DNA of 64,000 nt from Alexandriicola marinus. GTDB lineage: Bacteria > Pseudomonadota > Alphaproteobacteria > Rhodobacterales > Rhodobacteraceae. The notes below the pieces were generated by a model. The model saw only the letters and a program-made list of their open reading frames with translations, had not been told where the DNA came from and made no database searches. Position numbers and translations under genes: made by a program. The DNA is taken from contig NZ_RBVZ01000001.1 of assembly GCF_004000435.1 (NCBI RefSeq), positions 871,536-935,535 on the forward strand. The letters are read 5' to 3'. This document shows positions 1-64,000 of the stretch, piece by piece; positions within the stretch are counted from its first letter, which is position 1; every line of letters starts with the position of its first letter.

Positions 1-11
1 TTGCAGCGATG

Positions 12-1550
12 TCACTCTCGGCTGACGCCTGCATAGCGCAGGCCGCTGAGGTCCGCGACGTCGCGTTTCCAGCTGGTCAGGTCACGCGGGTTGAAACCGC
101 TCAGGTTGTCATGGCCACAGGCACGGGCCAAAACCTGCATCAATTCGACGCTTGCACCGAAGTATCGGGCCAGCCGTTCTGCGCCCTGCTGCACGTCCAG
201 CCGTTTGCGCAGTTCCGGTTTCTGGGTGGCGATGCCGGCGGGGCAATTGTTGGTGTTGCACATCCGGGCGGCGACACATCCCACCGCCTGTATCGCGGAA
301 TTCGACACGGCGATCGCATCGGCCCCAAGGGCCATTGCCTTGACGAAATCTTCGGCCACGCGCAGCCCGCCGGTGGCGATCAGCGTGACCTCGCGGCCCA
401 CCCGCTGATCAAGGTGGCGCCGGGCGCGGGCCAGCGCCGGAATCGTCGGCACCGAGATGTGATCGCGAAAGATCAGGGGGGCAGCGCCTGTGCCGCCACC
501 GCGCCCGTCAAGGATGATGTAATCGGCGCTGGCGGCCAGTGCGAAATCGATGTCGTCTTCGATATGGTTGGCCGAGAGTTTGAACCCGATCGGTATCCCG
601 CCCGTGCGTTCGCGCACCTCGTCGGCCAATTTGCGAAAATCATCCGGCCCGTCGAGATCGGGGAACGTCGCGGGCGAGATCGCGGGTTGCCCTTCGTCCA
701 GGCCGCGCACCTCGGCGATCTTGTCGGTGACCTTGTCGCCGGGCAGATGCCCGCCGGTGCCCGTCTTGGCGCCTTGCCCGCCCTTGAAGTGGAAGGCCTG
801 CACCTCTTCGACAAGCGCGGGGTCCCAGCCGAACCGGGCCGAGGCCAGCTCATAGAAATAGCGGGAATTTTCGGCCTGTTCCTCGGGCAGCATCCCGCCT
901 TCGCCGGAACAGATCCCGGTGCCGGCCAGTTCGGCCCCGCGCGCCAGCGCGATCTTGGCCTCTTCGGACAGGGCGCCGAAACTCATGTCCGACACGAAGA
1001 GCGGGATATCGAGGGTCAGTGGCCGGTCCGCCCTCGGCCCGATGATGACCTGCGTTGTGACGTCCTGATCCTCAAGCAGGGGTTTGCGCGCCAGCTGGGC
1101 GGGCAGGATCTGAATGTCATCCCAATGGGGCAGGTCCTTGCGCGGCACGCCCATTGCGCCCATCTCGCCGTGATGTCCCAGTTTGGAGAGACCGTCGCGG
1201 GCAAGATCGTGGATGCGGGCGACGGTCGGCTCCTCGGGCGTTGGTTTGGCCTTGGGCGCATCGGATTTCGGCTCGGGCGCGGGATCGCCCGGCTCCTTGT
1301 CGCCAAGGCTGGCATGGGTGCCGTCGCAGAACGGCGCATTCGCGCTGGCCTTGCAGCGGCACAGGGTGGCGGTTTCGCTTTTGTCGGCGGTGAAACTCAG
1401 CGGCGTGATCCCCGTCCCGGCATGGGAGCCGTCGCAGAACGGCTGATTGCCTGATCGACCGCAGCGGCACCAGTGGTAGGACTTGCCCTCCTCAAGCTCG
1501 ACTTGGGTCGGCGATTTGGCGGCGATGATCGGGACGTCTTGATCTGACAT
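12..1550 (-). CDS. CDGSH-type FMN-binding glutamate synthase family protein
   Basis: A 512-aa protein. The first 80 residues hold two CDGSH-type iron-sulfur motifs (C28, C30, C39, H43 and C64, C66, C75, H79). A Pro/Ala/Lys-rich linker (about 85-110) follows, then a domain like the FMN/synthase part of glutamate synthase large subunit (about 120-512). The latter contains a glycine-rich flavin region (SFGALSEEAK, GGQGAKTGTGG) and a late C-x5-C-x4-C motif (GCVAARMCNTNNC) matching the 3Fe-4S site of the family. There is no glutaminase domain, so classical GOGAT activity is not implied; single-domain homologues are poorly characterised oxidoreductases. The stop is inside the window 11 bases from its edge. 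The upstream gene is divergent. Family is sure; substrate unknown. Confidence 0.88.
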   Translation of the reverse strand: MSDQDVPIIAAKSPTQVELEEGKSYHWCRCGRSGNQPFCDGSHAGTGITPLSFTADKSETATLCRCKASANAPFCDGTHASLGDKEPGDPAPEPKSDAPKAKPTPEEPTVARIHDLARDGLSKLGHHGEMGAMGVPRKDLPHWDDIQILPAQLARKPLLEDQDVTTQVIIGPRADRPLTLDIPLFVSDMSFGALSEEAKIALARGAELAGTGICSGEGGMLPEEQAENSRYFYELASARFGWDPALVEEVQAFHFKGGQGAKTGTGGHLPGDKVTDKIAEVRGLDEGQPAISPATFPDLDGPDDFRKLADEVRERTGGIPIGFKLSANHIEDDIDFALAASADYIILDGRGGGTGAAPLIFRDHISVPTIPALARARRHLDQRVGREVTLIATGGLRVAEDFVKAMALGADAIAVSNSAIQAVGCVAARMCNTNNCPAGIATQKPELRKRLDVQQGAERLARYFGASVELMQVLARACGHDNLSGFNPRDLTSWKRDVADLSGLRYAGVSRE

Positions 1551-1781
1551 GATAGTTCAGCCCTTGAGTTGATGCGGGTATCGGTTGGATTGAGCCTACC
1601 CCTCCGCGCGATTGCACGAAACATGGCAAGGGGCGCAATCATTGTGCGCGGGCGAACAATCTTAGGAACAGCAGTCCCGACTGTCGCGCAAACCCTCGGG
1701 GCAGGCCGATTATTGCATTGCAGGCCGGTGGCCTTCCGGGTTGATACTGGGTCTGTTAAGCGGCGAGGCAAGCACGAACCG

Positions 1782-1803
1782 GGCGCCACCGCGTGGTGGC
1801 GCC
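1782..1803. promoter_or_regulatory. Perfect inverted repeat ahead of the AGE epimerase gene
   Basis: Arms GGCGCCACC and GGTGGCGCC (9 bp each) flank a 4-nt loop GCGT. The structure ends 9 bases before the AGGGGAAA ribosome binding site of the gene starting at 1825, so it sits in the probable 5' leader. It could be an operator or an mRNA hairpin affecting initiation. No U-tract follows, so it is not a simple terminator. The rest of the 274-bp divergent spacer (1551-1824) shows no gene. Confidence 0.5.
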
Positions 1804-1824
1804 TGCCAGAACAGGGGAAATGAC

Positions 1825-3084
1825 GTGGCGGAAGGCAAGACAATCCTGGGGCCGGACGCGCCCGATCAGCGCTGGCTGGAAGACCCCCGGCACCGGGACT
1901 GGCTCCGCTCGGACGCGATCCGGCAGATCGATTTCTTTCGCAGGAGCCTGAGGCCCGATGGCGGCTTCGACGCGCTTGAAACCGACGGCACCCCGATCCC
2001 CGGCGCTCCGCAAGAGCTTCATGCCACGACACGGATGGTCCATTCCTTTGCCATGGCCCATGCCGCGGGCGCGCCCGATTGCGCCGAGGTCATCGAGGCC
2101 GGGCTAGCCTATATCTGGTCGCGCCATCGCGATCCCGATCACGGCGGTTATCTCTGGTCGCTCCATCCCGACGGGCGCATCGACCGCGACGTGAAGCTGG
2201 CCTATGGTCATGGCTTCGTTCTGCTGGCGGCCTCGAGCGCGAGGGCCGTGGGCTTCGATCAGGCCGATCCGATCCTTGCCGATATCACGCAGGTCATCGA
2301 GACCCGGTTCTGGGACGACGGGGCAGGGCTCCTTTTCGATGAGTTCACGCGCGACTGGCAGCCCTTCTCCGAGTATCGCGGATATAATTCCAACATGCAT
2401 GGCTGCGAGGCCCTGATGGCGGGGTTCGAGGCGACGGGCGATGTGGGGTATCTCGACAAGGCGGGCCGCATTCTCGATTTCTTCACCGCGCGCATTGCGC
2501 CCGCCCATGACTGGCGTATCCCCGAGCATTTCACGCCCGACTGGAGCGTCGACATGGCCTATGAGGGCGATCCGATGTTCCGCCCGCGGGGCACGACCCC
2601 GGGCCATTCCTTCGAACTGGCGAGGCTGTTGCTGCAATACTGGGATCTGCGCAGGCGGCCCGAGGGCGACATGCCGGCGCGCGCCCGCGCGCTGATGCAG
2701 ACCGCCCTTGATGACGCGTGGGTCGCCGATGGGGGCGGCTTTGTCTACACGCTCGACTACGCGGTGGCGCCGCAGATCACCGACCGCTATTGGTGGCCCG
2801 TGACGGAGGCGATCGGCGTTCTGGCAGCCTTTCTCAAGATCGAGGACCGACCCGAGGACGAGGCTTGGTATCGCCGCGTCTGGGGCGCGGCGGCGGACCT
2901 GTTCGTCGATGCCGAAAGGGGCGGCTGGATCCCCGAGGTCGACGCGGCCGGTCGGCCCGCGCCAAGGCAATTCATCGGCAAGCCCGACATCTATCACGCG
3001 CTTCAGGCCGATCTTCTGCCGCTTGCGCCGGGGCTGTCGCGCAGCATCGATGCGCTGAAGGGATCAGACCTGCTGGCCCCGTAA
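1825..3084 (+). CDS. AGE family epimerase/isomerase (mannose isomerase-like)
   Basis: A 419-aa protein of the N-acylglucosamine 2-epimerase fold, an (alpha/alpha)6 barrel that interconverts free aldoses and ketoses or 2-epimers. Family-like segments include ELHATTRMVHSFAMA, DHGGYLWSLHPDG, YGHGFVLLAASSA, YRGYNSNMHGCEA and PGHSFELARLLLQYW, rich in the conserved His/Glu/Arg of the barrel. Length fits D-mannose isomerase or sulfoquinovose isomerase types. I chose the GTG at 1825 because AGGGGAAA at 1813-1820 is well spaced; an upstream ATG in frame at 1741 would read through a hairpin and has no Shine-Dalgarno. It converges on the sugar ABC operon with only 9 bases between stops, which suggests, but does not prove, a role in the same sugar pathway. 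Confidence 0.85.
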   Translation: MAEGKTILGPDAPDQRWLEDPRHRDWLRSDAIRQIDFFRRSLRPDGGFDALETDGTPIPGAPQELHATTRMVHSFAMAHAAGAPDCAEVIEAGLAYIWSRHRDPDHGGYLWSLHPDGRIDRDVKLAYGHGFVLLAASSARAVGFDQADPILADITQVIETRFWDDGAGLLFDEFTRDWQPFSEYRGYNSNMHGCEALMAGFEATGDVGYLDKAGRILDFFTARIAPAHDWRIPEHFTPDWSVDMAYEGDPMFRPRGTTPGHSFELARLLLQYWDLRRRPEGDMPARARALMQTALDDAWVADGGGFVYTLDYAVAPQITDRYWWPVTEAIGVLAAFLKIEDRPEDEAWYRRVWGAAADLFVDAERGGWIPEVDAAGRPAPRQFIGKPDIYHALQADLLPLAPGLSRSIDALKGSDLLAP

Positions 3085-3093
3085 CGGGGCCGG

Positions 3094-4146
3094 TCAGTCG
3101 CGGATCGCGCGGCCCTGCGCGTCGAAGAAATGCAGGTTGCCGGGCCCGAGTGTCAGGCCCATCCGCTGGCCCGGTGTGATCTCCGCACCACCGTCGACGC
3201 GCACATTGACCTGACCGGCGCTGCCGCAATCCATGATGACGAAAGTGTCGGCGCCGAGGTATTCGGTGACATCGACCGTTCCGTCCAGCTCTCCGCTGCC
3301 CTCGGGGCCCAGTTCGATATGTTCGGGCCGGATGCCCAGCGTGACCGCAGGCCTGTCGCCCGCAAAGGTCCCGCCGCGCGCGCCGTCGATCCGGTAGCGG
3401 CCCGCTTCGGTGCTGACCGGCAGGACGTTCATCTTGGGGCTGCCGATGAATTGCGCGACGAACAGATCGGCGGGGCGCAGATACAGCTCCTTCGGGCTGC
3501 CCACCTGCGCGATGCGACCCGATTCCAGAACGACGATCCTGTCTGCCAGCGTCATCGCCTCGACCTGATCGTGGGTGACATAGATCATCGTGGCGCCCAG
3601 CGACTGGTGCAGTTTCGCAATCTCGTAGCGCATCTCGACCCGGAGCGCGGCATCGAGGTTCGACAGCGGCTCGTCGAACAGGAACGCCGTCGGATCGCGC
3701 ACGATCGAGCGGCCAATGGCCACCCGCTGTCGCTGCCCGCCCGACAGGTCCTTGGGCCTGCGGTCGAGGTAACCGTCGAGCTTGAGAACATGAGCGGCCT
3801 CGGCCACCTTGGCCGCGACCTCGTCCTTGGGCAGGCCCGCGGATTTCAGCGGAAAGCCCACGTTTTCCCGCACGCTCATATGCGGGTAGAGCGCGTAGGA
3901 CTGGAATACCATGGCAAGTCCGCGCTTGGACGGTGGCTCTGCCGTCGCGTCGCGCCCCGAGATCATGATCTGGCCGCGTGACGTCTCCTCAAGCCCCGCG
4001 ATCATACGCAGTAGCGTGGATTTTCCGCAGCCCGACGGGCCGACGAAGATGACGAATTCGCCCTCGTGGATGGCAAGGTCGACACCCTTGATCACCTGCG
4101 TGTCATCGAACCACTTCTCAACCGATTTCAATTCGATCGAAGCCAT
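3094..4146 (-). CDS. Sugar ABC transporter ATP-binding protein (UgpC/MalK type)
   Basis: A 350-aa CUT1-family ATPase. It has Walker [15 protein letters not shown]-loop region [14 protein letters not shown], signature [13 protein letters not shown], Walker [13 protein letters not shown] and the H-loop in [12 protein letters not shown]-terminal OB/TOBE region (about 240-350) is typical of MalK/UgpC. The start is the ATG whose first base is the last base of the glycosidase stop (TGATG), giving tight translational coupling. A longer in-frame extension upstream overlaps the glycosidase completely and was rejected. It should energise the two permeases encoded at 5408-7863. Confidence 0.95.
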
Positions 4147-5411
4147 CACGCCGCTCCTTGTGCAAGGGTTTCGCCGGCGCTCGGGCTGGCCCATGTCAGC
4201 CAGATCGCCGCGGTCCATGTGAAATCTGCCCCGCCGCAGGGCGTGGCGTCGAGCGGGTCGAAATATTCGTAGAAGCCGCCGCGCGTGATCAGTTCGCGCG
4301 TTTCCCGGCGCAACCGTGCCTCGAGTTCGGGCCGTCCGCCGCTGTGCAGGCCAAGCGCGATCAGCGCGTTGACGACAGGCCATGAGGGGCCGCGCCAATA
4401 GCGGCGGGACTCGAAAATCGCGCTTTCGGGGTCGGCGGAGGGAATGCCGAATTTCACCGCGTCCCAGGATCGCAGGAGGTGCTGTTCCAGTTCGGGCCGT
4501 TCCGCGCCCGCGAGATAGGCCAGAAACGCGCCCGAGCCCAGAACGCCCGCGAATTCGCCGTCGCGCAGGTTGCGCGCGTCATAGGCGCCCAGTGCGGGGT
4601 TCCAGATCGTTTCCAGCCCGGCGCGCAGGTCCGCGGCCCAGCCTTCGATCTCGGTCACGTCTTCACCGAGGGCGCGGCCGATGGCGGCCAGGTCGTCATG
4701 GGCGCGCAGCAGGATGAAGGTGATGCCCGGATCGGCCATGAGGAACGGCCCGTCGCGCACGATCCGGGCCTGATCCCAGCCGCAGCCGCGCCCGAACTGC
4801 ACCATCGCAAGATAGCGGTCATAATCGGCCTTGCCCGGCCGCATCGAGGGATCGACATGTCCGGTATCGCGGCGCGTGTAGTCGCCTACGTTGGACCCGT
4901 CCACATCGGCCATGCCGATATCCCAGTCCGGGCAATTGTCTCGGCCGCTTTCCCATGGATGGGTAATCGCGGCCGCACCGCTGCCACAGCGATACTCGGC
5001 CCACCAGCGGTGCCACGCGCGCAGCGCGGGAAAGAGCGCTCGGATCCGGGCCTCGCCCAGATCGCGATCCCGGTCCCAGATCAGGCGCGCCAGGATCGCG
5101 GCTACGGGCGGCTGGCTGATGCCGGACGTGGCCGGCACATGGCCCGTGCCCCAGACATCCGGCCCCGGGAAATAGCCCGGATCGTCGCGGTGAAAGATGA
5201 TGTGCGGCACCATCCCGTCATCCCATTGCGCCGAGAACAGCGTATCGAGTTCGTCCCAGGCGCGCGGCAGGTCGAAGGTCGAAAATCCCCAGGCTGCAAA
5301 GGCGCTGTCCCAGTTCCACTGATAGGGATAAAGCCCCGCCGTCGGCACCGTGTAGCCGCCGCGATCGTTGCCGCGCAGGATGGCGCGGGCGGTGTCGTCG
5401 TGTGTTGTCAT
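4146..5411 (-). CDS. MGH1-like / GH63-like glycoside hydrolase
   Basis: A 421-aa cytoplasmic protein (no signal peptide) of the (alpha/alpha)6 MGH1-like glycosidase group, which includes glucosylglycerate/mannosylglycerate hydrolases and GH63 relatives. Recognisable segments are [14 protein letters not shown] near the N-terminus, [14 protein letters not shown] (the Asp of this WESG-x-DN segment matches the general acid of the group), [20 protein letters not shown] and GGFYEYFDP near the C-terminus. It lies between permease and ATPase genes in one operon, overlapping both (ATGA and TGATG junctions), so it probably cleaves the imported alpha-glycoside. The substrate (glucosylglycerol, glucosylglycerate or another alpha-glucoside) is an inference. 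Confidence 0.82.
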
Positions 5412-6622
5412 CCTTTGACAGATCCTGCTGTGAGACCCTTGGTCATGAAGCGTTCCAACCCGAGGAAGATCACCATGATCGGCACCGTCGCCACCACCGA
5501 TCCCGCCATCAGGTGCTGGCGCGGAATTTCAGAGGAATTGAGCGAGGCGATGCCGCGGGTCAGGGTGAATTTCGACGGATCATCGAGAAGCATGAACGCC
5601 AGAAGAAACTCGTTCCAGGCGATCATGAAGACATAGAGCGAGACCGACGCCAACGCCGGAAGCGACAGCGGCAGGGTGATCTTCCAGATCACGGCCAGCC
5701 GGGTCAGGCCGTCCATCAGCCCTGCCTCTTCCACTTCGGACGGCAGACCCCGGAAATAGCCCTGAAGCATGTAAAGCGCGACAGGAATGGTCGTGACGGG
5801 ATAGATCAGCACGATCCCGAAGAACGTGTTGCGCAGCCCCGTCATCGAAAAGGCGATATAGATCGGCAGCGCGAGCACGATCATCGGCACCATGTAGATC
5901 AGAAGGATCGACCGCGAAAAAGCGGCCCGCCCGCGAAACCTCAGCCGCGCCACCGCATAGGCGCCCGGCACCGCGAACAGAAGCGTGATGATCACCGTGA
6001 GCACCGAAATCAGCGCCGAGTTGACCATGTAGGTGCCGAAGTTGAAGTCGCGGAACAGCTCCTCGTAGGAGCGGAACAGATCCCAGCCCTTCGACAGGTC
6101 GATCGAGAAATCGAGCGGGTTCATCACCAGTTCGGACTGGTTCTTGAGGCTCGTCATCACCATCACGTAGAACGGGATCAGCACGATTGCGGTGAAGAAG
6201 ATATAACCGAAACCCGTCAGGAACCGGATCACCGCGCCTTCGAATTCGTGCCGCGTGAGCGCGCCGGGACTCAGGTCCTCCATGATCCGGAAGGTCGAGG
6301 CGGCAAAGCCGATCCCGAGGATCAGCCCGCATATCCCGCGCGACAGGGCCGGGACGTCCGGCCCCACCACCACCGGCCCCACGCCCGCGGCGATGAACAC
6401 GACGACCGCCACAGCGACCAGCGCGCTTGCCGCGCGTCGGGGCCGGATCGCGAGGAAGGCCGCGCCACCGATCGCGCCCCAGACCAGCGACCAGAGCATC
6501 GCCGGACGGAATGCCTCGCCCGTGGCAAAGGACATGGCGACCGCGACGGTCACCGCCAGCGTCACCATCCACAACGCGCCCAGCAAGGGCGCCGCGACAT
6601 ATCCGAACCGCAGCGCGCTCAC
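5408..6622 (-). CDS. Sugar ABC transporter permease, MalG type, with extra N-terminal membrane segments
   Basis: A 404-aa inner-membrane protein. The last ~270 residues are a standard CUT1 permease. The canonical first helix begins near residue 138 (FGYIFFTAIVLIPFYVMV). The EAA loop reads VEEAGLMDGLTRLAVIWKITLP. The first ~130 residues contain about four additional hydrophobic segments (roughly 7-33, 42-58, 64-88, 95-112) not found in ordinary ~280-aa MalG homologues, although AglG-type alpha-glucoside permeases are also longer than MalG. The start is a GTG overlapping the stop of the upstream permease by 4 nt (GTGA). The stop likewise overlaps the glycosidase start. Confidence 0.92.
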   Translation of the reverse strand: MSALRFGYVAAPLLGALWMVTLAVTVAVAMSFATGEAFRPAMLWSLVWGAIGGAAFLAIRPRRAASALVAVAVVVFIAAGVGPVVVGPDVPALSRGICGLILGIGFAASTFRIMEDLSPGALTRHEFEGAVIRFLTGFGYIFFTAIVLIPFYVMVMTSLKNQSELVMNPLDFSIDLSKGWDLFRSYEELFRDFNFGTYMVNSALISVLTVIITLLFAVPGAYAVARLRFRGRAAFSRSILLIYMVPMIVLALPIYIAFSMTGLRNTFFGIVLIYPVTTIPVALYMLQGYFRGLPSEVEEAGLMDGLTRLAVIWKITLPLSLPALASVSLYVFMIAWNEFLLAFMLLDDPSKFTLTRGIASLNSSEIPRQHLMAGSVVATVPIMVIFLGLERFMTKGLTAGSVKG

Positions 6623-7863
6623 AGCCCTTCCTCCCGGCTGATGAATTTCAGGAAGAAGATGGAAAAGGTCAGCAGGCAGGCAAAGATCACCACCGCCACC
6701 GCAGCCCCCGCGCCAAGGTTCGACAGGGCAAAGGCCTGTTCATAGACATTGACCGTCAGCGTTCGCGTGCCCGCATTGCCGCCCGTCAGCAGAAAGATGT
6801 CGTCGAACTTGTTGAACGTCCAGATAAAGCGCAGCAGGAACAAGACGCTCAGGATGCCCAGCAGCTGCGGCATCGACAGATACCAGAACTGCTGGAACGG
6901 CGAGGCGCCATCCATGTCGGCGGCCTCGTACATGTCGTTGTCGATCGATTGCATCCGGGCGAGGATGAACAGGAACGACAGCGGGAAATAGCGCCATATC
7001 TCGAACACCGTGACGGTGATCAGTGCAAGCGGTCGTTCACCGAAGAAATTGATCGCCTCGTCCGTCACGCCCATCTGGATCAGGAGTGCGTTGGCCGAGC
7101 CCGAGAACGGATCGAACAGAAGGATCCACGCGAAGGCCACCGCAATCACCGGCGCCACATAGGGAAAGAGATAGAGCCCGCGCAGGATACCCTGACCCCG
7201 AAAGCTCTTGTTCAGCAGGAGTGCGGCAAACAGGCCGAAGACAAGCGCCCCGATCGTGCCGAAGACGGTATAGAACAGCGTGACCCACAGGACCGACCAG
7301 AATTCCCGCCCGTCAAAGATCCGGGCGAAATTCTCGAAGGTGAAGGTCGCATTGGTCAGCACGTTCGAGGCATCGCCGCGCACAACCGCCGGATCGTCGC
7401 GGGGGCCAAGACCCGCGTCGAAATAGGATTGCTCCACAATGACGGGGATTTCGATCGTCTCGCGTGCGCCCGGGTCCCAATCGCCGAATTCGCAGGTCAG
7501 GACGCCCGCCTCGATCACGCAGGTCTCGGGCAGTTCGCCGATCACCAGTCCCTCGGGGAGCGTGTCTGTAAAGCCCACGCCAAGGATCGGCTGCGCCTGG
7601 CTGCTGTTTCGCAGGCGGTAGCGCAGGGTCGCCTCGTCGCCGGCCACCTCGGGATTGCCGCGCAAGTCTTCGCGCATCGTGACCTCGGGCGGGCGCAGAT
7701 CGGCCAGCGTCACCGGTTTCACCGATATCCAGAAGATCGCGAGAAGCGGCAGGATGACCACCAGAGACACCGCCGTGATCGTCGGCAGCAGCAAGCCCCA
7801 GGCAAGCCGTGCCTCGCGGCGCGCCAGCGGCCCCGTTCCTTTCGGTGGTGTGATCTCGGTCAT
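6619..7863 (-). CDS. Sugar ABC transporter permease, MalF type, with DUF11-like periplasmic insertion
   Basis: A 414-aa inner-membrane protein. The first helix is about 21-47. A periplasmic loop of roughly 130 residues follows before the next helix near 188. Within the loop, residues about 74-145 resemble a DUF11/Ig-like beta repeat: RYRLRNSSQA, then GVGFTDTLPEGLVI, two cysteines (C115, C124) and the ending WDPGARETIEIPVIV. The remaining part is a normal CUT1 permease core with an EAA-type loop (MYEAADMDGASPFQQFWYL). It partners with the MalG-type permease just downstream. It is separated from the binding-protein gene by 95 bases with two stem-loops. Confidence 0.92.
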   Translation of the reverse strand: MTEITPPKGTGPLARREARLAWGLLLPTITAVSLVVILPLLAIFWISVKPVTLADLRPPEVTMREDLRGNPEVAGDEATLRYRLRNSSQAQPILGVGFTDTLPEGLVIGELPETCVIEAGVLTCEFGDWDPGARETIEIPVIVEQSYFDAGLGPRDDPAVVRGDASNVLTNATFTFENFARIFDGREFWSVLWVTLFYTVFGTIGALVFGLFAALLLNKSFRGQGILRGLYLFPYVAPVIAVAFAWILLFDPFSGSANALLIQMGVTDEAINFFGERPLALITVTVFEIWRYFPLSFLFILARMQSIDNDMYEAADMDGASPFQQFWYLSMPQLLGILSVLFLLRFIWTFNKFDDIFLLTGGNAGTRTLTVNVYEQAFALSNLGAGAAVAVVIFACLLTFSIFFLKFISREEGL

Positions 7864-7881
7864 CTTGGCGATCCTCGTTCA

Positions 7882-7945
7882 TTCCGGCGCCTGCCGGAAC
7901 GTCGGTCAGCTGTGCGCCGGGCCGGCCAGCGACCCGCCCGGCGCA
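7882..7945 (-). promoter_or_regulatory. Two intercistronic stem-loops between binding-protein and permease genes
   Basis: The 95-base gap between two genes of the operon holds two perfect inverted repeats. TTCCGGC/GCCGGAA (7882-7888 with 7893-7899) has a 4-nt loop. TGCGCCGGGC/GCCCGGCGCA (7913-7922 with 7936-7945) has a 13-nt loop. No U-tract follows on the minus strand. Such structures behind a binding-protein gene commonly protect its mRNA segment or attenuate read-through, making binding protein more abundant than permeases. That role is inferred. Confidence 0.6.
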
Positions 7946-7958
7946 AGTGCGCAATCCG

Positions 7959-9302
7959 TTACTGGATCGCAGCCAGCTCGTCGTTCAGCGCGGCGACGGT
8001 GGCGGCGGCATCCCGCTCCCCGTCGATATATTCGCGCACCAGCCGGTTGATGACCTGGCTGTTGATGATCGAGGAGGCGAGGCTCAGCTGACCCTCGTTG
8101 ACACCCCAGCGCTGTGCCACGTCGAGGCCGCCGACGATCTCGTTGATCATCGCCGCGTCATACAGCTCGCCCAGCGGGGCCTTGCGGTCCACGCCCACAT
8201 CCAGCGTCGACCACAACTCCGAGAAGGCGGTCGGATCGTCGGCCGTGCCGCGGCGCACCGGGAACTTGCCCTCGGGCGCGATGGCAAGGGTCTGGCCATA
8301 GCCTTCGCCCATCGAATATTCGACGAATTCCATCGCCGCGTCGGTGGCGGCATCAGACGTGATCCCGAAGTAGCGAACATCGCCCCATGCGGCGCCATCG
8401 GGGTTCGAGGGGCCGGCGAAGTTGGTGACGATGCCGGTCTTGGACGCCAGCTCGGACGAGGTCGGGTCATCGTTGATGGTGGGCGGCGCGCTGTCGCGCA
8501 GACCGGCCAGTTCGTCAAGGATGAAGGGCGACCAGATGATCATCGCGGCGTTGCCACTGAAATAGAGCGTGCGCGACTGATCCCAAAACAGATCACCCGG
8601 CGGAGAGGCTTCGGCGATCGCCTTGTAGAATTCGAGGACTTCGATTGTCGCGGCCTCGTCCAGCGGTTCGAACCCGTCGGGGCCGACGGGGCTCACGCCA
8701 TTGGCTAGGAAGACATGCTCCAGAACCTGGCTCATGAAGTTTTCGTCCACCTTGGTGGCGGCGACAAAGCCATACATCTCGGGCGGGTTGTGCAGCGCAT
8801 CGACGGCGGCCAGCACGTTGGCATAGGAATTCGGCGGCTCGAGCCCGTTTTCTTCGAACAGATCCGCGCGATAGACGATCATCTGCGTCCAGCCGTCCAC
8901 CGGAACGGATGCATAGCCGCCGTCGAAGGACGCCATGTTCAGCGCGCCGGGCGCGAATGTATCGGCGCCAAGCGCCTCGACCACGTCGGTCGCGGCATCG
9001 GTATCAAGGATACCCGCCTCGGCCCACGGCAGGGCGTATTGCAGCGTGTGATAGATGACATCGGGCAGATCGCCCGCGGCAAAGGCGGCGGTGGTCCGCG
9101 TGCCCAGATCATTTTCCGAAACCGGGATCACCTCGACGGTGTGGCCCGTTGCGGCCGCGAAATCGGCAGCCATCTGTTCCTGACGGGCCAGCCGCTCGGG
9201 TTGTTCTTCCGTTGTCCAGAAGCGCAGCGTTTCCGCCTGTGCGCCCGATGCCAGGACCAGCGCCATCGCGGCGCCTGACAGGATTTTCGCTCTGAGTTTC
9301 AT
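7959..9302 (-). CDS. Sugar ABC transporter substrate-binding protein (extracellular family 1)
   Basis: A 447-aa periplasmic protein with a classical Sec signal (MKLRAKILSGAAMALVLASG, cleavage after AQA about residue 23). The mature start TLRFWTTEEQPERLARQEQM and the segment FAAGDLPDVIYH are typical of family 1 solute-binding proteins. A GGAGGAAAAC ribosome binding site precedes the ATG. It lies 11 bases after the lacI-type gene, so the two are probably co-transcribed. It should deliver the sugar to the permeases at 5408-7863. Confidence 0.93.
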   Translation of the reverse strand: MKLRAKILSGAAMALVLASGAQAETLRFWTTEEQPERLARQEQMAADFAAATGHTVEVIPVSENDLGTRTTAAFAAGDLPDVIYHTLQYALPWAEAGILDTDAATDVVEALGADTFAPGALNMASFDGGYASVPVDGWTQMIVYRADLFEENGLEPPNSYANVLAAVDALHNPPEMYGFVAATKVDENFMSQVLEHVFLANGVSPVGPDGFEPLDEAATIEVLEFYKAIAEASPPGDLFWDQSRTLYFSGNAAMIIWSPFILDELAGLRDSAPPTINDDPTSSELASKTGIVTNFAGPSNPDGAAWGDVRYFGITSDAATDAAMEFVEYSMGEGYGQTLAIAPEGKFPVRRGTADDPTAFSELWSTLDVGVDRKAPLGELYDAAMINEIVGGLDVAQRWGVNEGQLSLASSIINSQVINRLVREYIDGERDAAATVAALNDELAAIQ

Positions 9303-9313
9303 CGTTTTCCTCC

Positions 9314-10435
9314 CTACGATGTCAAAGATTGGGGAGCGCGCTGTTGCGCGGTCTCCCGGTCGGTCGAAGTTGGTGGGCCCATGGACCCCCGGTCCAGAAA
9401 CCGGGCCGAGGCCAGTTCGCGCAGCGCCTCGGGGTCTTCGCCCCGGATGCGCCGGATCAGAAGCGCGGCAAGCCTTGCGCCACTGTAATGGTTGTCGACG
9501 GCGAAGGTATTGAGCGGCGGATCGGTGTGATCTCCCTCCGGGATGCCGTCATAGCCGATGACCGACAGGTCGCGGCCGATCACCAGCCCCAGCTTTTCGG
9601 CTGCGCGGTAGACACCGAGGGCGGCCATGTCGACGGCGCAGACAATCGCCGTGGGCCGGTCGGGCAGGGCGAGGATGCGGGCTGCGGCGTCGCTGCCGCC
9701 CTCGCGGGTGACGCAATTTCCGATCACTTGATCCTCGTTCACCGAAAGGCCCGCCGCCTGCATCGCGGCGCGAAATCCGCGCTCGCGCAGCCAGGCATAG
9801 GTATAGGTCTCGAACCCGCCGAGATAGGCGATCCGCCGATGTCCCAGCGCCACCAGCCGCTCCACCGCCGAGGCGATCGCGGCCTCGCCCTCAATGTCGA
9901 ACCACGCGCAACCATGGGGATCGCGCGTGCGTCCGAACAGGACGAACGGCACGTCTTCATCGAGAAGGAGCCGGATGCGGGCATCGTCCAGACGGGCCCG
10001 AGGCAGGATGAAGCCATCGGCCTTGTGATCGGCCAGCATAGCGCGGAACGTCTCGAGCGTGGTCTCTTCGCTCGCGGAGGAGGCGACGGTCAGGGTATAG
10101 CCCTCGGCGCTGGCGGCATCAGACACGCCTGCGAGGAATTCGGCGAGGAACGGCCGGTGCGCGTCATGATCGGATTGCTGGATGACAAGCCCCAGCGACC
10201 GCGACAGTCCCGTCCGGATCGCCTGCGCCTGGCTCAGGGGCCTGTAGCCCATGGCATCGGCCTTGCGGCGGACTTTCAGGCGGGTGGCCTCGGAGATATC
10301 GGCATAATCGTTGAGCGCGCGCGACACGGTGGATTTCGTCAGACCCAGCGCGTCGGACACGTCCGAAATCGTCACCCGGCCACGCCGGCTGCGGGGTGTC
10401 GCCGCCTTCGATGTGCGTTCGGTCGCAGACATCAT
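9314..10435 (-). CDS. LacI family transcriptional regulator
   Basis: A 373-aa regulator. The N-terminal helix-turn-helix reads VTISDVSDALGLTKSTVSRA with the hinge region near RRKADAMGYRP, followed by a periplasmic-binding-protein-like effector domain (about 75-345). Two ATG codons are adjacent (10435, 10432) behind GGGAGGACAAG. It heads the sugar operon on the same strand, and a perfect palindrome of LacI-family type lies 28 bases upstream of its start. Autoregulation and control of the whole operon are therefore likely. The inducer is unknown. Confidence 0.92.
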   Translation of the reverse strand: MMSATERTSKAATPRSRRGRVTISDVSDALGLTKSTVSRALNDYADISEATRLKVRRKADAMGYRPLSQAQAIRTGLSRSLGLVIQQSDHDAHRPFLAEFLAGVSDAASAEGYTLTVASSASEETTLETFRAMLADHKADGFILPRARLDDARIRLLLDEDVPFVLFGRTRDPHGCAWFDIEGEAAIASAVERLVALGHRRIAYLGGFETYTYAWLRERGFRAAMQAAGLSVNEDQVIGNCVTREGGSDAAARILALPDRPTAIVCAVDMAALGVYRAAEKLGLVIGRDLSVIGYDGIPEGDHTDPPLNTFAVDNHYSGARLAALLIRRIRGEDPEALRELASARFLDRGSMGPPTSTDRETAQQRAPQSLTS

Positions 10436-10462
10436 CTTGTCCTCCCGAGACTAGGCTCGGTT

Positions 10463-10478
10463 CCGAAACCGGTTTCGG
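10463..10478. promoter_or_regulatory. Putative LacI-family operator
   Basis: CCGAAACCGGTTTCGG is a perfect 16-bp palindrome with the central CG step typical of LacI/GalR-family operators. It is the only such palindrome noticed in the window and sits in the 134-bp spacer upstream of the lacI-type gene and sugar operon. Confidence 0.7.
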
Positions 10479-10569
10479 CAAGAGGAAAAATCACCCTCTT
10501 CTGCCGCGCCGCAGCACGAGGTCAGGACGTCTGTAGCTGAAAGGGCCTCCGGGCGGACGAGCCTTCGGG

Positions 10570-10953
10570 TTATTCGCCCCGCGGGTCGGTCGTCTCGTTC
10601 AGGAGAGGCGGATCATCGTAAAGCGCCCAGCCATAGTCCCGGCCGGTCTCGGGCAGGTCATTGCGGGTCGCATTGTGGGCGAGATAGGCCTTGGCGATGA
10701 AATTCGCGGTGATCGGCGCCGTGAGGAACAGGAACAGCGTGATCAGCAACTCGTGGAACGAGAAGCTGCCCTTGACCAGCAGGAAATACAGCATCGACGC
10801 TATCAGCGCGCCGCCGACGCCAAGGGTCGTGGCCTTGGTCGGGGCGTGCAGCCGCTGCATCGTATCGTCGAGCTTGATCAGCCCGAACGATCCGACAAGT
10901 CCGAAGATGCCGCTCAGCACGATGAAAAAGCTGATGATGATCTCGACAACCAT
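10570..10953 (-). CDS. phaG: Cation/proton antiporter subunit G
   Basis: A 127-aa membrane subunit of the Mrp/Mnh/Pha antiporter. It has three hydrophobic segments and the MnhG-type core GSFGLIKLDDTMQRLHAPTK near residues 25-44. It is the last gene of the operon phaAB-C-D-E-F-G, 15 bases after phaF. Subunit G is needed for complex assembly and activity. The C-terminal ~35 residues are hydrophilic. Confidence 0.93.
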   Translation of the reverse strand: MVVEIIISFFIVLSGIFGLVGSFGLIKLDDTMQRLHAPTKATTLGVGGALIASMLYFLLVKGSFSFHELLITLFLFLTAPITANFIAKAYLAHNATRNDLPETGRDYGWALYDDPPLLNETTDPRGE

Positions 10954-10968
10954 GGTCCTGTCCCCCGT

Positions 10969-11238
10969 TTATTCGATGATGTCGCCGCGCAGCATGAAGC
11001 GGCAATAGGCGACGGTTGAGACGAAGCCGACCATCGCGACCAGCATCGAGGCTTCGTAATAGACGGCCGTCCCCTCGAGAATCCCGTAGAGGATCAGAAG
11101 CGCGATCACGTTGATCACCATCGTGTCGAGCGCGAGGATACGGTCAGCGGCATCCGGCCCGCGCGTGATGCGCCACAGGTTGAAGATCAGCCCCAGCGTA
11201 TAGCAGGCAAAGGCAAAGAGAAGGGCCGCAGATATCAT
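10969..11238 (-). CDS. phaF: Cation/proton antiporter subunit F
   Basis: An 89-aa protein with three transmembrane helices. The segment LWRITRGPDAADRILALDTM is characteristic of MnhF/PhaF. The start overlaps the phaE stop (ATGA), indicating translational coupling. Confidence 0.93.
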   Translation of the reverse strand: MISAALLFAFACYTLGLIFNLWRITRGPDAADRILALDTMVINVIALLILYGILEGTAVYYEASMLVAMVGFVSTVAYCRFMLRGDIIE

Positions 11239-11726
11239 ACGAAGATCTCCTTCAGCCGGCGCTCATAGCGCGATTTGATCGTGTCCCTGACCTCGTCGGG
11301 CGTCTCGGTATGGAGGCAATGCACAAGGATGCTGCCCGCATCTGCCGACAAGGTGGCCGAGACCGTGCCGGGCGTCATCGTGATCGTTCCGGCCAGAACG
11401 GTGATGGCCTCGGCCGATGTCAATTCCAATGGGATGACGATCCACTGGGATTTCAGGTCGGCCTTGCGGCGGAACAGGATGATGGCGGCAACCTCGATAT
11501 TGGCGACCACGATATCCCACAGCACGACCAGAAAATATTCGACAACGGCAAAGGGTTTCTGGATGCGTGGCCGGTCGGGCCAGTAGGGCGCGGTGATCAT
11601 CGGCACGGCGAGGCCGAGGAACGTGGCCAGAACCACGTTGCCGACGGTCACCTTGTTCACGAGGGCCAGCCAGACGATGCCGAGTGTCAGGCTCAGGAGC
11701 GGGTGGGGGATCAGGCGGCGGATCAT
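11235..11726 (-). CDS. phaE: Cation/proton antiporter subunit E
   Basis: A 163-aa membrane subunit. It has two or three helices near the N-terminus and the MnhE-like segment TVLAGTITMTPGTVSATLSA, followed by a cytoplasmic part containing LVHCLHTETPDEV. It starts 3 bases after phaD. Confidence 0.93.
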   Translation of the reverse strand: MIRRLIPHPLLSLTLGIVWLALVNKVTVGNVVLATFLGLAVPMITAPYWPDRPRIQKPFAVVEYFLVVLWDIVVANIEVAAIILFRRKADLKSQWIVIPLELTSAEAITVLAGTITMTPGTVSATLSADAGSILVHCLHTETPDEVRDTIKSRYERRLKEIFV

Positions 11727-11729
11727 GGA

Positions 11730-13271
11730 TCAACCCTCTTCCTGTTGGCCAAGGACCGCGGCGATATAGCCGTCGCGGTCGTATATCTGGGCGGTGGCGT
11801 CCTCGGCAAAGCTCATCACCGGGCCGGCAAAGATCGACATGCCGCCAAGGATTGCCAGGATCGCCATCGTGGGGGCGAGTTCCGCCACCGTCAGGCGCCG
11901 CGGTTCGGCGACCTCGGTCTCCGGCGCGGACTCATCAGGCGCGTCGGTCGGCGTGGTCTTCCAGAAGATCATGCTGCCCGCGCGTGCGAAGCCCACGATC
12001 GTCACGAGGGAGCCGATCAGGATCGCGCTCCAGGCCCAGGTGATCTGCCCGGGCATCCGCAGCGCGTCGAGAACCAGCAGCTTGCCGAGGAACCCGCTCA
12101 GCGGCGGCATTCCCGTCATCGCGATGGCCGCGCCAAAGAACAGCGCCGCCAGAAGCCCGGTCTGGGCCATGGCTGGGCGGGGCGACAGGGCCTGCCCGTC
12201 GCGGCGCGACAGCACGAGGTCGGCCAGAAGGAACAGGGCCGCCGCGGCAAGGGTCGAGTGCAGCAGGTAATAGAGCGCGGCGGCCGTCGCCTGCGGCGTC
12301 AGGGCCGCGACGGCGATCATCAGCGTGCCCATCGATCCCACGACGGAAAACGCGATCAGGGGCAGCAATTGCCGCGCGCCCAGCACGCCAAGCGCACCGA
12401 GGGCGATGGTGATGATCGCCGCCGGAAAGAGCCAGGTCCCCGGGATGTCCTGCGTCGCCTCGAGCCCCGGGCCGAACGACACGGTATGCACCCGGATGAT
12501 CGCATAGGCCCCCACTTTGGTCATGATCGCGAAGAGGGCCGCGACCGGGGCTGGCGCGTTGGCATAGGTGGCCGGAAGCCAGAAATGCACCGGGAACAGC
12601 GCGGCCTTGACCGCGAAGACGATCATCAGAAGCATCGCGGCGACGCGGATCAACCCGGCCTCGGCCGGATCGGCCTCCTGGAGGCGGAGCGCGATATCGG
12701 CCATGTTGAGCGTGCCGACACTGCTGTAAAGCACACCCAGCGCGAACAGGAACAGCGTCGATCCCGCGAGGTTGATGACCACGTATTGCAGGCCCGCACG
12801 CATCCGTTCGCGGCCACCGCCATGGATCATCAGGCCATAGGACGCGATCAGAAGCACCTCGAAGAAGACGAACAGGTTGAACACGTCACCTGTCAGGAAC
12901 GCGCCCGCGATGCCCATCAGCTGAAACTGGAACAGCGCGTGGAAATGGCGGCCCCGCGCATCCCATCCCGTTGCGATCGCGTGGATCAGCACCGCGAGGC
13001 CCAGAACCATGGTCAGCAGAACGAGGATCGCCGAGAGCCGGTCCAGCACCAGAACGATGCCGAAGGGGGCGGGCCAGTTGCCAAGGTCATAGACCTGCGT
13101 CTCGCCGCCCGCCGCACTGACCGTCAGACCCATTGCGATTGCAACTAGAACGATGGTTCCGGCGACCGACGCGATCCGCGCCATCGTCAGGTCGTGACGC
13201 ATCACGAAGCCGATGATCGGCGCCAGAAGGGCCGGCAGAAGAACGGGAAGAATTATCCAGTGGCTCATCAT
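11730..13271 (-). CDS. phaD: Cation/proton antiporter subunit D
   Basis: A 513-aa polytopic protein of the proton-translocating NADH-quinone oxidoreductase / MrpD family. The central region includes LPATYANAPAPVAALFAIMTKVGAYA with the conserved Lys of the channel. About 14 helices are expected. The start overlaps phaC by 4 nt. With PhaA it is thought to form proton/cation pathways of the complex. A hydrophilic segment after residue ~435 (DAPDESAPETEVAEP) is an acidic insertion before the last helix. Confidence 0.94.
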   Translation of the reverse strand: MMSHWIILPVLLPALLAPIIGFVMRHDLTMARIASVAGTIVLVAIAMGLTVSAAGGETQVYDLGNWPAPFGIVLVLDRLSAILVLLTMVLGLAVLIHAIATGWDARGRHFHALFQFQLMGIAGAFLTGDVFNLFVFFEVLLIASYGLMIHGGGRERMRAGLQYVVINLAGSTLFLFALGVLYSSVGTLNMADIALRLQEADPAEAGLIRVAAMLLMIVFAVKAALFPVHFWLPATYANAPAPVAALFAIMTKVGAYAIIRVHTVSFGPGLEATQDIPGTWLFPAAIITIALGALGVLGARQLLPLIAFSVVGSMGTLMIAVAALTPQATAAALYYLLHSTLAAAALFLLADLVLSRRDGQALSPRPAMAQTGLLAALFFGAAIAMTGMPPLSGFLGKLLVLDALRMPGQITWAWSAILIGSLVTIVGFARAGSMIFWKTTPTDAPDESAPETEVAEPRRLTVAELAPTMAILAILGGMSIFAGPVMSFAEDATAQIYDRDGYIAAVLGQQEEG

Positions 13272-13624
13272 GCCCGGTCCTCGTCACCTGCAGGGGCGGG
13301 ATCGTCCATGTTGATCTCGTCGGTTTCCGCCTCGAAGAACGCGCCGAGCGCGATCATCACCAGAACGGCCGTCATCCCGAAGGAGATCACGATCGCCGTC
13401 AGAACCAGCGCCTGAGGAAGCGGGTCGGTATAGCTCGCCTCGCCGTATTTCTGCAGCACCGGGGGCATGTTGATGGCCAGCCGACCCGAGGCGAACAGGA
13501 ATACGTTCACCGCGTAGGACAGCAGCGCAAGCCCAAGGATCACGGGGAAAGACCGCAGGCGCAGGACAAGATAGACGCCCCCCGCGGTCAAAACGCCGAC
13601 GGCGCTGGCAACGATTAGTTCCAT
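13268..13624 (-). CDS. phaC: Cation/proton antiporter subunit C
   Basis: A 118-aa NuoK-like subunit with three helices and the MnhC-type motif YGEASYTDPLPQALVLTAIV. The acidic C-terminal tail (EAETDEINMDDP) is cytoplasmic. It starts 2 bases after the phaAB stop. This phaC is the antiporter subunit, unrelated to polyhydroxyalkanoate synthase. Confidence 0.93.
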   Translation of the reverse strand: MELIVASAVGVLTAGGVYLVLRLRSFPVILGLALLSYAVNVFLFASGRLAINMPPVLQKYGEASYTDPLPQALVLTAIVISFGMTAVLVMIALGAFFEAETDEINMDDPAPAGDEDRA

Positions 13625-13626
13625 TG

Positions 13627-16497
13627 TCAGACCTCTCCCTTTTCGTCGACGATTGCCTGCTTGGGGTCGTAATCCATCGGATCGACGTTGATCGGCTCAC
13701 CCGCATAGCGCGCGATCCGCGACAGGCTGTAGAGCATCAGCATCACCGCCCCCAGAACCGTCATGAACACACCCAGATCAAACAGGAACGCGGTTCCGAT
13801 GCCGAATTCCTCGATCGGAGGCAGTTCGACATAGCCGTAGAGACTTGTCAGGAAGGGCGAGTTGTAAAGCCAGGCGGCCGCGCCGGTCAGACCCGCGACA
13901 AGCGCGCCGATGCCGATCAGCGCGTGGTATTCGACCCGCTGGCGGTTCTGCGTCCAGGCAAAGCCCGACGCCATGTATTGCATCAGAAGCGCGATCGAGA
14001 TGACGAGGCCCGCGACAAACCCGCCGCCGGGCTGGTTATGGCCCCGCAGGAAGATGTACACGCCCACCATCACCGCGATCGGCATCATCACCCGGGTCGC
14101 GACAACCATCATCAGCGGATGGCGGTCGCGCGACCGGTTCTGTGCATAGTCGGTATTGCGCAGCCGCCGCGCGGCGGGTCCGTTCAGAAGCGTATCCATC
14201 AGGGCATAGATCACGAACCCCGCGATGCCGAGCACGATGATCTCGCCATAGGTGTCATAGCCGCGGAAATCCACGAGGATGACGTTCACCACATTGGTGC
14301 CGCCGCCCCCGGTGTAGGAGTTTTCAAGGTGATAGCCCGAGATCGTGTCGACATCGCGCAGCATGAAGGCATAGGCCAAGGCACCCACGCCGCCGCCGGC
14401 CGCGATCGCGATCACGCCGTCGCGCAGCTTGAGCAGGCCGGAGCTTTCCCTCGGCGTCGATTTCGGCATGAAATGCAGCGCCAGCAGCAACAGCATGATC
14501 GTCACCGTCTCGACCGAGATCTGCGTCAGCGCGAGGTCTGGGGCCGACAGGAACACGAAGCCGAAAGAAATCATCAGGCCGATGATCCCGATCAGCACGA
14601 GTGCCCGGAACCTGTGATGGTGCATCACCACGATCGACCCGGTCGCCACGATCAGCATCAGCCAGCCCGCCAGAACAGGAAGCGAGACCGGCAGCATCTC
14701 GCGCGACGGGGTGGCAAGCCCGCTTCCGCCGAAGGCCACGGCCCCCAGCGCGACCGAAGCGACGATCAGGATCGCCAGGTAGCGGCTGATCGAGCCATTG
14801 TGGCTTGCCTCCGTGACGCGGCGCGACAGGGCGGCCACCTGTGCCACGATCCAGTCGAAGATCGCCTTTGCCTCGGGGCGGGGCAGGGCGTTCCAGATGC
14901 GGTTCAGCCCGCCGTGCAGGGCAAGGAACACGAGCCCGCCCACCACGGCAATGATCGACATGAAGAGCGCGGCATTCACGCCGTGCCAGATCTTGAGCGA
15001 GTAATAGGGCATCTCGGCATCGCCGATCACCGCACCGCCTGCCACCGCGACCAGCGGGCCGACGATCGCCGCCGGCACGATGCCGATCACGACGACAAGA
15101 GTCGCCAGAAACGCAGGCCCGGCCCACATGCCGAAGGGCGGATCATGCGGCTTGGATGGATAATCGTCGCGCACCGGGCCAAAGAACACATGCCAGATGA
15201 AGCGCAGCGAATAGGCCACCGACAACAGCGCCCCGACGGTCGCCAGAACGGCGACGATCAGCGGGTTGCCCGCCCATGTCGTGTCATGCGCCGCGTCGAG
15301 CATCATTTCCTTCGACAGGAACCCGTTGAACAGCGGAATCCCCGCCATCGACAGCGCGGCGATTGTGCCGATCACGAAGGTCACCGGCATCAGCCTGCGC
15401 AACCCGCCCAACCGGTTGATGTCGCGGGTTCCGGTCTCGTGGTCGATGATACCGGCGGTCATGAAGAGCGCGGCCTTGAACGTCAGGTGGTTGATGATGT
15501 GAAAGACCGCGACCACGGCGGCAAAGGGCGTGCCGATGCCCAGAAGCATGGTCAGAAGGCCGAGGTGGCTGACCGTCGAAAAGGCCAGAAGCGCCTTGAG
15601 GTCATCCTTGAAGAGCGCGATCAGCGCGCCGATCACCATCGTGACAAGGCCGGTGGTCGCCACGATGTAGAACCACGCATCCGTCCCGGCGAGTGCGGGC
15701 CACATCCGCGCCATCAGGAACACGCCCGCCTTCACCATGGTGGCCGAATGCAGGTAGGCCGACACCGGCGTGGGCGCCGCCATCGCGTGCGGCAGCCAGA
15801 AATGGAACGGGAATTGCGCCGACTTGGTGAAGGCGCCCAGCAGGATCAGGATCAGCGCGGGGATATACCAGTCCGAGGCCCGGATCGCGTCGCCGGCCTG
15901 AAGGATCTCGGATATCTTGTAGCTGCCCGCGATATCGCCAAGGATCAGCATCCCCCCGATCATTGCAAGACCGCCGGCACCGGTGACCGCAAGCGCCATG
16001 CGCGCGCCCTGACGGCCCTCGGGCAGATGGCTCCAGAACCCGATCAGCAGGAAGGACGACAGCGAGGTCAGTTCCCAGAAGATCAGCAAAAGCAGGATGT
16101 TGTCCGACAGAACGATGCCCAGCATCGCGCCCTGGAACAACAGAAGATAGGTGAAGAACACTCCCATCGGATCGTTACCCGACAGGTAGAAGCGCGCATA
16201 GAGCGTGATCAGAAGCCCGATGCCGAGGATCATGCCCGCGAACAGCAGGCTCAGCCCGTCGAGCATGAAGCTGGCCGTCAGGCCAAGCTGCGGCAGCCAT
16301 TCGATTTCGGCGTGAATTGTCTCGCCCCGCATGACGGCGGGCGCCAGCACCAGAAGAAGCAGGAGGGCGAGCGCGGTCGGAAACGCGGTAAACCATGCAC
16401 ACGCCGTGCGTCCGGCCCGGATCATGACCCCGGGGAGGAGTGCTCCAAGAAATGGCAGGAGCGCGATAATCACCAGAAAATTGCTTGAGTCTGTCAC
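13627..16497 (-). CDS. phaAB: Fused cation/proton antiporter subunits A and B
   Basis: A 956-aa protein joining the large NuoL-like MrpA part (about 1-750), containing FHFWLPHAMAAPTPVSAYLH and HLTFKAALFMTAGIIDHETG, to an MrpB-like C-terminal part (DRHPLMMVVATRVMMPIAVM, GHNQPGGGFVAGLVISIALL). The A-B fusion is the usual arrangement in alphaproteobacterial Pha systems. I prefer the GTG at 16497 (MTDSSNFLVIIALLPF); a TTG at 16560 in frame adds 21 polar residues and has no ribosome binding site. It is the first gene of the six-gene operon, which confers Na+ or K+/H+ antiport and pH or salt tolerance. Confidence 0.93.
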   Translation of the reverse strand: MTDSSNFLVIIALLPFLGALLPGVMIRAGRTACAWFTAFPTALALLLLLVLAPAVMRGETIHAEIEWLPQLGLTASFMLDGLSLLFAGMILGIGLLITLYARFYLSGNDPMGVFFTYLLLFQGAMLGIVLSDNILLLLIFWELTSLSSFLLIGFWSHLPEGRQGARMALAVTGAGGLAMIGGMLILGDIAGSYKISEILQAGDAIRASDWYIPALILILLGAFTKSAQFPFHFWLPHAMAAPTPVSAYLHSATMVKAGVFLMARMWPALAGTDAWFYIVATTGLVTMVIGALIALFKDDLKALLAFSTVSHLGLLTMLLGIGTPFAAVVAVFHIINHLTFKAALFMTAGIIDHETGTRDINRLGGLRRLMPVTFVIGTIAALSMAGIPLFNGFLSKEMMLDAAHDTTWAGNPLIVAVLATVGALLSVAYSLRFIWHVFFGPVRDDYPSKPHDPPFGMWAGPAFLATLVVVIGIVPAAIVGPLVAVAGGAVIGDAEMPYYSLKIWHGVNAALFMSIIAVVGGLVFLALHGGLNRIWNALPRPEAKAIFDWIVAQVAALSRRVTEASHNGSISRYLAILIVASVALGAVAFGGSGLATPSREMLPVSLPVLAGWLMLIVATGSIVVMHHHRFRALVLIGIIGLMISFGFVFLSAPDLALTQISVETVTIMLLLLALHFMPKSTPRESSGLLKLRDGVIAIAAGGGVGALAYAFMLRDVDTISGYHLENSYTGGGGTNVVNVILVDFRGYDTYGEIIVLGIAGFVIYALMDTLLNGPAARRLRNTDYAQNRSRDRHPLMMVVATRVMMPIAVMVGVYIFLRGHNQPGGGFVAGLVISIALLMQYMASGFAWTQNRQRVEYHALIGIGALVAGLTGAAAWLYNSPFLTSLYGYVELPPIEEFGIGTAFLFDLGVFMTVLGAVMLMLYSLSRIARYAGEPINVDPMDYDPKQAIVDEKGEV

Positions 16498-16687
16498 TGG
16501 CCCGATCTCTTGTTCCGATTTCGGGATGAGATAGAGTTCGAATGCCGGAATAACAATCAAAACCGGTCAGGAATTCGAAACGACAGCCGAAATACGGGAC
16601 GCAAATTGTCGCATATTTGTGCAGTGGTAAAGATTTGGGCGCTGAAAAGAATGACCACACCCACCTCGCTTGGCCGGCGACCCCTGT

Positions 16688-16717
16688 GGTCGGCGGATGA
16701 CCGCGTGACCGCCGACC
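16688..16717. promoter_or_regulatory. 9-bp inverted repeat upstream of the His-tailed MFS gene
   Basis: GGTCGGCGG (16688-16696) and CCGCCGACC (16709-16717) are perfect complements separated by ATGACCGCGTGA. The element lies 31 bases before the MFS start in the 251-bp divergent spacer to phaAB. It may be an operator or leader hairpin. No terminator-like U-run follows. Confidence 0.45.
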
Positions 16718-16748
16718 GTGTCTCATCCGATGCGGGTGGATATCTGTC

Positions 16749-18068
16749 ATGCTAAGTCTCTTCGCTGACCGGACCTATCGGCACCTCTTCCTCGCCCAGA
16801 TCGTGGCGCTTGTGGGAACCGGGCTGGCCACCGTCGCGCTTGGGCTTCTGGCCTATGATCTGGCCGGCGGCGACGCGGGGATGGTTCTGGGCACGGTCTT
16901 CACCATCAAGATGGTGGCCTATGTGGGCATCGCGCCCGTCGCCGGGGCCTTTGCCGCGCGGGTGAACCGGCGGCGGCTTCTCGTGGTGCTCGATCTCGTC
17001 CGCGCGGCTGCGGCCCTGTGCCTGCCTTTCGTCACCGAAATCTGGCAGGTCTATGTGCTGATCTTCGCTCTGCAATCGGCCTCGGCGGCCTTCACGCCGA
17101 CCTTTCAGGCCACGATCCCCGACGTTCTGCCCGACGAGGCGCGCTATACGCGGGCGCTGTCCCTGTCGCGTCTGGCCTATGATCTGGAGAATATCGCAAG
17201 CCCGACGCTGGCCGGACTTCTGCTCGCGGTGATGAGCTACAATTCCTTGTTCCTCGGAACGGTTCTGGGGTTCGCGGCCTCGGCGGCGCTTGTGGTGTCG
17301 GTCGTGCTGCCGGGGGCGAAACCGGCCGCGCCGCGGGGCATCTATGACCGCACGACGCGCGGCACCCGGATTTATCTGGCAACGCCGCGCCTGCGGGGAT
17401 TGCTGGCGCTCAACATCGCGGTCTCGGCGGGCGGGGCGATGGTTCTGGTGAATTCCGTTGTGCTGGTGCGTGGGGTGCTGGGGCTTGATCCGACGGCGCT
17501 GGCCTGGACGATGTTCGCCTTTGGTGCGGGATCGATGATCGCGGCGCTCGCCCTGCCGCGGCTGCTTGATCATGTGGCGGACCGGCCCGTGATGATCGGG
17601 GGCGCGATGGTGATCGTGCTGACACAGGCGGGCCTTGCCGGCTCGATCGCGGCAAGCGGGCTGGGATGGCCGGCCCTGTTGATCGCTTGGCTTGTCATGG
17701 GGGTGGGATATTCCGCGGTTCTTACGCCGTCGGGGCGGCTGTTGCGGCGCTCGTCCCATGCCGAGGACCGGCCGGCGTTGTTTGCTGCCCAGTTCGCACT
17801 CAGCCATGCGTGCTGGCTTGTGACCTATCCGCTTTCGGGCTGGCTGATGACGCGCTTTGGCCCCGTCGTGGCCCTGATCTGCCTCGCGATCCTGTCGGCG
17901 TCGGGGGCCCTGGCCGCGCTGCGCCTCTGGCCCCGCGAAGACCCCGAGACCTTTGTGCATACCCATGACAACCTGCCCCTTGATCACCCGCATCTGAAAG
18001 GCAACCGGCGGCATGCCCATCGCTTTGTCGTGGATGATGAGCACCCGCGCTGGGGATCGCAGCTCTGA
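16749..18068 (+). CDS. MFS transporter with histidine-rich C-terminal tail
   Basis: A 439-aa twelve-helix major facilitator. It starts at ATG 16749 behind GGTGGA with 8-nt spacing. The first helix region is LFLAQIVALVGTGLATVALG; the A-like loop region contains RVNRRRLLVVLD. The last ~45 residues form a cytosolic tail rich in His and Asp (FVHTHDNLPLDHPHL, then HAHRFVVDDEHPRW), reminiscent of metal-binding tails on metal-efflux MFS proteins such as NreB. It precedes the arsenic operon on the same strand with 82 bases between them, so a metal(loid) efflux role is plausible. The substrate is not determinable from sequence. Confidence 0.85.
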   Translation: MLSLFADRTYRHLFLAQIVALVGTGLATVALGLLAYDLAGGDAGMVLGTVFTIKMVAYVGIAPVAGAFAARVNRRRLLVVLDLVRAAAALCLPFVTEIWQVYVLIFALQSASAAFTPTFQATIPDVLPDEARYTRALSLSRLAYDLENIASPTLAGLLLAVMSYNSLFLGTVLGFAASAALVVSVVLPGAKPAAPRGIYDRTTRGTRIYLATPRLRGLLALNIAVSAGGAMVLVNSVVLVRGVLGLDPTALAWTMFAFGAGSMIAALALPRLLDHVADRPVMIGGAMVIVLTQAGLAGSIAASGLGWPALLIAWLVMGVGYSAVLTPSGRLLRRSSHAEDRPALFAAQFALSHACWLVTYPLSGWLMTRFGPVVALICLAILSASGALAALRLWPREDPETFVHTHDNLPLDHPHLKGNRRHAHRFVVDDEHPRWGSQL

Positions 18069-18082
18069 CAGCCCCCGAGCCT

Positions 18083-18099
18083 TCATGAATTTTTCATGA
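18083..18099. promoter_or_regulatory. Inverted repeat TCATGAA-N3-TTCATGA
   Basis: A perfect 7-bp dyad with a 3-nt AT spacer, 15 bases after the MFS stop and 51 bases before the arsR-arsC start. It fits a repressor or activator site for the arsenic operon, within the promoter region. Confidence 0.5.
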
Positions 18100-18130
18100 C
18101 ACGTCGGTTTAGGGCTTCGAATGGCCTCTT

Positions 18131-18150
18131 ATTTCGAATATTCGTGAAAT
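18131..18150. promoter_or_regulatory. Putative ArsR operator abutting the start codon
   Basis: ATTTCGAATATTCGTGAAAT contains the perfect palindrome CGAATATTCG (18135-18144) inside outer ATTTC/GAAAT arms. It ends directly at the ATG of the arsR-arsC fusion, consistent with autorepression. No clear Shine-Dalgarno is present here, so translation of the fusion may start from a short or leaderless message. Confidence 0.55.
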
Positions 18151-18990
18151 ATGGAAACAGAGATCTCATCCCGTCTCGCGATTCTGGGCCATCCGCAGCG
18201 GCTGGCGCTGTTCCGGTTGTTGATGCGCCGGTATCCCGACCACGTTCCCGCAGGCGAACTTGCCTCGGCGCTTGGCTGCAAGGCCTCGACCTTGTCGGCC
18301 TATCTTGCGTCCCTGATGCAGGCGGGGCTTGTCCGTCAGACGCGGGACGGGACGTCGCGTCTCTATGCAATCGACATGACACAGGTGGGGCGCACGCTCG
18401 ATTACCTGATGCTCGACTGCTGCCGGGGCCGACCCGACCTCTGCTCCCCGTTTTCAAAAGATGAAGGAGTGCGCCACGTGCCCCAGACCAAATTCAAGGT
18501 GCTGTTCATCTGCACCGGCAATTCCGCCCGCTCGATCCTTGCGGAATCGATCCTCCGCAGGGAGGGCGGTGACAGGTTCGAGGCCTATTCCGCAGGCACC
18601 CGCGCGAGATCGGAGCTGAACCCCGTGGCGCTCGAGGTGCTGGCGCAGAAGGGACATGACGTGTCCATGCTGCGTGCCAAGAACATCGCCGAGTTTCAGG
18701 GCGCCGGAGCCCCGACATTCGATTTCGTCTTCACGGTCTGCAATCGTGCCGCGAACGAGGATTGCCCGGCATGGCAGGGGCAGCCCGTCAGCGCCCATTG
18801 GGGCATGCCCGATCCGGTTGCGGTCGAGGGCACGGCTGCCGAGAAAAGCCTTGCGTTCCATCATGCCTACGGCGCGCTCCTCAACCGGATCAAGACCTTC
18901 ACAGCCCTGCCGATCGAGACGCTCGACCGGATCAGCCTTCAGCGCGCGGTCGATGATATCGCGCAGGTTGGCCGGGGGGTATCGGCATGA
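18151..18990 (+). CDS. ArsR repressor / ArsC arsenate reductase fusion
   Basis: A 279-aa two-domain protein. Residues 1-~90 are a winged-helix ArsR domain ([16 protein letters not shown], then the recognition region [18 protein letters not shown]). It ends with cysteines C90, C91 and C98 ([10 protein letters not shown]), arranged much like the C-terminal As(III) site known for the Acidithiobacillus ferrooxidans type of ArsR. Residues ~113-279 are a low-molecular-weight phosphatase-type arsenate reductase with P-loop CTGNSARS (C121) and the Cys-containing [13 protein letters not shown] region. An AAGGAG at 18464-18469 lies 8 bases before an in-frame GTG (18478, residue 110), so a free ArsC could also be made. 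It overlaps the GAPDH gene (ATGA). Confidence 0.92.
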
Positions 18991-19985
18991 CGGTCTATGC
19001 GATCAACGGCCTTGGCCGGATCGGGAAGCTGGCCCTGCGTCCCTTGCTGGAACGGGGCGCACAGATCGCCTGGATCAATGACGCGGTCGGCGATCCCGAG
19101 ATGCATGCGCATCTGCTGGAGTTCGACACCGTCCATGGCCGCTGGCCCGCCGGGTTTGCGCATGACGAGAACAGCATCACAATCGGGGGCACACGGCTGC
19201 CCTTCATCGGGACGCGTGATCTGTCGGCGCTCCCGCTCGATGGCGTGGACGTAGTCATCGACTGCACCGGCGTCTTCAAGTCCGAGGCGGCCCTTGCCCC
19301 CTATTTCGAGGCCGGGGTGAAGCGGGTTGTCGTCTCGGCGCCGGTCAAGGACGGGCCGACCGCGAATATCGTCTACGGCGTGAACGAGGGCACCTATGCT
19401 CCCGAGAAACACCGCATCATCACCGCCGCAAGCTGCACGACGAATTGCCTCGCGCCCGTGGTTAAGGTTCTGCATGAAAAGATCGGGATAAAGCACGGGT
19501 CAATCACGACAATCCATGATGTCACCAATACCCAGACCATCGTCGATCGCCCGGCCAAGGATCTGCGCCGCGCGCGATCTGCGCTGAATTCTCTGATCCC
19601 GACGACAACGGGCTCGGCGACAGCGATCACGCTGATCTACCCCGAACTCAAGGGCCGGCTGAACGGTCATGCAGTCCGGGTGCCGCTCTTGAATGCCTCC
19701 CTGACGGACTGCGTCTTCGAGATGTCGCGGGATACGACGGTCGAAGAGGTCAACGGCCTGTTCAGGGCCGCCTCCGAAGGCGCGCTGAAGGGTATCCTCG
19801 GATACGAGACCCGGCCGCTTGTCTCGGCCGACTACACCAACGACACCCGCTCGAGCATCATCGACGCGCCCTCCACCATGGTGGTCAATGGAACGCAGGT
19901 GAAGGTCTATGCATGGTATGACAACGAGATGGGCTATGCGCACCGGCTCGTCGATGTGGCGTTCATGGTCGGAGCGGCGCCGTGA
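18987..19985 (+). CDS. ArsJ-associated glyceraldehyde-3-phosphate dehydrogenase
   Basis: A 332-aa GAPDH with N-terminal NAD-binding motif ([19 protein letters not shown]) and catalytic motif [12 protein letters not shown]. In ars operons paired with arsJ, this enzyme forms 1-arseno-3-phosphoglycerate from glyceraldehyde-3-phosphate and arsenate, which ArsJ then exports. It overlaps both neighbours by 4 nt (ATGA with arsR-arsC, GTGA with arsJ). Context, not sequence alone, separates it from glycolytic GAPDH. Confidence 0.93.
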
Positions 19986-21250
19986 GTGACAAGGCCGAGG
20001 GCCTGAGCGCCTATATCGCCGTCACCGCGGCCTACTGGGCCTTCATGCTGACGGACGGGGCGCTGCGGATGCTGGTCCTGCTGCATTTCCATACGCTGGG
20101 CTTTTCGCCAGTGCAGCTTGCCTATCTCTTCGTGCTCTATGAAATCGCGGGCATGATCACGAACCTGTCGGCGGGCTGGCTCGCGGCGCGGTTCGGGCTG
20201 ACCTCGACGCTTTATGCCGGGCTCGGCCTTCAGGTTGTGGCGCTTCTCGCGCTGGCGCAGCTTGATCCGGACTGGGCGATCGGCCTGTCGGTCGCCTATG
20301 TCATGGTCGTTCAGGGGGCGAGCGGCGTGGCCAAGGATCTGGCCAAGATGTCGTCGAAATCGGCGGTCAAGCTTCTGGCGCCGGAGGAAGGTGGTGGGCT
20401 GTTTCGCTGGGTCGCGTTGCTGACCGGATCAAAGAACGCGGTCAAGGGCCTTGGTTTTCTGCTGGGGGCCGCACTTCTGGCCATTTCGGGTTTTGTCGGG
20501 GCTGTGCTTGTCATGGCCGCGGTTCTGGGCGTGATCCTGATCGCCGTCGTCATCGCGATGCCACCGGGCTTGCCCAGAGGCCGAAAGGGGGCCAGGGTTT
20601 CGGACGTGTTCTCGAAATCGGCCAACGTCAACTGGCTGAGCGCGGCCCGTGTCTTCCTGTTCGGTGCGCGGGATGTCTGGTTCGTGGTCGGGATCCCTGT
20701 CTATTTCTATGCCGTCCTGTCGGACGGCACGGAGGCGGGCAACCGGGCGGCCTTCTTCATGATCGGAACGTTCATGGCGCTTTGGATCATCCTTTATGGT
20801 GGCGTTCAGGCGCTGGCGCCCCGGATATTGCGCGCGGCCACCCGACCGGAGAGCGCGTTGATCCGCGCGGCACGCGGCTGGGCCCTGGCGCTCGCGGCGG
20901 TGCCGCTGGCCCTGACAATCGCCGCGCTTGTTGCGCCGGGGCCGGCGCCATGGCTGACGGCCAGCCTAGTTGTCGGGCTTCTGGCCTTCGGCGCGATCTT
21001 TGCCGTGAATTCCGCGCTGCATTCCTATCTTATCCTTGCCTTTACCCGGGCCGAACGTGTGACGATGGATGTGGGGTTCTACTACATGGCCAATGCGGGG
21101 GGCCGGCTGGCGGGCACGATCCTGTCGGGCCTGACCTATCAATTGGGCGGGCTGCCCCTGATGCTGGGCACGGCCACGGTGATGGTCGCTCTGTCGGCGC
21201 TGGCGGCCGGCCGGCTGACGGCCGGGCAGGGCGGGGTGGCCCCGGCATGA
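19982..21250 (+). CDS. arsJ: Organoarsenical efflux MFS transporter ArsJ
   Basis: A 422-aa MFS protein with the ArsJ-type N-terminus ([20 protein letters not shown], then [20 protein letters not shown]). It starts at a GTG overlapping the GAPDH stop. It exports 1-arseno-3-phosphoglycerate, which hydrolyses outside and so removes arsenate from the cell without reduction. Its stop overlaps the ACR3 start. Confidence 0.93.
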
Positions 21251-22254
21251 GCGGGTTCGAGCGGTATCTGAGCCTCTGGATCGCGCTGGCCATGGCGGCG
21301 GGCATCCTTCTGGGGGCGGTGGCGCCCGCGCTGATCGAGGCGATCGCAGCGGCCGAGGTGGCCCGCGTGAACCTCGTCGTGGCGGTCCTGATCTGGGCGA
21401 TGGTCTATCCGATGATGGTGGGCGTCGATCCGTCGAGCCTGCGGGACGTGGTCAAACAGCCACGCGGTCTGGCCATCACTCTGGTGGTCAACTGGCTGAT
21501 CAAGCCGTTCACGATGGCAGCACTCGGCGTTGTGTTCTTCGAGGTGGTCTTTGCCGATCTGATCGACCCCGAAGATGCGCAGCAATACATCGCCGGCCTG
21601 ATCCTGCTGGGGGCCGCGCCTTGCACGGCGATGGTCTTCGTCTGGTCGCAACTGACCCGCGGGGACGAGGGCTATACCCTGCTGCAGGTCTCGGTGAACG
21701 ACGTGATCATGGTTTTTGCCTTCGCGCCGATCGTGGCCTTCCTTCTGGGGGTGACGGATATCGTCGTCCCGTGGGGCACGCTGGTCCTGTCAGTCGTGCT
21801 GTTCGTGGCCTTGCCTCTGGCGGCGGGCTTGCTGACCCGCGCCCGGCTGGGGACGGCGTCGCGGATCGCGGCCTTCCGCGACCGGATCAAGCCGTGGTCG
21901 ATGGTGGGGCTGATCGCGACGGTCATGATCCTGTTCGGGCTTCAGGGGCAGGTGATTCTCGACGGGCCGATGGTGATCGCGCTGATCGCCGTTCCGATCG
22001 TGATCCAGTCCTACGGGATCTTCGCGCTGGCCTATGCGGCGGCATTCGTCATGCGGGTGCCGCACCGAATCGCGGCGCCCTGCGCGCTGATCGGCACGTC
22101 GAACTTCTTCGAACTCGCCGTCGCGGTGGCGATCAGCCTGTTCGGGCTGAATTCCGGGGCGGCGCTTGCGACCGTCGTGGGCGTTCTGGTCGAGGTTCCG
22201 GTCATGCTGTCGCTGGTGGCCTTTGCCAACCGCACCCGAACGCGATTCTCCTGA
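21247..22254 (+). CDS. acr3: ACR3 family arsenite efflux permease
   Basis: A 335-aa ten-helix protein. It shows the ACR3 features [10 protein letters not shown], the conserved Cys in [19 protein letters not shown], and the late Glu segment [20 protein letters not shown]. It exports As(III) made by the ArsC domain using the proton gradient. The start ATG at 21247 overlaps the arsJ stop (ATGA), making it the last gene of a four-gene operon. Confidence 0.94.
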
Positions 22255-22398
22255 AACGCGACGACAGGTCATCGCGCGGTTGTTTCCTGATCGGGGGTGG
22301 GTATGATGGCGCCTGTCAATTGGGGGCCGGAAAGCGGGAAACGCTGTCTCTGGCATATTCGTGACAAAAAAAATGGAAAAAACAGGAAGGTATAGAAG

Positions 22399-23964
22399 AT
22401 GTCGAATGACACCTATGGGAAAAGCATGACCACGCGCCGGGCCGTTCTTGGCTCGGGGGCGGCGATTGCCGGCCTCGCGATGACCGGTCTGGGAGCAGGG
22501 CCCGCGCGGGCCCAGCAGCGCGGCGGCACTTTCCGTGTTGCGAAAGGCCACGGCAACACGACCGATACGCTCGATCCGGCGACCTGGACCAACGGGTTCA
22601 TGCTGGGCCTGTCCTACGGCATACATGGCTATTTGACCGGCTTTGCCCGTGACGGCAGCATCGAGCCGCAAATCGCTGAAAGCTGGGAGGCGTCGGCCGA
22701 TGCCTCTGTCTGGCGGTTCAACATCCGTCAGGGTGTGACATTCCACGATGGGATGACGCTGACGCCGGAACATGTTGCGACATCGATCAATTATCATCGT
22801 GGCGACGATTCCACATCCGCCGCGAAGCCGCTTCTCGAGGCGGTGCAGGACATCTCGATCGATGGCAATGCGGTTGTCTTCACACTCGACGCCGGAAACG
22901 CCGACTTCCCCGCCGCTCTGACAGACTATCATCTGACGATCATGCCTCCGGGTGACGATCGCGGGATCGACTGGCGCTCGGGCAATGGATGCGGACCTTA
23001 TCGTCTGGTGAGCTTCCAGCCGGGTGTGCTGGCCACGTTTGCGCGCAATACCAACGACTGGGATCAGAACCGGGGCTTCTTTGACGAAGTCGAGATGCTC
23101 TCGATCATCGACCTCAACGCCCGGACGACCGCGCTCATCACCGGCGATGTCCATTGTATCGACAAGCTCGATCTCAAGACCGCGGGGCTTCTGGGTCGCG
23201 ACCCGAACGTGACCATCGAATCGGTTGCAGGCAACCAGCACTACACATTTGCCATGCACGCCAACACGGCTCCGTTCGATGACGTGAATGTCCGGCTCGC
23301 TCTGAAGTACGGGATCAACCGGCAGGAGCTTGTCGACAAGATCCTCTTCGGCTTCGGCTCCGTCGGCAACGACCACCCGATCGGTCAGGGCCAGCGCTTC
23401 TTCAACACCGAGCTGGCACAGACGGAATACGATCCCGATCGCGCCCGGTTCCATTTGACCGAGGCGGGTCTGGATGGCCTGAGCGTCCGGCTTTCGGCCG
23501 CTGACGCAGCCTTCCCGGGTGCGGTGGATGCCGCGACGCTCTTCCAGGCCTCGGCGGCAAGCGCCGGGATCGAGATCGACGTCAACCGCGTTCCCAGCGA
23601 TGGCTACTGGTCCGATGTCTGGCTGAAGGATCCCTTCTCGGCCGTCTATTGGGGTGGTCGCCCGACGGAAGACGCGATGTTCACCACGGCCTATGCTGCC
23701 GATGCGGCATGGAACGATACCAAGTGGCAGAACGCGCGGTTCAACGAGCTTCTCGTGACAGCGCGGGCCGAGCTCGACGATGCAAAACGTCGGGAGATGT
23801 ATTACGAGATGCAGGCCATCGTGAACCAGGACGGCGGCGCGATCATCCCGATGTTCGCCAGCTACGTGTTTGCCCTGCGCCCCGGGATCGAGACCGGCGG
23901 CGTCTATTCCTCGCATTGGGATATGGATGGCGAACGCTGGATGGAGCGTTGGTCGTTCGCATAA
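22399..23964 (+). CDS. Orphan ABC transporter substrate-binding protein, family 5, Tat-exported
   Basis: A 521-aa periplasmic protein of the DppA/OppA family. The N-terminus has a twin-arginine signal (TTRRAVLGSGAAIAGLAM). Family segments are PQIAESWEASADASVWRFNI and RQGVTFHDGMTLTPEHVATS. A GGAAGG about 8 bases before the ATG supports the start. No permease or ATPase genes adjoin it; a strong terminator follows. It may serve a transporter encoded elsewhere or act in sensing. Ligand (peptide, opine, nickel or other) unknown. Confidence 0.9.
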   Translation: MSNDTYGKSMTTRRAVLGSGAAIAGLAMTGLGAGPARAQQRGGTFRVAKGHGNTTDTLDPATWTNGFMLGLSYGIHGYLTGFARDGSIEPQIAESWEASADASVWRFNIRQGVTFHDGMTLTPEHVATSINYHRGDDSTSAAKPLLEAVQDISIDGNAVVFTLDAGNADFPAALTDYHLTIMPPGDDRGIDWRSGNGCGPYRLVSFQPGVLATFARNTNDWDQNRGFFDEVEMLSIIDLNARTTALITGDVHCIDKLDLKTAGLLGRDPNVTIESVAGNQHYTFAMHANTAPFDDVNVRLALKYGINRQELVDKILFGFGSVGNDHPIGQGQRFFNTELAQTEYDPDRARFHLTEAGLDGLSVRLSAADAAFPGAVDAATLFQASAASAGIEIDVNRVPSDGYWSDVWLKDPFSAVYWGGRPTEDAMFTTAYAADAAWNDTKWQNARFNELLVTARAELDDAKRREMYYEMQAIVNQDGGAIIPMFASYVFALRPGIETGGVYSSHWDMDGERWMERWSFA

Positions 23965-23986
23965 GATGTGACCGCGAGACAGGATC

Positions 23987-24020
23987 GGGCCGGGATGCGT
24001 TCGCGCGTCCCGGCCCTTTT
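23987..24020 (+). terminator. Rho-independent terminator with UUCG loop
   Basis: A 13-bp GC-rich stem (left arm 23987-23999, right arm 24004-24016, one T-G wobble) capped by TTCG and followed by TTTT. It lies between convergent genes (the family 5 binding protein and the FGGY kinase) and ends the plus-strand transcript. Confidence 0.85.
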
Positions 24021-24023
24021 CGT

Positions 24024-25511
24024 TCAGTCGCCCCGGCGACCGTGCCGCAGCCGCTCTGTTACCGGCTTGACCCCTTCATAGAGCGCGCGGAACGCGGCGA
24101 AGCGATCTTCCGCGAGCGCCGATGCTGACGGATCGGGCTCGAAGCTGCGGTCCGTGACGACGAGCGAACGGGCGGCCTGTGCCAGATCGGGCATCTCGCC
24201 CGAGGCGACCCCCGCCATCACCAGCGCGCCCATGGCGCCGGCCTCGGGTGCGGCGACCCGGTCGAGCCTGCGGCCCAGCGCATCAGCCCGTATGCCGCAC
24301 CAGATATCCGACCGCGCGCCGCCGCCGCCATGGCGCAGCGCGGTGATCCGGCGGGCGCCGCTTTGCTCGATCGCCTCGATGGCCAGCCGCGCGGCGAAGG
24401 CCACGCCCTCCATGACCGCGGCCACCATCTCTGCCGGTCCGGTCGATAATGTCAGCCCGGCAAAGGCCCCCCGCGACGACGCGTCCCACAGGGGCGCCCG
24501 CTCGCCCTCCAGATGGGGCAGGAACAGGGGGCTCGTCGCCGTGATGTGCGCGGCCCCGGCAAGGGACGACAGGTCCCCGATGTCCCGGCCCAGCAGCCGC
24601 GCGACCCAGCCGAGCGAGGCGCCGCCCGATTGCGTCGGCCCGGCGTGCAGCGTGATGCCGCGCCAGTCGGGGAATGTGATGATGCCCGGCGCGCCGGGCC
24701 GGTCTGAGGAAATCAGGCCCAGAACCTCGCTCGTGCCCGACAGATACATCGCCTCGCCATCCGCCGCGACGCCAAGCCCGAACATGCTCGCCCAGGCATC
24801 CATCGTGCCATTGGCCACGGGCACGCCCGCGAAGGGCAGGCCGTCCCGGACCCGTCCCACGATATCGAGCGGGTCGCGCAAGGGCGGGAGCCGGTCCGCG
24901 GCCTCATCGATCAGGGCGAGGACCGCACCGGCATAGCGCAGATCGGTGCCTACAAGCCCGACGGAGGAGAGCGGGTCGGTCACGACCTCGCCGGTCAGGC
25001 GGGCGATGATGTGATCCTTGGGAAGCATCAGATGCACGGCCTCTGACCACATCCCGGGCGCTGTCTCCGCAAACCACGCCATGCGCGCAAGGGCGTGGCT
25101 GGCATCTATGGGGATCGGCGCGCCGAGGGCGCGCGTCTTGGCATCGGGGTCAATCGCCGCATCCAGCCGGGCCGCCTGCGCGGCGGCACGGGTGTCCTGC
25201 CATGTCAGCGCGGGGTGAAGCGGCATGCCTAAAGCGTCGGTCGGCAGATGTGTGTTGACCTGCGACGTGATCCCGATCGCCACAACGTCGCCCGCGCGCG
25301 GATGCGCGGCAAAGCGGTGGAGCGCGGCTTCCACATGGTGCATCCATGCGGCCGGGTTCTGCAGGGCCGCGCCGGGGGACGGACGGTCCGTGTCATGGTG
25401 GCCGGAATAGGCGTCGAGCCGGGCGCCGCCGGGGGCGCCCATCACCGCCTTGACCGAGCTTGTTCCCACGTCGATGCCGATGAAGACCGGCCCTGTTTCC
25501 CCGCTATGCAT
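24024..25511 (-). CDS. FGGY family carbohydrate kinase (xylulokinase-like)
   Basis: A 495-aa sugar kinase. The N-terminal phosphate-binding motif is FIGIDVGTSSVKAVMGAPGG. Later segments are GITSQVNTHLP, WQDTRA, the FGGY signature-like region YLSGTSEVLGL and the C-terminal ADP site RITALRHGGGGARSDIW. The ATG at 25511 has GAGGCAGG upstream; longer frames run into the divergent transporter promoter. It faces a ribose/xylose-type ABC transporter gene set, so it probably phosphorylates the imported pentose, ketose or polyol. Exact substrate not assignable. Confidence 0.9.
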   Translation of the reverse strand: MHSGETGPVFIGIDVGTSSVKAVMGAPGGARLDAYSGHHDTDRPSPGAALQNPAAWMHHVEAALHRFAAHPRAGDVVAIGITSQVNTHLPTDALGMPLHPALTWQDTRAAAQAARLDAAIDPDAKTRALGAPIPIDASHALARMAWFAETAPGMWSEAVHLMLPKDHIIARLTGEVVTDPLSSVGLVGTDLRYAGAVLALIDEAADRLPPLRDPLDIVGRVRDGLPFAGVPVANGTMDAWASMFGLGVAADGEAMYLSGTSEVLGLISSDRPGAPGIITFPDWRGITLHAGPTQSGGASLGWVARLLGRDIGDLSSLAGAAHITATSPLFLPHLEGERAPLWDASSRGAFAGLTLSTGPAEMVAAVMEGVAFAARLAIEAIEQSGARRITALRHGGGGARSDIWCGIRADALGRRLDRVAAPEAGAMGALVMAGVASGEMPDLAQAARSLVVTDRSFEPDPSASALAEDRFAAFRALYEGVKPVTERLRHGRRGD

Positions 25512-25609
25512 TACCTGCCTCTTCGCCGTTGCCGGATATGGACCATCCTGTGGCCTTATGACAATCTTACCGCCGGCCCAGGGGCCAGACCATAGGGAGA
25601 GGACAGAAG

Positions 25610-26524
25610 ATGACGCTTCGCAAGACACTTATCGGGTTTGCCGCAGCCGCCGGAATGGCGGCCCCGTTGTCGGCTCAGGAGGTGGCGGTGATCACCCCAT
25701 ACCTCGCGCAGCCGGGCACGCAATTCTATGTGGACGGCTTTTCCGCCCGCGCCGAGGAACTGGGCTGGGATGTCAACGTCATCGACACCGCGGGCGACGT
25801 GGCCGCCGTCATCAGCCGGATCGAGGACGTCGTGACACAGGGCGTGGACGCCATCGTCATCAACGTCGATCCGGCCCAGATCGGCGCGGGCCTGAGCGTG
25901 GCCGCCGATGCGGGCATCCCTGTCGTGGGCATGGATGCGGGCAGCGATCCTCTGGTTGCCGTCAACGTCACCTCCAACGGCTACGCGATGGCCGTCGAGA
26001 CCTCTGTCTATGTCGCCAACCGGATCGGCGGCGAGGGCAACGTCGTGATGTTCACCTTCGATCCCTTCCCGCCGGTGCAGGTGCGCGGCGTGATCGCGGA
26101 CGCGGTCTTCGGCAACTACCCTGACATCGAGGTGATCGACCGGATCACCCCGGACGTCAGCGACGGTGGCATCGCCGACAGCCGCGCCCAGATGGAGGCG
26201 CTTCTGGCCGCCAACCCCGAGCCGGGCAGCATCTCGGCCGTCTGGGCCGCATGGGATCAGCCGGCCATCGGTGCGCTTCAGGCCATCCAGGCCGCGGGCC
26301 GCGAGGGCGAAGGCATCGTCATCACCGGCATCGACGCCAACCCGCAGGCCCGCGAGGCGATCGCCTCGGGCGGCAATTTCGAAGCCTCGGTCGCGCAGGA
26401 TTTCGAACAGATCGGCGCCACCACCGCCGACAGCGTGGCCCGCATCCTGTCGGGGGCCGATATCGTGCAGCGCGTGGTCTATGTGCCGACCCGCCTGATC
26501 ACTGCCGCCAACGCCGACGAATGA
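25610..26524 (+). CDS. Sugar ABC transporter substrate-binding protein (ribose/xylose type)
   Basis: A 304-aa periplasmic protein with Sec signal (MTLRKTLIGFAAAAGMAAPL, cleavage near SAQ) and a Peripla_BP_4-type fold. Characteristic parts are DVVTQGVDAIVINVDP, DAGIPVVGMDAG and the hinge region ISAVWAAWDQPAIGALQA. GGGAGAGGACAGAAG precedes the ATG. The 98-bp divergent spacer to the kinase must hold both promoters. It is separated from the ATPase gene by a 12-bp stem-loop. Confidence 0.93.
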   Translation: MTLRKTLIGFAAAAGMAAPLSAQEVAVITPYLAQPGTQFYVDGFSARAEELGWDVNVIDTAGDVAAVISRIEDVVTQGVDAIVINVDPAQIGAGLSVAADAGIPVVGMDAGSDPLVAVNVTSNGYAMAVETSVYVANRIGGEGNVVMFTFDPFPPVQVRGVIADAVFGNYPDIEVIDRITPDVSDGGIADSRAQMEALLAANPEPGSISAVWAAWDQPAIGALQAIQAAGREGEGIVITGIDANPQAREAIASGGNFEASVAQDFEQIGATTADSVARILSGADIVQRVVYVPTRLITAANADE

Positions 26525-26531
26525 TCCCGAT

Positions 26532-26558
26532 GGATGCGCCCGGGCCCCGGGCGCATCC
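26532..26558 (+). promoter_or_regulatory. 12-bp intercistronic stem-loop after binding-protein gene
   Basis: GGATGCGCCCGG (26532-26543) pairs perfectly with CCGGGCGCATCC (26547-26558) around a 3-nt loop. It begins 7 bases after the binding-protein stop and ends 11 bases before the ATPase start. No U-tract follows. It probably stabilises the upstream message or reduces downstream expression. Confidence 0.65.
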
Positions 26559-26569
26559 GACGACCCGCC

Positions 26570-28087
26570 ATGCCTCAGCTTGATCTCGATACACTCGGCC
26601 GCCGCTTCGGGGCCGTGCAGGCGCTTGACGGCGTCAGCCTGACCCTGCGCTCGGGCGAGGTCCATGCCTTGATGGGCGAAAACGGTGCGGGCAAATCCAC
26701 TTTGATCCGCATTCTGGCGGGCCTCGACCGGCCCGACACCGGTGCCATGCGGTTGGACGGCAATTCGCTGCCGCTGGCCAATCCGGTCGCGATGCGGGCG
26801 GCGGGTCTGCGGTTCATCCATCAGGAACTGCACGCCGTGCGCGGCCTGTCGGTGGCCGAGAACATGCACCTCGACAGGCCCTATCCGCGCAGGGCGGGGC
26901 TTGTACACTGGCGCAAACTGAATGCCGATGCGGCCGCGGCACTTGCGCGGCTCGGCCTCGACAGGCTCGATCCGCGCCGGCCCATGACCGACCTTGGCGC
27001 AGGCGACCAGATGCTGGTCCGCATTGCGGGCACGCTTGTGGGCGAGGCCGGGGCGGCGCCCTGGCTGTACGTCATGGACGAGCCGACCGCGGCGCTGACG
27101 ACTGCCGAATCCGAGCGGCTGTTCGAAGTGATCGGCGAGCTGGTGCGGCAGGGGGCGGGCGTCCTATATGTCTCGCACCGGATGCCAGAGGTGCTGCGTC
27201 TGGCCCATCGGGTCACGGTACTGCGGGATGGCAAACACGTCTCGACCCGGCCGATGGCCGAGACGGGGCAGGATCGCATCATCGAGGAAATGACCGGCCG
27301 GTCGCTGAGCGGCCTCTTTCCCGAACGGCGCAGCGACATTCTGGGCGAGACCATCCTCGAGGTGCACGGCCTGTCGGCAGGCGCGCTGCGCTCGGCCGAT
27401 TTCGACCTGCGCGCGGGCGAAATCCTCGGTGTTGCCGGTGTCTCGGGGTCGGGTCGGGGCGCGTTGCTGCGCGCCATCCTCGGCGAATTGCGCGCGCGCG
27501 CGGGCGAGGTGCGTCTTGACGGCCGAGCACTGATCGGTGGGCCGGCACAGGCCTGGGCACGGGGGCTTGCCTATGTTCCGCGAGAGCGGCGTTCCGAAGG
27601 GTTGATGCTGGGCCGCGCGATCACCGAAAACGTGGCGCTGCCGCATCTGGGGCCGCTGGCCCGCGCCGGGCTGTTTCTCGACCCGCGCAGGCAGGCGGGC
27701 CTTGCCGAAGAGCAGGGCAGGCGGGTCCGGCTGAAGGCAGCGTCACTGACGCAGGCCTGCGAAGAGCTGTCGGGCGGCAACCAGCAGAAGGTTCTGTTTG
27801 CCCGCGCGCTTGCGGGCGGCCCACGGGTTCTTCTGCTTGACGAGCCGACGCGCGGCGTCGATATCGGCGCCCGGTTCGAGATTTATCGCCTGATCCGGCA
27901 ACTCAGCGACGAGGGGCTGGGCGTCGTGATGGCCTCCTCTGACCTGCCAGAGCTTCTGGGCCTGTCGGACCGGGTGGCGGTGATGCGCGATGGGCGGCTG
28001 GCCGAGATCGTCACGGCCGAGGGGCTGTCGGAGGCGGGGCTCTTGCAGCGCTTCTATCATCAGGACGGAAGGGAGAATGCGGCATGA
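26570..28087 (+). CDS. Sugar ABC transporter ATP-binding protein (RbsA type, two ATPase domains)
   Basis: A 505-aa tandem ATPase of the CUT2 class. Domain 1 has Walker A GENGAGKSTLIRIL and Walker B LYVMDEPTAALT. Domain 2 has the usual degenerate loop GVSGSGRGALLRA, signature LSGGNQQKVLFARAL and Walker B VLLLDEPTRGVD. The ATG at 26570 is chosen because domain 1 starts right after it; there is little Shine-Dalgarno signal, perhaps because the stem-loop just upstream modulates initiation. The stop overlaps the permease start (ATGA). Confidence 0.94.
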   Translation: MPQLDLDTLGRRFGAVQALDGVSLTLRSGEVHALMGENGAGKSTLIRILAGLDRPDTGAMRLDGNSLPLANPVAMRAAGLRFIHQELHAVRGLSVAENMHLDRPYPRRAGLVHWRKLNADAAAALARLGLDRLDPRRPMTDLGAGDQMLVRIAGTLVGEAGAAPWLYVMDEPTAALTTAESERLFEVIGELVRQGAGVLYVSHRMPEVLRLAHRVTVLRDGKHVSTRPMAETGQDRIIEEMTGRSLSGLFPERRSDILGETILEVHGLSAGALRSADFDLRAGEILGVAGVSGSGRGALLRAILGELRARAGEVRLDGRALIGGPAQAWARGLAYVPRERRSEGLMLGRAITENVALPHLGPLARAGLFLDPRRQAGLAEEQGRRVRLKAASLTQACEELSGGNQQKVLFARALAGGPRVLLLDEPTRGVDIGARFEIYRLIRQLSDEGLGVVMASSDLPELLGLSDRVAVMRDGRLAEIVTAEGLSEAGLLQRFYHQDGRENAA

Positions 28088-29058
28088 CCGGGATCATCCG
28101 GCGGTTCGGCGGGCTGGCGGGGATGCTGGCGGTGGTGCTGTTCTTCGCGATCAATCTGCCCGAGACCTTCCTGACAGCACGCAACTGGCTCAACATCTCG
28201 CAACAGGTGAGCATGCTGGCCGTGGTCGCGGCCACCATGACCGTCGTGATGGTGATGGGCGATTTCGACCTTTCGGTGGGGTCGATGGCCTCGCTGGCCG
28301 GCGTGGTGGCGGCGGTGCTTTTCGTGCAGGAGGTGTCGATCCCCGTTGCCATCCTCGCGGCCCTCGGCGTGGGCCTTCTGGGCGGGCTGTTCAACGGGGT
28401 GATGGTCAGTCTGGTAGGCATATTGCCCTTCGTGGCGACGCTGGCGACGCTCACCGTGTTCAGCGGGATCGCCTTTGTCGTGAGCGACGGGCGCACAATC
28501 TTCGGCCGGGACATCCCGGCGGCGTTCGGCGATTTCGCGCGCGGCGGGCCGCAGATCGGCATGGTGGACGAGAGGGCGTTGATCCTGCCCAACCTGACGC
28601 TGGTTGCCGTCGTCGTCATCGTCCTGATCTGGATCGTGCTGGAACAGACCAGCTATGGCCGCAGGCTGTATGCCATCGGCGGCAACAGCGAGGCCGCGCG
28701 GCTTGCCGGTTTGCCGGTGATGTGGTTGCGCCTGTCGGCCTTTGCCTTCACTGGCGTGGGGGCGGCGCTTGCTGGGCTGATGTATGCCAGCCGCGTGGCT
28801 TCGGCCAATCCGACGCAGGGCGACGGGTTGATGCTGACGGCGATCGCGGCGGTGTTTCTGGGCATGACGCTGACCCGCGACGGGCAGCCGCGGGTTCTGG
28901 CCACGCTGGCGGGGGTGCTTGTCCTTGGCGTGCTGGACAACGGGCTCACGCAGATGCGGGTCGACAGCTATGTGCGCGAGGTTCTGGTGGGCGCGATCAT
29001 CCTGATCGCGGTGGGTCTGAGCGCACTTGGCCGGAGGGGGCTGACCCGGAGGGCCTGA
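28084..29058 (+). CDS. Sugar ABC transporter permease (RbsC/XylH type)
   Basis: A 324-aa BPD_transp_2 permease with about eight to ten helices. Family hallmarks are GDFDLSVGSMASLAGVVAA and the conserved GGNSEAARLAGLPV segment. It works with the RbsA-type ATPase and the periplasmic protein upstream to import a sugar that the divergent FGGY kinase probably phosphorylates. Confidence 0.94.
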   Translation: MTGIIRRFGGLAGMLAVVLFFAINLPETFLTARNWLNISQQVSMLAVVAATMTVVMVMGDFDLSVGSMASLAGVVAAVLFVQEVSIPVAILAALGVGLLGGLFNGVMVSLVGILPFVATLATLTVFSGIAFVVSDGRTIFGRDIPAAFGDFARGGPQIGMVDERALILPNLTLVAVVVIVLIWIVLEQTSYGRRLYAIGGNSEAARLAGLPVMWLRLSAFAFTGVGAALAGLMYASRVASANPTQGDGLMLTAIAAVFLGMTLTRDGQPRVLATLAGVLVLGVLDNGLTQMRVDSYVREVLVGAIILIAVGLSALGRRGLTRRA

Positions 29059-29210
29059 CGGCAAGGTGAGCGGGCGGGGGCCTTGTCTGCCGTGTCTGAT
29101 CGAATATCTGAATGTCTGTGAGTGTAAGTGGTGCGGCCCCGGTGTGATTGGGGCAAGTCAGAGGGCCGCAGAGATACCCGCTTTGCGGAAACAAGAGGAC
29201 GAGCACGAGC

Positions 29211-29876
29211 ATGGCGAGCGGCGATTGGATAGAACAATTCAGCGGATTGGCACGGTTGCCGGACCCGGTGCGGACCAAACTTGTCGACCGCAGCCGCGTG
29301 ATCAACGTATCGGCCGGGACCCACATCTTTGGCCCCGGGAACATCCCCGACAACCTTTTGCTGTTGCTGGACGGGACGGTACGCGTCTCGCAAACCTCTG
29401 AAAAGGGGCGAGAAATCGTGCTCTACCGGGTTGAGGCTGGGCAGAGCTGCGTTCTCACGACTGCCTGTCTTCTGGCTCACGAGGCCTATGCCGCCGAAGG
29501 CGTGGCCGAAACCGACATCAAGGCCGTGTCGATCCCGCGCGCCGTCTTTGACGAATTGCTGACAGTGTCGAGCCAGTTTCGCGATTTCGTCTTCGCGGCC
29601 TATGCGCGGCGGATCACCGATCTGTTCCGGGTCATTGACGATGTGGCCTTCGGCAAGATCGATGTGCGCCTCGCGGAACGGCTGATCGATCTGGCGGGCG
29701 AATCCAACGACCTCAAGGTGACGCACCAGCAACTCGCAACCGAACTGGGCACCGCGCGTGAGGTCATCTCGCGCCAGTTGGCGGACTTCCAGAAACGCGG
29801 GCTGGTGCAGCAATCGCGCGGGCATATCGTGCTGTCTGATCAGCCCGCGCTCGAGCGCCTGGTGGATGCCGTCTGA
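29211..29876 (+). CDS. Crp/Fnr family transcriptional regulator of the sulfur module
   Basis: A 221-aa regulator: cyclic-nucleotide-binding-like beta roll (about 25-125), dimer helix, and C-terminal helix-turn-helix (VTHQQLATELGTAREVISRQ). It lacks the N-terminal Fe-S cysteines of FNR. Its only two cysteines, C80 and C86, lie in the effector-domain segment QSCVLTTACLLAHEAY, suitable for thiol or persulfide chemistry, which is a hypothesis. The ATG at 29211 has AGAGGA 11 bases upstream; a further in-frame ATG at 29148 adds 21 unrelated residues. It is followed on the same strand by persulfide and sulfur-transport genes, with palindromes in the spacer. Regulation of those genes is inferred. Confidence 0.88.
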   Translation: MASGDWIEQFSGLARLPDPVRTKLVDRSRVINVSAGTHIFGPGNIPDNLLLLLDGTVRVSQTSEKGREIVLYRVEAGQSCVLTTACLLAHEAYAAEGVAETDIKAVSIPRAVFDELLTVSSQFRDFVFAAYARRITDLFRVIDDVAFGKIDVRLAERLIDLAGESNDLKVTHQQLATELGTAREVISRQLADFQKRGLVQQSRGHIVLSDQPALERLVDAV

Positions 29877-29898
29877 CTCTGTTTCGGGCGAATTTCGA

Positions 29899-29914
29899 AT
29901 TCAGTGCTCTGAAT
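29899..29914. promoter_or_regulatory. Putative Crp/Fnr-type operator ATTCAG-N4-CTGAAT
   Basis: Perfect 6-bp arms around TGCT, giving the 5-4-5 geometry of FNR-type sites (TTCAG-N4-CTGAA instead of TTGAT-N4-ATCAA). It lies 22 bases after the regulator stop and 144 bases before the YeeE start. A TAGGAT (29954-29959) downstream could be a -10 element. Confidence 0.6.
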
Positions 29915-29957
29915 GTAACAAGGTCACCGACGCGGGCACCGCGTTTGGGTACCTAGG

Positions 29958-29969
29958 ATCAGAACTGAT
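29958..29969. promoter_or_regulatory. Second dyad ATCAG-N2-CTGAT
   Basis: Five-base arms ATCAG/CTGAT around AA, sharing the CAG...CTG core with the dyad at 29899-29914. It overlaps the likely transcription start region ahead of the 25-codon leader ORF. It may be a second regulator site. Confidence 0.4.
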
Positions 29970-29984
29970 TCCAGGGGAACGGAA

Positions 29985-30062
29985 ATGACACGTAATAACA
30001 ACAGGACATCGGCATCGGACATGCCGTTTGGCCGCGAACAGACAAACGGAGGACACACATGA
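29985..30062 (+). CDS. 25-aa leader ORF coupled to the YeeE/YedE gene
   Basis: ATG at 29985 follows AGGGGA (29973-29978) with 6-nt spacing and encodes MTRNNNRTSASDMPFGREQT plus five residues (NGGHT). The stop TGA at 30060-30062 overlaps the next start (ATGA). It is hydrophilic, Asn/Thr/Arg-rich and resembles no family I know. The layout suggests either a translated leader controlling the downstream transporter or a very small protein. Expression is unproven; the downstream gene also has its own ACGGAGGA. Confidence 0.45.
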   Translation: MTRNNNRTSASDMPFGREQTNGGHT

Positions 30063-30493
30063 TCGAGACGGCATTCACACCCGTGCAATCGCTGGCCGGT
30101 GGCGCGCTTATCGGGACGGCATCGGTCCTACTGATGCTGACACTGGGGCGCGTCATGGGCGCGACAGGTGTTCTGGCCGGTGTGATCCGGCCCAACAACT
30201 TGTCCGATGCGGCATGGCGGATCGCGCTCTTGCTGGGGATGGCAACCGGACCGCTGATCGTGATGGCGGTAACCGGGCAGATGCCCGCGGTCCAGGTTCC
30301 CGTCTCGACCGCCGCCCTGATCGTGGGTGGCATCATCGTCGGGATTGGCGTGACCTACGGGTCGGGCTGCACCTCCGGACACGGTGTCTGTGGCATGGCG
30401 CGGCTGTCGCCGCGGTCGATCGTCGCGACATTCACGTTCATGGCAACAACTTTCGCGACTGTTTACGTCGTTCGTCATATACTGGGGGCATGA
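30059..30493 (+). CDS. YeeE/YedE family transporter, first subunit (PmpA-like)
   Basis: A 144-aa membrane protein with four hydrophobic segments. The sulfur-relay Cys motif SGCTSGHGVCGMARLS near residues 102-117 matches the thiosulfate/sulfur transport domain (half of a YeeE unit). ACGGAGGA precedes the ATG. It overlaps the second half-gene by 4 nt, and the pair probably forms one two-subunit channel moving sulfur-containing ions. Confidence 0.92.
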   Translation: MIETAFTPVQSLAGGALIGTASVLLMLTLGRVMGATGVLAGVIRPNNLSDAAWRIALLLGMATGPLIVMAVTGQMPAVQVPVSTAALIVGGIIVGIGVTYGSGCTSGHGVCGMARLSPRSIVATFTFMATTFATVYVVRHILGA

Positions 30494-30936
30494 CAATGCG
30501 TTTGCTCAGCACTTATCTGATCGGAGTCATCTTCGGTGTCGGGATTTCGATTTCAGGAATGGCCAATCCGGCCAAGGTCCTGAACTTCTTTGACGTCGCC
30601 GGAACCTTCGATCCGTCGCTCATCCTTGTGATGGCCTCGGCCTTCGTGACGGCCTTCGTGGGCTTCCGGCTCGTTCTGGGTCGCAAGGCCCCGATCTTCG
30701 AAGACGGGTTCAAGCTGCCCACCCGACGCGACATCGACGTGCGCCTTGTCGGGGGATCGGCCGTCTTCGGCATCGGCTGGGGGATCTCTGGCTTCTGCCC
30801 GGGCGGCGCACTTCCCGCCCTGGGGACCGGCCGGATCGAAGTTTTCTATTTCGTCGGCGCACTTCTGGCCGGCATCGCAATCGCCAACTTCCTGCAAGGG
30901 TTTGCAGGACGCACGCGCAGTTTCGTGCGGGCCTGA
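30490..30936 (+). CDS. YeeE/YedE family transporter, second subunit (PmpB-like)
   Basis: A 148-aa membrane protein with the partner motif SGFCPGGALPALG and N-terminal GVIFGVGISISGMANPAKVL. ATGA overlap with the first subunit. Together they resemble PmpA/PmpB systems linked to persulfide and thiosulfate handling. Confidence 0.92.
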   Translation: MTMRLLSTYLIGVIFGVGISISGMANPAKVLNFFDVAGTFDPSLILVMASAFVTAFVGFRLVLGRKAPIFEDGFKLPTRRDIDVRLVGGSAVFGIGWGISGFCPGGALPALGTGRIEVFYFVGALLAGIAIANFLQGFAGRTRSFVRA

Positions 30937-30961
30937 CACCACAAACGGAAAGGACAAGACA

Positions 30962-31861
30962 ATGAAGGACACGCAAATGACCAGCTATCCCGTCAATATG
31001 GACGTGACGCCCGAGGTGGATGCCTTCTTCGACGAGGCCACCAACACCATCAGCTATATCGTCAAGGATCCGACCTCTGACGCCTGTGCGATCATCGATT
31101 CGGTGATGGATATCGATTATGCCGCCGGCCGGATCACCTATGATCACGCCGACCAGCTGATCGAGAACATCCAGTCCCGCGGGCTCAAGCTCGAATGGAT
31201 CATCGAGACCCATGTCCACGCCGACCACCTTTCGGCCGCGCCCTATATCCAGCAGAAGCTGGGCGGGAAGATCGGTGTCGGATCGAAGATCATGGTCGTG
31301 CAGGAAACCTTCGGCAAGGTCTTCAACGAAGGCACCGAATTCCAGCGCGATGGCAGCCAGTTCGACAAGCTGTTCGAGGATGGCGATACCTACAAGATCG
31401 GCAACATGGACGCTTTTGCCATGTACACCCCTGGCCACACGCCGGCCTGCATGGTGCATGTGATCGGTGACGCGTCGTTCGTCGGCGACACGCTGTTCAT
31501 GCCCGACGGCGGATCGGCGCGCGCGGACTTCCCCGGTGGGGATGCGGGCACGCTTTATGACAGCATCCAGAAGGTGCTGACCCTGCCCGAGGACATGCGC
31601 CTGTTCATGTGCCACGACTACGGCCCCAACGGTCGTGACATCCAGTGGGAAACCACCGTCGGCGATGAGAAGGCCCACAACATCCACGTGGGTGGCGGCA
31701 AGACGAAGGAAGATTTCGTCAAGTTCCGTACCGAACGCGATGCCCAGCTGGCCATGCCCAAGCTGATCATCCCGTCGCTCCAGGTGAACATGCGCGCGGG
31801 CGAGGTGCCGACCGACAAGGATGGGAATCCCATGCTCAAGGTTCCGGTCAACGCCCTGTAA
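30962..31861 (+). CDS. Metallo-beta-lactamase fold persulfide dioxygenase-like protein (Blh/ETHE1 type)
   Basis: A 299-aa cytoplasmic enzyme. Metal ligands are visible in THVHADHLSAAPYIQ (HxHxDH), TPGHTPACM and FMCHDYGPNG; GDTLFMPDGGSARADFPGGD is typical of the ETHE1/Blh group that oxidises glutathione persulfide to sulfite at a mononuclear iron. GGAAAGGACAAG precedes the ATG. It lacks the fused DUF442 domain found in Blh of Xylella/Agrobacterium; that domain is encoded by the next gene instead. Confidence 0.92.
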   Translation: MKDTQMTSYPVNMDVTPEVDAFFDEATNTISYIVKDPTSDACAIIDSVMDIDYAAGRITYDHADQLIENIQSRGLKLEWIIETHVHADHLSAAPYIQQKLGGKIGVGSKIMVVQETFGKVFNEGTEFQRDGSQFDKLFEDGDTYKIGNMDAFAMYTPGHTPACMVHVIGDASFVGDTLFMPDGGSARADFPGGDAGTLYDSIQKVLTLPEDMRLFMCHDYGPNGRDIQWETTVGDEKAHNIHVGGGKTKEDFVKFRTERDAQLAMPKLIIPSLQVNMRAGEVPTDKDGNPMLKVPVNAL

Positions 31862-31875
31862 TCGGAGTGAGCGTC

Positions 31876-32295
31876 ATGGACATCAAACGCATAACCGACG
31901 ATCTGTCGGTCAGCCCACAAATCAGCGCCGCCGACATGGCGGCGCTGAAGGCCCAGGGCTTCGGTGCGATCATCTGCAACCGGCCCGACGGGGAAACCCC
32001 CGACCAGCCGGATTTCGCCGAGCTTGCCGCCGCCGCCAAAGAGGCGGGGCTCGAGGCGCGGCACATTCCGGTCTCGGGGGGTATCTTTTCCGACGAGGCG
32101 GTCGCAGCTTACGCCGCGGCGCTGTCGGAACTGCCGGGGCCGATCCTCGCCTATTGCCGCAGCGGGACGCGCTCCGCGACGCTGTGGTCTCTGGCACAGT
32201 CTGGCGCGATGCCGCTTGACGATATCCTGTCGGCCACCTCGAAGGCCGGGTACGACATGTCCGGTCTGGCTGACCGGATCGCCGCGCGGGCCTGA
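31876..32295 (+). CDS. DUF442 / TIGR01244 sulfur transferase
   Basis: A 139-aa protein with a phosphatase-like fold and active-site loop AYCRSGTRSATLW (C-x5-R), the signature of the sulfurtransferase domain of bifunctional Blh proteins. The ATG at 31876 fits GGAGTG at 31864-31869 with 6-nt spacing; a GTG at 31867 is an alternative start adding three residues. It probably moves sulfane sulfur between thiols before or after the dioxygenase step. Confidence 0.9.
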   Translation: MDIKRITDDLSVSPQISAADMAALKAQGFGAIICNRPDGETPDQPDFAELAAAAKEAGLEARHIPVSGGIFSDEAVAAYAAALSELPGPILAYCRSGTRSATLWSLAQSGAMPLDDILSATSKAGYDMSGLADRIAARA

Positions 32296-32431
32296 GGGCC
32301 GCGCAAGCGCGCGCGCCTTCGGGGTGCGGCGCCAAGAAGACCAGATTGAGGGGCTGCCCCGTGTGGGCGCCCCCCGCCATGGGGCCCGCGCAGCCACGCG
32401 GCGCGCGCGCCCCGCATTCTAAGGCAAGACA
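32296..32431. repeat. GC-rich palindromic spacer before sulP
   Basis: A 136-base spacer of alternating GC and nested dyads. GCGCGCGCGCC (32307-32317) is complementary to GGCGCGCGCGC (32400-32410), enclosing GGGG-CTG-CCCC (32350-32360) and further G/C dyads. It looks like a REP-type intergenic palindromic element or a large mRNA structure. No second copy was noticed in the window. Confidence 0.4.
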
Positions 32432-34171
32432 ATGATCGACCAATTGCGACGCTATCTCCCGGTCCTGGAATGGGGCCGGCACTACGACCGCGACGACTTC
32501 TCCAACGACATGATCGCGGCGGTGATCGTGACGATCATGCTGATCCCGCAATCGCTGGCCTATGCGCTTCTGGCGGGGTTGCCGCCCGAGGCAGGGATAT
32601 ATGCCTCCATCGCGCCGATCATCCTTTATGCGATCTTCGGCACCAGCCGGGCGCTGGCGGTCGGCCCCGTCGCCGTTGTGTCGCTGTTGACGGCCTCTGC
32701 CATCGGGCAGGTGGCCGAGCAGGGAACGGCAGGCTATGCCATTGCCGCCCTCACGCTGGCGTTCATGTCGGGCGCCTTTCTCGTGGCGCTGGGTGTTCTG
32801 CGTCTCGGGTTTCTTGCTAATTTCCTGAGCCATCCTGTCATCGCAGGGTTCATCACCGCATCGGGCATCCTGATCGCGGCGAGCCAGTTCCGCCATATCC
32901 TTGGCGTTGAATCGCATGGCCATACGCTGCCAGAAATCCTCAGCTCTCTCTTTGCCCATCTGGATCAGACGAACTGGATCACGCTCGTGATCGGCGTTCT
33001 GGCGACCAGTTTCCTGTTCTGGGTCCGCAAGGGGCTGAAGCCCCTGTTGCGACGGGCGGGTCTGTCGCCTCGGATGGCTGACATCGCCACCAAGGCCGGT
33101 CCGGTCGCGGCCGTTGTCAGTACCACGCTCGCCGTCTGGATCTTTGGTCTGGCCGACAAGGGCGTGGCAATCGTGGGCGAGGTGCCCCAAAGCCTGCCGC
33201 CCCTAACGATGCCCGGGTTTTCGCCCGAACTGATTTCTCAGCTCATGGTGCCGGCGATCCTGATCTCGATCATCGGGTTCGTGGAATCGATCTCGGTCGC
33301 GCAGACGCTGGCCGCCAAGAAGCGCCAGCGGATCGATCCCGATCAGGAGCTGATCGGCCTTGGGGCCGCCAACCTCGGTGCGGCCTTTACGGGCGGCTAT
33401 CCTGTGACCGGCGGCTTTGCCCGGTCGGTCGTGAATTTCGATGCCGGCGCTGCGACGCCCGCCGCCGGTGCGTTCACCGCCGTGGGCCTTGCGATCGCGG
33501 CGCTGGCGCTGACGCCGCTGGTGTTCTTCCTGCCCAAGGCAACGCTGGCCGCCACGATCATCGTCGCGGTTCTGAGCCTCGTGGATTTCTCCATCGTTGC
33601 GAAGACATGGGGCTATGCAAAGGCGGATTTCGTGGCCGTTATTGCCACGATCGGCCTGACGCTGGGCATGGGGGTCGAGATCGGGGTTGCCACGGGGGTC
33701 ATTATCTCCGTGCTGCTGCATCTCTACAAGACGTCAAAGCCGCATGTGGCCGAAGTGGGCCTGGTGCCCGGAACGCAGCATTTCCGAAACATCAACCGCC
33801 ACGACGTGGAGACCGATCCCTCCGTCCTGACGCTGCGCGTTGACGAGAGCCTCTATTTCGTCAACGCCCGGTTCCTCGAGGATCTGGTGCAATCGCGGAT
33901 CAGCGAAGGCTGCGAAATCAAGCATGTGATCTTGATGTTCTCGGCCGTGAACGAGGTGGATTTCTCGGCGCTTGAAAGTCTCGAGGCGATCAACCGGCGG
34001 CTCAAGGACCTCGGGATCGGGTTGCACCTCTCGGAAGTGAAGGGGCCAGTGATGGACAAGCTGATCTCGTCGCATTTCCTGACCGATCTGAACGGCCGGT
34101 TCTTCCTGTCGCAATACGACGCCTGGCAGGCCCTGAAGCCGCGTCACGAGACGCCTCGCGCTGCGGAATAG
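32432..34171 (+). CDS. SulP family anion permease
   Basis: A 579-aa SLC26A/SulP transporter. The membrane domain (1-~410) starts with AVIVTIMLIPQSLAYALLAG and contains GGYPVTGGFARSVVNFDAGA; a STAS domain (about 440-565) has LRVDESLYFVNARFLEDLV and ends with the anti-sigma-antagonist-like VILMFSAVNEVDFSALESLE. Behind persulfide oxidation genes it may export sulfite or sulfate, or import sulfate. A clear terminator follows. Confidence 0.93.
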   Translation: MIDQLRRYLPVLEWGRHYDRDDFSNDMIAAVIVTIMLIPQSLAYALLAGLPPEAGIYASIAPIILYAIFGTSRALAVGPVAVVSLLTASAIGQVAEQGTAGYAIAALTLAFMSGAFLVALGVLRLGFLANFLSHPVIAGFITASGILIAASQFRHILGVESHGHTLPEILSSLFAHLDQTNWITLVIGVLATSFLFWVRKGLKPLLRRAGLSPRMADIATKAGPVAAVVSTTLAVWIFGLADKGVAIVGEVPQSLPPLTMPGFSPELISQLMVPAILISIIGFVESISVAQTLAAKKRQRIDPDQELIGLGAANLGAAFTGGYPVTGGFARSVVNFDAGAATPAAGAFTAVGLAIAALALTPLVFFLPKATLAATIIVAVLSLVDFSIVAKTWGYAKADFVAVIATIGLTLGMGVEIGVATGVIISVLLHLYKTSKPHVAEVGLVPGTQHFRNINRHDVETDPSVLTLRVDESLYFVNARFLEDLVQSRISEGCEIKHVILMFSAVNEVDFSALESLEAINRRLKDLGIGLHLSEVKGPVMDKLISSHFLTDLNGRFFLSQYDAWQALKPRHETPRAAE

Positions 34172-34197
34172 GCGCAAGGCGAGGTCCACAAACGAAG

Positions 34198-34224
34198 AAA
34201 GGCGCCCGGTAAGGCGCCTTTTTT
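34198..34224 (+). terminator. Rho-independent terminator after sulP
   Basis: AAAGGCGCC (34198-34206), loop CGGTAA, GGCGCC (34213-34218) and six T. It closes the sulfur operon and may also act on the convergent MepK-like gene. Confidence 0.88.
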
Positions 34225-34249
34225 CTTGCCGAATTCTAGAGAACCTAGG

Positions 34250-34819
34250 TCAGCGGCCCCAGGTGCGGACCGCGCCGCAATCCATGTGGACGAAGTTCGA
34301 ACCGGAATAGCGGCCCACGCCACCGGCCCGGCAGGCCGCAGCCGCGCGGGCCATCTGGCTCACCGAACGGTCTGTTAGGCGCAGGTCAGCGGCCTGGCCA
34401 CGCATGTGAAGCGAGTTGCGCGCAACGCCCGAGCTTTGGGAGCGCAGCATCGCGTTGGTTTCCGGGGATCGGTACCCCGACAGGAGCATGTAGGGCTGGC
34501 TCGTTTCCATGAGGTTGTGCGCGGCGGTCATGATATCGACCGTTCTTGTGTCGATCTCTATGGCCTTGCCGTTGCGCCAGTCCCGCATGAAGAGGTTCAC
34601 TTCGCGGATCGCCTCGCCGATATAGCGACCATCGATCCAGTAGACGGTATCAAGACGTTCGCCTGTCCGGCCGGAATACATCCGGATCCGCCGGATGTCG
34701 CCACCACCGCGCAGAAATCCTGCCGCATTGGAGTAGGTGGGGGCCGCGGCAACGGCTGTTGCCGCAAACGCACCAAGCAAAGAACGTCGAGTCAAACTCG
34801 AAGAGCCATCTGTTTTCAT
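34250..34819 (-). CDS. DUF882 / MepK-like murein endopeptidase
   Basis: A 189-aa exported protein with a Tat-type signal (LTRRSLLGAFAATAVAAAP). The catalytic domain shows SGYRSPETN, the zinc motif SLHMRGQAADLRL and the last ligand VHMDCG, as in M15-like YcbK/MepK. MepK of E. coli cleaves meso-DAP to meso-DAP (3-3) crosslinks. Here it is divergent from an L,D-transpeptidase gene, the enzyme type that makes those crosslinks. Confidence 0.9.
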   Translation of the reverse strand: MKTDGSSSLTRRSLLGAFAATAVAAAPTYSNAAGFLRGGGDIRRIRMYSGRTGERLDTVYWIDGRYIGEAIREVNLFMRDWRNGKAIEIDTRTVDIMTAAHNLMETSQPYMLLSGYRSPETNAMLRSQSSGVARNSLHMRGQAADLRLTDRSVSQMARAAAACRAGGVGRYSGSNFVHMDCGAVRTWGR

Positions 34820-35170
34820 ATCAAGAGCGCCTGTCCCGTCGCTTACCTAATCCCGCGTTTTCGCAGGAATTGTGTCATCGTGTCCCCAGATGCAGCATTT
34901 TTATTGCACAAAGGAATTTCCGGGCCAAGGCCGGTCTTGTCGCAGGCCCCGGCCCCGCCAAAAATCGGCGGGATTTTGCGCAAATTCGGAGCAACCGCTG
35001 TCGCCGATAGCTCGGAAAGGGACGTCTCGGCTCGAAAAGCGGGGCAGATTGGCCACAAAATACGGTTTCAGCGCCCGTATGGCGTTTTTGTGAGTGGACG
35101 AAATGTCGCGCAATCGCGCTTACTTAGAAGACGTTGCTGCCACTTCGTAGAAAGATTCGTATTGTTCCAG
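34820..35170. other. Divergent intergenic region, mepK-like / L,D-transpeptidase
   Basis: A 351-base spacer that is less GC-rich than the flanking genes, between two divergent peptidoglycan genes. It must hold both promoters. No RNA gene, terminator or convincing small ORF was seen; short A/T-rich patches (e.g. GCATTTTTATTGCAC near 34913) may belong to promoters. Confidence 0.5.
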
Positions 35171-36754
35171 ATGTCCCGATTGCTCCCGCTTCGGTTCTGT
35201 GCGGCGCTTTTGTGCGCCGTGCCCGCCGTGTCCGTCGTGTCTGTCTCTGCCGCGCAGGCCCAACTCCAGATCACAGGTTTCCATCAGGCCGTTGCGGAAA
35301 ACGCGGCCCGTGATGACGTGCTTGCCGAATTCTATCGTGAGAGGGGGTTCGACGGCATCTGGACCGGCTCCGATCCCGAGGTGATCAATCGGCGAAACGC
35401 GCTGCTGTTCGCGCTGAGCGAGGCGCATGCCCATGGGCTTCCGGCCGGTCGGTATGATGTCGAAGGTCTGATCGAACGTCTTCATGCCGCCAAATCGACG
35501 CTGGCCCAAGGGGGGATGGAGGTCGAGTTGAGCCGCGCGTTCCTCGACTATGCGCGCGATGTGAATACCGGCATCCTTGCACCGAGGCAGGTCGTCTCGG
35601 CAATCAAGCGTGAAGTGCCCCTGATCGACAAGCGCGAACTTCTCGAGGGGTTCCTTGCTGCGCGGTCGCCGCAGGGCTATCTGCGCGGGCTTGCTCCGCA
35701 ATCGCCCGAATACACCCGGCTGATGCGGCGTCAGCTTGAACTGCGCGCCCAGATCGAAACGGGCGGTTGGGGCCCGACGGTCACTGGCGGCGCGCTGAGG
35801 CCGGGCGACACCGGCGACCGGGTCGTGACCCTGCGCAACAGACTCATGGCGATGGGCTATCTCGGGCGCAGCGTGACACAGACCTACGATGCCGAGATCA
35901 CCGCCGCCGTCGAGCGTCTTCAGGCGGCCCATGGGATCACCGTCGACGGCGTTGCAAGTGGTGCCACGCTTGAGGCGATCAACACGCCGGCGAGCGAACG
36001 GCTACAGTCGGTGCTGGTCGCGATGGAGCGGGAACGCTGGATGAACATCGACCGGGGGGATCGTCACATCTGGGTGAACCTCACCGATTTCCACGCCAGT
36101 ATCGTGGATTTCGACCGCGTCACCTTTACCACCCGCTCTGTGATCGGGGCCACGACCGGCAATCGAGAGACGCCGGAATTCTCCGATATAATGAGCCATA
36201 TGGTCATCAACCCAAGCTGGTATGTCCCCCGCTCGATCATCGTGGGAACCTATAGTGGCCGGGTGCCGGCCGGGTTTCAGGCGATTGGCAGTTCGGGGCC
36301 GGTCAACGTGTCGAACGTGATCGTGAACGGACAGGTCCGGTATGGTTTGCGGCAATTGCCCGGGCCGCGCAATGCGCTTGGATCGGTCAAGTTCATGTTC
36401 CCCAATCAATACAACATCTACCTGCACGACACGCCGGCACAGGATCTGTTTGCCCGCGAGGTTCGGGCCTTCAGCCATGGCTGCATCCGGCTCGATGATC
36501 CGCATGACTTCGCCTACGAGCTCTTGTCGGCTCAGGAAAGCGATCCCGAAGGATTCTTCAACTCGATCCTGAACACGCGGGCCGAGCGCCGGGTCAATCT
36601 CGAAGAGCCGGTTCCCGTTCACCTTGTCTACCGGACGGCGTTCACGTCGGTGACGGGCGAGTTGCAGTTCCGCAATGATATCTACGGTCGGGACGCGCGG
36701 ATCTGGGCGGCCCTTGCCGCGGCAGGGGTGGAGATCGGCGGCGTTCAGGGTTAG
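35171..36754 (+). CDS. L,D-transpeptidase (YcbB/LdtD family)
   Basis: A 527-aa periplasmic enzyme. The signal peptide is residues 1-30 (cleavage AQA/Q). A YcbB-type scaffold domain is followed by a peptidoglycan-binding region (about 205-275, GDTGDRVVTLRNRLMAMGYL) and the YkuD catalytic domain with FSHGCIRLDDP containing the nucleophilic Cys. It forms 3-3 crosslinks and/or attaches proteins to DAP. The ATG at 35171 is chosen by the signal peptide; a much longer in-frame extension covers the spacer. lpxD follows after 34 bases. Confidence 0.92.
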   Translation: MSRLLPLRFCAALLCAVPAVSVVSVSAAQAQLQITGFHQAVAENAARDDVLAEFYRERGFDGIWTGSDPEVINRRNALLFALSEAHAHGLPAGRYDVEGLIERLHAAKSTLAQGGMEVELSRAFLDYARDVNTGILAPRQVVSAIKREVPLIDKRELLEGFLAARSPQGYLRGLAPQSPEYTRLMRRQLELRAQIETGGWGPTVTGGALRPGDTGDRVVTLRNRLMAMGYLGRSVTQTYDAEITAAVERLQAAHGITVDGVASGATLEAINTPASERLQSVLVAMERERWMNIDRGDRHIWVNLTDFHASIVDFDRVTFTTRSVIGATTGNRETPEFSDIMSHMVINPSWYVPRSIIVGTYSGRVPAGFQAIGSSGPVNVSNVIVNGQVRYGLRQLPGPRNALGSVKFMFPNQYNIYLHDTPAQDLFAREVRAFSHGCIRLDDPHDFAYELLSAQESDPEGFFNSILNTRAERRVNLEEPVPVHLVYRTAFTSVTGELQFRNDIYGRDARIWAALAAAGVEIGGVQG

Positions 36755-36788
36755 TCGTTTTCCCGGGACACCCACAACCGGGGACGAC

Positions 36789-37889
36789 ATGAGCCACAGC
36801 ATCGGCGATATCGCGGCGGCCATCGGGGCCGAAGCGGTCGGTAATACCGCCTTGCAGGTCGATGGCGCGGCCGAGCCCGCAGAGGCGCGGTCCACGGATA
36901 TCGCAATCGCGATCACCGCCGGGTTCCTCGCGTCCCTCGATCAGGGGAATGCACGTGCCGCGCTGGTCCCCGCGGGCACCGATTGGCAGGGTCTTGGCCT
37001 TGAGGCCGCAATCATAGCGCCGCGTGGCCGGTTGGCCATGTCCGGCCTAACGCGGCTTCTGGACCCGGGACCTGACCTGCCCGACACATGTCACGACACA
37101 GCCGTGATCGAAGCTGGTGCCCTGATTTCCGACACCGTGGGGGTCGGCGCGTTTTCCTACATCGGAGCAGGCGCCCGTATTGGTCCGGGCACGCGCATCG
37201 GACATCATGTCTCGGTCGCGGCAGGCGTCGAGATCGGGGCGGATTGCCATATCCATGATGGGGTGCGGATCGGGCGCGGTTGCCGGATCGGCGCGGGCTC
37301 CGTGCTGCACCCCAACGTCGTGATCGGGGCCGACGGGTTTTCCTTCGTGACCGAGGCCCCGGCCCGGGTCGAGGCGGCGCGCGATGCATTGGGTCAGCTC
37401 GACTTGCCCGACGAGGCACCTGAACAGGATTGGCGCAAGATCCATTCTCTCGGCGGGGTCGAGATCGGCGCCGATGTCGAGATCGGTGCAGGCAGCACGA
37501 TCGACGCCGGGACGATCCGCGCAACCCGGATCGGGCAGGGGACCAAGATCGACAACCTGGTCCAGGTCGGCCACAATGTGATCGTCGGGCGCAACTGCCT
37601 GCTGTGCGCGCAATCGGGCGTGGCGGGCTCTGCCCGTATCGGGGACAGGACGGTGCTGGGCGGCAAGGCCGGGGTGGCCGACAATGTCACGATCGGTGCC
37701 GATGTCGTTCTGGGCGGCGGGTCGGTCGCGCTGTCGAATGTGCCTGCGGGGCGGATCATGCTGGGCTATCCTGCGATGCGGATCGAAAGCCATATTGAAA
37801 GCTACCGCGCGCTGCGCCGGCTGCCCCGGATACTCGACCGCCTGAGAAATGAGCAGAAACCTGTTCCAAAGCGGGCGGAGAGTGACTAA
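36789..37889 (+). CDS. lpxD: UDP-3-O-acylglucosamine N-acyltransferase
   Basis: A 366-aa left-handed beta-helix acyltransferase for lipid A. It has many hexapeptide repeats (VGAFSYIGAGARIGPGTRIG, VEIGADCHIHDG), the uridine-binding N-terminal domain, and the active-site region QVGHNVIVGRNC. Start ATG at 36789. A separate lpxA lies at 63204 in this window, so lipid A genes are split between two loci. It is followed by an acyl carrier protein gene. Confidence 0.93.
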   Translation: MSHSIGDIAAAIGAEAVGNTALQVDGAAEPAEARSTDIAIAITAGFLASLDQGNARAALVPAGTDWQGLGLEAAIIAPRGRLAMSGLTRLLDPGPDLPDTCHDTAVIEAGALISDTVGVGAFSYIGAGARIGPGTRIGHHVSVAAGVEIGADCHIHDGVRIGRGCRIGAGSVLHPNVVIGADGFSFVTEAPARVEAARDALGQLDLPDEAPEQDWRKIHSLGGVEIGADVEIGAGSTIDAGTIRATRIGQGTKIDNLVQVGHNVIVGRNCLLCAQSGVAGSARIGDRTVLGGKAGVADNVTIGADVVLGGGSVALSNVPAGRIMLGYPAMRIESHIESYRALRRLPRILDRLRNEQKPVPKRAESD

Positions 37890-37934
37890 ATCAGCGCCAG
37901 CGCGTTTTCACTCACCGAGCACGAGACCCCGAAT

Positions 37935-38192
37935 ATGGACGTCAAATCGACGATCATCGGCATCATCGCCGAACAGGCCCTTCTTGATCCCGCGGATGTG
38001 ACGCCGGACAAGACCCTAGACGATCTTGGCATCGACAGCATGGGCCTCGTCGAGAGCATCTTTGCCATCGAGGAAGCGTTCGATATCTCGATCCCGTTCA
38101 ATGCCAACGCCCCGGGAGAGAGCGAATTCGACATCTCTTCGGTGGCCGCAATCATCGAGGCGGTCGAAAATCTGATCCGGGACCAGTCGTGA
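37935..38192 (+). CDS. Acyl carrier protein
   Basis: An 85-aa ACP with the phosphopantetheine attachment site DDLGIDSMGLVESIFAIEE (Ser at about residue 35). It is not the housekeeping AcpP sequence; the following DISIPFNANAPGESEFDISS region is specialised. Placement between lpxD and a ketoacyl synthase, with GTGA overlap to the latter, suggests a dedicated ACP for a hydroxy-fatty acid or very-long-chain acyl group. Confidence 0.9.
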   Translation: MDVKSTIIGIIAEQALLDPADVTPDKTLDDLGIDSMGLVESIFAIEEAFDISIPFNANAPGESEFDISSVAAIIEAVENLIRDQS

Positions 38193-39404
38193 CGCGCGGG
38201 CATCGCGTTGTCATCACCGGGGCGGGCACGATCAATGCGCTTGGCCCCGACGTCGCCACGACGCTGGAGGCGATGCGCGAGGGGCGGTCTGCGATCGGCC
38301 CGCTCGAGATGCGCGATCTGGATCGACTGACGGTTCAGATCGGGGCGCAGGTCAAGGATTACGACGAATCCACGCATTTCAACCGCCAACAGATCGCGCT
38401 GTATGACCGGTTCACGCAATTCACCCTTCTGGCAGCCAAAGAGGCAATGGCCCAGTCCGGCCTGACTTTCGCCGGAGAGCTTGCCGCACGGTCGGGCGTC
38501 GTTCTGGGAACCTCGGGCGGCGGGCTGACCACGCAGGACGAGAATTACCGCGTGGTCTATGAGGGCGGCAAGAACCGGGTCCATCCCTTCATCGTGCCCA
38601 AGCTGATGAACAATGCCGCCGCCAGCCACCTGTCGATGGAATACAACCTCAAGGGCCCGTCCTACACGGTGGCCACGGCCTGCGCGTCGTCCAATCACGC
38701 GATGGGTCAGGCGTTTCAGATGATCCGCTCGGGGCTGTGCACCGCGATGCTGACGGGCGGGTCCGAGGCGATGCTCTGTTTCGGCGGGATCAAGGCGTGG
38801 GAAGGTCTGCGCGTCATGTCGCGCGATGCCTGCCGCCCGTTTTCGGCCAATCGCAACGGCATGGTGCAGGGCGAGGGCGCAGCCGTCTTCGTCTTCGAGG
38901 AATATGACCATGCGCGCGCGCGGTGCCGATATCCTGGCCGAGGTGGTTGGCTTTGCCATGACCTCGGATGCCGCCGATATCGTCATGCCCTCGCAGCAGG
39001 GGGCGGAACGCGCGATCACCGGAGCGCTGACGGATGCCGGCCTTTCGCCATCGGATGTGGGCTATATCAACGCCCACGGCACCGGCACCGCCGCAAACGA
39101 CAAGACCGAATGCGCCGCCGTCGCCCATGCTTTCGGAACCCATGCCGACAGGCTGATGATTTCGTCGACGAAATCCATGCACGGCCATCTGATCGGCGGA
39201 ACCGGCGCGGTCGAATTGCTGGCCTGTATCATGGCGCTGCGCGACGGGATCATTGCGCCGACCGTGGGTTACGAGGAGCCTGATCCCGAATGCGCGCTGG
39301 ACGTCGTGCCCAATGTCGCGCGCGATGCCAAGGTGACGGCGGTTCTGTCGAATGCCTTTGCCTTTGGCGGGCTGAACGCGGTCCTGGCGCTCCGCGCGGC
39401 CTGA
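38189..39404 (+). pseudogene. Beta-ketoacyl-ACP synthase (FabF-like), frameshifted
   Basis: The first frame encodes a FabF-like N-terminal part with catalytic Cys165 (TVATACASSN) through GEGAAVFVFEEYDHARA. The frame then breaks in an alternating GC run (38912-38922). The remaining part continues in the +1 frame with GADILAEVVGFAMTSDA, NAHGTGT and the second catalytic His in KSMHGHLIGGTG, ending at 39404. Adding two bases to the run restores a 405-aa protein with the usual KARGA-like sequence. As given, neither piece has all Cys-His-His residues. This could be a true mutation, a slippage-variable site or a sequencing error. Confidence 0.85.
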
Positions 39405-39410
39405 GACGCG

Positions 39411-39442
39411 AAACGCCGCACAGGGGGGCCTGCACGGCGTTT
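39411..39442. terminator. Bidirectional terminator between ketoacyl synthase and IalB gene
   Basis: AAACGCCG (39411-39418) pairs with CGGCGTTT (39435-39442); an inner CAGG/CCTG dyad lengthens the hairpin. Weak T-rich flanks on both sides. It sits between convergent genes. Confidence 0.6.
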
Positions 39443-39468
39443 GTCTCTTGGGCAACGAAGGCTTTGGT

Positions 39469-40071
39469 CTATTCGCCCGACAGCTCTTCTTCCATGGTCG
39501 TGTAGCCCGCGGTGAAGCCGGACAGCCCCATTGTCAGCTCGATCCGCTGATCGGGCGCCGCGGCGGGCACGATTTCCATCGTGCCGGCGATGCCGGCCTT
39601 GAACTGGGCGACCTGCTCGGCGGTCAGGCCAAAGCGCGCGACACAGCCGGCCACGTTGCAGAAATCGAAATCATAACGCCGGCCCTCGCTGCCATCGACG
39701 CGCAAGGTCAGCTGTTCCGTCAACTGCGTCTCGAGCGGGACAACGACCACGACCCCGGCGGCAGCGTTCCCGCCATTGAGAAGCGGCAGGATGCTGACTT
39801 CGGAGATCGGGGTGCCGTCGGGGCCGAGCAGAAGCTGGTAGAGCTGGCACTGATCGCTGTTGTCTGCGGCGCGGATGCAGCGCAAGGCCCAGTCGCCAAA
39901 GGTTTCACGGATGAAGGGCGCGTTGGGATTGGCCTCACTCTCGGGGCTGCCGAGATCCTCGAAGGGCGAGGTTTCTTCGGCTTGCGCGGCAGGTGCCTCC
40001 TCTTGCGCGGTGGCAAGCGCGGCCCAGCAGGTCAAGCCGGCAGCCATAAGGAGGGTAATCGGTCTAAGCAT
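39469..40071 (-). CDS. Invasion-associated locus B (IalB) family protein
   Basis: A 200-aa secreted protein with Sec signal (MLRPITLLMAAGLTCWAALA, cleavage near ATAQ). The IalB pattern is visible: GDWALRCIRAADNSDQCQLY, and a second cysteine pair in DFCNVAGCVARFGL, likely disulfides. An Ala/Glu/Pro-rich segment separates signal and domain. Function in free-living bacteria is unknown. A longer upstream frame is not supported by any start signal. Confidence 0.88.
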   Translation of the reverse strand: MLRPITLLMAAGLTCWAALATAQEEAPAAQAEETSPFEDLGSPESEANPNAPFIRETFGDWALRCIRAADNSDQCQLYQLLLGPDGTPISEVSILPLLNGGNAAAGVVVVVPLETQLTEQLTLRVDGSEGRRYDFDFCNVAGCVARFGLTAEQVAQFKAGIAGTMEIVPAAAPDQRIELTMGLSGFTAGYTTMEEELSGE

Positions 40072-40216
40072 CGGTCTTCCCCGTTGGACTGTATAATCTG
40101 AAGGTTCCCTAACATGCGACTTTGCCCATGTCAGTCGGATCCTTGCGCCCAAGGGCAGCATTCCGCCGGCGCCGGTCGCCGGGCCGGGATCGGGTGAGCC
40201 TGCCTCCAGACACAGA

Positions 40217-40244
40217 AAAAGGGGCCAATTGAGGACCCCCTTTT
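40217..40244. terminator. Bidirectional terminator-like hairpin
   Basis: AAAAGGGG (40217-40224) pairs with CCCCTTTT (40237-40244) over a 12-nt loop, giving a U-run on both strands. It lies upstream of both flanking genes, so what it terminates is unclear. Confidence 0.55.
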
Positions 40245-40385
40245 CACTTCTCCCTGTCGGACTTGGCCGACTTATCGTGGGCGACGCTACGCAAAGGACA
40301 GGCATCCGTCAACAGGCAAAATGGAGCGCCTCGCCATTTGGCGGGGTTGGGCCGTCAGGGATTGATTTTCCCTTGTTTTGCACAG

Positions 40386-40411
40386 AAAAAAGCCGCGCCC
40401 GAGGGCGCGGC
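40386..40411 (-). terminator. Strong minus-strand terminator without an upstream gene
   Basis: On the minus strand GCCGCGCCC, 2-nt loop, GGGCGCGGC, then six T (from A at 40386-40391). Nothing on the minus strand is annotated to its right until 42126, behind a plus-strand gene. It therefore suggests a short minus-strand RNA starting between about 40412 and 40600. Confidence 0.75.
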
Positions 40412-40432
40412 AAGTCTGACAGGGAGGAAGTC

Positions 40433-40504
40433 ATGCCCCCGACACCAAAGGTCCGTTGCCGGGAACAGAGACATTTGTGCCCGAAGACTGTTAAAATTGA
40501 ATAA
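40433..40504 (+). CDS. Possible 23-aa small ORF
   Basis: ATG at 40433 follows GGGAGG (40422-40427) with a 5-nt gap and encodes a basic, Cys-containing peptide MPPTPKVRCREQRHLC followed by PKTVKIE. No homology recognised. The same strong Shine-Dalgarno sequence, read on the other strand, is a CUUCCUCCC stretch just before the minus-strand terminator, so the site may instead belong to a small RNA. Low confidence. Confidence 0.25.
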   Translation: MPPTPKVRCREQRHLCPKTVKIE

Positions 40505-40559
40505 AGGCCTGCGCCTCCTGATACGGATCGCGTCGGTATGTGCAGGGAGACGTGAGTGA

Positions 40560-42107
40560 ATGACGGATCATATCTTTATCGGAGGCGGCGGTGACGGCTA
40601 TGCCGCGCCACAACAGCTTCTTCTGGAATATGCCAACCGCCACGGCCTGATCGCAGGCGCGACGGGCACCGGCAAGACGGTCACGCTTCAGATCCTTGCC
40701 GAGGGGTTCTCGGCGGCCGGTGTTCCGGTCTTTCTGGCGGATGTGAAGGGCGATCTGTCGGGGCTGGCCGCGACCGGGCGAGAGGATTTCCGCCTGCATG
40801 ACGCCTTCATGAAGCGGGCCGGAACGATCGGGCTCGATCTGACCTATTCGGCCTTTCCGGTGACGTTCTGGGATCTCTTCGCCGAGCAGGGCCATCCCGT
40901 GCGCGCCACCGTGGCCGAGATGGGGCCGCTGATCCTGTCGCGACTGCTGGATCTGAGCGATGTGCAGGAGGGCGTTCTCAACGTCGTCTTCAAGGTGGCC
41001 GACGATCAGGGCCTGCCACTTCTCGATCTGGAGGATTTGCAGAAACTCCTGCTGTGGTGCGGCCAGAACGCGCGGGACCTGTCGCTGGAATACGGCAATG
41101 TCAGCGCGGCCTCGGTGGGGGCGATCCAGAGGCAGCTGCTGATCCTCGACAACCAGGGTGGTGCGGGCATCTTCGGAGAACCGGCGCTCGATCTGGCCGA
41201 CATCATGCGCAATTCCGAGGATGGCCGCGGGATGATCAACATCCTCGCCGCCGACCGTCTGATGAACGCGCCACGTCTCTATGCGACGTTCCTGCTCTGG
41301 CTGCTGTCGGAACTGTTCGAGGAGTTGCCCGAGGTCGGCAATCCGGACAAGCCCAAGCTCGTCTTTTTCTTCGACGAGGCGCATCTGCTGTTCGACGATG
41401 CGCCCAAGGCGCTGATCGACAAGGTCGAACAGGTGGCCCGCCTGATCCGGTCAAAGGGGGTCGGGGTCTATTTCATCACACAGAATCCCGGCGATGTGCC
41501 TGACACGGTTCTGGGCCAGCTGGGTAACAGGTTTCAGCATGCGCTGCGCGCCTTTACTGCGCGCGACCGCAAGGACCTGGATAAGGCCGCCCAGACCTAT
41601 CGCGACAATCCCCGGTTCGATACGGCGGAGGCGATCCGCGATGTCGGCACCGGGGAGGCCGTGACCTCGATGCTCGACGCCAAGGGCGTGCCGGGCATCG
41701 TCGAACGCACGCTGATCCGTCCGCCCGCGTCGCAATTGGGACCGATTGATATTGCACAGCGTGACGCGATCATGGCGGCCTCGCCCATGGGGGCGAAATA
41801 CGACACCCGTCTCGATCGCGACAGCGCGGCGGAAATGCTGGCCCGTCGGGCAAGCGAAGCCGCCGATGCCGCCGCCCGTGCCGACGCGCAGGAGGCCGAG
41901 GCCGAGGACGAGGCCCGCGAATTCGCCCGAGCGCGCCGCTATGACGGCGGCCGGACCAGCCGGTCCCGCCGGTTGAACGACGACAAGGGCGGCACGGCAG
42001 AAGCCCTGTCAGAGGCTCTGACCTCTGCGGTGGTCAAGGAATTGCGCGGCACCACGGGGCGCCGCATCGTCCGGGGCATTCTGGGTGGGCTGTTCAAGGG
42101 CCGCTGA
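40560..42107 (+). CDS. HerA-like ATPase, DUF853 (YjgR family)
   Basis: A 515-aa P-loop protein with Walker [15 protein letters not shown], Walker [18 protein letters not shown] and a C-terminal region rich in Ala/Arg/Asp (about 420-490, likely helical). It resembles HerA/FtsK-type helicase or NTPase proteins whose cellular role is not established. The stop is 18 bases from the convergent CNNM gene stop. Confidence 0.9.
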
Positions 42108-42125
42108 CCCGGACGGGCCCGCGCG

Positions 42126-43430
42126 TCAGAGCTTGCGGATCTTGAGCGTCGCGATCCGGTTTTCCTGCTTTTCCTCTACCTCGAAGCGGAAGCCGTGAAA
42201 GCTGAAGACCTGGCCCTTGGACGGGATCACCTGAGCCTCGTGGATCACGAGGCCCGCGATCGTGTTGGCCTCGTCATCGGGCAGGTTCCAGTCCTTTGCG
42301 CGGTTCAGGTCGCGGATCGTCATGCTCCCATCGACAAGGAACGACCCGTCGGCTGCGCGCGCGATCAGGTTGTCGTCGCGTTCATCGAATTCGTCCGAAA
42401 TCTCGCCCACGATCTCTTCGAGGATATCCTCGAGCGTGATCAGGCCCTGAAGATCGCCGTATTCATCGACAACGAGCGCGAAATGCGTGTGACGGCGCAG
42501 GAACTGGCGCATCTGGTCGTCGAGAGTCGTATATTCGGGGATGAAATAGGGCTTCATCACCACGGTCATGATGTCGAATCCCTGCAATTCGCCGGGATCG
42601 ATGTGTCCGTCGTCGCCCAGCATCCGCTGCATGGCGCGCAGCAGGTCCTTGGCATGAAGGATGCCCACGATATTCTCGGGCTCGTCCTTCCACAGGGGCA
42701 GGCGCGTGTGCGAACTTTCGAGGCAGAGCCGCAGGATCTCGGTCACCGGAAGGCCGACATCGATCATTTCGATGTTGGAGCGGTGAAGCATGATCTCTTC
42801 GACCGTGCGATCGCCCAGATCGAGCGCGCCGAGGATGCGGTCGCGATCCTCTTTCTCGACGACGCCTTCGGAATGACCGATCGACAAGGCGCCCGCGATT
42901 TCCTCGCGCAGGGCAAGGATGTTGGTGTCCGGATCGGTCGGCACGCCCACCAGACGCAACACGCCGCGCACCAGCACCCGCACGGCCGAGACGACCGGGG
43001 CAAAGACGATCACGACAAGGCTGATCGGGCGGGCAACACGGCTGGCCACGGCCTCGGGGTAGGTGATTGCAAAGGTCTTGGGCAGGACTTCGGCGAAGAT
43101 CAGAACAAGAAGGGTCATCACCAGCGTGGCAAAGGCCACGCCGCTGTCGCCGAAGATGCGCGTCAGGAACGCGGTCGCCAGCGAGGTGGCAAGGATGTTG
43201 ACCACGTTGTTGCCCAGAAGGATCGACCCGATCAGGCGTTCGCCGTCCTCGGTGACCTTCAACGCCTGTCCCGCGCCGGTTGAGCCGCGGTCGGCGGCGG
43301 TGCGCAATTTGCCCCGGGAGGCCGCGGTCAGCGCCGTTTCAGAGCCGGAGAAAAAGCCCGACAAGATGAGCAGAACGAGGATAGCGCCCGCCGTGGCCCA
43401 AAAGGCGGCATCGGTAAAAAGGGATTCCAT
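42126..43430 (-). CDS. CNNM/CorC family transporter (DUF21-CBS-CorC_HlyC)
   Basis: A 434-aa membrane protein: DUF21 domain with about four helices (1-~185, including SGFFSGSETALTAASRGKL and LLGNNVVNILATSLATAF), two CBS domains (~205-335, DEYGDLQGLITLEDILEEIV), and a C-terminal CorC_HlyC domain. The family is linked to Mg2+ or Co2+ handling; hemolysin naming is historical. It is 54 bases after xerD on the same strand. Confidence 0.93.
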   Translation of the reverse strand: MESLFTDAAFWATAGAILVLLILSGFFSGSETALTAASRGKLRTAADRGSTGAGQALKVTEDGERLIGSILLGNNVVNILATSLATAFLTRIFGDSGVAFATLVMTLLVLIFAEVLPKTFAITYPEAVASRVARPISLVVIVFAPVVSAVRVLVRGVLRLVGVPTDPDTNILALREEIAGALSIGHSEGVVEKEDRDRILGALDLGDRTVEEIMLHRSNIEMIDVGLPVTEILRLCLESSHTRLPLWKDEPENIVGILHAKDLLRAMQRMLGDDGHIDPGELQGFDIMTVVMKPYFIPEYTTLDDQMRQFLRRHTHFALVVDEYGDLQGLITLEDILEEIVGEISDEFDERDDNLIARAADGSFLVDGSMTIRDLNRAKDWNLPDDEANTIAGLVIHEAQVIPSKGQVFSFHGFRFEVEEKQENRIATLKIRKL

Positions 43431-43484
43431 GTCTAACCGGTCAGATGAGAGTTGTGATGGTTATGGGTGCGAGGCCGCTCCGCT

Positions 43485-44432
43485 TCAAGTGCGCTCCCCG
43501 TCCTCCCGCTGAAGTGGGTGGTGTTTCAGCACCAGTTCCCGCAGCCGCGCATCCAGAACATGGGTATAGATCTCGGTCGACGAGACATCGGCATGGCCCA
43601 GCATCGTCTGGATCGCCCTCAGATCGGCCCCGTTGGCCAGAAGATGTGTCGCAAAGGCATGGCGCAGCGTATGCGGCGTGACCTTCGAGGGAGAGATGCC
43701 GGCGGCGACGGCCAATTCCTTGATCAGCCCGTAAAACCTGTGGCGGGTCAGGTGGCCTGACGCCCCGCGCGACGGAAACAGATAGCGGGACGAAGGTTTT
43801 CCCGCGGCCAGCGCGGCTTCTTCTGAGGCGTCACGTTCGGCCAGCCACTCGGCAAGCGCCGTGCGCGCCGTGCCCGACAGCGGCACCATCCGTTCCTTGC
43901 CGCCCTTGCCCCGCACCAGCAGCATCCCCGGATCACCGCGCGCCGCCGAGACCGGCAGGCCGACCAGCTCGCTCACCCGCATGCCCGTCGCATAAAGAAG
44001 CTCCATCAGGCAGATGTTGCGAAGCTGGTCGCGGCCCGGCGTCCGCGCTGCGACCAGCAGGGCCTCGACCTCGTCGACGGATAATGTTCCGGGCAGTTTC
44101 CTGTCCTTGCCGGGGCCTTTGAGGCGAATGGCCGGGTTGTCCTCGCGCCAGCCCTCTTCAAAGGCAAACCGGTAAAGCTGCCGGATGGCCGACAGCCGCC
44201 GCGCCCGCGTGGCGCGGGCAAGGCCCTGCGCCTCGCAATGGATCAGGTAGTCTTCGATCCCATCCTGCGAGGCTTCGGCGAAATGCAGGTCGCGACCTGC
44301 CAGCCACTCGGCGAAATCGCGCAGGTCGCGCGCGTAGGCAAGCCGGGTGTTGTCGGCCGCGTCCAGCTCTGCCGCCTGCGCATCGAGAAAGGCCGATATC
44401 CAGTGCGACATCGGCTGGGCCCGGGCCGTCAT
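43485..44432 (-). CDS. xerD: Site-specific tyrosine recombinase XerD
   Basis: A 315-aa phage-integrase-family recombinase. The N-terminal SAM-like DNA-binding domain spans about 8-95. The catalytic residues are visible: Arg in YATGMRVSELVGL, Lys in VRGKGGKERMVPL, H-x-x-R in HTLRHAFATHLL, His/Trp-site in MLGHADVSSTEIYTHV with the Tyr nucleophile. It resolves chromosome dimers at dif together with XerC. The start overlaps the stop of the preceding secreted protein (ATGA); an ATG seven codons in is an alternative. Confidence 0.92.
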   Translation of the reverse strand: MTARAQPMSHWISAFLDAQAAELDAADNTRLAYARDLRDFAEWLAGRDLHFAEASQDGIEDYLIHCEAQGLARATRARRLSAIRQLYRFAFEEGWREDNPAIRLKGPGKDRKLPGTLSVDEVEALLVAARTPGRDQLRNICLMELLYATGMRVSELVGLPVSAARGDPGMLLVRGKGGKERMVPLSGTARTALAEWLAERDASEEAALAAGKPSSRYLFPSRGASGHLTRHRFYGLIKELAVAAGISPSKVTPHTLRHAFATHLLANGADLRAIQTMLGHADVSSTEIYTHVLDARLRELVLKHHPLQREDGERT

Positions 44433-45976
44433 GCCGAGCGATCCAGGATCAGGTATTGCAACGCCGCACGCCGCGCCACATCCTCGAGCCCCACCTCGCG
44501 GAACAACGCCAGTGCATCCCGAACCAGCGCCGGATCGGTTCTGAGCCCCTCGTCAAAGAGGCCGATGCCGCGCAGGAGCGCCTCGCCCAAACGCTCATCG
44601 GGAAGGATCGCTTTCAGGTCTTCGGGGGGCGCGGCGCCGGAAAACGCCTCGAATATCGCGCGCTCTGGCGGGGTCGCAGGCTGGGCCACCCCGGTCATCT
44701 CGCCCGTCGCGATCCCGACCAGAAGGGGCGAGACAAGCGCGCCCAGGTCAGAGAGGGCCGTTTCCTCATAACTCGGAGACAGGAGGCCGATCCGGGCGAT
44801 CAGCCTCTCGGTTGCCTCGTCCGTCTCGATGGCCCTCAGCTCTTCGGCGAATAGCCGCGCGAACGGCACTTCGGCGCGGATCTCTTCGAAGGCGGACCAG
44901 GCCAGCGGCAGGGTCGCTGCAATTTCATCGCTGTCACCCCGTTCAAGGGCGAGTTCGAACAACTGCACCGCCTGCGCCCGGTCCCAGACGCCGCCGGATG
45001 CGGCGGGGCGCTGGCGGGTATAGGCGGCCAGAAGCTGGGATTCGGAGATCGATCCATGTCGAACGAGCCGTTCGGCCGCGATCATCTCGTTTCGCCACGC
45101 AGCGGTCGAGCGCAGATCGGCATGGGCGAAGGCCAGCGGCAGGTTGGCCGTAGGCAGCCCCTCTCCGATCGCCTCGCGCATCAGGAAGACGAGAGGGCTC
45201 AGGCGCGATGGTGGAGGCAGGGGGTCGGCATCCTCGCTGATCGCAGGGTCGAGGAACCGGCTCAGAAGGCGGTCTTCCTCCTCCGTTACATCGCCCAGCG
45301 CGCGGGCGGTGTTGAGCGTCAGCGCCGCCCCCCGCCAATCGCCGTTCCGCGCAAGACAGAAGACACGCGCGGGATAGGTCGGCGCCAGATCAGGCTGGTT
45401 GCGCAGCGCCTCGCAGGCCAGATCTTCGGTGCCCGTCAAAAGGGATATGTCGAACCAGCGCCGATAAAGCCGGGGTTGCCCGATGTCGGCCGCCTCGACC
45501 AGCGCTTGGGCGGGCTGAAGCGCGCCCAGATCCAGAAGCTTGTCGATCCGCGCCAGCAGGAACAGGCCATCCGGCCCGGAGGCGCTCGGCGGATCGGCCG
45601 AGGCCAGAAGCAGCGTGACGAAAAGATCCCGTATCGCGGGCAGGGTGTCCGACCCGCCCGATGACACCAGATCTGTCAGTGTCTCCAGATCGCTCCCCGC
45701 CCAAAGCGTGCCGGGAAGGCCGGTCACATCGGGGGGCAAGAGCCCGGTTCCGTCGGGGGACGGGACATCGAGGGGCGTCACCGTGACTTCGGGCGCGGTG
45801 GCCGAATCCGCGATCGGAGGCTCGCCGGGCAGGCCCCGGGGCCCGGGTGCCGCGACAGGCTCGACCGCGACGCTTTGCGACAACCAGTCGATAGCGGACA
45901 GCGGTGCTCCGCCCTCCTGCGCGAAGGCGGGCCCGGCAGCAAGGCCCGCGACCAGCGCCGCGATCCGCATCGTCAT
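44429..45976 (-). CDS. Secreted helical-repeat protein of unknown function, coupled to xerD
   Basis: A 515-aa protein with a short Sec signal (MTMRIAALVAGLAAGPAFAQ). A Pro/Gly/Thr-rich low-complexity segment (~40-95) precedes a long alpha-helical region with TPR-like character (about 120-500, e.g. FELALERGDSDEIAATLPLA). I do not recognise the family; similar proteins appear to be lineage-restricted. It overlaps a 51-aa membrane protein upstream and xerD downstream by 4 nt each, so the three are coupled. ATG at 45976 chosen by that overlap; ATG at 45970 also possible. Confidence 0.8.
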   Translation of the reverse strand: MTMRIAALVAGLAAGPAFAQEGGAPLSAIDWLSQSVAVEPVAAPGPRGLPGEPPIADSATAPEVTVTPLDVPSPDGTGLLPPDVTGLPGTLWAGSDLETLTDLVSSGGSDTLPAIRDLFVTLLLASADPPSASGPDGLFLLARIDKLLDLGALQPAQALVEAADIGQPRLYRRWFDISLLTGTEDLACEALRNQPDLAPTYPARVFCLARNGDWRGAALTLNTARALGDVTEEEDRLLSRFLDPAISEDADPLPPPSRLSPLVFLMREAIGEGLPTANLPLAFAHADLRSTAAWRNEMIAAERLVRHGSISESQLLAAYTRQRPAASGGVWDRAQAVQLFELALERGDSDEIAATLPLAWSAFEEIRAEVPFARLFAEELRAIETDEATERLIARIGLLSPSYEETALSDLGALVSPLLVGIATGEMTGVAQPATPPERAIFEAFSGAAPPEDLKAILPDERLGEALLRGIGLFDEGLRTDPALVRDALALFREVGLEDVARRAALQYLILDRSA

Positions 45977-46128
45977 TCCAGATCCAGCGTCACAGGGGCC
46001 GTTACCTCCTCGGACGGGGCGGCGAAATCCGCCGGGAACAGGATCGGCCCCACATAGGCATAGGCCACAAGGGCCAGGCCCGCCAGGATCAGCAGGATCA
46101 AGAGGTATTTGACGATGCGCCACATCAT
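45973..46128 (-). CDS. 51-aa single-pass membrane protein
   Basis: Starts with two ATG codons (46128, 46125). Sequence begins MMWRIVKYLLILLILAGLAL with a transmembrane helix at about 5-30, followed by PADFAAPSEEV and the tail TAPVTLDLE. The stop overlaps the next start (ATGA), showing real coupling. It is conserved in layout with the secreted helical protein and xerD. Function unknown. Confidence 0.75.
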   Translation of the reverse strand: MMWRIVKYLLILLILAGLALVAYAYVGPILFPADFAAPSEEVTAPVTLDLE

Positions 46129-46294
46129 AGGCTGACTGCCCCCGCTCGGATCGGGCGGTGTTCGGACCCGCCTCGTGTTGCCTTGTCCTTATAGCGTGTC
46201 TTTTTCGCAAGATCACGCCATTCGGGTGGTCTTTCGCGATGGATTGGCGGAAAAGGGTCGAAACGGTGCGGGTCGGTGCATGCGAGGGGAGAAA

Positions 46295-46885
46295 ATGGAA
46301 CGCCGGAGCGAGGAAGACACGCAACCTGCAAAGGGTCTGAACGACCGGGCGCAGCTGAAGCGCAGTGTCGTTCTTGTGGGGATGATGGGGTCCGGCAAGA
46401 CGGCGATCGGCCGGATGCTGGCCCTGAAACTGGATGTTCCCTTTCTCGATTCCGATGCCGAGATCGAACGCGCGGCCAATGCGACCATCGCCGAGATTTT
46501 CGCCCGCGACGGCGAGGCCTTCTTCCGCGACCGCGAGGCCGAGGTGATCGCCCGTCTCCTGAGGGGGCCAGCGGGTGTTCTGTCGACGGGCGGCGGCGCC
46601 TTCATGGCCGAACGCAACCGCACCCAGATCAGCGAGACCGGCGCGTCGGTCTGGCTCGATGTGGGGCTCGAGACCCTGTGGGACCGGGTCCGGCACAAGG
46701 ATACGCGGCCCTTGCTGCGCACCGCCGATCCCCGCGCCACGTTGGCCGATCTTTACGAAAAGCGGGTGCCGATCTATGCGCTGGCAGACCTGCGCGTCGA
46801 GGTCCGGCCCGAATACTCGATCGAGGACACGACCGACCGCGTGATCGCGGCCCTTGGGACGCGCCCCGATATTCTGGAGCTTTGA
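46295..46885 (+). CDS. aroK: Shikimate kinase
   Basis: A 196-aa kinase with P-loop VGMMGSGKTAIGRMLA, the DSD shikimate site (FLDSDAEIERAA), GEAFFRDREAEVI and the lid region RHKDTRPLLRT. GAGGGGAG precedes the ATG. The first ~25 residues are a hydrophilic extension. It forms an operon with aroB 2 bases downstream and is divergent from the small membrane protein. Confidence 0.95.
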   Translation: MERRSEEDTQPAKGLNDRAQLKRSVVLVGMMGSGKTAIGRMLALKLDVPFLDSDAEIERAANATIAEIFARDGEAFFRDREAEVIARLLRGPAGVLSTGGGAFMAERNRTQISETGASVWLDVGLETLWDRVRHKDTRPLLRTADPRATLADLYEKRVPIYALADLRVEVRPEYSIEDTTDRVIAALGTRPDILEL

Positions 46886-46887
46886 GC

Positions 46888-48000
46888 ATGAGCCGTATCG
46901 TCGACGTGAACCTGCCCGGCCGGGAATATGAAATCCATATCGGCGAGGGCCTGATCGACCGGGCCGATACGCTTCTTGCCCCGCATCTGCGGCGCAAGCG
47001 CGCGGCGATTCTGACAGACGAGACCGTGGCCGCGGCCCATCTGGCCCGGCTGACATCGGTACTCGAAGGGGCGGGCATCCATGTCGATGCGCTGGCCCTG
47101 CCACCGGGCGAGCAGACAAAAGGCTGGCCGCAGTTCAGCCGCGCGGTCGAGTGGCTGCTCGAGCGCAAGGTCGAGCGGGGCGATCTTGTCGTGGCCTTCG
47201 GGGGCGGCGTGATCGGCGATCTGGCGGGCTTTGCGGCGGCGGTCGTCCGGCGCGGTGTCCGGTTCGTGCAGATCCCCACGACGCTTCTGGCGCAGGTCGA
47301 CAGTTCGGTGGGCGGCAAGACCGGCATCAACGCGCCTCAGGGCAAGAACCTGATCGGTGCCTTCTATCAGCCCGTGCTCGTTCTGGCCGATATCGGCCTG
47401 CTCGACACGCTGCCGCGGCGCGATTTCCTCGCGGGCTATGGCGAGGTCGTGAAATACGGTCTTCTGGGCGACGCGGACTTCTTCGGCTGGCTCGAACAGA
47501 ACGGACCGGCCGTTGCCGCGGGCGACCCTGCGGCCCGCGCCCATGCCGTGCAGCGGTCCTGCGAGATGAAGGCCGAGATCGTCCTGCGCGACGAAAAGGA
47601 ACATGGCGACCGGGCGCTGCTGAACCTGGGCCATACGTTCTGCCACGCGCTCGAGGCGGCGACCGGCTATTCCGACCGGCTCCTGCACGGAGAGGGCGTG
47701 GCGGTGGGATGCGCACTGGCCTTCGACCTGTCGGCCCGTCTCGGCCTCTGCCCGCAGGAAGACCCCAGCCGCGTGGCGGCACATCTGCGGGCCATGGGGA
47801 TGAAGACGACGCTCTCCGACATCCCGGGCGATCTGCCCGATGCAGACGGGCTTCTTGATCTGATGGCTCAGGACAAGAAGGTGGTCGACGGTCAGCTGCG
47901 GTTCATCCTGGCCCGCGGGATCGGCGATGCCTTCGTTACCGCCGATGTTCCGCGCCCCGTTGTTCGAGACCTGCTGAACGAGGCCCTCGCCTCAAGGTGA
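46888..48000 (+). CDS. aroB: 3-dehydroquinate synthase
   Basis: A 370-aa NAD/zinc enzyme of the shikimate pathway. It contains the NAD/phosphate region GGGVIGDLAGFAAAVVRRGV, TTLLAQVDSSVGGKTGIN and the zinc ligand region LNLGHTFCHALEAATGY. It starts 2 bases after the aroK stop. Confidence 0.96.
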   Translation: MSRIVDVNLPGREYEIHIGEGLIDRADTLLAPHLRRKRAAILTDETVAAAHLARLTSVLEGAGIHVDALALPPGEQTKGWPQFSRAVEWLLERKVERGDLVVAFGGGVIGDLAGFAAAVVRRGVRFVQIPTTLLAQVDSSVGGKTGINAPQGKNLIGAFYQPVLVLADIGLLDTLPRRDFLAGYGEVVKYGLLGDADFFGWLEQNGPAVAAGDPAARAHAVQRSCEMKAEIVLRDEKEHGDRALLNLGHTFCHALEAATGYSDRLLHGEGVAVGCALAFDLSARLGLCPQEDPSRVAAHLRAMGMKTTLSDIPGDLPDADGLLDLMAQDKKVVDGQLRFILARGIGDAFVTADVPRPVVRDLLNEALASR

Positions 48001-48144
48001 CATCTTCCGGATGCGCGTTCGCGATCCATCCTCAGGCGGCCAGCGATCACCGCCGCTCCGACGGAAAGAAATCCCGCTGCGCCCGCCATGCTCGCACCAA
48101 GGCTGATCCTTCGCGTTGGCCGAAATACTCCCGCCGGAGGCGAC

Positions 48145-48170
48145 AAAAAATCGAATGCGCCGTCAGGCGC
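48145..48170 (-). terminator. Possible terminator of ssb
   Basis: On the minus strand GCGCC-TGAC-GGCGC followed by ATTCGA and six T (48145-48150). The stem is only 5 bp and the U-run is displaced by six bases, so this is tentative. The rest of the 191-base gap between aroB and ssb holds no recognisable gene. Confidence 0.35.
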
Positions 48171-48191
48171 GCCTCATGACGGCAGCCCGGC

Positions 48192-48704
48192 TCAGAACGG
48201 GATCTCGTCGTCGAGGTCGCTGCGGCCACCGCCGCCGCCAACACTTCCGCCGCCATCCGACGGGCCGCTGTCATATCCGCCGCCATAGCCGCCGCCGGAT
48301 TGATCCGACATGTATCCGCTGCCACCACCGCTGCCACCGCCCTGCGGGCCATCACGGCCGTCCAGCATGGTGAGTTCTCCGCGATAAGGCCGCAGAACGA
48401 CCTCGGTGGAATAGCGATCCTGTCCGGACTGGTCCTGCCATTTGCGGGTTTCAAGCTGGCCTTCGATATAGACCTTGGAACCTTTGCGCAGGTATTGCTC
48501 GGCGATCTTGGCCAGCGGTTCGGAAAAGATGGCGACCGAATGCCATTCTGTGCGTTCGCGGTTCTCGCCCGTGTTCCGGTCGCGCCAGCGCTCGGAGGTG
48601 GCGATCCGCAGGTTGCAGACCTTGCCGCCGTTCGAGAATGTGCGCACCTCGGGGTCACGACCCAGATTGCCAATCAGAATTACCTTGTTCACAGATCCGG
48701 CCAT
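48192..48704 (-). CDS. ssb: Single-stranded DNA-binding protein
   Basis: A 170-aa SSB. OB fold at 1-~112 ([40 protein letters not shown]), a Gly/Ser-rich linker (~115-160) and the acidic protein-interaction tip DLDDEIPF. A LexA-like box lies upstream, consistent with SOS induction. Confidence 0.96.
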
Positions 48705-49023
48705 CTTGCCCCCCGTCGTCCGTTACGCGCGAATCCGCGCCTGTTCCGTCATGGTTACACCATCCCATTGTGGTTAATGAAAGCCGAATCTGGGCGGTTT
48801 GTCTTCCGGAAGTCATCCGGCCATGTGGCAGTGCAGGCCCGGAGATGGCGTGTCTTGCTTGCCGTAACGCGATGGCCTGCATGGCATTCCGGACCCGGAA
48901 TGTTTCTTGCATCCGCACGCTCTGGCGGGACTTTGCCGTTCGCTCAGGTCCTGCGCGCACAGGAATGTGGAAACCGGCCGCGCAATCGCTTATTGAGAGA
49001 AAAACAAGGTGGCGGTATTTTAC
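48705..49023. other. Divergent intergenic region ssb / lytic transglycosylase
   Basis: A 319-base spacer holding the LexA-like site near ssb and a perfect dyad CATTCCGG-AC-CCGGAATG at 48885-48902, which may be an operator or hairpin about 120 bases ahead of the transglycosylase. No ORF or RNA gene was recognised. Confidence 0.5.
48743..48757. promoter_or_regulatory. Putative LexA box upstream of ssb
   Basis: GTTC-N7-GTTA matches the alphaproteobacterial LexA consensus GTTC-N7-GTTC in all but the last base. It lies 39-53 bases before the ssb start in the divergent spacer. Confidence 0.5.
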
Positions 49024-49617
49024 ATGAACGCGGTTTTTTCCCGACGGGTTGTCATGGCGGCGATCCTTGCCTCGGGCGGGGCGACCAGCCTTCCGGCAGA
49101 AACGGTGTCGACGATGTCGCGCAGTGCACTCTTCCAGAACCAGCTGTCGGTTCTGGATGGCCGCGCCTCCCAGCAATACGAGAACTCGGTTCGTCTTCAG
49201 CCGCCGCGCGCCGAAGTCCCGGCCGCCTCCGTACCAGCCTTTTCGGGCCGCTATACGGGCCCCTATCTCGCGGTCGCCCGGGATGCGGCGCGGCGGCACG
49301 GCATTCCCGAGGACCTGTTCCTTCGCCTCGTTCAACAGGAAAGCGGCTGGAATCCGCGGGCCATCAGCAACAAGGGCGCGATCGGTCTGGCTCAGCTTAT
49401 GCCGGGAACGGCTGCCTATCTCAGGGTCGATCCCAACGATCCGGTCCAGAACCTGCAAGGCGGCGCGCGCTACCTGAGAGAGCAGTACAACACCTTCGGC
49501 GACTGGCGGCTGGCCCTTGCCGCCTATAACGCGGGGCCCGGCGCGGTCGAGCAGCACAACGGCATCCCGCCCTATCGCGAGACACAGAATTACGTGCAGG
49601 TGATCATGGGTCGCTAG
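49024..49617 (+). CDS. Lytic transglycosylase (SLT domain)
   Basis: A 197-aa secreted protein. The N-terminal signal is [17 protein letters not shown]. The SLT domain (about 80-190) has the catalytic Glu in [14 protein letters not shown], then [16 protein letters not shown] and [14 protein letters not shown]. It cleaves glycan strands with anhydro-sugar formation. ATG 49024 gives a standard signal peptide; a GTG at 49009 in frame is an alternative five codons earlier. Confidence 0.9.
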
Positions 49618-49621
49618 GCGG

Positions 49622-51265
49622 CTACGCGTCGATCCACCACTTGTAGTGATGATGCTCGAAGGTCGGGTGCATCTCCGTGCCCCGCACCTGCGGGGCGGAA
49701 TGACGATAGAGCCGGCGCCAGAATGGCTGGATCAACACGGCCTCTTCCTGAAGGATCGTCTCCAGCCGGGCCATGACCTCGCGCCGTTCGTCGGCATCGG
49801 CCAGACCCATGGCCTGGGCCAGAAGCGCATCGAACCGGGGATTGGCAAAGCCGGTCTCGTTCCAGACCCCGCCCGACTTGTATGCCAGCGCCAGAACCTG
49901 CACGCCGAGGGGGCGCATGTTCCATTCGGTGGCCGAGAAGGGGTAGCTTTTCCAGTTGGTCCAGAATTCGGCGCCGGGCAGGATCTTTTCATGCGCATCG
50001 ATGCCCGCGTCGCGCAATTGCGCCTCGACCGCGGCGCCGGTCGCGGCCTGCCATTCATCGTCGAGGCAGATCAGTTCGAATCGCGTATCGGCCTCGCCCG
50101 CCTCTTTCAGCAATTCGGCGGCCCGGTCCGGATCGGGGGCGATCGGGGGCAGGGCGGCATATTCGGGGTGGATCGGGCAGACGTGGTGGTTTTCCCCGAT
50201 CAGCCCGTGATCGCCATAGCCCAGTTCGAGGATCACCGCGTTGTCGACGGCCAGTGTCATCGCGCGGCGCACCAGCGGATTGTCATAGGGCGGCGTGGTC
50301 TGGTTGAAGCGCACCGCGATCGTCGCCGAGGTCAGAACCTCGCTCTGGCTCCAGCCCAGCGCGTCGAAGGCATCGATGAAGCGGCCGGTCGTCTGGTAGG
50401 TCGCGTCGATCTCGCCGGCTTCGGCGGCCAGAAGCGCGCTGCGCGGATCGGTTCCATGATCGAGATATTCGATCCGGTCGAGATAGGGGCCGCCATAGAC
50501 CTCGGTGCCCCACCAGTCGTGATCGGCGTTGCGCACGAGGATTTGCCGGTCGCCGGGCAGGTTCACTTCGGGCAGGTAGGGGCCGGTTCCCAGAGGCGCG
50601 AGGGACGGATCGCCCCCGTCATAGGAGGGATGCACGATGGCCGCGGGGTAATCGGCCATGCCCATCATCACCGTGATGTCCGGCGCATCGAGGGTGATCC
50701 GCAAGGTCAAGTCGTCGAGCACATCGATCGCCCCGTCGCGGGCGCGCATCGTTGCGGGGTCGAGCAGGCCCGACATCCGGTTGGCCATGGAATTGCCGGG
50801 CAGATCGGCCTCGCACCAGCGCGCGATATTGTGTGCGACATCGGTGGCGGTAAAGGGATCGCCGTTCGTCCAGCGCACGCCGGCGCGCACATGCAGCATG
50901 TACGACGTGGCATCGTCGCTGGCCTCCCAGCGATCCAGAAGCATGCCGCGCAGCGTGCCGTCGGCATTGTATTCCACAAGGTATTCCAGCCACCCGCGGG
51001 TAAAATTGGCCATTTCCGACCAATCGAACAGGCGCGGATCGCCCACCGGCTTGGTGATCATCTGCATCCGCATCGTGCCGCCCGGTCGCGGCGCAGATTG
51101 TGCCGCCGCGGGACGCGTCAAACCGCCCAGACCATGGGCCAGCGTCGCACTCACGCCAAGCGCCGTCGCGCGGGTCAGGAATTCGCGACGGTCCATTCGG
51201 CCCAGACGCAGGTCTTGCGCGTCGCGCAGGACCACCGGGTGAGGAGTGCCAGAGGAACCGGTCAT
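49622..51265 (-). CDS. Orphan ABC transporter substrate-binding protein, family 5, Tat-exported
   Basis: A 547-aa periplasmic protein with twin-arginine signal (MDRREFLTRATALGVSATLA) preceded by a 23-residue n-region. Family 5 hallmarks: LLDRWEASDDATSYMLHVRA, GVRWTNGDPFTATDVAHNI and GTGPYLPEVNLPGD. No permease adjoins it. It lies 81 bases downstream of an AraC-type regulator gene in the same direction, probably its controller. Ligand unknown. Confidence 0.9.
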   Translation of the reverse strand: MTGSSGTPHPVVLRDAQDLRLGRMDRREFLTRATALGVSATLAHGLGGLTRPAAAQSAPRPGGTMRMQMITKPVGDPRLFDWSEMANFTRGWLEYLVEYNADGTLRGMLLDRWEASDDATSYMLHVRAGVRWTNGDPFTATDVAHNIARWCEADLPGNSMANRMSGLLDPATMRARDGAIDVLDDLTLRITLDAPDITVMMGMADYPAAIVHPSYDGGDPSLAPLGTGPYLPEVNLPGDRQILVRNADHDWWGTEVYGGPYLDRIEYLDHGTDPRSALLAAEAGEIDATYQTTGRFIDAFDALGWSQSEVLTSATIAVRFNQTTPPYDNPLVRRAMTLAVDNAVILELGYGDHGLIGENHHVCPIHPEYAALPPIAPDPDRAAELLKEAGEADTRFELICLDDEWQAATGAAVEAQLRDAGIDAHEKILPGAEFWTNWKSYPFSATEWNMRPLGVQVLALAYKSGGVWNETGFANPRFDALLAQAMGLADADERREVMARLETILQEEAVLIQPFWRRLYRHSAPQVRGTEMHPTFEHHHYKWWIDA

Positions 51266-51346
51266 GATCGGGCCTCGCCAGTCTGTTTCCGGTCCAGATG
51301 CCGGACAGCACCAGTCCCGCACGAACCGGCCGGCGGGGTCAATGCG

Positions 51347-52162
51347 TCAGGTGCCCGGGGCCGACATCTTTCGAAAGGCGCTGGGGGTCATGCCGGTGCG
51401 GTGCTGGAAATTGCGGGTGAAATAGGCCGGCGAGTTAAAGCCCAGATCCTCGGCGATCCGTTTCACGGGCTTGCCCGAATCGCGCAGCTGAACGCGGGCC
51501 TCGTAGATCAGCCGGTCGCTCAGGATCGCATGGGCGCTTTTCCCGCAGGTCTGCTTGCAGCAGCGTGTCAGATGGGTGGGCGTCACCCCCAGCGAACGGG
51601 CGAATTCCGATACACCCTGTCCGCTGGCGAAGTCGCGCTCGACCAGATCGGTATAGGCGGCCACAAGTCGCGCAGAGGTCGTCTGCGCGCGCAATTCATT
51701 AGGATCGGGCGTCCGTGTCTCGACCTGGCGCTGGAAGAAGACCGACAGGATGCCGACGTAGTAATGCGCGGCGCGCGAATGCCCGGACCGGTCGGAATGC
51801 AATTCGCGTTCGAGGTTCTCGAAATGCGCCGTGGCCTCTTTCTGGACCACGACATCGCGCAGGCGCAGGTGGATCGGCTCGTCGGGCCACTCGGTGGCCA
51901 TGGCGGCGGGAATCGACAGCATCTGGCCGAACACGCTGGAGCCGGCTTCGAAGCCGTACATGACATGGGCGGGGATGAAGATCAGGTTGTTCGGGCCATA
52001 GCCCGAGGTCAGACCGGCCAGCGTGATCCGGCCTTGCCCCTTGTTGAAATACAATAGGCGCGGGCTGGAATGGCTCCGCATCGCTTCGGTCCGCCAGCGG
52101 GCGGCGTTCTGGTTCTGACCTATCGAGGTCAGGCTGAGGCGATTTTTCGCATCGTCTGTCAT
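51347..52162 (-). CDS. AraC family transcriptional regulator
   Basis: A 271-aa regulator: N-terminal cupin-like effector domain (SPRLLYFNKGQGRITLAGLT, FIPAHVMYGFEAG) and C-terminal double helix-turn-helix (FARSLGVTPTHLTRCCKQTC, ...IAEDLGFNSPAYFTRNF). The ATG at 52162 has GGGACAGC upstream; an in-frame ATG at 52207 is possible. Probably controls the binding-protein gene downstream. Confidence 0.88.
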   Translation of the reverse strand: MTDDAKNRLSLTSIGQNQNAARWRTEAMRSHSSPRLLYFNKGQGRITLAGLTSGYGPNNLIFIPAHVMYGFEAGSSVFGQMLSIPAAMATEWPDEPIHLRLRDVVVQKEATAHFENLERELHSDRSGHSRAAHYYVGILSVFFQRQVETRTPDPNELRAQTTSARLVAAYTDLVERDFASGQGVSEFARSLGVTPTHLTRCCKQTCGKSAHAILSDRLIYEARVQLRDSGKPVKRIAEDLGFNSPAYFTRNFQHRTGMTPSAFRKMSAPGT

Positions 52163-52317
52163 GCTGTCCCGTTCAGATCCGCTCGGGGCCCCTGATCCCC
52201 GAGACATGTTCGATTAGTGCAACTGTCTGCGGCCCGGTATCGAATTTCAATGGCGGATTTGTGGCGCGCCCCATTTTCCTGTGGAGAAGTCGGTGGACAG
52301 CTTGAAAGCGCCCGTTG

Positions 52318-53196
52318 TTACAGCGTCGCGGCCGTGATCATCCGCCAACCGGCTGAACGCGCGCGAAAGAAGGTGCGCTGCCGCTTGGCATATTGACGTG
52401 AGGCGATGACGGCGCGGTCGCGCACTTCGTCCCGGGTCAGCTCGCCGTCGATATGGGCGATCAGTTCGGCCGCGCCGATGGCCCGTGACGACAGGTGCGT
52501 CGGGTCCCAACGGGGCCGCATGGCGCGCGCCTCGTCGATGGCGCCGTGGTCGAGCATGGCGTCGAACCGGGCCTCGATCCGGGGGGTGAGCCAGTCGGGT
52601 GGCGCCTCGAGGCACAGGGCCGTCGCCTGCGTCAGGGGCAGGGCAGGCGGCGGCGTCTCGTCCTGCCAGTCGGTGATCGGGCGGCCTGTGTTGCGGGCAA
52701 CCTCCCAGGCGCGTTGCACGCGTGCGCGATTGTTCAGATCCAGCGCCGCGCGGCTGCGCGGGTCGAGGGCGGCCACCAGTTCGGTCAGGGGCAGGGCATC
52801 GCCCTCCGCCCGGATCGCGGGCGGCGTGGGCGGGATCTCGGCCAGACCTTGGGTCAGCGCCACGAAATAAAGCCCCGTGCCGCCGACGATGATCGGCCGA
52901 TCCGCCCCTCCAAGCAACGGGCGCAGGTCGCGCAGCCAGTCCCCCGCGGAATAGGGCGCGTCGTAAGGCACATGCCCATAGAGCGCATGGGGCGCACGGG
53001 CGCGGTCTGCGGCGTCGGGCTGCGCCGTCAGGATCGGCCAGGCGTCGAACACCTGCAATGCATCGGCATTGATGACGATCCCGCCTTGCCGTTCGGCGAT
53101 GGCCAGCGCCAGACCGGATTTGCCGCTCGCGGTCGGACCGGCAATCAGGACGGGCCGGTCGGGATCGATCGTCTCAAGGATTTCGTCGGTCCCCAT
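52318..53196 (-). CDS. miaA: tRNA dimethylallyltransferase
   Basis: A 292-aa enzyme that isopentenylates A37 of tRNAs reading UNN codons. P-loop [35 protein letters not shown] and [14 protein letters not shown] are typical. It is divergent from pyrH. Shorter than E. coli MiaA but normal for this group. Confidence 0.94.
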
Positions 53197-53349
53197 CGCG
53201 CGCCGTCGCCTCTCATTTCGTCATTGCCCGCGATTTCCGTTCGCGCGCCGTTGAACCTCGGCCCGTTTTCGGACATTTTCCGCCCCAGCGAAAGACGCGG
53301 ATCGGACGGGGCCACAAGTCACGCGCCGTCCCAGATGGAAAGGCCCCCC

Positions 53350-54075
53350 ATGACAGATCACAAGAACAAGAAATACAGCCGCGTCCTTCTCAAGATTTCG
53401 GGCGAGGCCCTGATGGGCGAGACCCAGTTCGGCCTGCATCCGCCCACCGTCGAGAGGATCGCCCGAGAGGTGAAATCGGTGCATGATCTCGGGGTCGAAA
53501 TCTGCATGGTCATCGGTGGCGGCAACATCTTTCGCGGGCTTCAGGGCTCGGCCCAGGGGATGGAACGCACCACGGCCGATTACATGGGGATGCTTGCCAC
53601 GGTGATGAATGCGCTGGCGATGCAAAGCGCGCTCGAAGGGCTGGGCGTCTTTACCCGGGTGATCAGTGCGATCACGATGAACGAGGTGGCCGAACCCTAT
53701 ATCCGCCGCCGCGCGGTGCGCCATCTGGAAAAGAAGAGGGTCTGTATCTTCGCCGCTGGCACCGGCAACCCCTATTTCACGACCGATACCGCCGCCACGC
53801 TGCGCGCCAATGAGATGGCCTGCGAGGCGATCTTCAAGGGGACCAAGGTCGATGGCGTCTATGACAAGGATCCGAACAAGTACGACGACGCGGTGCGCTA
53901 CGACGTCATCAGCTATGATGACGTGCTGCAGCAGCATCTGGGCGTGATGGATGCCTCGGCGATTGCGCTCGCGCGGGACAACCACCTGCCGATCATCGTG
54001 TTCAGCCTCGACGAGCCCGGCGGATTTCGCGGAATTCTGGCGGGCGAGGGCACCTATACCATCGTCAAGGATTGA
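53350..54075 (+). CDS. pyrH: Uridylate kinase
   Basis: A 241-aa UMP kinase of the amino-acid kinase fold. [42 protein letters not shown]-like region ([19 protein letters not shown]) and [14 protein letters not shown] are conserved. It begins the long translation/isoprenoid/envelope cluster; rpsB and tsf, often upstream in other bacteria, are replaced here by divergent miaA. Confidence 0.95.
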
Positions 54076-54179
54076 CCGGCGGGGTGACCGCGCGCGGAAA
54101 ATTTTCCGGCTTTCCCCTTGTCTCTTGCTGCGCTGCGGCACAGCTATGAGTGAGGTGTTTGCAAGCAGGAGAATCACAC

Positions 54180-54491
54180 ATGTTCGAATTTCTCTTCGGT
54201 AAGAAACCCACGAAGAAAGCCGCCGCCGAGACCCTTCGCCAGACGGCTGAACGGTCCCTGAAAGAGTTGAACGCGGTTCTGGCCGCGCTGCCCGAACAGC
54301 CGGCGATCACCGTGCGCGGCGCCGGCGCGGGCGTCGAAATCGACTGGCCCGAACAGATGCCCGACGAGGCCAAGGCGCTGCCCGCGCCGACCCCGACCGG
54401 CGAGTCGTCGGAAACGCCCGAGGCAGAGACCACAGGGAAAAGCGCCGTATCCTCCGAGCCGGAAGAACCCTCTGAAACAAAGGCTGCCTGA
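54180..54491 (+). CDS. Small acidic protein of unknown function between pyrH and frr
   Basis: A 103-aa hydrophilic protein. It begins MFEFLFGKKPTKKAAAE, with a helical stretch to about residue 40, then a short beta-like part (ITVRGAGAGVEIDWPEQ) and an acidic Ser/Thr/Pro/Glu-rich disordered tail. CAGGAG lies 7 bases before the ATG. No family recognised. An in-frame ATG 30 bases earlier lacks a ribosome binding site. No signal peptide. Confidence 0.7.
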   Translation: MFEFLFGKKPTKKAAAETLRQTAERSLKELNAVLAALPEQPAITVRGAGAGVEIDWPEQMPDEAKALPAPTPTGESSETPEAETTGKSAVSSEPEEPSETKAA

Positions 54492-54611
54492 CCGGCGGGT
54501 CTTTGCCTGCAACAGAAGGCGATGAAGACGGTTCACGACCTATACAAGCCAAGACTTTTGCCGTAAGAGCCTAAAAAGTCGTGCCAAACGGCCGGACAAT
54601 GAGCAGAAGAC

Positions 54612-55175
54612 ATGGCTGAAGAATTCGAACTTGATACCGACGACCTTGGCCGCCGCATGGACGGCGCGATCGCCAATCTCCGCACCGAACTTGCGTCTCT
54701 TCGCACCGGTCGGGCCTCGGCCTCGATGCTCGAGCCCGTCATGGTGGAGGCCTATGGCCAGATGACCCCGATCAACCAGGTCGGCACCGTCAACGTCCCC
54801 GAGCCGCGGATGGTCACGATCAACGTCTGGGACAAGGGGTTGGTCAATAAGGTCGAAAAGGCGATCCGCAATTCGGGCCTTGGCATCAACCCGCAGCTGA
54901 ACGGCACGATCATCATGCTGCCGATTCCCGAGCTGAACGAAGAACGCCGCCGTGAATTGACCAAAGTTGCCGCGCAATATGCCGAGCACGGACGCGTTTC
55001 GATTCGCAACGTGCGGCGCGATGGCATGGATCAGATCAAGAAGGCCAAGGCAGATGGCATGAGCGAGGACGACCAGAAATTCTGGGAAGACGCCGTTCAG
55101 GAGCTGACCGACAAGTACATCAAGCTGGTGGACCAGACGCTAGAAACGAAGCAAGGTGAAATCATGCAGGTCTGA
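54612..55175 (+). CDS. frr: Ribosome recycling factor
   Basis: A 187-aa RRF with the three-helix bundle and family segments [36 protein letters not shown] and [18 protein letters not shown]. It splits post-termination ribosomes with EF-G. Confidence 0.96.
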
Positions 55176-55202
55176 CCTGCATGGCATGAGGGGAGGCCAC
55201 GC

Positions 55203-55937
55203 ATGGCCCGTGACATTCAGGACGACCGCCCCGCGACAGGGCCGAAGCACGTTGCCATCATTATGGATGGAAATGGACGCTGGGCCCAGAACCGGGGTCG
55301 TCCACGGCTGTTCGGGCACCATGCCGGAGCACGTCGCGTGCGCGAGATCGTCGAAGCCTGTCCCGATCTGGGCGTGAAATACGTCACGATCTTTGCTTTT
55401 TCGACCGAGAACTGGAAACGCACCCAGACCGAGGTCGCCGGTCTGATGAAGCTGTTCCACCGGTATATCACCCGCGAAGCGCGCGACCTGTTCGATGAGG
55501 GCGTGCGCGTCCGGTTCATCGGTGACCGGGTCAAGCTGGATGAGAAACTCGTCTCCCTCATGGATGAGCTTGAGCTTCTAACGTCCGGAAATTCCAGGGT
55601 TAACCTGACGATTGCGCTGAATTACGGCGGCCGGGACGAGCTGACTCGCGCGGCCAAGCGGCTGGCCTATGAAATCGAGGCCGGGCGTCTCACCCACAAG
55701 GACGTGGATGCCGAGACGCTGGCCAAGTTCCTCGATACTCATGTGCTGCCCGATCCCGACCTGGTGATCCGCACCAGCGGTGAGGCGCGCATCTCGAACT
55801 TCCTGCTGTGGCAATCGGCCTATGCGGAATATGAATTCATCGACACGCTCTGGCCCGATTTCACGGCCGAGGTGTTCGCCGGTCTGGTCCAGAATTACGG
55901 GGCCCGGGATCGTCGCTTCGGGGCCGTGAAGGCCTGA
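55203..55937 (+). CDS. uppS: Undecaprenyl diphosphate synthase
   Basis: A 244-aa cis-prenyltransferase. Conserved regions are HVAIIMDGNGRWAQNRG, GHHAGARRVREIVEAC, FAFSTENWKR and the C-terminal RTSGEARISNFLLWQSAYAE. It makes the lipid carrier for peptidoglycan and LPS. It starts 27 bases after frr. Confidence 0.96.
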   Translation: MARDIQDDRPATGPKHVAIIMDGNGRWAQNRGRPRLFGHHAGARRVREIVEACPDLGVKYVTIFAFSTENWKRTQTEVAGLMKLFHRYITREARDLFDEGVRVRFIGDRVKLDEKLVSLMDELELLTSGNSRVNLTIALNYGGRDELTRAAKRLAYEIEAGRLTHKDVDAETLAKFLDTHVLPDPDLVIRTSGEARISNFLLWQSAYAEYEFIDTLWPDFTAEVFAGLVQNYGARDRRFGAVKA

Positions 55938-55953
55938 ACCGGACAAGACAGAC

Positions 55954-56760
55954 GTGCAGGATCAGCCTTCGTCAGAACCGGCCCGTTGGGGGGATCTGAC
56001 GACCCGAATCGTTTCCGGACTGGCGATTGCCGTCGTGGGAATCGCCGCGATCTGGGCCGGTGGCCCGTGGTTCGAGATGTTAGCGATCTTCGTCGCGGGC
56101 CTGATGATCTGGGAATTGTGGTCGATGATCGACCCGGACCGCCCGGTGCCCGCATTGATCCTTGGTGTCCTGACATCGACGCTCGTGTCCGGACAGTTGA
56201 CCATTGATACCTCGCCGGGTCTGCTTCTGTTCCTGATCGTGCCCGCCATCGGGTTCGCCCTGTCGCGGCGCATGGGTCTGATGTTCGCCATTTATGCGCT
56301 TGGCATTCAGCTTGCGGCATGGGGTCTGGCGTCGTTCCGAAATGAGCTGGGCCTTGTCTGGATCGTCTGGATCGTGGGGATCGTCGTGATCTCGGACGTG
56401 TTCGGCTATTTCGCGGGGCGCACGTTAGGTGGGCCGAAGTTCTGGCCCCGGATCAGCCCGAAAAAGACATGGAGCGGAACCATCGCGGGCTGGGTCGGGG
56501 CGGCCTGTCTGGCATTCATCTTCATGATCTCGACCGATGCCGGGCCGATGCTGATCCTGTTATCGGTCCTGACCTGCTTTGCCGGGCAGATGGGCGATAT
56601 CGCGGAAAGTGCGCTGAAACGGCGGGTGGGCGTCAAGGATTCCTCCGATCTGATCCCCGGCCATGGTGGTGTGCTGGATCGGTTCGACGCGCTTCTGGGG
56701 GCCACGCTCTTCATGCTTGCGGTGACGGTTCTGTCCTATTTCACGGGGCTGTCGTTTTGA
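55954..56760 (+). CDS. cdsA: Phosphatidate cytidylyltransferase
   Basis: A 268-aa inner-membrane enzyme with about seven or eight helices. The CDP-alcohol signature region is DSSDLIPGHGGVLDRFDALL near the C-terminus. It starts at GTG 55954. It forms CDP-diacylglycerol for phospholipid synthesis. It overlaps dxr by 4 nt. Confidence 0.95.
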   Translation: MQDQPSSEPARWGDLTTRIVSGLAIAVVGIAAIWAGGPWFEMLAIFVAGLMIWELWSMIDPDRPVPALILGVLTSTLVSGQLTIDTSPGLLLFLIVPAIGFALSRRMGLMFAIYALGIQLAAWGLASFRNELGLVWIVWIVGIVVISDVFGYFAGRTLGGPKFWPRISPKKTWSGTIAGWVGAACLAFIFMISTDAGPMLILLSVLTCFAGQMGDIAESALKRRVGVKDSSDLIPGHGGVLDRFDALLGATLFMLAVTVLSYFTGLSF

Positions 56761-57926
56761 AACGGATCAGTATCCTTGGCGCGACCGGTTCCATCGGCCA
56801 GAGCACGCTCGACCTGATCCGCCGTGACCGCGACTCCTATGACGTCGTGGCGCTGACGGGCGGGCGCAATGTTGCGCAATTGGCAAGCGATGCCAAAGAC
56901 TTGCGTGCCGAAGTTGCCGTGATCGAGGATGAGGCGGGCTATGCCGCGCTGCGCGATCTTCTGTCGGGGACGGGGATCGAGGTCGCCGTTGGCTCCGCCG
57001 CGATCGAGGAGGCGGCAAGCCGCCCTGCCGACTGGATCATGTCGGCCATCGTTGGCGCCGCGGGCCTCGCACCGGGCTGGCGCGCGCTTGAACAGGGCAC
57101 GACGCTGGCGCTGGCCAACAAGGAATCGCTGGTGACTGCGGGTCCGATCCTGCTGTCCCATGCGCGGGATCACGGCGCGACGATCCTGCCCGTCGACAGC
57201 GAACATTCGGCGATCTTTCAGGCCCTGGTCGGCGAGGATATCGCTGCCGTTGAACGGATCGTCGTAACGGCCTCGGGTGGCGCGTTCCGCGACTGGCCGC
57301 TCGACAAGCTTGCCACCGCGACGCTGGCCGAGGCCTCGTCCCATCCCAACTGGGACATGGGACAGCGGATCACCATCGATTCGGCGTCGATGTTCAACAA
57401 AGCGCTCGAATTGATCGAGGCCAAGGAGTTCTTCGGGATGCGTCCCGATCAGATCGAGGCCGTGATCCACCCCGAAAGCCTGATCCACAGCCTTGTCGGG
57501 TTTCGCGACGGTGCGATGATGGCCCATATCGGCGCGCCGGACATGCGCCACGCCATTGGCTATGCGCTCCATTGGCCGGAACGCCGCGACCTACCTGTCG
57601 AACGGCTCGATCTGGCCAAGGTCGCGCAGATGACCTTTCGCGCGCCAGATCCCGCCCGCTATCCCGCGCTCGCGCTTGCGCGTCGGGTGATGGAGGAGGG
57701 CGGCCTGTCGGGCGCGGTCTTCAACGCGGCCAAGGAACGCGCGCTCGATGCCTTTATCGACGGTGAGATCGGCTTTACCGAGATGACCCCGGTCGTCGAG
57801 GCGACGATGAACAGAATATCGTCCAGTGACGGGCTGCAAAATGTCCATCTTGCCCTAGATACAGTTCTCGAGGCAGACCGGCTGGCCCGCATCCGGGCCA
57901 CCGAAGTGATAAGAGAGACGAGATAG
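56757..57926 (+). CDS. dxr: 1-deoxy-D-xylulose 5-phosphate reductoisomerase
   Basis: A 389-aa MEP-pathway enzyme. NADPH motif ILGATGSIGQSTLDLIRR, LANKESLVTAG, metal/substrate region PVDSEHSAIFQAL and HPNWDMGQRITIDSASMFNK. The start is a TTG embedded in the cdsA stop (TTGA), needed because the NADPH motif begins six codons later and no ATG or GTG is nearby. Confidence 0.95.
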   Translation: MKRISILGATGSIGQSTLDLIRRDRDSYDVVALTGGRNVAQLASDAKDLRAEVAVIEDEAGYAALRDLLSGTGIEVAVGSAAIEEAASRPADWIMSAIVGAAGLAPGWRALEQGTTLALANKESLVTAGPILLSHARDHGATILPVDSEHSAIFQALVGEDIAAVERIVVTASGGAFRDWPLDKLATATLAEASSHPNWDMGQRITIDSASMFNKALELIEAKEFFGMRPDQIEAVIHPESLIHSLVGFRDGAMMAHIGAPDMRHAIGYALHWPERRDLPVERLDLAKVAQMTFRAPDPARYPALALARRVMEEGGLSGAVFNAAKERALDAFIDGEIGFTEMTPVVEATMNRISSSDGLQNVHLALDTVLEADRLARIRATEVIRETR

Positions 57927-57931
57927 CAGCC

Positions 57932-59266
57932 GTGGATCCATCCCAGTTTCTTCCCAGTTTCGGCAATGCCGCCTTCACGATTGCCGCCTTCGTGGTCGCC
58001 CTGTCGATCATCGTGGCGATCCATGAATACGGCCACTACATCGTCGGACGCTGGAGCGGGATTCATCCCGAGGTGTTCTCGCTGGGGTTCGGCCCTGTTC
58101 TCTGGAGCCGGGTCGACAAGCGCGGGACGCGCTGGCAGGTCGCGGCACTTCCCTTTGGCGGCTACGTCAAGTTTCTGGGCGATGCCAATGCGGCCTCGGT
58201 CGGCAGCGCCGACGCGGTTCCCGATATCGACCGCCGCCGAACGATGCTGGGCGCGCCGCTCTGGGCGCGGTCCGCCACCGTGGCGGCAGGGCCGATCTTC
58301 AACTTCATCCTGTCGCTGCTGATCTTTGCCGCTGTCCTGTTTGCCCAGGGTCAACCCGCCGATCCGGCGCGTGTCGCGGCTCTCGAACCGCTTCCTGACG
58401 TGATGGCGCCGGGCCTCGAACCCGGGGATGAGATCATCGCCATTGAAGGTCAGCCCGTTGAAACCATAGAGGAATTCTATGCTGCGATGGGCGCTCTGAC
58501 GCCGATGCCCGAGATCGGGTATACCGTGCGGCGGGGCGGTGATGTCGTTGATATCACGGGTCATTGGCCCTATCCGCCGATCGCGCTTGGCCTGAACCCG
58601 GCTTCGGCGGCCTATGACGTTGACATGCGTCCAGGCGACGTGGTCCTCGCCGTGGATGGCGAGCCGATCTATGCCTTCGGTCAACTGGTCGAAAAGGTTA
58701 CCGAATCGAACGGCCAGCCGCTTCTTCTGGATGTCTGGCGCGATGGCGAGACCCTCGAATTCAGCGTGACGCCGCGTCGGATGGATCTTCCGCTGGCAGA
58801 GGGCGGGTTCGAGACTCGCTGGCTGATCGGGATCACGGGCGGCGTTCATTTCGATCTTGAAACAGAGCGTCCGGGCGTGTTCGAGGCGCTCTCGATGGCG
58901 GCGCAGCAGGTCTGGTTCATCATCACGAGTTCGCTGTCAGGCCTTGGCCACATGATCACCGGCGCGATTTCGACCTGCAATCTTTCCGGTCCGGTGGGAA
59001 TCGCCCAGACAAGCGGCGCCATGGCAAGTCAGGGTGGCCAGAGCTTCATCTGGTTCGTCGCCGTCCTGTCGACGGCCGTGGGGCTTTTGAACCTTTTCCC
59101 GGTTCCGGTGCTCGATGGCGGTCACCTCGTGTTTCATGCCTATGAGGGGATCACCGGCAAGCCGCCCAGTGACGCGGCCCTGCGGATCCTGATGTCGATC
59201 GGACTGGCCCTGATCGGGACGCTGATGATCTTTGCGATCGCAAATGATCTGTGGCTTTGCCCCTGA
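57932..59266 (+). CDS. rseP: RIP metalloprotease RseP
   Basis: A 444-aa inner-membrane site-2 protease. The zinc motif HEYGH is at residues 31-35. PDZ domain sequence lies in the middle (about 145-280, MRPGDVVLAVDGEPIYAFG), and the second zinc motif is NLFPVPVLDGGHLVFHAYE. GTG start at 57932, 5 bases after dxr. It releases sigma-E-type signalling by cleaving an anti-sigma factor and clears signal peptides. Confidence 0.95.
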   Translation: MDPSQFLPSFGNAAFTIAAFVVALSIIVAIHEYGHYIVGRWSGIHPEVFSLGFGPVLWSRVDKRGTRWQVAALPFGGYVKFLGDANAASVGSADAVPDIDRRRTMLGAPLWARSATVAAGPIFNFILSLLIFAAVLFAQGQPADPARVAALEPLPDVMAPGLEPGDEIIAIEGQPVETIEEFYAAMGALTPMPEIGYTVRRGGDVVDITGHWPYPPIALGLNPASAAYDVDMRPGDVVLAVDGEPIYAFGQLVEKVTESNGQPLLLDVWRDGETLEFSVTPRRMDLPLAEGGFETRWLIGITGGVHFDLETERPGVFEALSMAAQQVWFIITSSLSGLGHMITGAISTCNLSGPVGIAQTSGAMASQGGQSFIWFVAVLSTAVGLLNLFPVPVLDGGHLVFHAYEGITGKPPSDAALRILMSIGLALIGTLMIFAIANDLWLCP

Positions 59267-59368
59267 TTTCGTCCGAATAGGCGCCCCGCGCCATATTTCC
59301 GACAGATTTTCTGGCGAGAACATCGACCCAAGGCAATAAAACCATTCGCTGATTTGTCGGAGGCTTTC

Positions 59369-59503
59369 ATGCAGACGATCCTGAACAGCACTCGTGGGCT
59401 GAGCGTCCTGTTCAACCTGAACTGGGACCGTATCCTTTATGTCCTGACCTGCATCGTGGCGCTTTGTGCCGGTGCGTGGGTCGGAACATTGGGCATCTTC
59501 TGA
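59369..59503 (+). CDS. 44-aa hydrophobic membrane protein between rseP and bamA
   Basis: ATG at 59369 follows TCGGAGG (GGAGG 59359-59363, 5-nt gap). The peptide begins MQTILNSTRGLSVLFNLNWD and continues with a transmembrane helix (RILYVLTCIVALCAGAWVG) ending TLGIF. The strong ribosome binding site and clean hydropathy support a real gene. Function unknown; by position it could relate to envelope stress or outer-membrane assembly. Confidence 0.65.
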   Translation: MQTILNSTRGLSVLFNLNWDRILYVLTCIVALCAGAWVGTLGIF

Positions 59504-59534
59504 CGCCATCAGCCACGTTTCGCCGAACCGCTTG

Positions 59535-59564
59535 CGCGCGCCTCCGGGCGCGCGTCTTCGTTTT
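59535..59564 (+). terminator. Weak terminator-like hairpin before bamA
   Basis: CGCGCGCC (59535-59542), loop TCCG, GGCGCGCG (59547-59554), then TCTTCGTTTT. The T-rich tail is interrupted, so termination may be partial, allowing bamA to have its own promoter. Confidence 0.45.
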
Positions 59565-59625
59565 GACAAGGCCCGACAATCCCGATACTCCGTTCCAACC
59601 TGTTAGCTGCTCTGGGCGGGAAGAA

Positions 59626-61974
59626 ATGACGCGAATTCTGGGAGCCGTGGCTGACGCGGCCATACGGCTGACACGCCTCTGGGCTGTCCTGACACTTGCC
59701 ATCGCAAGCGTCCTTCTTTCTCCGGAGCACGTTGCGGCCCAGACCTTTCAGTTTTCGTCGATCCAGGTCGAGGGAAACCAGCGCGTGGGCGATGCGGCGG
59801 TGATCAATTTCGCCGGATTGAACACGGGGCAGGCACTCAGCGGGGGCGAGCTGAATGATGCGGCACAGGCAATACGGGCGACGGGCCTGTTCGAAACGGT
59901 CGATCTGATTCCCCAAGGCGGCCGTCTTGTCATCCGCGTCAGCGAATATCCCACGATCAACCGCATCAATTTCGAAGGCAATCGCCGCGTCTCGGATGCC
60001 GAGCTTGAAACTGTCGTCGGCTCACGCGAACGGCGTGTCTACAGCCCCGCACAGGCCGAGGCCGATGTGCGCGCCATCACGCAGGCCTATGCGAACGAGG
60101 GCCGGATCAACGCCGTCGTGACGCCGGCGATCATTCGCCGCGCCGACAACCGCGTCGATCTGGTGTTCGAGATCACCGAAGGCGGGATCACCGAGATCGA
60201 ACGGATCAGCTTTGTCGGCAACCGTTCGTTCGGCGACTATCGGCTGCGCGGCGTTCTCGAATCTAAACAGGCGGGGCTTCTGCGGGCGCTGGTCGGGCGC
60301 GATACCTTCATTGCCGACCGGATTGCCGCCGACCGCCGGATGCTCACCGATTTCTATCTCAGCCGCGGCTATGCCGATTTCCAGGTCCTGAACGTCGACG
60401 TGGCGCTGACCCGCGACCGCGAGGCCTATCTGATCACCTTCAACGTGCAGGAAGGTCAGCAGTTCCGGTTTGGCGACGTCTCGCTTTCGACGACGATCCC
60501 CGAAGCGAGTGCCGAGGAGTTCGAGGCCGTGTTGCGGACCCGTCCCGGCGCCGTCTATTCGCCCGAAACGGTCGATCAGGATATCGAGCGGCTGGAACGT
60601 CTGGCCCTGCGCCAGGGCATCAATTTCCTGACGGTCGAGCCGCGCATCACCCGTGATGACCGCAATCTTCTTCTGAATGTTGAATATGTCCTTGTCCGCG
60701 GCGAGCGTCTGTTCGTCGAAAGGATCGACATCGAGGGCAACAACACCACGCTTGATCGTGTCGTGCGCAGCCAGTTCGATATCGTCGAAGGCGACCCCTT
60801 CAACCCGCGCGCGATCCGTCAGGCGGCAGAGCGTATTCGCGCGCTGTCGTTCTTCGGGGCGACGGACGTCAACACGCGGGAGGGCTCGGCGCCGGATCAG
60901 GTGGTGGTCGATGTCAATGTGATCGAGGCGCCGACGGGATCGCTTTCGTTCGGAGCAAACTACTCGACCGATTTCGGGGTCTCGCTTCTGGCGTCCTATC
61001 GCGAACGCAACTTCCTCGGTCGGGGCCAGAACCTGAGTTTCGAACTGTCCACCGGCGCCAGCAACCGCGTTTTGGCGTTCAACTTCGCCGAACCCCAGCT
61101 CCTGGGCCGCGACCTTCGGTTCTCGTTCGGGCTGGATTACCGGACCACCGACAACCAGAACGCGCTTTACGACACCGAGACGTTCCGCGTGACCCCGGCC
61201 CTGCGCTTCCCGGTGAGCGAGAATGGCCGTCTGACGGTCTTCTATGCGGCCGAATACACCGACATCACCGATGTCAGCGGCGAACGCACCGATGCGCCTG
61301 CGGATCGGGCCAGCCTTCTGATCTTCGACGAGGCGGATGAAGGCGGCGTCTGGACGAATTCGCTTGGCTATTCCTACAGTTTCGATACGCGGCGCGAGGG
61401 CATCGATCCCACCGCAGGCATCCTGTTCCGCTTTGGTCAGGAACTGGGTGTTGGCGACAGCAACTTCCTCCGGACATCGGCGCTGATCGCGGCCGAGGCA
61501 CGGGTGCTGCGCGAGGATGTGACCCTGCGGGCAGTTCTCGAGGGGGGTGTTCTCAACTACTTCGACGGGGCGAGCCGCGTGACCGACCGCTATTTCATGG
61601 GATCGAGCGTGATGCGCGGCTTCGAGCCGGGCGGCATCGGCCCCCGAGACGCCGCGACCGATGACGCGCTGGGGGGCGAAATCTTCGCCGTGGCCCGTCT
61701 CGAGGCGCAATTCCCCATCGGCCTGCCCGAAGAATACGGCATCAGCGGCGGCGCCTTTGTCGATTACGGCTCGCTCTGGTCGGTGGGCGACCTGCGCTCG
61801 CTGAGCGAGGCCGATGTTCTCTACAACGACTTCACCCCGCGTGCCGTCGGAGGCTTGTCCATCTTCTGGGAAACGCCGATCGGTCCCTTGCGGTTCAACT
61901 TCACCGAACCGCTTCTGGCCGAAGAGTTCGACAGGCCCAAGAGCTTCGATCTCACGGTTTCGACCAGCTTCTGA
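59626..61974 (+). CDS. bamA: Outer membrane protein assembly factor BamA
   Basis: A 782-aa outer-membrane protein. A signal peptide (about 1-38, cleavage near VAAQ) precedes five POTRA domains (about 40-370; e.g. FQFSSIQVEGNQRVGDAAV, INRINFEGNRRVSDAEL) and a 16-strand barrel ending in Phe (DLTVSTSF). VMRGFEPGGIGPRD contains the conserved (V/I)RGF motif. ATG at 59626 has GGGCGGGAAG upstream; longer in-frame frames add arginine-rich sequence without signal character. Confidence 0.96.
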   Translation: MTRILGAVADAAIRLTRLWAVLTLAIASVLLSPEHVAAQTFQFSSIQVEGNQRVGDAAVINFAGLNTGQALSGGELNDAAQAIRATGLFETVDLIPQGGRLVIRVSEYPTINRINFEGNRRVSDAELETVVGSRERRVYSPAQAEADVRAITQAYANEGRINAVVTPAIIRRADNRVDLVFEITEGGITEIERISFVGNRSFGDYRLRGVLESKQAGLLRALVGRDTFIADRIAADRRMLTDFYLSRGYADFQVLNVDVALTRDREAYLITFNVQEGQQFRFGDVSLSTTIPEASAEEFEAVLRTRPGAVYSPETVDQDIERLERLALRQGINFLTVEPRITRDDRNLLLNVEYVLVRGERLFVERIDIEGNNTTLDRVVRSQFDIVEGDPFNPRAIRQAAERIRALSFFGATDVNTREGSAPDQVVVDVNVIEAPTGSLSFGANYSTDFGVSLLASYRERNFLGRGQNLSFELSTGASNRVLAFNFAEPQLLGRDLRFSFGLDYRTTDNQNALYDTETFRVTPALRFPVSENGRLTVFYAAEYTDITDVSGERTDAPADRASLLIFDEADEGGVWTNSLGYSYSFDTRREGIDPTAGILFRFGQELGVGDSNFLRTSALIAAEARVLREDVTLRAVLEGGVLNYFDGASRVTDRYFMGSSVMRGFEPGGIGPRDAATDDALGGEIFAVARLEAQFPIGLPEEYGISGGAFVDYGSLWSVGDLRSLSEADVLYNDFTPRAVGGLSIFWETPIGPLRFNFTEPLLAEEFDRPKSFDLTVSTSF

Positions 61975-62600
61975 TGCGACAGGTGCCGCGAGGGCTGTGG
62001 ACCGGGGGCGCAGGGGCGATCCTTGCGGTGTTCACGCTGGCATCGATGGCCGTCGCACAGCAAGAGGCCCCGGTGCCGCCGAGCGCGCCCGTCCAGATCG
62101 ACGGGCCGGCATCGAACCAGGTACGCAGCCCGGTTCTGACCATCGATACGGATCGGTTGTTCGGCGATTCACTCTTCGGTCAGCGCGTACTGTCGGAGCT
62201 GGGCGAGGCAACCGAGGCACTGGCCGCCGAGAACCGCCGCATCGAGGGTGAACTGAAAGAAGAAGAACGCAGTCTGACAGAGCGGCGCGCGGATATGGAT
62301 GTCGCCACATTCCGGCAGGAGGCCGATGCCTTCGATGCCCGCGTTCAGCGGATCCGTCAGGAACAGGACGCCAAGGAACGGGCCTTGCAGGAACGCCTCG
62401 CCGATGGTCAGGAGGCGTTTCTCTCCACGGCGACCCCGATCCTCGGCCGCCTGATGCTGGATCGCGGGGCGGTCGTGATCCTTGACCGGCGGACGGTGTT
62501 CCTCGGGGTGGGGATCGTCGACGTCACCGATGCCGCGATCGAGGCGATTGACGCTGAAATCGGCGCCGGTGTCGAAATCGGGCAACCGACCCAAGAGTAG
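61974..62600 (+). CDS. OmpH/Skp family periplasmic chaperone
   Basis: A 208-aa periplasmic protein with signal sequence (about 1-28). A coiled-coil arm spans about 75-145 (ALAAENRRIEGELKEEERSL, QRIRQEQDAKERALQERLAD). It carries outer-membrane proteins to BAM. The start overlaps the bamA stop by one base (TGATG). Confidence 0.92.
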   Translation: MRQVPRGLWTGGAGAILAVFTLASMAVAQQEAPVPPSAPVQIDGPASNQVRSPVLTIDTDRLFGDSLFGQRVLSELGEATEALAAENRRIEGELKEEERSLTERRADMDVATFRQEADAFDARVQRIRQEQDAKERALQERLADGQEAFLSTATPILGRLMLDRGAVVILDRRTVFLGVGIVDVTDAAIEAIDAEIGAGVEIGQPTQE

Positions 62601-62730
62601 CGCGCAGGCCGGTGGCCTGTGGGTTGCCGCCCGCCATCGGGATTGCTAGTCAGTCCCGGGCCGAGCGCGGCCGATACCGACTTCGGCACCGCCCCCGCGC
62701 GGCTGACCGACACCTCCAAGGAATTCGTGA

Positions 62731-63204
62731 ATGACCGACACCGCCACCACCCCGACCGAGGCCGACATCCAGCTGATCCAGCGGATCCTGCCGCACAGAT
62801 ACCCGTTCCTGCTGGTCGACAGGGTGACGGATATCGACGGCACAAGTTCGGCCATCGGGATCAAGAACGTCACGATGAACGAGCCCCATTTTCAGGGCCA
62901 TTTCCCCGGACAGCCGATCATGCCCGGCGTGACCATCGTCGAGGCGATGGCGCAGACCGCGGCCGTGATGGTCGGCACGACGCTTGATCTGACGGACGGC
63001 GACCTGCTGATCTATTTCATGGCGATCGACGGCTGCAAGTTCCGCCGCAAGGTAATCCCGGGCGATCAGCTGCGCATGGAACTGACGACGCTTCGCGGCA
63101 AGCCGGGCGGCAAGGTCTGGAAATTCCGCGGCGTCGCGACCGTTGACGGTGAACTCGCCGCAGAGGCCGAATTCTCTGCCATGATGGACACGAAAGCAGG
63201 GTGA
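62731..63204 (+). CDS. fabZ: 3-hydroxyacyl-ACP dehydratase FabZ
   Basis: A 157-aa hot-dog enzyme with [17 protein letters not shown] and the catalytic [25 protein letters not shown] lies 7 bases before the ATG. It supplies acyl chains and competes with LpxA for hydroxyacyl-ACP. Confidence 0.96.
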
Positions 63205-63986
63205 TGTCCGGGATCCATCCCAGCGCGGTGATCGAGGACGGGGCCGAAATCGGCCCGGATGTCACGATCGGGCCATTCTGCCATGTGGGCGGAGAGGTTG
63301 TCCTTGGCGCGGGGGTGAGCCTGAAATCCCATGTGGTCGTCATGGGCGCGACCGAAATCGGGCCGGGCACCACCATCTGGCCCTTCGCGGTCATAGGCGA
63401 GGTGCCGCAGGATCTGAAATATCGCGGCGAGGCGACCCGGCTCAGGATCGGGGCGGGCACCCGTATCCGCGAACATGTCACGATCAATATCGGCACCGAA
63501 GGTGGCGGCGGGTTGACCGAGATCGGCGACGATTGCCTTCTGATGGCGGGCGCCCACGTGGCCCATGACGTCCGGATCGGGAATGGCGTGATCCTTGTCA
63601 ATCATGCCTCGATCGCGGGGCATTGCCGGATCGGCGATCAGGTGATCGTGGGTGGGCTTGCGGGCGTGCACCAATGGGTGCGGATCGGGCGCGGGGCGAT
63701 CATCGGGGCCCTGTCGATGGTGACCCATGACGTCATCCCCAACGGTCTGGTGCAGGGTCCGCGGGCCGAGCTGGACGGGCTGAACCTCGTCGGTCTGAAA
63801 CGCCGTGGCGTGGCGCGCGACGAGATCAACGCCCTGCGCGGCGCCTTCGAGGCAATCCGCGCAGGCGACGGCAGCTTCGTCGACAGGGCCCGCGCATTAG
63901 GTGCGAGTAGCGACAGCGATCTCGTGGCGGAACTCGTGGCCTTCGTGACCGGCGAATCCGATCGGCAATTCCTGACCCCGCGATGA
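63204..63986 (+). CDS. lpxA: UDP-N-acetylglucosamine O-acyltransferase
   Basis: A 260-aa left-handed beta-helix enzyme, first step of lipid A. It starts IHPSAVIEDGAEIGPDVTIG; the catalytic His lies in MAGAHVAHDVRIGNG; HQWVRIGRGAIIGALSMVTH follows. ATG at 63204 overlaps the fabZ stop by one base; a GTG one codon earlier is possible. Confidence 0.96.
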   Translation: MSGIHPSAVIEDGAEIGPDVTIGPFCHVGGEVVLGAGVSLKSHVVVMGATEIGPGTTIWPFAVIGEVPQDLKYRGEATRLRIGAGTRIREHVTINIGTEGGGGLTEIGDDCLLMAGAHVAHDVRIGNGVILVNHASIAGHCRIGDQVIVGGLAGVHQWVRIGRGAIIGALSMVTHDVIPNGLVQGPRAELDGLNLVGLKRRGVARDEINALRGAFEAIRAGDGSFVDRARALGASSDSDLVAELVAFVTGESDRQFLTPR

Positions 63987-64000
63987 TCGGTCTTTTCGCA
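63983..64000 (+). CDS. Start of lpxI-like gene, cut by the window end
   Basis: ATG at 63983 overlaps the lpxA stop (ATGA). Only six codons are present (MIGLFA). In this order the next gene is usually lpxI (UDP-2,3-diacylglucosamine pyrophosphatase, DUF1009), whose N-terminus is similarly short and hydrophobic. Identity is inferred from position. Confidence 0.5.

Follow-up and report, generated by a model that had tools for sequence, protein, structure and literature searches.

A DUF11-type domain at the MalF P2 site of an alphaproteobacterial sugar permease, with a proposed role in docking the binding protein

Introduction

Some type I ABC importers carry a large periplasmic domain that most of them lack, and the reason for its presence is unsettled. 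The locus described here, from Alexandriicola marinus, raises this question again: a MalF-type ABC sugar permease, called F below, has a first periplasmic loop about 112 residues longer than that of its nearest relatives. We asked what this extra sequence is, how it came to be in the permease, and what it might do. The gene lies in a window of 64,000 nucleotides, the whole stretch of DNA that was analysed (positions 871,536 to 935,535 of contig NZ_RBVZ01000001.1, assembly GCF_004000435.1), and the coordinates given are those of the window.

Results

The permease gene and its neighbours

F (6619..7863, minus strand, 414 aa) was recognized from its open reading frame, its translation, and a match of residues 207–408 to the permease domain BPD_transp_1 (PF00528, E 1.8e-15, Pfam); the frame on the opposite strand of 6619–7863 is an antisense reading of the same gene. 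Residues 312–320, YEAADMDGA, which we take to be the EAA-type loop, were invariant or nearly so among 50 aligned rows. The UgpA, MalF and GlcT models all matched F, each under its cut-off, and in a sequence comparison with the PDB, SugA was the best match and MalF was also matched. The gene for the MalG-type partner of F, called G here (404 aa), lies at 5408..6622 on the minus strand; the MalG model matched it under its cut-off, and in the PDB, SugB was the best match, MalG was matched too, and the alignments began at residue 134 at the earliest. The closest solved relatives by sequence of both permeases thus belong to LpqY-SugABC.

The other genes of the system are also on the minus strand. 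An extracellular solute-binding protein (7959..9302; SBP_bac_1/8), with a signal peptide judged by eye and without a lipobox, is encoded upstream of F; and the gene for a LacI-family regulator, identified with Pfam (9314..10435), lies upstream of it. On the other side of G are an MGH1-like glycoside hydrolase of the mannosylglycerate/glucosylglycerate hydrolase type (4146..5411; PF22422, 5.3e-118) and a MalK/UgpC-type ATPase (3094..4140; open reading frame, Pfam and family models), whose start at 4140 was chosen within a longer open frame reaching 4398. An oppositely oriented neighbour on the plus strand (1741..3084; PF07221, 1.2e-102) is an enzyme of the AGE-family epimerase or mannose isomerase type, which the D-mannose isomerase model matched below its cut-off. 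As F and G overlap by 4 bases, and G and the hydrolase do so as well, the overlaps together with the gene order point to one operon, which reads as binding protein, F, G, MGH1-like hydrolase and ATPase.

The insert in the first periplasmic loop

The segment joining TM1 to TM2 measured 134–140 residues in every one of the 37 insert-bearing rows, and 23–29 residues in each of the 12 relatives without the insert. From these loop lengths, the structural model and the DUF11 matches, the insert was placed at about residues 58–173 (7345..7692, minus strand), after an L-x-x-L-R motif behind TM1 and before F-T-x-E-N-F ahead of TM2. A sequence-only reading of this DNA had given the domain about 70 residues, which fits the part matching DUF11 (residues 73–145) but not the whole of the extra sequence. 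The D-TLPEG core and the C...C pair that it had pointed out are both present in F, at residues 100–105 and at Cys115 and Cys124 (7492..7521, minus strand), respectively. The two cysteines were invariant in 81 of 81 aligned sequences and in all 109 distinct insert-bearing sequences, as was Asn86 in the latter set, in which D100 was kept in 106, P103 in 104, G105 in 99, R83 and R85 in 106 each, and R134 in 103. Two groups of residues, the membrane-proximal L53/L56/R57 and R83-R85-N86-S87-S88, had each member in 104 to 109 of the 109 sequences, and could be candidate contact spots.

When the insert was modelled by itself, the prediction was nearly all beta (mean pLDDT 82.9, pTM 0.71), with strands, in permease numbering, at 61–68, 77–86, 93–101, 106–108, 115–118, 121–129 and 134–143. 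The same strands appeared in a model of full-length F, of which the mean pLDDT was 60.9, the pTM 0.36 and the membrane part poor. The predicted sandwich covers about residues 61–150, and the remainder of the insert is a less ordered linker; Cys115 and Cys124 fall on two neighbouring predicted strands, where they probably form a disulfide. Structure comparison of the modelled insert gave, among many tied scores, a translocon-associated (TRAP) chain (Z 9.8, rmsd 2.3, 98 residues), the CLIPPER domain of a Gram-negative fibrillar adhesin (Z 9.8, rmsd 2.7, 105 residues), and further Ig-like sandwiches from integrin, cellulose-binding domains and adaptin mu (Z 9–10). The insert is therefore confidently predicted to be an Ig-like beta sandwich, a comparison that tells its fold class and not its function. 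A sequence search for a solved relative of the insert gave nothing useful, the best match being YicC at E 0.42. An assembly artefact or fusion error as the source of the insert was ruled out by the presence of the same insert in the best 80 of at least 580 relatives.

Membership of the DUF11 group

With the whole of F as query, Pfam gave DUF7933 at residues 70–110 (8e-05) and DUF11 at residues 73–145 (0.045), both below the curated cut-offs; the insert of the window scored 17.6 bits with the DUF11 model, for which the cut-off is 24.6, and a search of the whole A. marinus genome with that model listed no match. Across the family the signal was clearer. When 50 inserts were scanned singly, DUF11 was matched by 48 and DUF7933 by 42 at E ≤ 1, and by 16 and 4, respectively, at E ≤ 3e-05, with a best DUF11 value of 4.5e-08. 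Aligned by hhalign with five DUF11 repeats, a profile of the inserts reached 97.5% over 76 columns (E 6.2e-12), with G-D, R/TNNSS/G, D-TLP-G, C...C, LG and G in register. Note that these five repeats had been found with the HMM of the insert itself and so were no blind sample; this bias is balanced by Pfam, which independently assigned the four of the five that were scanned to DUF11 at 6.8e-29 to 4.9e-08. The matches across the 50 inserts and the profile comparison ruled out a coincidental beta motif, and we regard membership of the insert in the DUF11 group as well supported. The predicted fold, the Pfam results across the family and the profile comparison thus agree with the earlier assignment of a DUF11-like beta domain to this loop.

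The setting of the domain is nevertheless different from that of DUF11 (PF01345) and DUF7933 (PF25564) in bacterial and archaeal surface proteins. The two have in common the sequence core in register and the predicted Ig-like sandwich; but there the domains occur as repeats, whereas F holds a single copy inside a membrane transport protein of 414 residues. Repeats in a large surface protein are the usual context of DUF11 and no condition of family membership. R-x-R-N-S-S is nearly invariant in the inserts of F-type permeases, unlike in DUF11/DUF7933 repeats. Among 398 genomes of the phylum searched with the insert HMM, 24 had matches. In 16 of these the match was a permease of the F type, and the 16 all belong to the same class as the window, 12 of them to the same family; the other eight matches were in different open frames, six of them of at least 866 residues, and the four that were scanned were DUF11. 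A search of the literature at title level for DUF11 together with an ABC transporter permease found no such permease named among the titles listed.

Relation of the insert to MalF P2

MalF carries a periplasmic domain, P2, in the same loop; its binding protein, MalE, is soluble, and two additional helices stand at the N-terminus of MalF itself. By sequence the insert and P2 are not related. The insert profile aligned with nine MalF P2 domains at a probability of 0.6% over 8 columns (hhalign), MalF_P2 (PF14785) was absent from the seven families matched by the 50 inserts at E ≤ 1, and the MalF_P2 model found a single gene in this genome, that of a different MalF (contig C24:356010-356456). The genome therefore has both kinds of permease, a P2-bearing MalF and the DUF11-bearing F. 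On the strength of Pfam, the genome search and hhalign, homology of the insert to P2 was rejected. No MalF chain was among the 50 structure matches listed for the insert model, which does not prove that the folds differ. The outcome, a predicted Ig-like sandwich and no match to P2 by sequence, has so far left the sequence-only reading of the fold standing.

The position of the two domains, judged from alignments, is the same. When an insert-free profile of the F family was compared with nine P2-free MalF sequences, 282 columns fell into a single alignment (99.7%, E 1.2e-25). TM1 of F paired there with the helix preceding P2, and the pairing continued past the junction into the core, broken by small gaps. 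In a single-sequence search, the MalF match began at residue 173 of F, opposite residue 258 in the MalF chain, positions close to where the two inserts end. These alignments place the insert at the P2 site, between the first two core helices. F and MalF of the E. coli-type MalFGK2 thus share a MalF-type core, an extra periplasmic domain at an equal place and a soluble binding protein; the domains themselves differ in sequence and also in size, about 112 residues in F and 149–164 residues in the matches to the MalF_P2 model. In a simulation study, P2 comprises residues 91–271 of MalF, and its segment 240–249 makes direct contact with MalE (PMC3150292).

An extension of the partner subunit G

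G carries about 130 extra residues at its N-terminus (about residues 1–130; 6233..6622, minus strand) with about four hydrophobic segments predicted from hydropathy to span the membrane. Of the clade's 111 distinct G proteins, 109 had at least two predicted transmembrane segments before the core, and one of the two exceptions was cut by a contig end; the counts of 2 to 6 segments, mostly 4, were obtained solely with a hydropathy window. Such an extension was seen in none of the 12 partners of insert-free permeases and in none of 22 other MalG-type proteins from a class sample. At this sampling, the gain of the insert and the extension of G fall on the same branch. The extra helices of the two systems are therefore on different subunits, in MalF on the F-type subunit and in the system of F on G.

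Spread and origin of the insert

A tblastn scan of genome contigs with full-length F found at least 580 relatives, and the insert was present in 80 of the best 80; as the ranking was made with full-length F, the figure gives no insert frequency among homologues. Among 385 genomes of a class sample, the insert occurred in 10, always within the permease (10/10). When a plasmid collection was searched with the core only, five records had more than 60% identity and all five held the insert; the next match had 45%, and the insert was in none of the nine records fetched at 45% and less. A whole-protein query gave full-length matches in 7 of 61 genomes, at 68–100%, and the next match, at 38%, was to the core only. 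Further core-only matches to permeases without the insert were found within the A. marinus genome.

We built a tree of 49 hand-picked permeases with the insert columns removed. A single branch (99/95) separated all 37 insert-bearing rows from the rest, and a single insert change was obtained in 100% of 200 bootstrap trees, as against a mean of 11 after shuffling; many of the insert-bearing rows had come from the insert HMM or the full-length query, which favour insert-bearing genes. The nearest insert-free row was a permease of the actinobacterium Nonomuraea (L121), with 45% identity over the core. This sister group is provisional, because several insert-free rows are long branches and because relatives outside Pseudomonadota were sought in the plasmid collection only. 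L121 and the haloarchaeal permeases differ from the system of F in having loops of 23–29 residues and no extension of G. Insert-bearing permeases have so far been seen in Alphaproteobacteria only, and we conclude from the tree that the insert was probably gained once, in one alphaproteobacterial clade.

Operon content and the likely substrate

F and G were adjacent and on one strand in all 78 of the 80 loci in which both were found. Genes were called by identity thresholds of 45–55%; of the 65 loci whose flanks were complete, all had genes for the binding protein, G and the ATPase and 58 had one for the hydrolase, and over all 80 loci the hydrolase was found in 70. The gene order was the same in six deeper loci (L143–L148), within the limits of their contigs. 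The AGE enzyme was near 6 of the 80 loci and a glycerate kinase near 4, with glycerate kinase genes adjoining the system in Limimaricola and Maritalea; with such low counts, only the hydrolase counts as a member of the system. In four of the seven long hydrolase-free loci, none of ten flanking proteins matched a glycosidase family at E ≤ 1e-10. At the Paroceanicella locus (L119), the hydrolase is missing and the genes next to the transporter encode a GH13-type enzyme and a dihydroxyacetone kinase; the substrate may therefore vary.

The solved chain closest to the hydrolase is Thermus thermophilus TTHA0978 (2z07, E 5.2e-101). We also aligned it to 6g3n, entitled 'Mycobacterial hydrolase', which is presumably the Mycobacterium hassiacum glucosylglycerate hydrolase (MhGgH). 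The operon hydrolase aligns with these enzymes over almost all of its own length; against the NCBIfam model for glucosylglycerate hydrolase it scored 340 bits, below the cut-off of 550. The residues of MhGgH described as Asp182, Arg216, Tyr222 and Glu419 (PMC6608630, section 3.5) all have identical counterparts, with the numbering matched by eye, and those kept include the catalytic Asp and Glu and the glycerate-binding Arg. The enzyme thus suggests that the substrate is most likely mannosyl- or glucosylglycerate, an alpha-glycosyl-glycerate, which would be imported and then cleaved in the cytoplasm by the hydrolase.

The binding protein and the docking question

The sequence-only reading had suggested that the domain may dock the binding protein or sense the envelope. 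No lipobox was found in the binding proteins of insert-bearing systems, in 82 distinct readable N-termini, and one was present in the binding proteins of the three nearest insert-free systems (L121, L124, L125). In three more distant insert-free systems (L126–L128), the binding protein was also without a lipobox, which shows that a docking-type domain is not needed in general.

Co-evolution was analysed over 79 sets, with the ATPase as the control, since it is cytoplasmic and cannot touch the insert. With the other subunits held constant, the partial distance correlation between insert and binding protein was 0.23 (permutation 0.002); between insert and ATPase it was 0.41 (permutation 0.001), the highest of the six computed; and between insert and G extension it was 0.05 (permutation 0.2). 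Residue covariation with the insert gave a top z of 7.95 for the binding protein and 7.37 for the ATPase, and pairs with z above 5 numbered 10.2 and 11.1 per 10,000, respectively, from only 38 effective sequences. Neither of the two tests thus placed the binding protein above the ATPase control. The mean distance was 0.47 for the insert, 0.22 for the binding protein and 0.14 for the permease core, and such fast change of the insert is unlike a tight interface across the whole domain. Of the docking suggestion, the shared site with P2 speaks in its favour and the co-evolution results, no stronger than the control, do not. As part of P2 is reported, in the study cited above (PMC3150292), to contact MalE, docking is plausible for a domain at the same site; and with the P2 site and a soluble binding protein together, it is the most likely role. 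We put the odds that the insert docks or positions the soluble binding protein at about even.

Discussion

The reading that we favour, with a probability of roughly 0.55, joins these parts: a DUF11 domain was gained once at the P2 site, G acquired its extension, the system takes up a glycosylglycerate, and the insert docks the binding protein. The insert would stand over the permease on the periplasmic face, a placement that we infer, as the full-length model was poor in the membrane part. There, much as P2 serves MalE, it would hold or orient the soluble binding protein while the substrate is handed over, and the extra transmembrane segments of G may steady the complex. The likeness of the insert to P2 would then be one of convergence, with no common descent. 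A broader form of the proposal is that MalF-type importers arrived at docking on two or more occasions at one site, through P2 in enterobacterial-type MalF and, in the alphaproteobacterial clade, through a DUF11 domain from surface proteins together with a four-helix extension of G; we hold this tentatively, at a little under even odds.

Several other explanations were weighed against docking by a newly gained domain. Both the insert and P2 are periplasmic domains of MalF-type permeases at one site, and the insert might accordingly be a divergent P2, inherited with the MalF family, and no DUF11 domain at all; we consider this extremely improbable, given the profile comparisons (0.6% with P2, 97.5% with DUF11), the absence of any MalF_P2 match in 50 inserts, and nearest permeases that are insert-free, so that P2 would have to be lost and regained. 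An unlikely explanation, though one to be taken seriously, is that the insert cooperates with the extra transmembrane segments of G, or with some other part of the envelope, placing or regulating the transporter and leaving the binding protein untouched. The insert and the G extension do occur together in the clade and were unseen in its relatives, DUF11 repeats occur in long surface-type proteins, and the insert–ATPase correlation, as the highest of the six, hints at a general constraint rather than one specific to the binding protein; but the insert and the G extension did not diverge in a correlated way, and the precedent of P2 at the same site favours docking.

The rapid change of the insert sequence and the presence of insert-free related permeases in the same genome would fit a tolerated, mostly neutral domain with a stabilising role only. 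Such a dispensable domain would be expected to be lost or broken in some lineages; instead, the insert was kept in the five core-only plasmid matches above 60% and in the best 80 relatives as ranked with the full-length query, its loop length was nearly constant in the 37 tree rows, and Cys115, Cys124 and Asn86 were invariant in the 109 sequences, and we judge a neutral role to be quite unlikely. It is very unlikely, in our estimation, that the insert pre-concentrates an anionic substrate by means of arginines 83, 85 and 134, or shields the entrance: the three arginines are strongly kept and the predicted substrate is acidic, but the arginines may form internal salt bridges, and the substrate is already selected by the binding protein. 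Docking by a DUF11 domain gained at the P2 site therefore remains the reading that we prefer.

What the locus presents, then, is the gain across a clade of a domain from a different family at the P2 site, together with a change in the partner subunit, to which we assign a function by inference. An unrelated domain at this site is an independent case in which the purpose of such domains can be tested, and as both kinds are found in one genome, they can be compared within one cell. The lipobox contrast suggests a trade, in which either the binding protein is anchored or the permease carries a docking domain; a strict rule of anchor or dock is opposed by the three more distant insert-free systems with unanchored binding proteins. 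For the organisms, the operon, present in many Rhodobacterales records, would mark the uptake of glycosyl-glycerate osmolytes.

Results

The MalG-type partner of the insert-bearing permease begins with an N-terminal addition (window 6233-6622, minus strand) containing about four predicted transmembrane segments, which, among the proteins compared, occurred only in the insert-bearing clade. A Pfam scan of this addition gave no match, and when the MalG-type subunit was compared with the PDB, the aligned part began no earlier than residue 134.

In the permease tree, locus L143 (G191:C43), from a genome of about 1.0 Mb, branched off first within the insert clade; its gene order matched that of the window operon, its insert was divergent, and its permease identity was 42%. 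In a variant on a Paroceanicella plasmid (L119), the transporter was as in the window, without the MGH1-like hydrolase, and was adjoined by a GH13-type enzyme and dihydroxyacetone kinase.

The genome of the window also encodes a MalF carrying a true P2 domain (locus L142, G000:C24), the domain lying at approximately 10011-10457 of that locus on the minus strand; genes of the MalG, MalK and LacI types lie nearby, as does a weak match to GH13.

Elsewhere in the window, an open frame at 12-1550 (minus strand) appears by eye to combine CDGSH-type iron-sulfur motifs and a glutamate-synthase-like domain in one protein, and successive frames at 10570-16560 (minus strand) resemble, again by eye, the subunits of a sodium-proton antiporter of the Mrp/Mnh type.

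Discussion

Mannosylglycerate (digeneaside) is a solute of red algae. The operon at window 3094-10435 looks as though it serves to import and hydrolyse either this compound or glucosylglycerate.
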